Positions 1-33,371 of a DNA stretch of 33,371 nt are shown here, piece after piece. Origin of the DNA: an uncultured Desulfohalobiaceae bacterium. Its GTDB lineage: Bacteria > Desulfobacterota > Desulfovibrionia > Desulfovibrionales > Desulfothermaceae. Below the pieces are notes generated by a model. It ran no database searches. It was not told the origin of the DNA and saw only the letters and a program-made list of their open reading frames with translations. Every line of letters begins with the position of its first letter. The first letter of the stretch is position 1. The stretch lies in NCBI GenBank assembly GCA_913055815.1, contig CAJXKR010000003.1, positions 1 through 33,371 on the forward strand. Direction: 5' to 3'. Both the position numbers and the translations under genes were made by a program.

Positions 1-108
1 GTCTCGGTGGCAACATTCGGTGTTGCCCTGGCTTTGGCGGTAAAGATCTACAGACGTTATCAGACCCTGGAAGAAGACGAAATCAGAATCCGAATGAGGC
101 ACAAATGA
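1..108 (+). CDS. mnhC: C-terminal end of MrpC/MnhC (NuoK-like) antiporter subunit, truncated by window start
   Basis: Open frame from base 1: VSVATFGVALALAVKIYRRYQTLEEDEIRIRMRHK*, resembling MrpC C-termini; TGA overlaps the ATG of the following mrpD-like gene. Confidence 0.7.
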   Translation, partial: VSVATFGVALALAVKIYRRYQTLEEDEIRIRMRHK

Positions 109-1610
109 ATATACAGTACCCGGTACTTATAATCATCATTCCCTTGTTGGCTGCGGTGTTTAGCAGTGCCCTCATGTGGGGCAACAGGCGCTTGGTCTAT
201 CCATTGTGCGTTCTTGCCCTGGCTGCCACTGCGATCAACACTTTTTTACTGCTAGCAGAGGTTGTTCACTCCGGACCGGTGAATTATCTATTGGCAGGTT
301 GGTCTCCTCCCTGGGGAATCCAGATGCGTGTTGACCTGTTGAACGGGCTGGTACTTTGCATAGTCTCGGTAGTCGCCCTAATAAACCTTATAGCCAGTTT
401 CAGGTCAGTACAGCAGGAACTTGCAGAGAAAACCGACAGTTTTTATGTTTTGTATCTGCTGTTTATAACCGGTCTTTTGGGGGTGGTAATAACTGCGGAC
501 CTCTTCAACCTCTATGTTTTACTGGAAGTAACTTCTTTGGCTGCCTATGCCCAGATAGCCATGGGTGACAGGGACAGGGCACCGTTGGCCAGTTTGAATT
601 ACGTATTCCTGGGTGTTATTGGTGCCAGCTTTTATCTTCTGGGAGTGGGATATTTGTATATAAAAACCGGCTCTTTGAATATGATGGATATATCCAATAT
701 ATTGCTGTCTGTATATTCTTCCATAGCCGTGTTTACCGCATTTATTTTCTGTATGGTCGGAATATGGGTGAAGATGGCATTATTCCCCTTGCACGCTTGG
801 CTGCCAAATGCCTATACCTATGCACCTACTGCCTCCAGCAGGATTCTGGCTCCGCTTATGACCAAGGTGATGGTCTATGTGATGATTCGCCTGATGTTTT
901 CCGTCTTCGGAATGGATTATGTTTTCCAGGAGCTGGAGCTGAGCCAACACATAGTCCTGCTGGCCAGTATTGCTATTATAGCCGGGGCGGTATTGGCTTT
1001 GGCCCAAAACAATCTCAAAAAGATGCTTACATATATTATTGTCTCAGAGATCGGCTACCTGGTCGGAGGTGCCTGGCTCGGCAATACCGCAGCTTTGACC
1101 GGGACAATATTGCACGTGTTGAACGACGCGCTGATGACTTTCTGTCTGTTCCTTGCAGTGGGCAATATGAGCTACAAACTGAAAAATCTGGATTTTGACA
1201 ACCTGCAGGGCTTATTTTCCAAAATGCCAGTAACCATGGCCGGATTCGCCCTGGCTGGAGTCAGCATTATAGGCATTCCTCCCACCTGTGGTTTCTTCAG
1301 CAAGTGGTTCTTGATCAGCGGTGCCCTGGAAGCAGGCAACTATCTATTTTTGATAGCACTTATTTTGAGCAGTCTCATAAATGCGATCCTATTTTTCCGG
1401 GTGTTTGAGATTTGCCTTTTTGAACCCATGCAAGCCGGACACGGACACGATTATGCCCATGAGCATCCTGAATCCGGTATCCGGGAAGCCCCTGTTTCCA
1501 TGCTGGTCACTCTTATGTTAGTAGCTGCAAGTTTGCTTGCAGTAGGTTTGTATTCTGGGATGATTGTCAATCAAGTAGTAGCACCTTTTGTTTCCGGAGT
1601 TGTTGCATAA
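105..1610 (+). CDS. mnhD: MrpD/MnhD-like proton-conducting antiporter subunit (NuoL/M/N superfamily)
   Basis: 501 aa, many TM segments, motifs YVLLEVTSLAAYAQIA and KMALFPLHAWLPNAYTYAPTASSRILAPLMTK. Confidence 0.9.
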   Translation: MNIQYPVLIIIIPLLAAVFSSALMWGNRRLVYPLCVLALAATAINTFLLLAEVVHSGPVNYLLAGWSPPWGIQMRVDLLNGLVLCIVSVVALINLIASFRSVQQELAEKTDSFYVLYLLFITGLLGVVITADLFNLYVLLEVTSLAAYAQIAMGDRDRAPLASLNYVFLGVIGASFYLLGVGYLYIKTGSLNMMDISNILLSVYSSIAVFTAFIFCMVGIWVKMALFPLHAWLPNAYTYAPTASSRILAPLMTKVMVYVMIRLMFSVFGMDYVFQELELSQHIVLLASIAIIAGAVLALAQNNLKKMLTYIIVSEIGYLVGGAWLGNTAALTGTILHVLNDALMTFCLFLAVGNMSYKLKNLDFDNLQGLFSKMPVTMAGFALAGVSIIGIPPTCGFFSKWFLISGALEAGNYLFLIALILSSLINAILFFRVFEICLFEPMQAGHGHDYAHEHPESGIREAPVSMLVTLMLVAASLLAVGLYSGMIVNQVVAPFVSGVVA

Positions 1611-3076
1611 TGGAACCAATTATATCCATCAAGCCTCTGCTGGCGGTGTTAGCCTCGCTGCTGGTTATCCCGGTTCTGATATCCAGCAGCGACAGGCCCA
1701 ACATAAGAGAAGGCTGGACGATCCTGGCAGGAATAGTCAAGTTCAGCATCGTGGTTTCCATGTTGCCTGCGGTCTTGCAGGGACAGGAATTGGTGTACAC
1801 ATTGTTTTCCTTTGTTCCCGGGGTGTCGATAAAGTTTCGTGTGGATTCCCTGGGTATGCTATTCGCGCTTGTAGCCTCTTTTTTGTGGATCGTGACCAGC
1901 ATATATTCGATCGGCTATATGCGGGGGCTAAAAGAGCACAGTCAGACCAGGTTTTTCAGTTTCTTCGCCCTTGCCCTTTCCGCTACTATTGGAGTGGCAT
2001 TCTCGGCTAATCTCCTCACTTTGTACATGTTCTACGAGATACTTTCCCTCTCTACCTATCCCCTGGTTGTCCATCACCAGGACGAGGAGTCCAGGAAGTC
2101 AGGGAGGAAATATTTGATCTACATATTGGGAGCTTCCATAGCTCTTGTCCTGCCCTCGATGATTGTCTGCTACAATATTGCCGGCACCCTTTCATTCAGC
2201 AGCCAGGGAATTCTGGCAGGACAGGCATCCCCGGCTGTGCTGGCCATATTGTTGTTCCTGTTCGTCTTCGGATTTGCCAAGGCGGCAATTATGCCACTAC
2301 ATGCCTGGCTGCCGGCGGCAATGGTAGCCCCGACCCCGGTAAGCGCATTGCTTCATGCCGTCGCAGTGGTAAAGGTGGGAGTGTTCAGCATAATTCGCGT
2401 ATTAACCGGAATTTTCGGTATAGAACTGCTTTCCGCCCTGAATCTGGGGCATGTGATCGGATATATAGCCGCGATTACCATCCTGGTGGGATCCCTCATA
2501 GCCATATCCCAGAATGAATTAAAAAGGCTGCTGGCATTTTCCACTGTTAGCCAACTCTCCTATATAATACTGGGCGTGGCCCTGCTAACTCCCAAGGGAG
2601 AACTCGGGGGAATAATCCACATTGTGATGCACGCCTTTGGCAAGATAACCCTGTTTTTTTGCGCAGGTGCGATCATGGTGACCACCGGAAAGAAATATAT
2701 CAGCCAAATGCACGGACTGGGGAAACAGATGCCCATTACCTTTCTGGCCTTTTTCATGGGCAGTTTGAGTGTGATTGGACTACCGCCCACAGGGGGATTT
2801 TACAGCAAGTGGTACTTGGTGCTTGGTTCTTTGCAGGCTGAGCAGCTCCCACTACTTTTGGTACTGTTGGCAAGCTCCTTCTTGAATGCTGTCTATTTCT
2901 TGCCTGTTGTATTCAAGGGCTTTTTTGCCCCGGTTCCCTCCGAGGGTGTGAATTCCCATTACCAGGAGGCCCCTGCAATGTGCCTCTATCCTTTGGTGAT
3001 TACCGGATTGATTTCCGTGGGATTGTTCTTTTATCCGGATTTATTCAAGAACTTGATTCAAATGAGCATCGGTTGA
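1610..3076 (+). CDS. Second MrpD/NuoM-like antiporter subunit
   Basis: 488 aa; YMFYEILSLSTYPLVVHHQ, KAAIMPLHAWLPAAMVAPTPVSALLHAVAVVK; 1-nt overlap with upstream gene. Confidence 0.9.
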   Translation: MEPIISIKPLLAVLASLLVIPVLISSSDRPNIREGWTILAGIVKFSIVVSMLPAVLQGQELVYTLFSFVPGVSIKFRVDSLGMLFALVASFLWIVTSIYSIGYMRGLKEHSQTRFFSFFALALSATIGVAFSANLLTLYMFYEILSLSTYPLVVHHQDEESRKSGRKYLIYILGASIALVLPSMIVCYNIAGTLSFSSQGILAGQASPAVLAILLFLFVFGFAKAAIMPLHAWLPAAMVAPTPVSALLHAVAVVKVGVFSIIRVLTGIFGIELLSALNLGHVIGYIAAITILVGSLIAISQNELKRLLAFSTVSQLSYIILGVALLTPKGELGGIIHIVMHAFGKITLFFCAGAIMVTTGKKYISQMHGLGKQMPITFLAFFMGSLSVIGLPPTGGFYSKWYLVLGSLQAEQLPLLLVLLASSFLNAVYFLPVVFKGFFAPVPSEGVNSHYQEAPAMCLYPLVITGLISVGLFFYPDLFKNLIQMSIG

Positions 3077-3121
3077 GCAGAATGTTTTATGTTTACACCA
3101 TGAATTCAAGGTGGTTTTTTG

Positions 3122-3388
3122 ATGCATGAGAAAGGAAACGATACTGAGCGAGAAAAGGCTTTTCTGGAAAGGTCCAAAACTATCAGGTTTTTGGGGGTGC
3201 TGCTATCTTTTCTTTGTATAGCCAGTATAATTCCTGAATTGTTTGTCTCCAGAAGCGGATACTTCGGAATTGATGGCATGTTTGGATTTTATGCCATTCT
3301 GGGATTTATATCCTGTGTGGTGTTGGTTTTGCTGGGAAAACTATGTGGCCTGATCTTAAAGCGAAGGGAAGATTACTACCAGGAGTGA
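3122..3388 (+). CDS. Small two-TM membrane protein of the antiporter operon, unknown function
   Basis: ORF track starts at a TTG (3119); ATG at 3122 with GGTGG upstream is preferred. Two hydrophobic segments, charged ends. Confidence 0.6.
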   Translation: MHEKGNDTEREKAFLERSKTIRFLGVLLSFLCIASIIPELFVSRSGYFGIDGMFGFYAILGFISCVVLVLLGKLCGLILKRREDYYQE

Positions 3389-3445
3389 ACTCAAGGGCTT
3401 GAAGCTTGAAAATATACACTTAAACAATCCTAAAAAGTTGTAACT

Positions 3446-5206
3446 ATGTTTAATATTCCACCAGCATGGCTGATGATCGGCGGTGCCTTGTTGCTTCCCC
3501 TGTTTACCGGCAGGTCCAGGAATTGCTTTGTCCTGTTCTTGACCGCCTTGGCATTTGTCTGGATTATGGCCTTGGAGCCGGGAAGCTATTTGAGCGTCCA
3601 ATTTTTCGGGTTTGAGCTAACCCTTTTAAAAGTGGACAAATTAAGCAAGCTATTCGGATATATATTTACCCTGTATGGTTTCGCTGCATGCCTGTATGCT
3701 TTTTATTTGCATGACATACGACAACATTTGGCAGCCCTTTTTTATATAGGCAGTGCTTTGGGGGTGATATTCGCAGGGGATTTGGTCTCTCTCTACTTTT
3801 ATTGGGAGATAATGGCCGTGGCTTCTGTAATCCTTGTTCTGGCCAGGGGTGACGAAAAGTCTTACAGCGCCGGGTACAGATACGTCCTGGTCCATATATT
3901 TGGGGGCTTGTGCCTCCTCTTGGGGATTGTCCTTTTTATCCACAACACCGGGAGTGTCAATTTCGAGTCTTTTTCTGCATACAATCTTGCTACTTATCTG
4001 ATATTGCTGGGGGTATTGATCAACGCAGCTGCAGTTCCCCTGCATGCTTGGCTTCCGGATGCATATCCCGAGGCAACTGTTACTGGAAGTGTGGTTCTGA
4101 GTGCTTTTACCACCAAGACTGCGGTATACACCTTGATCAGGGGGTTTCCCGGCTGGGAGATTTTGGTGGTCGTGGGCTGTGTAATGGCCATTTACGGACT
4201 GGTTTACGCCTTGATGGAAAACGATATCAGGCGGATCTTGGCCTATTTCATAATCAACCAGGTGGGATTCAAGGTCGCGGGGGTGGGGATCGGAACTGCA
4301 CTGGCTTTGAACGGATCTTCAGCCCATGCTTTTGCCCATATCATCTACAAGGGAGTTATGTTCATGGCTGCCGGTTCAGTGATATATATGACCGGGAAAA
4401 GCAAGTGCACGGACTTGGGCGGATTGTACAAAAGTATGCCCTGGACAACTATATTTTGTTGTATCGGTGGGTTGTCCATGGCAGCATTGCCCTTGACCAG
4501 CGGATTCACCACCAAGTCCATGATAGTAGTGGGGGCTGAGCACGAACACATGTTCTGGACGTGGCTGGTCTTGCAAATAGCTTCCGCCGGGGCATTCCTG
4601 CTGGCAGGGATAAAATTTCCCTATTTTATCTTTTTTGGCAAGGACAAGGGCCTTAGGCCGGGTGAAGCCAACTGGACTATGCTCATTGCAATGGGGATAT
4701 TGTCCTTTCTGTGTATTTTGATAGGGGTATATCCGGAAGTTCTCTACCGGATCCTCCCCTTTGATGCACATGCCTATCACCCCTATACAGGGTCCCATTT
4801 GATTACTAAAATGCAACTTGTAATGTTTTCAGCCCTGGCATTTTTCCTGCTTTTGCCACTTCTCAAGCATACAAGGACCATTTCCCTGGATACGGACTGG
4901 TTTTACAGGAAGGGTTTTCAGCTTGCGTATACCGGGATATCCAAGTTTTTTACCGGATTGAACAATATATCCGAAAGATCTTCCCTTGGGATTGTACACG
5001 GCCTTGCAGTATTTTTTCGCGACGCTGCCACCAGGATAATTATGTTTTTAATGGTAACGGTCTGGTTGTTAACCGGCTCCCGTGGTACGAAACTGGAAAT
5101 GCAAAAGAGGAATTTGTATCTGAATATGCGCCGGGGAACAATGCCAGTGGGTATAGGAGCCGCAATTTCAACTATATTCATAGTGATTGTGTTTTTTTTG
5201 AACTAA
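3446..5206 (+). CDS. Third antiporter-like subunit (NuoL/MrpD family) with C-terminal extension
   Basis: 586 aa; LYFYWEIMAVASVILVLARG, NAAAVPLHAWLPDAYPEATVTGSVVLSAFTTK; extended TM/amphipathic C-terminus. Confidence 0.88.
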   Translation: MFNIPPAWLMIGGALLLPLFTGRSRNCFVLFLTALAFVWIMALEPGSYLSVQFFGFELTLLKVDKLSKLFGYIFTLYGFAACLYAFYLHDIRQHLAALFYIGSALGVIFAGDLVSLYFYWEIMAVASVILVLARGDEKSYSAGYRYVLVHIFGGLCLLLGIVLFIHNTGSVNFESFSAYNLATYLILLGVLINAAAVPLHAWLPDAYPEATVTGSVVLSAFTTKTAVYTLIRGFPGWEILVVVGCVMAIYGLVYALMENDIRRILAYFIINQVGFKVAGVGIGTALALNGSSAHAFAHIIYKGVMFMAAGSVIYMTGKSKCTDLGGLYKSMPWTTIFCCIGGLSMAALPLTSGFTTKSMIVVGAEHEHMFWTWLVLQIASAGAFLLAGIKFPYFIFFGKDKGLRPGEANWTMLIAMGILSFLCILIGVYPEVLYRILPFDAHAYHPYTGSHLITKMQLVMFSALAFFLLLPLLKHTRTISLDTDWFYRKGFQLAYTGISKFFTGLNNISERSSLGIVHGLAVFFRDAATRIIMFLMVTVWLLTGSRGTKLEMQKRNLYLNMRRGTMPVGIGAAISTIFIVIVFFLN

Positions 5207-5266
5207 CAGGATAGATAATTGTATACATTAGCTTGCTATAAAGAAAAAAAATAAGAGGAGTGTTTC

Positions 5267-5752
5267 ATGATTGAGACACATGAAATAAGAAATATCCATA
5301 TGTTGCAGGATTTTTCCGAGGAAAAACTCCAAAAGATTGCTGAATTGGCCAATCTGCAGATAGTAAATGCTGAAACAGTCTTGTACAGGGAAGAACAGAA
5401 CCTGAGTTATTTGTATATGCTGCTTTCAGGAAAGATTATACTGGAAGTGGATGCCTCGGAAGACATCAGTGTAACTCTTGGGGTGATCAAACCCAGATAT
5501 ACTATTGGTACCTCTTCACTCATACCAAAGGCAAAGAGTTACGCCACTGCTTTTTGCGTCGAACCTAGCGAGGTTATATTCATCAACGCTGCTGAACTAT
5601 ATACATTGTTGGAAAATGATCTGGAGTTGGGATTTCTTTTCATGCAACGAATCATGCATATTTATGAATCCAGATTGGCTAACCGGACTTCCCAGTTTTT
5701 ACAAGCCCTTAAATATCACCCGGAATTGCAGCGGGTTTTTCAGGAACGCTAA
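5267..5752 (+). CDS. Cyclic nucleotide-binding (CRP/cNMP-like) domain protein lacking an HTH
   Basis: 161 aa; MLQDFSEEKLQKIAELANLQIVNAETVLYREEQNLSYLYMLLSGKIILEV is typical of the cNMP-binding fold; RBS AGAGGAG upstream. Confidence 0.75.
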   Translation: MIETHEIRNIHMLQDFSEEKLQKIAELANLQIVNAETVLYREEQNLSYLYMLLSGKIILEVDASEDISVTLGVIKPRYTIGTSSLIPKAKSYATAFCVEPSEVIFINAAELYTLLENDLELGFLFMQRIMHIYESRLANRTSQFLQALKYHPELQRVFQER

Positions 5753-5795
5753 CCCAAAATTTTTATCTGTTCAAAATACCAGTGGCTTAGTTTGT

Positions 5796-6068
5796 TTATC
5801 TGATCAAACATGAATTAACTATCTGCCAGATTCTGGAGCATATTTCCATAATCCGGTGAAGTTTTTTGATGGATTCGGATACTGCTTCCTTGCCAATCCC
5901 CGCATTAACCGGAGTAATGATCAAGGAATTTCCGTTGATGTTTACTTGCAGGGGTGTATCCTGATTTATTCCCAAGGCTTCCTTAACACTACAGCGAAAC
6001 TTTAAGCCTTGCCGGGTGGTCCACTTTTGCTCTCCAGCCCTCAAAAGGGCAGGATAATCAAGTCGCAC
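5796..6068 (-). CDS. Possible AbrB/MazE/SpoVT-like DNA-binding protein
   Basis: 90 aa with GTG start; KWTTRQGLKFRCSVKEALGINQDTPLQVNINGNSLIITPV resembles the swapped-hairpin AbrB domain. Confidence 0.45.
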   Translation of the reverse strand: MRLDYPALLRAGEQKWTTRQGLKFRCSVKEALGINQDTPLQVNINGNSLIITPVNAGIGKEAVSESIKKLHRIMEICSRIWQIVNSCLIR

Positions 6069-6265
6069 AGTGGAACCCGCCTGCGGCTTAAATTGTTAAT
6101 TTATTCCACAATTCTAATTTTAGTTCAAGGTGGTATATTTTATGCATTTCTAGAAGTATTTGGAAATTTTTACCTGACCCACGGGGCTATTCACGGGAAA
6201 TGGGCTGCGTGGCCCGGAGTATAGTCAAAATGCTTGAAATGTTTGTGTAGGGGTTTTTTATTATT

Positions 6266-7696
6266 ATGGACATGTTTTCAGTTCTGGGAATGAAATATAA
6301 TCCCTTTTCCGCAGCTGTAGATGAAAAGAACTATTACCATACCAGTACGACCAAAATAGTCTTGAGCGAATTTATGGAGGCGATCCATAAACGGCAGGGC
6401 TTTATTGTCCTGTCCGGAGATGTCGGTGTTGGCAAGACTTCCCTGTTACTGCAGCTTTTTCCTAGGCTGGAAAGGCAAAATGTGGTGACTTCTTTAATCA
6501 TAAACAGTCTTTTGACCAGGGAAGAATTATTGACAAGCATTTGTCAAGATTTTGGCTTGAATATATCCTATGATTTGAATTTTTCCCGTTTATTGAATAT
6601 CCTACACAAGTTTTTTTTAAAGAAAAACAAGGAAGGCAAGAATTGTGTAATAATTATCGACGAAGCCCATAATCTTAGTGTCAATGTTCTGGAATCCTTG
6701 AGGATGCTCTCCAATCTGGAAACCAGGGGAAAAAAGTTGGTCCAGATTATTCTGGTAGGACAACAGGAACTCATGGACCAGTTCAAGAGAAAAGAACTCA
6801 GACAGTTAAAAAGCAGGATAGGTTTGGTTCAACATCTCTACCCACTTACTCGCCAGGAACAGGAAGACTACGTAAAATTCAAGTTGGCCAGCAGTGGTTC
6901 ACAAGTGAGGATCACTTCTGGGGCGATGAAATTGTTATGGATAACCACACTGGGTAATCTTCGCTTGATCAATGTTGTCATGGAGAGATCTCTGCACGCT
7001 CTGGTGGTATTCAATAAAATGATTATTGACAAACAAATCCTCAAGAGCGCTTTGAAGGATATTGCCAAGTATCGCAGTGAAGTCCTGAGACGTCTAAGAT
7101 TGGTCTGGACCAAACGATTGGCCTATATCTGTCTTCCCATAGTTTTGACCTGCACCACAAGCTTTTTTCTTCTGTTTTCCCAAAATCTGTTTATTTCCGC
7201 CTCTTCATCCCCTTTAAACAAAGACGGAGGGAAAGTGGTTTCTTCTGAAACCGGACATCCAGATAATTATTCCAGGAATAAAAGCAGTGAAAGGGTTCAG
7301 GGACCTGAGGAGGATTCCAGCAATAAAGCTGCTTTATCCAAGAAAAGAAATAAAGGTCAATCTATGGATAAGGGAAATGTTTCGTTGCCAAAACAGGACT
7401 CCGAAACTGAATCCAAATCCAAGGATTTTTGGTTTATAGTACAGATAAGTGTTTACTCCCAAAAAAACAAGGCGATCCAAAAGCTTTCCAGTTTGCAAGA
7501 AAAGGATATAGAAGCCTGCTTTCTGCCGGTCTGGGATACAGAAGGAAACAAGTGGTACATGGTGGAAGCGGGTCTGGCCAGTAAAGAAAAAAATGCGCAG
7601 GCTATGGCCCAAAAGTGTCAAAGTGTTCTTGATCACGATATTTCCGTGATAAGACTGGAAAAATCCATGGTAGAAAAGAATTTGCAATGTCTGTAG
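6266..7696 (+). CDS. mshM: ExeA/MshM-like AAA ATPase with C-terminal SPOR-like domain
   Basis: MDMFSVLGMKYNPFSAAVDEKNYY, Walker A GDVGVGKT, Walker B VIIIDEAH, TM segment near aa 290, then FWFIVQISVYSQKNKAIQKLSSLQ...WYMVEAG. Confidence 0.85.
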   Translation: MDMFSVLGMKYNPFSAAVDEKNYYHTSTTKIVLSEFMEAIHKRQGFIVLSGDVGVGKTSLLLQLFPRLERQNVVTSLIINSLLTREELLTSICQDFGLNISYDLNFSRLLNILHKFFLKKNKEGKNCVIIIDEAHNLSVNVLESLRMLSNLETRGKKLVQIILVGQQELMDQFKRKELRQLKSRIGLVQHLYPLTRQEQEDYVKFKLASSGSQVRITSGAMKLLWITTLGNLRLINVVMERSLHALVVFNKMIIDKQILKSALKDIAKYRSEVLRRLRLVWTKRLAYICLPIVLTCTTSFFLLFSQNLFISASSSPLNKDGGKVVSSETGHPDNYSRNKSSERVQGPEEDSSNKAALSKKRNKGQSMDKGNVSLPKQDSETESKSKDFWFIVQISVYSQKNKAIQKLSSLQEKDIEACFLPVWDTEGNKWYMVEAGLASKEKNAQAMAQKCQSVLDHDISVIRLEKSMVEKNLQCL

Positions 7697-9381
7697 AAAA
7701 CCCATCAAGAACAAAACAGAACGCGCAGGCTGATAACGTCCAGTTAAAGTTGGGGGAAATCTTAATAGAGAAGGGAATCATCAATGAAATTCAGCTTAAT
7801 TACGGTCTGGAGATACAAAAGACCAACAAAGAAAAGATAGGATCAATCCTGGTCCGCAATGGATTATTGAGCGAATATGATCTGATGATAGCGTTGTCCA
7901 GGCAGCTAGGCTTGCGATATGTCAATCTGGAGCAAATAAAGCCGGATGTGGAATTCTTGAAACGTTTTCCACAAAAAAAGTGTTATACCCAGCGCATCTT
8001 GCCTTTGCAGAAGCACCGGAATAATCTCTTGGTAGCCACCTCGGAACTGCCTGATGCAAAACTTGAGCAGGAAATTCTAAAAGCCTGCGGTATTAGGCCT
8101 GTATTTTGTTTGGCTGAGGAAACTCGACTAATCAGCGCTGTCAGCAAGGCGTATTCCTCATTTATGTTTTCCACCAGGCAACTTTTGGACCAGGAAGTAA
8201 AAAGACTTCAGGCAGACAGGGATAATGTACAGGATGTGGAGAGTTTTTTCACCTACCTGCTTCAACTTGCCTTGGAACACAGGGCAACTGATGTCCATAT
8301 CAGTTCTTTGCCTCTTAATATAGATATAAATTTTCGAGTAGACGGGCTTATAACGCATATATTGGCCTTGCCCCCGGAAATGCAAAGAATCGTCTCAGCA
8401 ATAAAATTGAAGGCTGATATGGATATATCAGAACAAAGACTTCCTCAGGACGGGCGTTTTTCTATCACTATTTTAGCTCAGGAATACGATATTCGGGTTT
8501 CTTGTATTGTAACCAGTTACGGGGAAGATCTGGTCCTTAGAATCCTTCCGAAAGTACTGGCCAATTTTACATTGAATTCCCTCGGATTCTTTAACAAGGA
8601 TGTTAATCGGCTTTTCAAGCTATTCAAGGAACCGGCCGGTCTTATACTGATATCCGGTCCAACCGGATCGGGTAAATCCACTACCATGAATGCAGGCTTA
8701 ACATCTCTGGACTTGTTGGAAAAGAATGTCATAACCGTAGAAGATCCTATTGAGTATCTGGTACCCCTTGCTAAGCAGACCCAGGTCAATTCCGATATTG
8801 GATACGATTTTTCGCAGGCAGTCTACAACTTTCTTAGGCACGACCCGGATATTATACTTGTTGGCGAGATGAGGGACCCAGAAACAGCCTCCGCAGCCAT
8901 AACCGCTTCCCTGACAGGCCATCTGGTATTGTCTACCTTGCATAGCGATACTGAAATCGGAACGATTACAAGGCTTCAAAGCCTGCATGTAGAAAACTTG
9001 CTATTAGCTGAAGGCTTGTTGGCTATAGTAACTCAACGCCTTGTTCGAAAGATTTGTCCCAAATGTCAAACTAAGTACACCCCAACCCCGGAAGATATCG
9101 ATTATCTTGGTTACAGGGCCAATTATCTGCAAAAAGGGGGAGGTTGTGATTTTTGCAATAATACCGGTTATTACGGTCGCACAGTAATTTATGGATTATT
9201 GGAGGTTGATACGGAACTTACCCGCCTGTTGAGAGAAAATGCACCCTTGCACGAGATAGAAAGAGTGGCCAAGGATAAAAGGATCCAGAATATGTTCGAA
9301 ACTGCGCGATATAAAGTTCTGCAAGGTATAACCACAATAATGGAATTACAGAGGGTCTTGGGTAGCCATTTAAGAGATTGA
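7687..9381 (+). CDS. mshE: GspE/PilB/MshE assembly ATPase with MshEN-type N-terminus
   Basis: Walker A GPTGSGKST, Asp box VEDPIEY, Walker B LVGEMRD, His box STLHSD, zinc CPKC...CDFC; two N-terminal KLGEILIEKG/KIGSILVRNG repeats. Confidence 0.93.
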   Translation: MSVENPSRTKQNAQADNVQLKLGEILIEKGIINEIQLNYGLEIQKTNKEKIGSILVRNGLLSEYDLMIALSRQLGLRYVNLEQIKPDVEFLKRFPQKKCYTQRILPLQKHRNNLLVATSELPDAKLEQEILKACGIRPVFCLAEETRLISAVSKAYSSFMFSTRQLLDQEVKRLQADRDNVQDVESFFTYLLQLALEHRATDVHISSLPLNIDINFRVDGLITHILALPPEMQRIVSAIKLKADMDISEQRLPQDGRFSITILAQEYDIRVSCIVTSYGEDLVLRILPKVLANFTLNSLGFFNKDVNRLFKLFKEPAGLILISGPTGSGKSTTMNAGLTSLDLLEKNVITVEDPIEYLVPLAKQTQVNSDIGYDFSQAVYNFLRHDPDIILVGEMRDPETASAAITASLTGHLVLSTLHSDTEIGTITRLQSLHVENLLLAEGLLAIVTQRLVRKICPKCQTKYTPTPEDIDYLGYRANYLQKGGGCDFCNNTGYYGRTVIYGLLEVDTELTRLLRENAPLHEIERVAKDKRIQNMFETARYKVLQGITTIMELQRVLGSHLRD

Positions 9382-9398
9382 TTGTGGGATTGTAGATA

Positions 9399-10625
9399 AT
9401 GCGAATATATTATTTAAAAATGATAACCCCGGAAGGATTGTTGCAAAAACGTTTCATAAGTTTGCCATTCAATAATTACATGGCTGCTTTGCGTTATATG
9501 GAAAAAAACAAAAATATTGTCATAAACATACGTGCGCTGCCTGCATACATTGGTTGTTGGATCAAGTACCTTTTACCAGGTGAGGTAAACATAAAAAGGA
9601 AACAGCTAGCCGAGGCATTTAACAATATTGCTATCTTGTTGAATTCTGGATCCAGTCTCGCAGAATCTGTTAGTGAAGTAAGCCAGGATACTAACAACGA
9701 ACTTTTAAAACAATCCCTGTACTTGATACATCACGACCTTCAATCAGGGTTGGAATTTTACAAGGCACTTCAAAGGCAGCAGGACTATTATCCTGATACT
9801 GTCATAAATCTTGTTAGAACAGGACAGGAAACTGGCCGGATGTCGGATATGTGTGCCAGAGTCTCCAGATACTATCAAAATATAGACAGGATCGTCAGCA
9901 GGACCAAAAGGGCCCTGCTTTATCCGGCAATATCCCTGGTCATGGTTATGGCAGTAGTAGTTGTCTGGTTTGTATATGTTATTCCCAAGATTTTAAAGTT
10001 GTTCGAGAATGCGGGAGTGGCACTTCCGTTGGAAACAAAATTGTTGGTTTTTCTGTCCAATTTTTTTCAGGAATATTTTCTGATCTGTTTGCTATTCCTT
10101 GTGGTTGGTCTTAGCGGTATTTATTTGCTTCACAGGTTGTTTTATTCAGTAAAAAAAATTATTGATTCAGCGATACTTCGGATACCTATCTTGGGTGATT
10201 TTATCAAGACCTCCGAAGGAGCCAGGATCAGCCAAAATCTGGAAGTATTGATGGAATCGGAAGTGGAACTCTCCAGAGCTTTTGGCATAATCTCTCATAC
10301 CGTGGTCAATGTAGAATTAAAGGAGAGAATACAACTGGCTTGGGACAAGATTAAAAAAGGCAGTTCAATATCCTCCGGGTTGTCTCGGGCCAAAGCCCTG
10401 GAACCCTTTGCCTTGCGGATGTTGAGTGTGGGTGACGGTACCGACAAGATAAAAGAACAAGCAGCTTACGTGGCAAATTATTATCAGGATAAGCTGGAAG
10501 GCAAGTTGGATATTCTTTTGAAAATGATCGAACCGGTGCTGATTACCATCCTTGGCATTATGTTTGCTTTAATTGTATGGGGATTGTTTTTGCCAATTTA
10601 CGAATTGATCGGAAATATTGCCTAG
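9399..10625 (+). CDS. mshG: GspF/PilC/MshG-like inner membrane platform protein
   Basis: 408 aa; LAEAFNNIAILLNSGSSLAESV, VYVIPKILKLFENAGVALPLETKLLV, C-terminal EPVLITILGIMFALIVWGLFLPIYELIGNI. Confidence 0.92.
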   Translation: MRIYYLKMITPEGLLQKRFISLPFNNYMAALRYMEKNKNIVINIRALPAYIGCWIKYLLPGEVNIKRKQLAEAFNNIAILLNSGSSLAESVSEVSQDTNNELLKQSLYLIHHDLQSGLEFYKALQRQQDYYPDTVINLVRTGQETGRMSDMCARVSRYYQNIDRIVSRTKRALLYPAISLVMVMAVVVVWFVYVIPKILKLFENAGVALPLETKLLVFLSNFFQEYFLICLLFLVVGLSGIYLLHRLFYSVKKIIDSAILRIPILGDFIKTSEGARISQNLEVLMESEVELSRAFGIISHTVVNVELKERIQLAWDKIKKGSSISSGLSRAKALEPFALRMLSVGDGTDKIKEQAAYVANYYQDKLEGKLDILLKMIEPVLITILGIMFALIVWGLFLPIYELIGNIA

Positions 10626-10658
10626 ACCGGAAAATTTAGTAAGGTTGTTTAATAAATT

Positions 10659-11099
10659 ATGTTTAAAAAGATTCTGGTAATAATTTTTTTGGCTTTGTTT
10701 GCCTCTTCTTTGGCAATAGCAGATGGTTGGCTTTATTCGCGCATTAATCACAAGCAGGCCGAACTGAGAAGTCTTCAGCAAAGGAAAAACAAACTCAAAA
10801 CCCAACTCAAAAAGGTCAAAAAGAAACAAGAACAAATCAGAGAGTTAAAAAAACTCTGGCCAAGAATGGTCAATTCATTTCTTACACCTGAAAAATGGGA
10901 GCACTATAAAATAGACATTCAAAAGAAAGTACCCTGTCAAAAGGTGACAGATTTTTTAACCAATCTCCAGCCAAGCAAAAGACATGCTGAACATAAGACT
11001 GGTTATTGGCTTGTACCTAAAAAATTGCAAGTCAAAAGATTGGATAACAAGAATTACAGGGTTGATTTAAAGGGGCGCATCAATCTTTATGCCCCTTGA
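10659..11099 (+). CDS. Single-TM coiled-coil protein, possible PilO/MshJ-like alignment subunit
   Basis: N-terminal TM, then lysine-rich coiled coil and small C-terminal domain; position between gspF-like and ATPase genes. Confidence 0.5.
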   Translation: MFKKILVIIFLALFASSLAIADGWLYSRINHKQAELRSLQQRKNKLKTQLKKVKKKQEQIRELKKLWPRMVNSFLTPEKWEHYKIDIQKKVPCQKVTDFLTNLQPSKRHAEHKTGYWLVPKKLQVKRLDNKNYRVDLKGRINLYAP

Positions 11100-11132
11100 T
11101 CAAGGTGGAAAATCCCTCATGATAGGTAATAA

Positions 11133-13175
11133 ATGTATCAGGAACTGAAAAACATAGGCACGGTCATAACCATCGCCAGCGGAAAAGGTGGGGTGGGAAA
11201 GACTAATCTGGCAGTGAACCTTGCCCTTTCCATGGCAAGGTTCGACAAAAGGATTTGTCTTTTGGATGGTGATATGGGTACTGCCAATGCAGAAGTACTT
11301 TTGAACGTCAATCCGGAATATTCATTGCTGGATGTTTTGGAGGACAAGTGTGAATTACAGGAGGCCCTGGTTGAATGTCAACATCAATTGAATTTGCTCT
11401 CCGGAGGAACAGGCCTTGAACGGCTCGCAGAGCTATCCGCTCATGAAAAGAAGCGTTTCAAGGAGATTATTCCGCTATTCAAGAGATTCGATACTATGAT
11501 TATTGATTGCAGTGCTGGTATTAACAGGCAGGTGGTGGATTGGATGCGCTATTCTACTTTGCCTATAATAGTTTCAACCTCTGAACCTACATCTGTAACC
11601 GATGCCTATGCACTGATCAAAACCCATTCCCGCCATTCCTCCCAACCTCTTTATCTTTGCATGAACAAGGTTAAGGAGTTGGATTACGGCAATAAGGTCT
11701 TTCACAAGCTTAAGAATATAGTTGGTGAGCAATTGAATATCCCGATAAAGTATTTTGGCTCACTACCGGAAGATGAAAAATTGCAAAAATCGGTCTCTCT
11801 TCAAAAAACCGTATTTTTGAGTCATCCAAATTCAAGCTTCAGTCAGGCTATTGAACATTATGCAGGAAAACTCACCGGACAAGGCAGTGTTACTGCTCAA
11901 TCGAAAAAAAATAATAATTTCGAACAAGCGTCTTCCTTGAAACAAAGAAAGGAGGAAATTGAACAGTCTAATACTACAAAATCCAGCCATGAATCAGCCG
12001 ATAAAAGACTGAGGGAACTGCTTAACAGTGCCTTCAACAAAAGGGCCACGGATATACATATTGAGCCCCTAAACAACCAGTATTCCATTAGGCTTCGCAT
12101 TGACGGGGTGCTAGAACCTGTTCAGGCAATGAACAAAGAAACAGCCCTGAATCTGATCCAGGGCATTAAGTATGCCAATTCTGGCCAAATGGAAGGAAAA
12201 GGTTTGTGGCAAAAGGGATTGTTGCGCATGACTTCCCAGGATATGCAGGATACAATGGTGGCCCGTGTATCCCTCTTTTCCATGCAAATGGGAGAGGCGG
12301 CAGTGATCAGTTTTCTGGAGAAAGATTCTGACTTGAAAGGCATTGAAGATCTCGGACTTTCCGGATCTATGCCGGAGAGCATACAGGAGAGGATAATAAG
12401 TCCATTTTACGGTAATTTCGCCTTAATAGGCCCGAGAAGTTCCGGAAAGACTTCTACTCTTTACGCACTCCTCATGGCTTGTAGGGGCCCTGGACTGAAG
12501 ATAGTGACAGCAGAGGATCTGATAGAAAATCAACTGGAAAGAGTCTCTCAAACCCAGGTCTCGTTCGAGGACAGTGATTCCTTGTGGTGGACTTTCAGGG
12601 AATTACTGCTTCAAGACCCGGATTTGATTGCTATGGACGGAGCGGATTCCAACCATGGGCTTGCTGAGATACTGGATTTGGCCCGGGTGGGACATAAGCA
12701 GTTTTTTACCTGTACAGCCAGATATTCAAGCGGATTCCTTCACTACCTGGCAGGACAGGATATTAAAACCAGGGCTTCACTTGAGCCACTTCAGGGAATA
12801 CTGGGGCAAATGTTGAGCAGGAAGCTCTGCCAACATTGTGCCAAGCCTTATTTCCCGGGTAACAAGGAAGCCGATTTGTTGAAATATCACGGATTTTCCC
12901 CTGCTGAAAACAATTGGAAGAAACCGACCGGATGCAGACATTGTAACTTCAGTGGATATTGGGGTAGAACGGGAGTCTTTGAATATCTCGATCTGGACGA
13001 GGAGTTCAGGGACGGCTTAATGCAAGGATGTGATCTGAAATCGCTTAAAGAAAATTTGTACAATAAAAGCCAAGCCATTACTCTTGTTTCCGATGCCTTG
13101 AACAAGGCTTCCCAGGGATTGATTTCCCTGAATGAAATAATAAACCGGATCCCGTATGAAAAAACAAAGTCCTGA
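11133..13175 (+). CDS. Fusion: MinD/FlhG/ParA-type ATPase + catalytically degenerate GspE/PilB ATPase domain
   Basis: Uninterrupted 680 aa ORF: SGKGGVGKTNLAVNLAL near N-term; second half DIHIEPLNNQYSIRLRIDG, GPRSSGKTST, TAEDLIEN, zinc CQHC...CRHC. Confidence 0.9.
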   Translation: MYQELKNIGTVITIASGKGGVGKTNLAVNLALSMARFDKRICLLDGDMGTANAEVLLNVNPEYSLLDVLEDKCELQEALVECQHQLNLLSGGTGLERLAELSAHEKKRFKEIIPLFKRFDTMIIDCSAGINRQVVDWMRYSTLPIIVSTSEPTSVTDAYALIKTHSRHSSQPLYLCMNKVKELDYGNKVFHKLKNIVGEQLNIPIKYFGSLPEDEKLQKSVSLQKTVFLSHPNSSFSQAIEHYAGKLTGQGSVTAQSKKNNNFEQASSLKQRKEEIEQSNTTKSSHESADKRLRELLNSAFNKRATDIHIEPLNNQYSIRLRIDGVLEPVQAMNKETALNLIQGIKYANSGQMEGKGLWQKGLLRMTSQDMQDTMVARVSLFSMQMGEAAVISFLEKDSDLKGIEDLGLSGSMPESIQERIISPFYGNFALIGPRSSGKTSTLYALLMACRGPGLKIVTAEDLIENQLERVSQTQVSFEDSDSLWWTFRELLLQDPDLIAMDGADSNHGLAEILDLARVGHKQFFTCTARYSSGFLHYLAGQDIKTRASLEPLQGILGQMLSRKLCQHCAKPYFPGNKEADLLKYHGFSPAENNWKKPTGCRHCNFSGYWGRTGVFEYLDLDEEFRDGLMQGCDLKSLKENLYNKSQAITLVSDALNKASQGLISLNEIINRIPYEKTKS

Positions 13176-13289
13176 AAATGATTGTTCCCAAAAGCTTACG
13201 TCCAATCAAGGTTTTCGGTCAGGCACTATAATAATTTCTCTACAGCTCAAGGGACCAAGTGTGCCAAGGAACTAGTCAGTATGCTGAAC

Positions 13290-13316
13290 ATGGAAAGTTT
13301 TCTCGCTACTTCGTAG
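13290..13316 (+). other. Mini-ORF MESFLATS* in leader of the PilMN-like gene
   Basis: ATG GAA AGT TTT CTC GCT ACT TCG TAG; resembles the start regions at 13448 and 13543. Confidence 0.25.
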
Positions 13317-13327
13317 TCGAGATTACC
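13301..13327 (+). repeat. Dispersed hairpin leader repeat, copy A
   Basis: TCTCGCTACTTCGTAGTCGAGATTACC; CTAC-TTC-GTAG hairpin extended by TCTC/GAGA. Confidence 0.7.
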
Positions 13328-13387
13328 AGAGTGTTAAGGTTTTAAAGTTTTAAGTAAGAATATTTTATCTAGACTTTTCTTGCAACG

Positions 13388-13450
13388 AAGATCTCGTAGT
13401 CGAGATTGCCTATGTTTCGGTGTGTTTGCCAGGGGATGGGAGTTAACATG
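13388..13450 (+). repeat. Dispersed hairpin leader repeat, copy B, running into SD and ATG of a mini-ORF
   Basis: GAAGATCTCGTAGTCGAGATTGCCTATGTTTCGGTGTGTTTGCCAGGGGATGGGAGTTAACATG; stem ATCTCG-TAGT-CGAGAT. Confidence 0.75.
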
Positions 13451-13486
13451 AAAAAAGTTTTATGTTTTAGAGTTTTAAGGTTTTAA
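13448..13486 (+). other. Mini-ORF MKKVLCFRVLRF* with strong SD
   Basis: GGGAG at 13438-13442 then ATG at 13448; same SD spacing as the ATG at 13543. Confidence 0.4.
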
Positions 13487-13542
13487 GGTGTAGAATAAGA
13501 CTTTTCATCATTCGTTGTGGCCGCCAGGGCATGGGAGTTATC

Positions 13543-14889
13543 ATGGAAAAGTATAAATCCAATTGGAAATCATTACTTGAGACACCCTCAAGTTGCCTGT
13601 TGAATATACAGGATAGCCTGTACCTTGCCTCGGAACAAGGTATACAAGAAGTCCAGGGAATTGAGGGAATCGAGTCTTATTTGTTCTATTTTACTGATTT
13701 TTCGGGTTTTTTTGATATGGGCACCCTGGATGTTCAGGGGGATTACAAGTATGCATCTCTACTTGTCAGGAAACGTTTGGAAGACGAAGGTAAACTCGAG
13801 GATGAAGACAGGCTCTTGATCTATGCAAAGCATAGGCAGGAAAAGGGAATCACCAGGGTCAGTTACGGAATAGTCCCAGCTGAAAGATACAATTCCCTGC
13901 AAAAGATTTACGAGCAACATCCTTATGGATTGATTTATTTCGATCCGGGAACGGTTCTCCTGGGACTTGTATCGAAAATGGATCAAAGCACGGATCACGC
14001 GGTAGCACTGTACAGTAATAACGCAATAGTGGTTATCTATGGAAGAAAAAATCGAATTGTTCAGTTCAAGAGTTATCACTTGAGAGATAATACCTTGAAC
14101 TCCCTGCAGGAGGGACTCGGGTTTGTGGAGGACGATATCCGGATGCTCAATTGGCAGGGCTGCAGCATAGACAGGCTTGTCTTGCTGGAATGCCTGAATC
14201 AGCAAGCCTTAAACACTGAAGAACTGGATACTGAAATAGAGCAGTCCTATAGGAAAGAATACCTCATTAAGGGAAAAAGAATCTATTCTTCGCTTCCAGA
14301 ACTTTTGCCTGCGCTTCCCTTGCATTTCGCCTTGGCTCCTGGGGAGGAAAAGGTTTACAGGTCTTTGGAAAAGGGGAGGAAATGGCTCCTGGTACTGCTG
14401 CTGTTTTTTATTCTATGCGGCGGCGTAATGGCAGGGAAGTCTACATCTGATTTTTTCCAGCTTCAAAAGCAAGTAAGCGATACCGAGAGAAAAGTAGCGG
14501 CTTTGCAGGAACAACTCTCCAATCAAATAAAACAGGTCGAGTTTGAACACGCGAAGGAAATGAGAGGGATGCAGAAGGTTGCCGGAAATGTGCTGGCTAT
14601 TTCCAAAACTCCTGCCCTGGTATCAGTTTGGAATGGAATTGCTGAATCCAAAGGGGAGAAAATCAATCTGGATAGGTTGGAAATAAAAGACCACAAGAAT
14701 TCCTTCAGGATTCATATAGAAGGGACTATAGAATCGGCACCCTTTTCTGCCCAAGAAAGTTATTCCGGACTGATTCTGAATATGAAAAAAAGAGGGTTTA
14801 AAATAATGAATAAAGAGTTTGTTAGCAAAATGCAAAATTCCTTCACCTTAAGTATGGAGTATAACGAGAACAGGGCAAACGTGATGTAA
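13543..14889 (+). CDS. PilM-PilN-like fusion (MshI/GspL-type) pilus protein
   Basis: ORF track starts at 13531; ATG at 13543 preferred (GGGAG 5 nt upstream). Soluble N-terminal domain, TM WLLVLLLFFILCGGVMAG, coiled coil and small C-terminal domain. Confidence 0.75.
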   Translation: MEKYKSNWKSLLETPSSCLLNIQDSLYLASEQGIQEVQGIEGIESYLFYFTDFSGFFDMGTLDVQGDYKYASLLVRKRLEDEGKLEDEDRLLIYAKHRQEKGITRVSYGIVPAERYNSLQKIYEQHPYGLIYFDPGTVLLGLVSKMDQSTDHAVALYSNNAIVVIYGRKNRIVQFKSYHLRDNTLNSLQEGLGFVEDDIRMLNWQGCSIDRLVLLECLNQQALNTEELDTEIEQSYRKEYLIKGKRIYSSLPELLPALPLHFALAPGEEKVYRSLEKGRKWLLVLLLFFILCGGVMAGKSTSDFFQLQKQVSDTERKVAALQEQLSNQIKQVEFEHAKEMRGMQKVAGNVLAISKTPALVSVWNGIAESKGEKINLDRLEIKDHKNSFRIHIEGTIESAPFSAQESYSGLILNMKKRGFKIMNKEFVSKMQNSFTLSMEYNENRANVM

Positions 14890-14900
14890 GCGTCTAGGGT

Positions 14901-15422
14901 GTGGATTATCAAGGAGCTATTGAGCAGGTTTATTCAACTATGCATTACAAAAGAAAATATATAGCTTTAGAATGGGGTTTGGTTGCTATTCTACTTATTG
15001 TCTCTTGTTTTTATTTATATACCGTCTTTGCATCAAAAGGAACAAGCAATTTGAAAGTATCAGGAAGAGGCAAGGATTTTTCAGTGAAAAAACTCCAGAT
15101 AAATACCGAGCCATTGAAAACTGCCTTTAATATTTTTCCGGACTTGGATGAGGACAGGGGTAGGCATATTAAAAATCTTTTTGCTTGTCCGGTCAAGGAG
15201 ATAAAACTTGAAAAAGTGCCGGATTTAATAGTCAGTATGATATTCATCGGACAGAATAAAAAATATGCAGTGGTTAACGAGAATATTTACACTTCCGGGG
15301 ATATGTTGCCCGGGGGGAAAAAGATCAAGGCAATAAACAAGGATTCTTTGTTGATAGCAGACAATGGCAAAGAGAAGAGAATCTATTATAAAGACCCGGA
15401 AACTGTATATTTGAGCAAATAA
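14901..15422 (+). CDS. PilP/GspC/MshK-like periplasmic pilotin-type protein
   Basis: N-terminal TM, then LIVSMIFIGQNKKYAVVNENIYTSGDMLPGGKKIKAINKDSLLIADNGKEKRIYY resembling a GspC HR/PilP domain; start GTG 14901 or ATG 14940 uncertain. Confidence 0.65.
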   Translation: MDYQGAIEQVYSTMHYKRKYIALEWGLVAILLIVSCFYLYTVFASKGTSNLKVSGRGKDFSVKKLQINTEPLKTAFNIFPDLDEDRGRHIKNLFACPVKEIKLEKVPDLIVSMIFIGQNKKYAVVNENIYTSGDMLPGGKKIKAINKDSLLIADNGKEKRIYYKDPETVYLSK

Positions 15423-15445
15423 TATTAGAAATCAATGAGGTTGTC

Positions 15446-17047
15446 ATGCAAATAAAACACCAGTTGTACCTTTTAGTTATATTAACATTGTTTGTTTTTG
15501 CGATGTCTTCCTGTTCCGGAACTCATCAAAAAGGAATTGCTACAGACGAGGAGAATAAGCAGCAAAGACTTCAAAAACACAACAAGAAGCTGAACAAAAT
15601 GCGCCAAAAAGAGCGTGAACTGGAAAAGACCCATGAAAGGGGGAAGAAAACCTATCCTCAACCTGTGGTTCCAAGTTACAATCCCTTGAAGGAAACTCCC
15701 ATTTCCCTGTCGGTTACCCAGGAACCCTTAAGGAAAATACTTTATATAATCAGCAAGAACGCTGGTCTTAATTTGGTTATAGACCCCGAGGTTTCCCTGG
15801 ATAGTGAAGTAACTGTCAACTTTCAGAATACACCCTCTTATACAGTAATGAACAAGTTGCTCAAGGCCTATAATCTTACCTGGGAGGTCAATAACAATGT
15901 CCTGCACATAAAAAAATACATAGAAGAAACCTTTCAGTTGGGTTTTCTGAATACCAAGACTTCGGTGGACATAAACGCAGGTGGCAATGTCCTGGGGGAA
16001 ATGGGTTCTGGGAATAACAACAATAATAACAATCAGGCTACCAATTTTTCCGGTCAGTTCAAGATCAACTCATCATTGGGTAAAGGAGTTGAGTCAGGAT
16101 CTATTTATCATCATCTCCAGAACAATATAGAGAATATACTGCAAAATGAAGGCAACAGGCAGGAAGGTTATTTTACTCTTGATCCGACCAGCGGGACTCT
16201 TCACATCAAGGCTTCCAGATCTCAAATCAAAACTATAGCCAAGATGTTGAATAGGCTGAAAGAGAAAATGTCCCACCAAGTGCTTATAGATGCCCGGATT
16301 ATCGAGGTGAAATTAAGCGACAGCAATAAGTTGGGAATAGATTGGTCGGTTCTAACCGAGCGTTTCCTGGATGGAAAAGGATTGAATATCGACCTTGGTT
16401 GGACAGGAGATAGCGGATCAATGCCCCTTACCGTAGTTCATGGCGGAGACTCCAACCAGGGTAGCAATCAGGAACGGACATCATTATCTATGGCGGTACA
16501 AGCCCTGCAATCCTTCGGGGACGTCTCCATAGTCTCCAGTCCGCTACTAAGGGTGAAACACAACCAATCCGCACTTTTTACTTCCGGATCTTCACAAAAT
16601 TATATACGGAGCGTAAATCAGCAAAGTTCCTACACAGATGACAATAGGATCAATAGAGAGTCATCTGTTCAGGTAGACACCATCTTCGACGGAATCATGC
16701 TGGGAGTGGTACCTTTTATAAAAGAGAACCAAAAAGTGGATTTGCAGATTTTTCCCATTAAAAGCCAAATAGACCCTGGAAGCCTGCAATTGCAAAGCGT
16801 GAACCAAGAGGGTGACAAGATTTCCTTGCCCAGGGTGGATGTAAAGAACTTGAGTACCAATGTCAGGGTCAGGGACGGAGATACAGTAATACTGGGAGGT
16901 CTTATAGACAAAACTTCCAGTGAATCCAATAAATCCTTTCCCGGTGTTTCCCATATTCCAATATTGAGTTCCTTGTTGGGGTCCTCTTCGGAACAAATAG
17001 AGGTACGGGAAATGGTAGTGATTATGAAAATAAGGGTTGTTTCATGA
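15446..17047 (+). CDS. mshL: Secretin (PilQ/GspD superfamily, MshL-like) lipoprotein
   Basis: Lipobox-like MSSC; STN domain LRKILYIISKNAGLNLVIDPEV; secretin core VSIVSSPLLRVKHNQSALFTSG, VRDGDTVILGGLIDKTSSES..PGVSHIPILSSLLG. Confidence 0.93.
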   Translation: MQIKHQLYLLVILTLFVFAMSSCSGTHQKGIATDEENKQQRLQKHNKKLNKMRQKERELEKTHERGKKTYPQPVVPSYNPLKETPISLSVTQEPLRKILYIISKNAGLNLVIDPEVSLDSEVTVNFQNTPSYTVMNKLLKAYNLTWEVNNNVLHIKKYIEETFQLGFLNTKTSVDINAGGNVLGEMGSGNNNNNNNQATNFSGQFKINSSLGKGVESGSIYHHLQNNIENILQNEGNRQEGYFTLDPTSGTLHIKASRSQIKTIAKMLNRLKEKMSHQVLIDARIIEVKLSDSNKLGIDWSVLTERFLDGKGLNIDLGWTGDSGSMPLTVVHGGDSNQGSNQERTSLSMAVQALQSFGDVSIVSSPLLRVKHNQSALFTSGSSQNYIRSVNQQSSYTDDNRINRESSVQVDTIFDGIMLGVVPFIKENQKVDLQIFPIKSQIDPGSLQLQSVNQEGDKISLPRVDVKNLSTNVRVRDGDTVILGGLIDKTSSESNKSFPGVSHIPILSSLLGSSSEQIEVREMVVIMKIRVVS

Positions 17048-17925
17048 GCCTTATTTACAAGAGCTTACAGGAATTGGATAAAAGAGAAATTGAGCGGAAA
17101 TCTTCACACTTTTCGGCAACAGGGAAAACAAGACCGAAAAGAAATGCCAGGATTTTTTTTGTCAGTATATTTGGCACTATCGCAGTAGTGTTCATTTTTA
17201 TGAATTATACGGGATTGAATCAAAATACAAAAACTGATAGTCAAGCAAGTGGAGCTATAAACCCAACATACGAGATCAAAGAAAATATCTCCAGGACTTA
17301 CTATAATCCAATTAAAACAAGAAATAATTCGGATTTAAGCCAATTAAAACAGGTTAATATTTTGAATACTCCCCAAGAAAAAAGAAAAGGCACTTATACA
17401 AAGAAAGATAAAATTGTTCAGAACATGGAAGAGAGTGCATCAAATAAACACGAAAGCACTTCTTTGCATAAAAAGAACACTCCAAAAAGCAAAGATACGA
17501 TAAAAAAAACAATAAACCAACACAAAACTCAAGCACAAGATGTTGACTTTTTTTCCAAAAGGAATAATAAGAATGTTCGTATCTCCAATTTGGAACAAAG
17601 GTTGAAAAGGTTTTTAAAAACCAGACAGTGGGATAAATTGGAAAAAAACTTGAAAAAATTGGACAGTATAATTGGCTCCAGGAGTTTTTTGGCCTTGAAA
17701 TGGCGTGGAGTAATGTATTTACAAAAAAACAAGGCGCAAAAAGCGGAGAATTTATTCAAACAAGCCCTCTCCATCAGGCCTTTGGATGTGGAAAGCCGTG
17801 TGAATCTGATTCTGACTCTTCTGAGACAGGAAAAGAAGAAACAAGCACGGGAAATTTACAAAAGATTGCTTTCAAATAGACCGTTGAACAAAAATGTCCG
17901 GAAATTGGAATCTGTGTTTGAGTGA
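17044..17925 (+). CDS. TPR protein with N-terminal TM (MshN-like)
   Basis: ATGA overlap with secretin; TM RIFFVSIFGTIAVVFIFM; C-terminal TPR repeats KAQKAENLFKQALSIRPLDVESRVNLILTLLRQ. Confidence 0.7.
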   Translation: MSLIYKSLQELDKREIERKSSHFSATGKTRPKRNARIFFVSIFGTIAVVFIFMNYTGLNQNTKTDSQASGAINPTYEIKENISRTYYNPIKTRNNSDLSQLKQVNILNTPQEKRKGTYTKKDKIVQNMEESASNKHESTSLHKKNTPKSKDTIKKTINQHKTQAQDVDFFSKRNNKNVRISNLEQRLKRFLKTRQWDKLEKNLKKLDSIIGSRSFLALKWRGVMYLQKNKAQKAENLFKQALSIRPLDVESRVNLILTLLRQEKKKQAREIYKRLLSNRPLNKNVRKLESVFE

Positions 17926-17998
17926 AAATGAGTTTTTAGTTTGACCAGCTTACATAGTTATCAAACAAGTTAGTAATTTTAAAAAATATCTAAAGTTT

Positions 17999-18022
17999 TT
18001 ATTTTATAAGTCGATAAAATAA
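17999..18022. repeat. 9-bp perfect inverted repeat in AT-rich leader of major prepilin
   Basis: TTATTTTAT-AAGTCG-ATAAAATAA. Confidence 0.6.
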
Positions 18023-18136
18023 TAAAGATATCTTGTCCCGTGGAAAAACTGTAAACATGTTGAATTTTCTAAATTAAGCAGTTGATCACAAAAATATTTA
18101 TTTTTTTTATTAGTTAAAATTAAGGAGGCTATAGGT

Positions 18137-18739
18137 ATGAATTTTGATTTTTACAGGCGAAAAAAGGCTGAAGAAGGTTTTACACTGGTGGAAATTGCAA
18201 TTGTTCTTATCATAATCGGGATAATCATGACTGCTGTACTCAAATCCAGTGCTGTTGAGGATAAGGCGAAATCAGTAGAATTCAACCAACACCTGGAAGA
18301 ATTGGATACTGCCGTCGCTTTGTACAAGGACAAGATAGGTATTTATCCAAATGCTACCGAGAGTGAAAATTATATTCACAACGGAACCAAAAACGGAGAG
18401 CAGGGCATCTTACCCGATCTGTACAATGAGGGTATGATCACCACGTCTGAAAATACCCATCCTTTTGATGGCGAGATGAACGCTTCGTATGCAGTTTATA
18501 ATAGTAGCATAGATGGTGGTGGTTCTGTAGGTCCCTCAGATATTAATATCAATTGGGGCGGGAATTATGTTGAAAAACAAAACATAGTAGCCTATACACA
18601 CGTTCCTCCAGCATATGCCCGCAAGGCAGACGAGACCTACGATGATGAAAACGCCAGCACAGGTAGAGTCCGGGCTTCAAATAGGTACGACAACGGTACA
18701 AATGAATATATCAAATTATACTGGAATCTGGACGGTTAA
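18137..18739 (+). CDS. Type IV prepilin (candidate major pilin)
   Basis: MNFDFYRRKKAEEG|FTLVEIAIVLIIIGIIMTAV prepilin cleavage motif; AAGGAGG SD; dedicated AT-rich upstream region. Confidence 0.92.
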   Translation: MNFDFYRRKKAEEGFTLVEIAIVLIIIGIIMTAVLKSSAVEDKAKSVEFNQHLEELDTAVALYKDKIGIYPNATESENYIHNGTKNGEQGILPDLYNEGMITTSENTHPFDGEMNASYAVYNSSIDGGGSVGPSDININWGGNYVEKQNIVAYTHVPPAYARKADETYDDENASTGRVRASNRYDNGTNEYIKLYWNLDG

Positions 18740-18763
18740 ACAGATAGAAACAAATTCTAATGC

Positions 18764-18799
18764 ACAGCCGCTTGCCAAGTTGGTTAGCGGCTGTTTTAA
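18764..18799 (+). terminator. Rho-independent terminator after first prepilin
   Basis: ACAGCCGCT-TGCCAAGTTGGTT-AGCGGCTGT followed by TTTTAAT. Confidence 0.85.
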
Positions 18800-18810
18800 T
18801 TAGTTTTCAT

Positions 18811-18932
18811 CCGGAAATTGCCCTTTTTCCGTTTGACTTCGTCAATCTTCAAAATTATTCGTCGACGTATTAAGATACGCCTCCTCATAATTTCTTGATT
18901 TTCTTGTCAAACGAAAAAAAATCTAATTTCCG
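18811..18932. repeat. Long imperfect inverted repeat between prepilin genes
   Basis: Nested arms CGGAAATT/AATTTCCG, CGTTTGAC/GTCAAACG, TCAA/TTGA, AAATTAT/ATAATTT around a CGTCGACG palindrome. Confidence 0.65.
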
Positions 18933-18955
18933 AATTGAAAACTTGCTGTTTCCGT

Positions 18956-18980
18956 ATCCGGAAATTATTAATTTCCGGAT
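18956..18980. repeat. 10-bp perfect inverted repeat upstream of second prepilin
   Basis: ATCCGGAAAT-TATTA-ATTTCCGGAT, 25 nt before the ATG at 19006. Confidence 0.8.
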
Positions 18981-19005
18981 GGGAACTAATTAAAAATACC
19001 CTCAG

Positions 19006-19503
19006 ATGAACAGAATAAAAAAAAACAACGGTTTTTCCATTATTGAACTCTCTCTGGCGCTTATAGTTGTAGGTCTGGTGATTAGCGCAATCTATCCGGC
19101 TATACTGCAAAGCCTGCATTGGAGCCAGTATGAAAAGGGCAAAGAGGTCGTTCAAACCGCCCGCCAGGAGATAGTTGGATCTGCCATGATAAATGGCACA
19201 CTCCCTGAGTCTCTGGAGACCGTGGGGCATACAGTTGATCCATGGAATGACGATCTTTTTTACAGAAACGCCACCAACTTGGGCAAGATATGCGAGTTTA
19301 ACGCTACCAACTCCTCGACTGATTTAACCCTTCGCACCACTGATAACAAGACTATTGAAAATGTGGCTTTCCTTGTAGGAAGCAAGGGAGAAGACGGAAT
19401 GGTGGACAGCAAGATCCGGACTGATCCGGTTGAGCTAGATGCTCACGACATAGTCGAATACGTAACTCTTCAATATCTCAAGAACAAATTGGATTGCCAG
19501 TAA
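19006..19503 (+). CDS. Type IV prepilin-like protein (second pilin)
   Basis: MNRIKKNNG|FSIIELSLALIVVGLVISAIYPAI with Gly-Phe and Glu+5; two cysteines near the C-terminal half. Confidence 0.85.
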   Translation: MNRIKKNNGFSIIELSLALIVVGLVISAIYPAILQSLHWSQYEKGKEVVQTARQEIVGSAMINGTLPESLETVGHTVDPWNDDLFYRNATNLGKICEFNATNSSTDLTLRTTDNKTIENVAFLVGSKGEDGMVDSKIRTDPVELDAHDIVEYVTLQYLKNKLDCQ

Positions 19504-19569
19504 CTTTTACCCCTATCTGCAGTTCTATCCTATTGTAAGAATAAAATACCGCTTAATTCCATATCCGGT

Positions 19570-20574
19570 CTAGTTCAACTGGTACTTCCTGACCGCTCGA
19601 TTGTGATCCCTCAGGTTGCGGCTGAACTTGTGTTCTCCGTTTCCCTTGGACACGAAGTATAGATAGGAATGCTCCTCCGGATTTTTTGCCGCCTTGAGAG
19701 CGGCGATACCGGGTGAACATATCGGGGTGGGAGGGAGTCCGAAATGACGATAGGTATTGTACGGATTGGAGGCATTTTTTAAGTCCGGGGTTTGCAGATT
19801 GCCGTCAAAATTCCGGCCGATCCCGTAAATCACCGTGGGATCGCACTGCAGATACATCCCTTTTTCCAGGCGATTCTTGAATACCCCTGCGATCTTCCTC
19901 ATCTCGTCAAGTCGGGCTGTTTCCTTTTCCACCATTGAGGCCAGGATGACTATGTTTTGGATCCTTTTGGGACTTGGCATTTGGTCTCCCCATAAATGCC
20001 TCCTGGTTTGTTCCCGGAATTCCCTTAACATGATTTTCACAATATGTTTGCCGCTATCGCGAAAGGTTTTGGAAATCTTGTAGGTCTCTGGAAACAGAAA
20101 TCCTTCTGCGGTTTTTCCGGGGATATTATACCTGTTTAACAATGTCTGATTGTGTACAGCCCTGCGAAAGGATTTTGAACTGGCAAGTCCGCTTTTTTGC
20201 ACTTTCTTTGCAATTTCCCACCAAGCCAGTCCTTCTGGGATTTGTAGCTTGTGCAATACTAGTTGCCCCTTGCTAAGCACCCGCAATAGTTTCAATCTGG
20301 ACCATCCGGTATTAATCCTGTATTCGCCCGCTTTGAGCAAAGAAGTCTTACCTGTGATTTTAGCCAACATCCGGAACTGGGATTTATTTTCCAGGATGCC
20401 CTTTGAATGCAGCTTATCCAGGATAGTGGAGAAACCAGAGTTTGGATAAATAGTTAAGGTTTTTTCTTCACCTGGATATTGGATGGGCAGTGACACGTAG
20501 TGATATATATACAGGGACCCGGTTAACAATAGTATTAAAACACACAATAAAACCAGTAAAATCTTAGACTTCAT
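19570..20574 (-). CDS. mltG: Endolytic murein transglycosylase MltG (YceG family)
   Basis: N-terminal TM; ILASMVEKETARLDEMRKIAGVFKNRLEKGMYLQCDPTVIYG; YNTYRHFGLPPTPICSPGIAALKAAKNP. Confidence 0.95.
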   Translation of the reverse strand: MKSKILLVLLCVLILLLTGSLYIYHYVSLPIQYPGEEKTLTIYPNSGFSTILDKLHSKGILENKSQFRMLAKITGKTSLLKAGEYRINTGWSRLKLLRVLSKGQLVLHKLQIPEGLAWWEIAKKVQKSGLASSKSFRRAVHNQTLLNRYNIPGKTAEGFLFPETYKISKTFRDSGKHIVKIMLREFREQTRRHLWGDQMPSPKRIQNIVILASMVEKETARLDEMRKIAGVFKNRLEKGMYLQCDPTVIYGIGRNFDGNLQTPDLKNASNPYNTYRHFGLPPTPICSPGIAALKAAKNPEEHSYLYFVSKGNGEHKFSRNLRDHNRAVRKYQLN

Positions 20575-20986
20575 ATAACGTCCGCGAATTCAAGTAGCTT
20601 TCCAGGATCACCACTGCTGCTTGTTGATCCAGGTATTGGTTCAACTTGTACTTGGAAACATTTGCTTGTTTTAATTGTTCCTTCGCCTCTATGGAGGAGC
20701 ATGTTTCATTTACAGTATAAACCGGAAGTCCGCTTTTCTTTTGGATGCGACGGATAAAGTTTTTTGCCTGAACAGTAATTTCGGTTTCCTGTCCGTAGAG
20801 ATCAAATGGCATCCCCACCACCAGGGCATCGATCTTTTCATGATTTATGGTATCCAGCAGTTCATCCCAGAACTGCCGGTTAGTTTTCTTGTACAAGGTC
20901 TTCAACGGGAAAGCCAGTGTACCCGCAGCATCGGTCATGGCGAGTCCGGTTCGCTTTAGTCCGAAATCTATTCCTAAGTAGCGCAT
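20564..20986 (-). CDS. ruvX: RuvX/YqgF family RNase H-fold protein (Holliday junction resolvase-like)
   Basis: MRYLGIDFGLKRTGLAMTD, ALVVGMPFDLYGQETE, YTVNETCSSIEA, LDQQAAVVILESYL; overlaps mltG. Confidence 0.93.
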   Translation of the reverse strand: MRYLGIDFGLKRTGLAMTDAAGTLAFPLKTLYKKTNRQFWDELLDTINHEKIDALVVGMPFDLYGQETEITVQAKNFIRRIQKKSGLPVYTVNETCSSIEAKEQLKQANVSKYKLNQYLDQQAAVVILESYLNSRTLYEV

Positions 20987-23900
20987 AATTGCTTGGATTC
21001 TTTCAGTTCCTTTATTGCGAGTTCCCGCCAGTTACTTCCGGAGTACAAACTGGCCAGGTATTCGACTGTATGCAAGGCATGCCTGTCATTATCCATGTTG
21101 CGGAAAATCCTGTTCAATCCCACCTTGCAGGAAGGACAGCCCACGATAACAGGCCTGTCTTTGGGGTAATCTTCCAGATCAGATCCCAATTGGATGCGTT
21201 TCCTGTCTTTCAGGGTCTCGTATATCTGCGGCGAGGTCATGGCACTAAGGCCGCTTTCCCCGCAACATCCGGGGCTGATAACAATTTGGGAAAGTAGTAG
21301 TTCCCCCAGCTTTTGTGCATATATATTTTTGCCCGTGTTAGTGGGAACATTTACCCACTCATTGTGGCAAGCAGGATGATACAGGAGAAAATTGGGTGAG
21401 TTTTCCTGTAGTGCATTGATATCGTTATCCATGTTCTGGGCGTATAATATCTGGATCAAAAACTGGGTGATATCCCTGTGAAGCAATTTGTTCTCTTTGC
21501 CCGGAGTCAGATCGTAACCCCCGAGTGCCTCTCTGCATGTACCACAGGAAGTTAACAGGTACTGTGGGTGGATTTCCTGATCTTCTCTGTTATGCAGAAT
21601 ATCCTGGATATTTTGTTCATTTCTTTTTTGGTTCTCAGTGTATTCCTTCCTGTATCCAGAGGCCAAGTAGGGATATCCGCAACACATGTGTTTGTCTGGA
21701 ATGATTACGTTAATACCCATCTTGTGCATAAGATAGATACTGGCCAGGGCTATACCCGGATAAAACAGGCTGGAGCCGCACCCTGGAAAGTAGAATACAT
21801 CCCCTGCTCCGGATCTCTTGTCGTATGGGGAATAAAATATGCTTCCCCGGCTTAGGTCCAGCATCTCCTCCAGGTTGTGGTATTCCAGCTCCGGGAGTAA
21901 ATCCTTGAATGCCGGATGTTGGAAATTTTGCCTTATTTGTTTGGGTATTTTTCCCCAGGTCTTGTTTTGTAGTCTTTGCCCCAGGGAAGCGATTTTGGCT
22001 GCCTTGCTTATACGCCCGGGATTCTGGTGCAGATAGCTCAAAACAGAATATTTTACAGGATGCTGTCCGCCTTGGGGCAGTTCTTCCAGGAAACTTCGCA
22101 TGTTGGAGATTTGATTCGGCATGTCTATACTTACGGGGCAAACACTGCAGCATTTTCCACACAAGGTACAGCGTTCCAAGAGATCCTGTAACTGTTTCAA
22201 GAGTCTCTTGTCTGTTTTACCCTGAACCATGTAGGTGTAATAGAGGGCTTCCAGCAGGGCACCCAGGCTGATGATCTTGTTGCGGGGATGGTACAAATAA
22301 CCCTCTTCCGGATAGTACATGGGGCAGACACTCTTGCATTTGCCGCATCTGGAACAGATTTGGATATTTTGCAAAAAGTCTATTAATTTTTCCTTCCTGG
22401 GGAAGTAGGATTTGTTCAAGTCTTGTATCAGGCCGTTGAATGAGAAAGTATATGCAGTGGACTCCGGATTTTTCTGGGTTAATTTTTCCGGGTTCAGGAT
22501 ATTATTGGGATCGCATTTGGATTTATAGTCTTTGAGCAGGCTTAGTTTTTCTTCCGGAAGATAGGCTATCTTGGTGATGCCAATCCCGTGCTCCCCGGAA
22601 ATGGAACCATGCAGCTCCAAAACTATATTGAAGATTTTTTTTGCAGCTTCCTCGGCTAGACGCCACATTTCAGTGTTGTTGGAGTTTACCGGGATGTTTA
22701 TATGGCAATTCCCGTCTCCGGCGTGCATGTGGTTGGCAATCATGATCCTGGTGTTGAACAGATCCTGTTCTATTTCCTTGAATTCGGCTTGCAGTTCCGG
22801 ATACCTGCTGTTGAGATCCCGAAAGAAGTAGTGGATCTGCAGTTCCAGTTCCTGTTCCGCCAAATCGTCGACACCCACTTGCTCGTTAAAGATCTGGGAG
22901 CAGTAATTTAGTTCCATGTCTATAAATTCATCTCCCGGGTCGGTGCCTTCCAGGGCATTTACCCGGAGCAGGGCATTCCTGTAGGCAAGGGCCAAATAGT
23001 ACAAGTTCAGGGATTCAATATGCATGGAGAATTCCGGGATGAAATCAATGGGGATGACCACGTCCTCGTTTATCTTGAATCCGCTGGTCCTTTTGGTAAT
23101 AGCACTCAGTTTGTGCCTGTCTTCCCAGAAATGCTTGGCCTCCTGCTCGTCTCTCGCCTTGAATACATCCACGTTGTGGTATTCCCGGGCAATGTTTTCC
23201 ACATCCTGCGTCCTTTTGGCCAACATTCCAGGATCAAAGGAGTCCAGCTGCATCAAGAGTACGGATATGGGCTCGCCTTCGTACAGGTTTGATTTCTTCC
23301 TGTACTCTATTGCCTGTACATATTTGGACCCAAATTCCTCTAGAGCGGATAATTTAACACTTTCGCGCTTTTCCCGGATCTTGTCCCTTAGTCTTACCAG
23401 TTCCTTTATCACCAGCATGGCATTTTGCATGGAATTGCCGTAGAATTCCAGGCACAGGGTTTGGGAATGCTCCAACTTGGGATGGATTGTGAAGCAGGCT
23501 TCAGTGATGATCCCATCCACTCCCTCTTTTTGAACTCCGGGCAGTCCGCCCAGGTACTTGTTGCTGACATCCTTGCCCAGCCAGGAGGAACGAATGTCCT
23601 TGCCCAGCAGGTTGACCTGATCCCGTAAATTGTCCTCTTCGTCCAGGATATTGAAGCTGATCTCTTCCTCTGGAAGTATTTTGTGGCGCGTATGCTCGGG
23701 CCTTTCTATCTTTAACAATTCCCCGGCCGGAGTGATCATTTTGAAATTGAGGATATTATCCAGCGTGGTGCCGTATTCAAAGGCCAGAGGGCCTCCCGCG
23801 TTTTCCGATATATTGCCCCCTAAAGAGGAAGAGGCCTTGGAAGCGGGGTCTATGGTCAAAAGGTGTCCTTTCTTGTTGGCAGCCTCAATCGCGTCCAGGG

Positions 23901-24537
23901 TTATCACCCCGGATTGGGCACATAGTTCTTGTTTATCAGGGTCAACACTTATAATGGACTTCATTCTGCTCAAGCTGAGTATTATCGACCTTGCTTGAGT
24001 GGGAACAGCTCCACCGGTTAATCCGGATCCTCCGCCCCGGGGGATTATGGAAAACTGCATCTCGTTTGCCAGGGAGATAATATTCTTGACATCCTGGGTC
24101 GTTTGAGGAGCCACCAATAACAAAGGGACCTGCATCCTGAGATCCGTTGCATCAGTGGAGGATTCCACCAGGGCGTTGGGGGAGGTGACGATTTGATGCC
24201 CAGGAATGAGTTCACCCAGGCGTTTGACTAGTTTGGACTTGAAATTCTGATCCGCTACAAACTCTTGCCAGAATTCATTAAGCCCGGATTGCAGCTTGGC
24301 GGAGTAATCTTCCTGTATAGCCGGGATTTCCCTTTTCAAACGATCGATAACGTTTTTGTACACCATTTTGGGTGTGATAAAGGGATTGTATCGAATCAAA
24401 AAGAGTTCGTTAGCCAGATCCAGGGCTATTTCCTGGATATGTTCGGGCCATTCCAGTATTTCCGCCTGGGAAAGCTTCAGCACCCTTTCCGCTATCTGAG
24501 CTCTGGGCAATGTGATATGAGGTGAATTTTTGGGCAT
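20974..24537 (-). CDS. FAD-linked oxidase fused to 4Fe-4S and double CCG domains (D-lactate dehydrogenase/YdiJ-like)
   Basis: FAD_binding_4 motif PRGGGSGLTGGAVPTQ; GEHGIG; CSRCGKCKSVCP, CTLCGKCCSVCP; PGCGSS...MCCGYP and HPACHNEW...GCCGESG. Confidence 0.9.
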   Translation of the reverse strand: MPKNSPHITLPRAQIAERVLKLSQAEILEWPEHIQEIALDLANELFLIRYNPFITPKMVYKNVIDRLKREIPAIQEDYSAKLQSGLNEFWQEFVADQNFKSKLVKRLGELIPGHQIVTSPNALVESSTDATDLRMQVPLLLVAPQTTQDVKNIISLANEMQFSIIPRGGGSGLTGGAVPTQARSIILSLSRMKSIISVDPDKQELCAQSGVITLDAIEAANKKGHLLTIDPASKASSSLGGNISENAGGPLAFEYGTTLDNILNFKMITPAGELLKIERPEHTRHKILPEEEISFNILDEEDNLRDQVNLLGKDIRSSWLGKDVSNKYLGGLPGVQKEGVDGIITEACFTIHPKLEHSQTLCLEFYGNSMQNAMLVIKELVRLRDKIREKRESVKLSALEEFGSKYVQAIEYRKKSNLYEGEPISVLLMQLDSFDPGMLAKRTQDVENIAREYHNVDVFKARDEQEAKHFWEDRHKLSAITKRTSGFKINEDVVIPIDFIPEFSMHIESLNLYYLALAYRNALLRVNALEGTDPGDEFIDMELNYCSQIFNEQVGVDDLAEQELELQIHYFFRDLNSRYPELQAEFKEIEQDLFNTRIMIANHMHAGDGNCHINIPVNSNNTEMWRLAEEAAKKIFNIVLELHGSISGEHGIGITKIAYLPEEKLSLLKDYKSKCDPNNILNPEKLTQKNPESTAYTFSFNGLIQDLNKSYFPRKEKLIDFLQNIQICSRCGKCKSVCPMYYPEEGYLYHPRNKIISLGALLEALYYTYMVQGKTDKRLLKQLQDLLERCTLCGKCCSVCPVSIDMPNQISNMRSFLEELPQGGQHPVKYSVLSYLHQNPGRISKAAKIASLGQRLQNKTWGKIPKQIRQNFQHPAFKDLLPELEYHNLEEMLDLSRGSIFYSPYDKRSGAGDVFYFPGCGSSLFYPGIALASIYLMHKMGINVIIPDKHMCCGYPYLASGYRKEYTENQKRNEQNIQDILHNREDQEIHPQYLLTSCGTCREALGGYDLTPGKENKLLHRDITQFLIQILYAQNMDNDINALQENSPNFLLYHPACHNEWVNVPTNTGKNIYAQKLGELLLSQIVISPGCCGESGLSAMTSPQIYETLKDRKRIQLGSDLEDYPKDRPVIVGCPSCKVGLNRIFRNMDNDRHALHTVEYLASLYSGSNWRELAIKELKESKQLCAT

Positions 24538-24816
24538 TTTCTATCGTCTTTGAAAAATTACTAGTTGGAGATACACTCAATAAAAGATCCAAGGGAGATT
24601 GTAAACATTATATCGGCTTTAGGCAATAAATTTGTGGATTTGATAATTCAAGTGTTCTAGGTTCGACGTTCGAATTTTATTCCTGCAACAAGAAAAAATT
24701 CAAATACAAACAACTAATTGAATTCTAGAACAAAAAAGCCGTGCAAAGCACCCAGTGGGATTTGAGTCTGGAAATGTTTTAGTGTATATTCCTGTGCCAG
24801 TGGGATCAGGACTAGC

Positions 24817-24851
24817 CAAGAACCAAGAACAAGGAACGAGAAACCATGAAC
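24817..24851. repeat. Degenerate heptanucleotide tandem repeat (5 units)
   Basis: CAAGAAC CAAGAAC AAGGAAC GAGAAAC CATGAAC. Confidence 0.75.
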
Positions 24852-24887
24852 CCTTACAAGGTTTTAAACCGGGACATGAGTCAATAA

Positions 24888-27095
24888 ATGGAAAACACAA
24901 GAAAAGGCGACCATATTGATGAGTACCTGCAGGGTCAGATCGAGAGGATTACCTATGTAAACGAGGACAACGGGTATACCGTGGCCAAGGTGCAGGTCCA
25001 GGGACAAAGGGAACTGGTGACTGTTATCGGGAATATTGTTTCCCCCTTGCCGGGCCAGGTCCTGCAAATGAGGGGTGAGTGGCAGAATCATCCCCAGTAC
25101 GGGCCCCAATTCAAAATTAATTACTGTAATTGCAAGACCCCTGCAAATGCCAGCGGTATTCAAAAATATCTGGCATCCAGCCTTATCAAGGGTGTGGGAC
25201 CGGTCATGGCCAAGCGCATCGTAAAAAGGTTCGGGGAGGATACTATTCAAATCCTTGACCAGTCCCCGGACAAGCTGGTGGAAGTAGAGGGGATCGGATA
25301 TAAAAGAATAGAGATGATCAAGCAGGCCTGGCAGGAGCAAAAAGAGATCAGGGAAGTGATGCTGTTTCTGCAGGCCCACGGTGTTTCCACTACTTATGCG
25401 GTCAAGATATTCAAGACTTACGGCAATGATTCAATACAGGTGGTACAGGAAAATCCCTACCGCCTTGCCACTGATATATTCGGTATAGGATTTGTTACCG
25501 CTGACCAGATTGCGGAAAAACTGGGATTTGAGAAGGAGTCGGAATTAAGGGCCAGGGCAGGAGTATTGTATGTCTTGAATCAGACCTCGGAAGAAGGGCA
25601 TGTCTACTATCCCTATGACCTGCTGGTTCAAAAGTGCATGGATATGCTTGATATCAGGGAGCAGATCATTGTTGACGCAATAGACACCGTAGTTACTGAA
25701 AACAGGGTGGTAATCGAAGATATAGCTCCGGATGACGATAAATCCAACACACACAGGGCCGTGTTTTTGACCGGATTCTATTATGCGGAACAAAGTATTG
25801 CGAATAAACTGAACAGGTTTATCAACACCTTCAAGTCCTTGAGGCAGGTGGATACCCAGAAGGCTATAAAATGGGTGCAGGAGAAGTATTCCATGCAGCT
25901 GGCTGCCAAGCAGGTGCAGGCGGTGACGAGCGCATTGAGGGAAAAGATCCTGGTTATAACCGGGGGGCCCGGAACCGGAAAGAGTTTTCTTTTGAACGCC
26001 ATCTTGAGGATAGTTTCGGTCCTGGGCGCCAGGGTGGTCTTGACCGCACCCACGGGTAGAGCGGCAAAAAGGATGAATGAATCCACGGGTTATACTGCCA
26101 AGACTATTCACCGGCTCCTGGAGTTTGATTTTCAAAAAGGCAGTTTCAAGAAAAATGAACAAAATCCCTTGGAGTGTGATCTCCTGGTTGTGGATGAAGC
26201 CAGCATGGTGGATACAGTACTGATGCATCATTTGTTAAAGGCGGTCCCTGACGAGGCGACCCTGATTATTGTCGGGGATGTCTATCAATTACCATCTGTG
26301 GGAGCCGGCAACGTATTAAAGGATATGATCGAATCCGGCAAGATCCCGGTTATTCAGTTGAACGAGATTTTCAGGCAGGCCCGGGACAGTTCCATAGTCC
26401 TGAATGCGCACCGCATCAATGCCGGAGAATTCCCCAACTTGAGTGCCAGGGAGGACAAGCTGGATGATTTTTATTTTGTCCCCCAGGAGGATCCGGAGCT
26501 GGTATTGGACAAGATAAAGTACTTGTGCAGAGAAAGAATCCCCAAGCGCTTCGGACTGGACCCGGTAAAGGATGTTCAGATACTTTCGCCCATGAATAAA
26601 GGGGTAGTGGGAGTGAACTACTTGAACCAGGAAATGCAGAAGTATTTGAATCCGCAAAGCAAGGAGTTGAGCCGCGGGGGAAGAGTGTTTCGAGTAGCGG
26701 ATAAAGTGATGCAGATAAAGAACAACTATGAAAAGGAAATATATAACGGGGATATAGGGAAGATAGTGGATATCGAGGAACAGGACCGGGAAGTCTTGAT
26801 CGAGTTCGATGGCAAGCGCATAATTTACGATTACAGTGAATTGGACGAACTCGTTCACGCCTACGCGGTTAGCATCCACAAGTCCCAGGGTTCGGATTTT
26901 CCTGCAGTGATCATTCCGGTACTCACCCAGCACTACATGATGCTGCAGAGGAACTTGATTTATACCGCAATCACCAGGGGCAGGAAACTGGTAGTGTTGA
27001 TCGGCACCAAGAAGGCCCTGGCTATGGCCATCAAGAATGCACAGACCCAAAAAAGGTACACCTATCTAAAGGAAAGGATAATGCACACGGTGTAG
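24888..27095 (+). CDS. recD2: RecD2-type ATP-dependent DNA helicase
   Basis: 735 aa; GVGPVMAKRIVKRFGEDTIQILD, Walker A GGPGTGKS, VVDEASMVDT, GDVYQLPSVGAGNVL, AVSIHKSQGSDFPAVIIPV, YTAITRGRKLVVL. Confidence 0.96.
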   Translation: MENTRKGDHIDEYLQGQIERITYVNEDNGYTVAKVQVQGQRELVTVIGNIVSPLPGQVLQMRGEWQNHPQYGPQFKINYCNCKTPANASGIQKYLASSLIKGVGPVMAKRIVKRFGEDTIQILDQSPDKLVEVEGIGYKRIEMIKQAWQEQKEIREVMLFLQAHGVSTTYAVKIFKTYGNDSIQVVQENPYRLATDIFGIGFVTADQIAEKLGFEKESELRARAGVLYVLNQTSEEGHVYYPYDLLVQKCMDMLDIREQIIVDAIDTVVTENRVVIEDIAPDDDKSNTHRAVFLTGFYYAEQSIANKLNRFINTFKSLRQVDTQKAIKWVQEKYSMQLAAKQVQAVTSALREKILVITGGPGTGKSFLLNAILRIVSVLGARVVLTAPTGRAAKRMNESTGYTAKTIHRLLEFDFQKGSFKKNEQNPLECDLLVVDEASMVDTVLMHHLLKAVPDEATLIIVGDVYQLPSVGAGNVLKDMIESGKIPVIQLNEIFRQARDSSIVLNAHRINAGEFPNLSAREDKLDDFYFVPQEDPELVLDKIKYLCRERIPKRFGLDPVKDVQILSPMNKGVVGVNYLNQEMQKYLNPQSKELSRGGRVFRVADKVMQIKNNYEKEIYNGDIGKIVDIEEQDREVLIEFDGKRIIYDYSELDELVHAYAVSIHKSQGSDFPAVIIPVLTQHYMMLQRNLIYTAITRGRKLVVLIGTKKALAMAIKNAQTQKRYTYLKERIMHTV

Positions 27096-27242
27096 TCGAA
27101 ATAAAAGTTGAAAACCAATCCAAAATAGTCTATTTTCAGCGTAAATTCTTCATTCATGATCATTCAGGGTCCAATGTTGCAGGTAAAAGGATTTACCGGC
27201 ATCGGGATAAATTAAGCAGATTCAAAATAGGTGCAATAATCC

Positions 27243-27782
27243 ATGAAAAAGCTGACATTGCTAGTACTGATTAATCTCCTTGTTGTTTTGGCCTTTGCAA
27301 ATCAAGCTATATCCGAAGGGATAGAGTGGCAGACTTATCAAAACCGGGATTACGGTTTTTCCATTTCCTTCCCTGAGAGCTGGGATGTCAAGGAAAGGTA
27401 CAGAAACACGGTGGTAGTGGCTTTAAGTCCGCCCAGGGGGAGAAGGGATACCTTTAGGGAGAATGTGAACCTGAATGTCCAGACACTGACACGCGGGCTG
27501 ACCTTGGAGGATTATTATAAGAACAGTATTCGGGATATGGAAGAATACTTGTTCAATTTTGACGAACTTTCTTCCGGAAATTTTAAAATAAATGACATTG
27601 ATAGCAAATACTTGATTTATACCCACGAGATAGGAAATGTTCGGGTAAAAGTACTGGAAGTGTTGCTTGTGAGTGGCAGTTTTGGATTCAAGATCACCTG
27701 TACAGCGATACCCCATGCCTTTGAACGCTACAGGGGTATCTTCAAGGAGATCTTGAGCAGTTTTGTTTTGCAAGTGGAATAA
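27243..27782 (+). CDS. Small secreted protein, PsbP/DcrB-like fold likely
   Basis: Signal peptide-like MKKLTLLVLINLLVVLAFANQAISEG; WQTYQNRDYGFSISFPESWDV typical of PsbP-like proteins. Confidence 0.6.
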   Translation: MKKLTLLVLINLLVVLAFANQAISEGIEWQTYQNRDYGFSISFPESWDVKERYRNTVVVALSPPRGRRDTFRENVNLNVQTLTRGLTLEDYYKNSIRDMEEYLFNFDELSSGNFKINDIDSKYLIYTHEIGNVRVKVLEVLLVSGSFGFKITCTAIPHAFERYRGIFKEILSSFVLQVE

Positions 27783-27861
27783 TATAGTTGAGATCAAAGT
27801 TGTGTTCAGGTGAATATTGGGTGGAGTGATTACGAAAGAATAAGTTTTCAAGGCCTGATAA

Positions 27862-27942
27862 TTTTGCTCGCGACTTCGTAGCCGAGATTGCCCTCGCAAC
27901 CAAGGTTTCCTTGGCTAGATTGCCTATGCTTTGTGGTGCCCA
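27862..27942 (+). repeat. Dispersed hairpin leader repeat, copy C (two tandem units)
   Basis: TTTTGCTCGCGACTTCGTAGCCGAGATTGCC + CTCGCAACCAAGGTTTCCTTGGCTAGATTGCCTATGCTTTGTGGTGCCCAG; CCAAGG-TTT-CCTTGG stem. Confidence 0.75.
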
Positions 27943-27977
27943 GAAATATTATTTCCGGACAAAGAGGTACGATAAGA

Positions 27978-28250
27978 ATGGATCTTAAATTGTTTTTCAC
28001 CATATTCGGGACGATCTTTCTGGCTGAACTGGGAGACAAAACCCAGTTTGCCACTTTGCTCTTTGCAACCGACGGCCAAAAATCAAAATTAACAGTATTT
28101 TTGGCTTCGGCCCTTGCCCTGGTGCTCGCTTCCGCAGTTGCCGTCCTTTTGGGTTCGGTGGTCTCCAAATACATCGACACCAAATACTTGTCCTGGATAG
28201 CCGGGGTGGGATTTGTTGTTATCGGGTTGTGGACAATAATAAAAGTTTGA
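27978..28250 (+). CDS. Half-size UPF0016/GDT1 (TMEM165) family transporter
   Basis: 90 aa, three TM segments, single FLAELGDKTQFATLLFAT signature motif; GAGG SD. Confidence 0.85.
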   Translation: MDLKLFFTIFGTIFLAELGDKTQFATLLFATDGQKSKLTVFLASALALVLASAVAVLLGSVVSKYIDTKYLSWIAGVGFVVIGLWTIIKV

Positions 28251-28269
28251 ATGCAAGGAGTTTTCTAAA

Positions 28270-29169
28270 ATGGTCAAAAGGAGTGGCGAATACAAGGTTG
28301 AATTGGATAGCGGAATTGAAATAGCTTATGAAACCTTTGGTGAGGAAAATAACTCCCCCTTGGTGCTTATTATGGGACTGGCCTGTCAAATGGTGGTCTG
28401 GGATGAAGAATTATGTGAACAGTTGGTTGAACAAGGATTCTGGGTGATCCGTTTCGACAACCGTGATTGCGGGAAATCCACGCATTTCCACAGTTACGGC
28501 ATGCCGGATTTCACCACCCTTTTTACGGTGCAATCCGGTGAAAGGCTACAATATGCACCCTACACACTGCAGGCCATGGCAGAAGACGTGGTGGGGCTCA
28601 TGGATCATTTGCAAATAGAAAGCGCAAACGTGGCAGGCATCTCCATGGGGGGGATGATTGCTCAAGTCCTGGCTACCAATCATTCCAACAGGGTAAAGAC
28701 ACTTACTTCCATTGCTTCCAGCACCGGGAATCCCAATTTGCCACCTCCCACCAGAGAGGCCTCGGAATTGCTGTATTCCCCCTTGCCCACCAACTGGGAG
28801 GGTTTTTTGGACGGATGGATGCATATGTGGCGGGTTTTTTCCGGCAAATCCTATCCGGTGGAGGAGGATTTGGCAAGGAAGTGGGGAAAGGAATCCTATG
28901 AAAGGGGACTGGATTCTAACGGTGTAGCCAGGCAGTTTGCCGCCATAATAGCTTCCGGTAACAGGAAGAAGGTATTAGCCAGTGTAAATCTACCCACCCT
29001 GGTGATCCACGGGGATGCGGATCCCCTTATACCGGTGGAGGCAGGAAGGGATACTGCCAATACGATTCCAAATGCAAAATTGGAGATTATACAGGGAATG
29101 GGACATGCCATACCCAGGGCTCTCTGGCCCCGGCTGATAGAGTTGATTGTGCAACACGCCCGGGTGTAA
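28270..29169 (+). CDS. Alpha/beta hydrolase
   Basis: VLIMGLACQMVVWDEELCEQL, RFDNRDCGKST, nucleophile elbow AGISMGGMIAQ, LVIHGDADPLIPVEAG, GMGHAIPRALWP. Confidence 0.93.
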   Translation: MVKRSGEYKVELDSGIEIAYETFGEENNSPLVLIMGLACQMVVWDEELCEQLVEQGFWVIRFDNRDCGKSTHFHSYGMPDFTTLFTVQSGERLQYAPYTLQAMAEDVVGLMDHLQIESANVAGISMGGMIAQVLATNHSNRVKTLTSIASSTGNPNLPPPTREASELLYSPLPTNWEGFLDGWMHMWRVFSGKSYPVEEDLARKWGKESYERGLDSNGVARQFAAIIASGNRKKVLASVNLPTLVIHGDADPLIPVEAGRDTANTIPNAKLEIIQGMGHAIPRALWPRLIELIVQHARV

Positions 29170-29189
29170 CTAGTATAACGTTTCAATAA

Positions 29190-29209
29190 AAACATTACAA
29201 TTAATGTTT
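29190..29209 (+). other. 8-bp perfect hairpin after hydrolase gene (possible weak terminator)
   Basis: AAACATTA-CAAT-TAATGTTT, AT-rich, no strong T tract. Confidence 0.35.
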
Positions 29210-29258
29210 CCTTAGCACTATAGCACAATTTTATTATATGAACTCAATGCAGTTTTCA

Positions 29259-29353
29259 GTCATCCCGGACCCCGTATCGGGGTACGGGGCAGGCTTTGGT
29301 CCGGGATCCAGTCTTTTTCTTTTTTTCTGGATTCCGGCTTTCGCCGGAATGAC
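29259..29353. mobile_element. REP/MITE-like multi-hairpin intergenic repeat
   Basis: Terminal GTCATCCCGG/CCGGAATGAC; internal CCCGGACC/GGTCCGGG, CCCCGTA/TACGGGG, ATCCAG/CTGGAT, ATTCCGGC-TTTC-GCCGGAAT. Confidence 0.7.
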
Positions 29354-29442
29354 GGCAACTCGATTTTGACATAGCTCTATTGTAAAGCTTTTAATGGCAC
29401 GCTATACTAGTGCCTGATCGAAAACTGTTTTCAATTCGGAAA

Positions 29443-31440
29443 TTAGATACCGTCCTTGCGGCGGCGTTGATTCAGGGCCTCTTTTATTACCTGTTCCAGG
29501 TCGCTGTGCTTGAAGGGCTTGGTAACGAATGCGTCGATTTCAGATTCCAGGTTGGTGTCTGTATGTATGTATTCATAATATCCGGTACATAGAATGATCG
29601 GGATCGTGGGCCCGATCTCCCTGAATTGCTCCGCCAGCTGATCCCCTTTCATGCCGGGCATGAATAGATCCACGAATATCATATCGTATTCCGGGGAATT
29701 TTGCCAAAAGTGCCCCAGGGCTTCCAGTCCGCTGGAAAAATAGGTTACCTCGTAACCCAGATTTGCCAGCATTTTCTTTCCTATATCCCCCAGTTCGGGT
29801 TCATCGTCTATAAACAGGATATGACCCGACCCCTCGAATTGAGTGAATTCCTCCTCCTGTTCCTGTATCTCCGGCTCTTTTCCTTGTGTCTGCACTTGGG
29901 GAAAATATACGCTGAAGGCACTTCCCTTGCCCTGCTCGCTCTCTACCTTAACATCTCCTCCCAGGTTCTTGACTATGCCCTGCAGCAGGGAAAGGCCCAG
30001 TCCGGTTCCATCCTGCTCTGTTTTGGTAGTGAAATAGGGATCGAAGATCCGTTGCATCTGTTCCTTGGATATGCCTTCTCCGGTGTCGATTACTGACAAT
30101 TTCAAATAGTTTCCGGGAGCTAAATTGCAAGACCGGGATTTTGAATCCGCGGTAATTTCCTCCCTGTCCAGACCCACGGTCAATGTACCGCCCCCCAGGT
30201 TGTTCATGGATTGAATGGCATTGGTGCATAAATTCATTACCACTTGGTTTATTTGGGCAAGATCAGCCAAGACTTCCCCTTTTGCGTTAATTTTTTGTTG
30301 CAGCCCTATAGTGGTAGGTAGTGTGGCGCGCAGGAATTTCAGGGATTCCTTTATTACCAGGTGGATTTGCAACGGACTGGATTCGCGTTCATTTTGACGC
30401 ACAAAAGCCAGTATTTGATTTACCAGTGTCTTGGCCCGGTCAGCAGAAGTAAGTACCTGGTTGAGGTATTTTTCCGGGTTCTGGTCGTCCTTGCCAGCCA
30501 ATTGAGCCAGTTCAGTATAGCCTATTACGCTGGAGAGGATATTGTTGAATTCGTGTGCTATGCCTCCGGAGAGTGTGCCTATGGCCTCCATTTTCTGTGC
30601 CCTGCGCAGTTGTTCAGCCAGGTTCCTGCTTTCTTCCTCTGCAAGCTTTTTCTGGGTGATATCCGTACTTACTCCCGCGATGCCGTTTATATTACCGGAA
30701 GCGTCTTTCAAGGGCCGTTTTATCGTGCTTGCCCAGTAAATATTGCCTTGACTGTCAGGATAGGGTTCTTCTTTTTCCAATCCGGAGAGATTTCCCTGCA
30801 ATATGTCCATATCGTTTTTGTACATTTCCCCGGAGTAATCGGTGTGAGAAAGTATTTCCCTTATGTCCCTTCCTATGACTTCCTCCTCGGTCAAGCCAAA
30901 GGCCTGCAGGAATTTTTGATTCACGAATGTATAGCGAGCCCATTCATCTTTGATAAAAGCAAAATTAAAGGAAATGTTCAAAATTTCCTGTAAAAACAAC
31001 TCTGTATTGGTGAGTAGTGCTTGTTTCTTTTGCAAACTGCTTAGCAGCTCCCGGAACTTTTCGGTTGCAAGTGTTTTTTCTGTTCTTTGCGGATCGATCT
31101 GTGCCGGGTTCAGATTTACAACCGCATCGACTTCCAGGATGGACTGGATAGGTGTGTTGGAATCTGTAAATTCTAGACCCTGCCTGTTAACATAATTTAT
31201 CCCTGTTACCGGGATATATTTTTTTTCCATGGAATTTTTCAATTTGTGTATGGTTTGCTCGATTCCGGGCATTTCGGTATTTACAAACACCGCAACAGGT
31301 TGTTCAATTTGGATCAATTCTGCAGCTTCCTGAAAGGATCCGGCCTGGATAATATCGTATTCCGGCAGGGAATTCCCGAGGAATTGGTAAAGTTCCGCCA
31401 GCTTGTCCTTGTCTTTGTCCAATATTAATATTTTGCTCAT
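29443..31440 (-). CDS. Hybrid sensor histidine kinase: pseudo-REC - PAS - HisKA - HATPase - REC
   Basis: GTLSGGIAHEFNNILSSVIGYTEL H-box; NLCTNAIQSM; DTGEGISKEQMQRIFDPYFTTK; GTGLGLSLLQGIVKNLGG; C-terminal ILFIDDEPEL...MIFVDLFMPGM...TKPF; N-terminal MSKILILDKDKDK...VFVNTEMPG. Confidence 0.92.
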   Translation of the reverse strand: MSKILILDKDKDKLAELYQFLGNSLPEYDIIQAGSFQEAAELIQIEQPVAVFVNTEMPGIEQTIHKLKNSMEKKYIPVTGINYVNRQGLEFTDSNTPIQSILEVDAVVNLNPAQIDPQRTEKTLATEKFRELLSSLQKKQALLTNTELFLQEILNISFNFAFIKDEWARYTFVNQKFLQAFGLTEEEVIGRDIREILSHTDYSGEMYKNDMDILQGNLSGLEKEEPYPDSQGNIYWASTIKRPLKDASGNINGIAGVSTDITQKKLAEEESRNLAEQLRRAQKMEAIGTLSGGIAHEFNNILSSVIGYTELAQLAGKDDQNPEKYLNQVLTSADRAKTLVNQILAFVRQNERESSPLQIHLVIKESLKFLRATLPTTIGLQQKINAKGEVLADLAQINQVVMNLCTNAIQSMNNLGGGTLTVGLDREEITADSKSRSCNLAPGNYLKLSVIDTGEGISKEQMQRIFDPYFTTKTEQDGTGLGLSLLQGIVKNLGGDVKVESEQGKGSAFSVYFPQVQTQGKEPEIQEQEEEFTQFEGSGHILFIDDEPELGDIGKKMLANLGYEVTYFSSGLEALGHFWQNSPEYDMIFVDLFMPGMKGDQLAEQFREIGPTIPIILCTGYYEYIHTDTNLESEIDAFVTKPFKHSDLEQVIKEALNQRRRKDGI

Positions 31441-31508
31441 ATCAACTCCCAGGCCCTAATAGGTAGAACCGAGCATTGGCAATCTTGACTACGAAGTTGA
31501 GAGACCGG
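31438..31508 (-). repeat. Dispersed hairpin leader repeat, copy D, ending at the start codon of the kinase gene
   Basis: Minus strand: CCGGTCTCTCAACTTCGTAGTCAAGATTGCCAATGCTCGGTTCTACCTATTAGGGCCTGGGAGTTGATATG. Confidence 0.75.
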
Positions 31509-31512
31509 AATG

Positions 31513-31597
31513 ACGTTATTGTGAAAGCGACAAAATATGTGTTACAAGCTACTAGTGTTTCTTTTTCTTACCTAAACACATAACCACGTAATAACGT
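31513..31597. repeat. Imperfect nested inverted repeat in intergenic region between response regulator and kinase
   Basis: ACGTTATT (31513-31520)/AATAACGT (31590-31597) and TATGTGTT (31536-31543)/AACACATA (31575-31582). Confidence 0.55.
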
Positions 31598-31633
31598 AAG
31601 CACATTTTTCATATTATCCGGTTTTTAAAAAAA

Positions 31634-33049
31634 TCATTTCCTGTTCAAGCCGTGTTTTTTAAGTAGTCCGTACACCCTGGAATGTCCCAACCCGGAAATC
31701 GATTCGATTTTTTTTCTATCCCCGTTGGTCAAGCTGATAAGCCTGTTAAAGTATTCTTCTTCCGCTTCCTCCAGAATCCTTTGCCTGAAGGTTTTCCAGT
31801 CAGGTGCGTCATCAAGATTGAAAAAGGGCATATCCTTTCTGAAATTGGAGCCATTTATGTCTTCCTTGTTTACATTCCTGCGTGTTAGGGAAATACGTAG
31901 TTCATTGGGAAGATGCTTCCTGTAAAGTACCGGATCTTCCATTGCACTGGATATTGCTTGCTCCAGGATGTTTGCAAGCTCCCTGACATTGCCGGGCCAA
32001 TCATATGCCCTGAGAATCTCCAGAAAATCGGAATGGATCTGTTTGGGTTTCAGTCCCATTGGTTTACAGATCTTGCTGGTATAGAAGTAGGTGAGTTCTT
32101 CGATGTCTGAAATTCGATCCCTCAAGGGAGGAATATTTATTTGAATGGAACCTAGCCTGTAGAGTAAATCCTCTCTAAATTCGCTATTCTGAACCATCGT
32201 GTCCAGGTTTCTGTTGGTAGCAGCAAGCAACCTGAAATCGCTTTTCAGTTCCTCATGTCCACCCACTGGACGGAATTGTTTTTCCTGCAATACCCTTAAG
32301 AATTTCTTCTGGAGACCCAGGGGCAGTTCACCTACTTCATCCAAAAACAGGGTCCCTTTGTCAGCTTGTTGGACAAGCCCGACATGGTCGTTATGGGCCC
32401 CTGTGAAAGCTCCCTTGCGGTGTCCGAATAAAGTGCTTTCAGCCAGGGATTCGTTAAGGGCTGCACAGTCCACGACAATAAAATTTTGCTTTGCCCTGTT
32501 GCTGTTTTCATGCAGGGCCCTGGCAAAGAGTTCCTTGCCGGTTCCGGTTTCCCCGGTGATCAAAACGTTGCCGTTTATTGCAACCGCCTCTGAGAGTTCA
32601 TTCAGGGTCCTTTCCATTTCCGGGCTACTGCCGATTATTCCTTCCCGCTTGAGTATAGCCGGCTTTTGCCTGCTTTTCAGATGCAGCTCCCTGTACTCCA
32701 GGGCCCTGGTCAAGGGGAGGGTCACCTTGTTCATGGAGAGCGGTTTTTCTATATAGTCCCAGGCACCTTCCTTAAGGGCTAATTCCGCACCGTCCGGGTC
32801 CCCTTCCCCGGTAATGATTATTACCTCAGGCGAATCGGGCAGGGCTATAAGCCGGGGAAGTATGTCCAATCCGTTCCCATCCGGCAAGCAAACGTCTAGC
32901 AGGATTGCATCGAAAGCTTTATTCATGGCTTTTTGCAGTCCGTCTTCCAGGGTGAGTGCAGACTCACTCTCGTGTCCCTCTCGGGAGACGATTTGACTGA
33001 GCATTTCGCAAACCTGTTCTTCGTCGTCTATTATCAGAATATTGCTCAT
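31634..33049 (-). CDS. NtrC-family sigma54-dependent response regulator (REC-AAA-HTH)
   Basis: MSNILIIDDEEQV...ILLDVCLPDGNG; Walker A GETGTGKE; GAFTGAH; LFLDEVGELP; C-terminal helix-turn-helix. Confidence 0.95.
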   Translation of the reverse strand: MSNILIIDDEEQVCEMLSQIVSREGHESESALTLEDGLQKAMNKAFDAILLDVCLPDGNGLDILPRLIALPDSPEVIIITGEGDPDGAELALKEGAWDYIEKPLSMNKVTLPLTRALEYRELHLKSRQKPAILKREGIIGSSPEMERTLNELSEAVAINGNVLITGETGTGKELFARALHENSNRAKQNFIVVDCAALNESLAESTLFGHRKGAFTGAHNDHVGLVQQADKGTLFLDEVGELPLGLQKKFLRVLQEKQFRPVGGHEELKSDFRLLAATNRNLDTMVQNSEFREDLLYRLGSIQINIPPLRDRISDIEELTYFYTSKICKPMGLKPKQIHSDFLEILRAYDWPGNVRELANILEQAISSAMEDPVLYRKHLPNELRISLTRRNVNKEDINGSNFRKDMPFFNLDDAPDWKTFRQRILEEAEEEYFNRLISLTNGDRKKIESISGLGHSRVYGLLKKHGLNRK

Positions 33050-33236
33050 GTGGACCCTGCTGCCAATGATTTCGATATGTCCAGAAAAAAATACTATAAT
33101 TGAATTTAAAAATTTTTTCCAGTGTTTTTGTAAATTCTTCCAAAAAAATCGGAAAAACTCTGTTCCAGTTTGGTTGTGTGTACAAGTTGTCTTTTTAATA
33201 TATTGAAATTATTTACCATTGTAATTGAACACTAAT

Positions 33237-33251
33237 TGGCACAGAAATTGA
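33237..33251 (+). promoter_or_regulatory. Possible sigma54 -24/-12 promoter
   Basis: TGGCAC-AGAAA-TTGA; correct spacing but final C of TTGC is A. Confidence 0.3.
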
Positions 33252-33307
33252 TAGAATAGTAAGTGCAAGATAGTACAATTCATTCTATAAATAAAAGGAG
33301 TAAAGCC

Positions 33308-33371
33308 ATGTGGTTTTCATTATTATACGATATAACCAAATTCTGGAATACGGTTTTGAACAGTTATAATT
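33308..33371 (+). CDS. Start of an unidentified ORF truncated by window end
   Basis: AAAGGAG SD then ATG: MWFSLLYDITKFWNTVLNSYN... Confidence 0.5.
   Translation, partial: MWFSLLYDITKFWNTVLNSYN

Follow-up and report, generated by a model that had tools for sequence, protein, structure and literature searches.

FlhG governs the polar placement or the number of flagella, and TadZ/CpaE does so for Tad pili. In the Tad systems, CpaE is required for localisation of the secretin, and CpaE dimers have been modelled around the CpaF motor hexamer (PMC13170226). In archaea, FlaH binds the archaellum motor FlaI, and FleN/MinD genes are present in archaeal pilus loci (PMC4858521). Two motor-family proteins are also found within one pilus system, as with TfpB and PilB in Acinetobacter baylyi, where TfpB is a second extension ATPase (PMC11656802), and with PilT and PilU, which stay separate homohexamers despite cooperating (PMC6821130). 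PilB has been described with E395 as its catalytic residue, E357 in the ASP box as a Mg ligand, a HIS box, and two arginine fingers, R271 and R286 (PMC5424180).

In this study, we describe a gene in which a MinD-type ATPase and a PilB/GspE-type motor domain, inactive as judged from its residues, are joined in one polypeptide. It was observed in a window of 33,371 nucleotides, which is a whole contig of the draft genome of an uncultured Desulfohalobiaceae bacterium (3.07 Mb, 353 contigs, 85% complete, 6.5% contamination). The fusion may parallel TadZ/CpaE, a ParA/MinD ATPase that works on the pilus motor CpaF, itself an ATPase of this motor superfamily; CpaE, however, stands as a protein of its own and bears a receiver domain, whereas the fusion has no receiver, its switch is covalently joined to the apparently inactive motor copy, and its neighbours are MSHA-type and not Tad. 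The archaellum pair FlaH/FlaI and the archaeal FleN/MinD loci likewise combine a regulatory ATPase with a GspE-type motor, though as separate genes, and FlaH is KaiC-like and not MinD-like. As with TfpB/PilB and PilU/PilT, a second motor-family protein stands in one pilus system here, but TfpB and PilU are treated as ATPases themselves and carry no MinD domain. A literature search returned neither a MinD-GspE fusion nor a pseudo-ATPase PilB.

The fusion gene and its two domains

The fusion gene occupies positions 11133 to 13175 of the forward strand as a single ORF of 680 amino acids with zero internal stops, and its start must lie at or 3' of base 11133 because a stop codon stands directly 5' of the ATG there. 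It begins 33 bp 3' of the preceding gene, tightly packed within a pilus operon, and its codon usage and GC3 are like those of its neighbours; therefore, a recent foreign origin is not indicated. An earlier note, made from the letters alone, had proposed a MinD-like domain, a polar linker and a GspE-like domain in one ORF, and both the ORF and the Pfam matches bear this out. The MinD/FleN-type domain covers aa 8-250 (11154-11882, Pfam AAA_31/CbiA/ParA at aa 8-247), the polar linker aa ~251-285 (11883-11987), and the PilB/GspE-type pseudo-motor, with an N2 domain, a RecA-like domain and a zinc module, aa 286-670 (11988-13142), all on the forward strand. The T2SSE match extends over the whole of aa 286-670 and spans positions 5-369 of the 370 in the profile; it scores 166.9 bits, whereas the canonical neighbour MshE reaches 355. 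Among solved structures, those nearest in sequence are Thermus PilF for the motor half (166 bits) and Pseudomonas FleN for the MinD half (149 bits). This is a new domain architecture inside known families.

The nucleotide site of the MinD domain is intact, with the deviant Walker A motif SGKGGVGKT (K18, K23) and the aspartates D45, D47 and D125, and the EPTSxxDAYALIK region is also kept. The MinD switch is thus apparently working, with dimerisation and hydrolysis predicted from the kept residues. This Walker A motif and the switch aspartates are common to FleN/FlhG (PDB 5j1j, 8pb9, 4rz2), and FlhG-type proteins are about 33-37% identical to the fusion over the MinD domain. Unlike FleN/FlhG, it is fused, lacks the FlhG-type N-terminal motif and does not adjoin flhF; a separate FlhG is encoded beside FlhF elsewhere in the same genome. 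No C-terminal membrane-targeting helix and no FFW-type end were found in the MinD domain, which runs directly into the polar linker, and a scan of the linker gave a low hydrophobic moment, with no membrane-targeting amphipathic helix and no stretch that is both amphipathic and hydrophobic. The NCBIfam model minD_bact gave 115 bits, below its cut-off of 212.9. In a small tree, the fusion MinD grouped (99/98) not with FlhG but with MinD proteins from its own order whose C-terminal region is receiver-like, and by this grouping the fusion looks assembled from native parts, with the MinD branch itself being long.

These MinD proteins with a degenerate receiver-like C-terminus are found across the order at about 450-480 aa (L166:2690-6771, L167-L170, and L176 with 563 aa), resemble TadZ/CpaE with reversed domain order, and have as neighbour a gene whose product is about 900 aa long; in the genome of the fusion (L166, contig C2), this product is an HDOD-histidine kinase-receiver hybrid. 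Homology of their C-terminal part to GspE was considered and rejected (hhalign probability 0.3%). The same genome also encodes, on contig C77 (L160:1360-2232), a MinD/ParA protein that carries a zinc ribbon at its N-terminus.

With regard to the motor half, residue conservation was scored in an alignment with 87 homologs. The gap-free alignment with the neighbouring GspE given by the earlier note, LLQDPDLIAMDGADS...ARVGHKQFFTCTAR, is correct, and the three substitutions it had named, E to G, R to D and H to T, lie at aa 503, 505 and 528, where all 87 homologs carry E, R and H, respectively; judged from the alignment, these losses are far beyond chance. The Walker B region (DPDLIAMDG, aa 495-503, 12615-12641) has changed by G502D and by the loss of the catalytic glutamate, E503G, giving hhhhDG, so that it has a Mg-binding-type aspartate without the catalytic glutamate and is probably of a non-catalytic type. 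The HIS box (GHKQFFTCT, aa 520-528, 12690-12716) has lost its histidine (H528T). Further arginines have been lost as well, including R393, R493 and R538 (87/87 in the homologs), R560 (86/87), and R363 (82/87; leucine here). By spacing, aa 363 and aa 378 match the PilB arginine fingers R271 and R286, of which the first is lost and the second kept. In total, 20 of the 67 near-invariant columns (at least 95% conserved) have changed, against a family median of 0.

Comparatively, the residues kept include Lys439, Glu461 and Arg378 (each 87/87 in the homologs), Glu465, Gln559 and the four zinc cysteines. Walker A (GPRSSGKT, aa 433-440, 12429-12452) retains Lys439 and the general GxxxxGKT pattern, with T435R and G436S at positions that are otherwise invariant, and the ASP box (TAEDLIE, aa 459-465, 12507-12527) retains Glu461, with P463L. 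The two zinc cysteine pairs, CQHC (aa 566-569, 12828-12839) and CRHC (aa 601-604, 12933-12944), were placed from the alignment and, together with Walker A and the DIHIEP/RLRIDG region, are retained as the earlier note had reported. The pseudo-motor has in common with PilB/GspE/MshE (PF00437; PDB 5oiu, 5it5, 5tsh, 1p9w) the fold, the N2 and RecA-like domains, the P-loop lysine, the ASP-box glutamate, one arginine finger and the tetracysteine zinc module. Unlike these proteins, it lacks the catalytic glutamate, the HIS-box histidine, several arginines and the N1/MshEN domain, for which Pfam gave no match in the fusion protein and whose place in front is taken by the MinD domain.

The NCBIfam equivalog scores of the fusion, 199 for GspE (cut-off 630) and 189 for PilB (cut-off 676), are both below the cut-offs, as are those of the canonical neighbour MshE (418 and 411). 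The pseudo-motor shares 25% identity with this MshE and 30-34% with many other PilB/GspE proteins; its end branch measures 4.5-10 changes per site, and a grouping with the MshE clade is neither rejected nor supported (AU p 0.51). An AlphaFold2 model, built from 35 homologs for the motor domain alone because the two-domain full-length alignment misaligned rows, displays a complete PilB fold (pLDDT 82, pTM 0.80) with PilF, PilB and EpsE as best matches. The motor domain thus appears dead by its residues yet folded in the model, and the pseudo-ATPase assignment of the earlier note is upheld at the sequence level by the changed near-invariant columns, the catalytic residues being among them.

The MSHA-type operon

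The fusion gene is located in an operon ordered ExeA, MshE, MshG, small coiled-coil protein, fusion, PilM-PilN/GspL-like, MshK-like, MshL, TPR and pilins, all on the forward strand. Upstream of the fusion, profile matches identify an ExeA/MshM-like AAA ATPase (6266-7696) and an MshG/GspF-type platform protein (9399-10625), and between these is the canonical MshE-type extension ATPase (7687-9381), with MshEN present and catalytic residues intact. The small protein (10659-11099) has an N-terminal TM-like segment and a coiled coil, and from the gene order its role would be PilO/MshJ-like. Downstream are the PilM-PilN/GspL-like protein (13543-14889), with an actin-like domain, a TM helix and a small alpha-beta domain, and, by profile matches, an MshK/GspC-like protein (14901-15422) and an MshL-type secretin (15446-17047). 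The PilM-PilN/GspL-like assignment was made from a structural model (pLDDT 81.5), among whose matches are PilM, FtsA and GspL as present in the GspE-GspL complex. MshL is the best secretin model, at 231.4 bits, just under the equivalog cut-off of 250.2. A TPR protein, MshN-like by position (17044-17925), a type IV pilin-like protein with an N_methyl match (18137-18739) and a pilin-like protein with a near-threshold N_methyl match (19006-19503) complete the set. ExeA/MshM, MshE, MshG, MshK-like, MshL, TPR and pilin genes therefore occur together, in an order conserved in relatives. The pilus association claimed earlier is supported and can be specified as an MSHA-type cluster with its own motor, catalytically intact and with MshEN. 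No Rfam families were found in the window.

A dispersed mosaic repeat fills the 370 bases 3' of the fusion gene (13176-13545, forward strand), up to the PilM-PilN-like gene, and is present in 63 pieces genome-wide, some of them at contig ends. The modules terminate in GCCAGGGCATGGGAGTTAACATG, an SD-like stretch and then ATG, and the PilM-PilN-like gene probably takes its start codon (13543) from the last of them. Among 20 loci inspected, a long frame opened from the repeat ATG was seen only at this locus and L184. Such a repeat is a site where assemblers can err.

Other features of the window and its relatives were recorded alongside. MshE (7687-9381) has lost two near-invariant residues, R380Y and E503G in its own numbering, and has a long branch against its orthologs. 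In many relatives, the PilM-PilN-like orthologs (L088:7723-9528, L091, L093, L094, L101, L102, L104) apparently have about 70-200 extra N-terminal residues, and the one in L088 has no Pfam match. Positions 105-5752, immediately upstream of the pilus operon, hold three consecutive NuoM/MrpD-type antiporter subunits and then a cyclic-nucleotide-binding protein. At 20974-24537, FAD oxidase, 4Fe-4S and CCG domains are fused in a protein of 1187 aa, and RuvX and MltG genes follow in the same orientation.

Branch lengths were compared in trees of eight orthologs each, with the median of six Desulfovibrionales relatives as reference. The end branches of the window proteins were 1.61 against a median of 0.44 for MshE, 2.80 against 0.83 for MshG, 3.16 against 1.2 for ExeA, and 1.18 against 0.77 for the secretin. 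The excess is larger for MshE, MshG and ExeA than for the secretin, so that divergence is greater on the cytoplasmic and inner-membrane side. This pattern fits an adaptation of MshE and MshG to a new partner, with which these branch lengths are compatible without being proof; the long MshE, MshG and ExeA branches could alternatively reflect a general divergence of the operon.

Distribution of the fusion

The fusion is known from a single MAG. No fused MinD-GspE protein was detected in approximately 1,370 genomes searched, which comprised 348 of the order, 395 of the phylum, 11 of the family and 12 named genomes, as well as 389 from the phylum to which a Stutzerimonas locus belongs and 247 from that of a Myxococcota locus, two of these searches having no positive control inside the set. 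Nor was it found among plasmids (tblastn) or in two GTDB contig scans, which used short exact patterns, one of them six peptide patterns, so that distant relatives would escape. The search for the ParA/MinD plus T2SSE architecture that the earlier note had suggested therefore returned no fused homolog in any of these collections. The lineage restriction holds within the sampled sets.

A secretin search revealed a related operon in 22 other genomes of the order. From 20 loci fetched, at least nine relatives in the order show the same gene order from motor to secretin without the fusion (the loci spanning this stretch being L088, L089, L090, L091, L094, L096, L097, L102 and L098), and a MinD domain was found in none of such operons (tblastn, 150 loci). 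Co-occurrence of the fusion with the N-terminal extension of the PilM-PilN-like protein was also considered and rejected, as the fusion is missing both from relatives that have the extension and from relatives that do not. The best-scoring canonical motor for the pseudo-motor (34% identity) is from genome G329 of the same phylum and belongs to another kind of locus (L065:5761-8683), T2SS-like with secretin and GspF-like genes, in which a ParA/MinD-like gene ends within the first part of the GspE gene; ParA/MinD-like and GspE proteins therefore do occur as neighbours.

Discussion

We consider it an evenly balanced prospect that the fusion is an accessory regulator of the surrounding MSHA-type pilus, anchored at the pilus base through its dead motor and gating MshE by its MinD cycle. 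The motor domain would bind ATP without hydrolysing it and act as a docking module, for which the active MshE, the MshG platform and the PilM-PilN-like protein are candidate docks. The MinD domain would dimerise with ATP and release upon hydrolysis, thereby setting when the docked pseudo-motor is present, and this presence would gate assembly or extension by the real motor. Precedents among separate proteins are CpaE with CpaF, FlaH with FlaI, the archaeal FleN/MinD genes, the second motor proteins TfpB and PilU, and the overlapping genes of G329. Docking on the motor may, however, be weakened, as several arginines are gone. A more specific version can be offered only tentatively, namely a one-polypeptide pilus clutch, in which the MinD cycle would have the dead motor occupy or free the docking site of the motor, gating extension, with the neighbouring motor and platform co-adapted to it. 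The earlier note had assigned to the MinD part control of location or timing; timing or gating fits at least as well, whereas positioning of the classical MinD kind is less well supported. Control of position is possible as a secondary role.

Among the alternatives, a positioning protein, whose MinD part would set the pole placement or number of pili with the dead motor as a hook only, survives best, and we hold it to be unlikely. It draws on the FleN/FlhG-like domain with its intact nucleotide site and on the need for CpaE in Tad secretin localisation (PMC13170226). However, true FlhG has an FFW/FFR-rich C-terminal membrane helix that is absent here, and the linker offers no substitute; the FlhG-type N-terminal motif is missing, and the nearest MinD relatives on the tree are the MinD-plus-receiver-like proteins and not FlhG.

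A subunit built into the rings of MshE, where it would reduce or adjust their ATPase activity, is less probable still. The pseudo-motor shares the fold, and it keeps both residues that MshE has lost (R380Y and E503G, MshE numbering), but two retained positions are no better than chance, and complementarity with the MshE losses was rejected on this ground. Since the identity to MshE is only 25% and interface and catalytic arginines are gone, mixed rings are less likely, and the mixed or stacked complexes with MshE that had been proposed are putative and, as simple mixed hexamers, disfavoured. PilT and PilU, moreover, stay separate (PMC6821130).

Only slightly behind, at a low probability, comes a failing duplicate without pilus function that is heading for loss, as might be suspected from its presence in a single genome and its very long branch. 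Nevertheless, the 680-codon ORF is free of stops and frameshifts at about 30% identity to all relatives, structural invariants are kept where catalytic ones are lost, and the nucleotide-site residues of the MinD domain are kept; the intact frame and these retained residues therefore indicate that selection acted over most of the history of the gene.

An assembly chimera or a contaminating contig is very improbable. The genome is a MAG, and the multi-copy repeat directly 3' of the gene, with copies at contig ends, might mislead an assembler; yet the repeat is downstream only, 33 non-repeat bases link the fusion gene to the MshE, MshG and small-protein genes, and one open frame crosses both domains. 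A chimera is unlikely because the upstream join lies outside the repeat and the operon is syntenic. Contamination is opposed by RecD2 on the contig, which shares 61-65% identity with relatives in the family and the order, and by the uniform codon usage. Equally improbable is a motor domain active through other residues, for example with Asp502 replacing the glutamate, since, despite the kept P-loop lysine and ASP-box glutamate, the HIS box and several arginines are lost too and Asp502, aligned without gaps to the glycine before the catalytic glutamate, is one residue off the catalytic position.

Returning to the accessory regulator, the fusion is a natural one and suggests that a MinD-type switch and a PilB-type motor act on one machine outside the Tad and archaeal systems. 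It is also a natural experiment on the use to which a pilus motor domain is put once ATP hydrolysis is lost. A recent review (PMC11656802) raises the question whether different pilus ATPases assemble into hetero-oligomers or into hexamers of their own, and by what mutual interactions they regulate extension; the fusion protein provides a handle on it.
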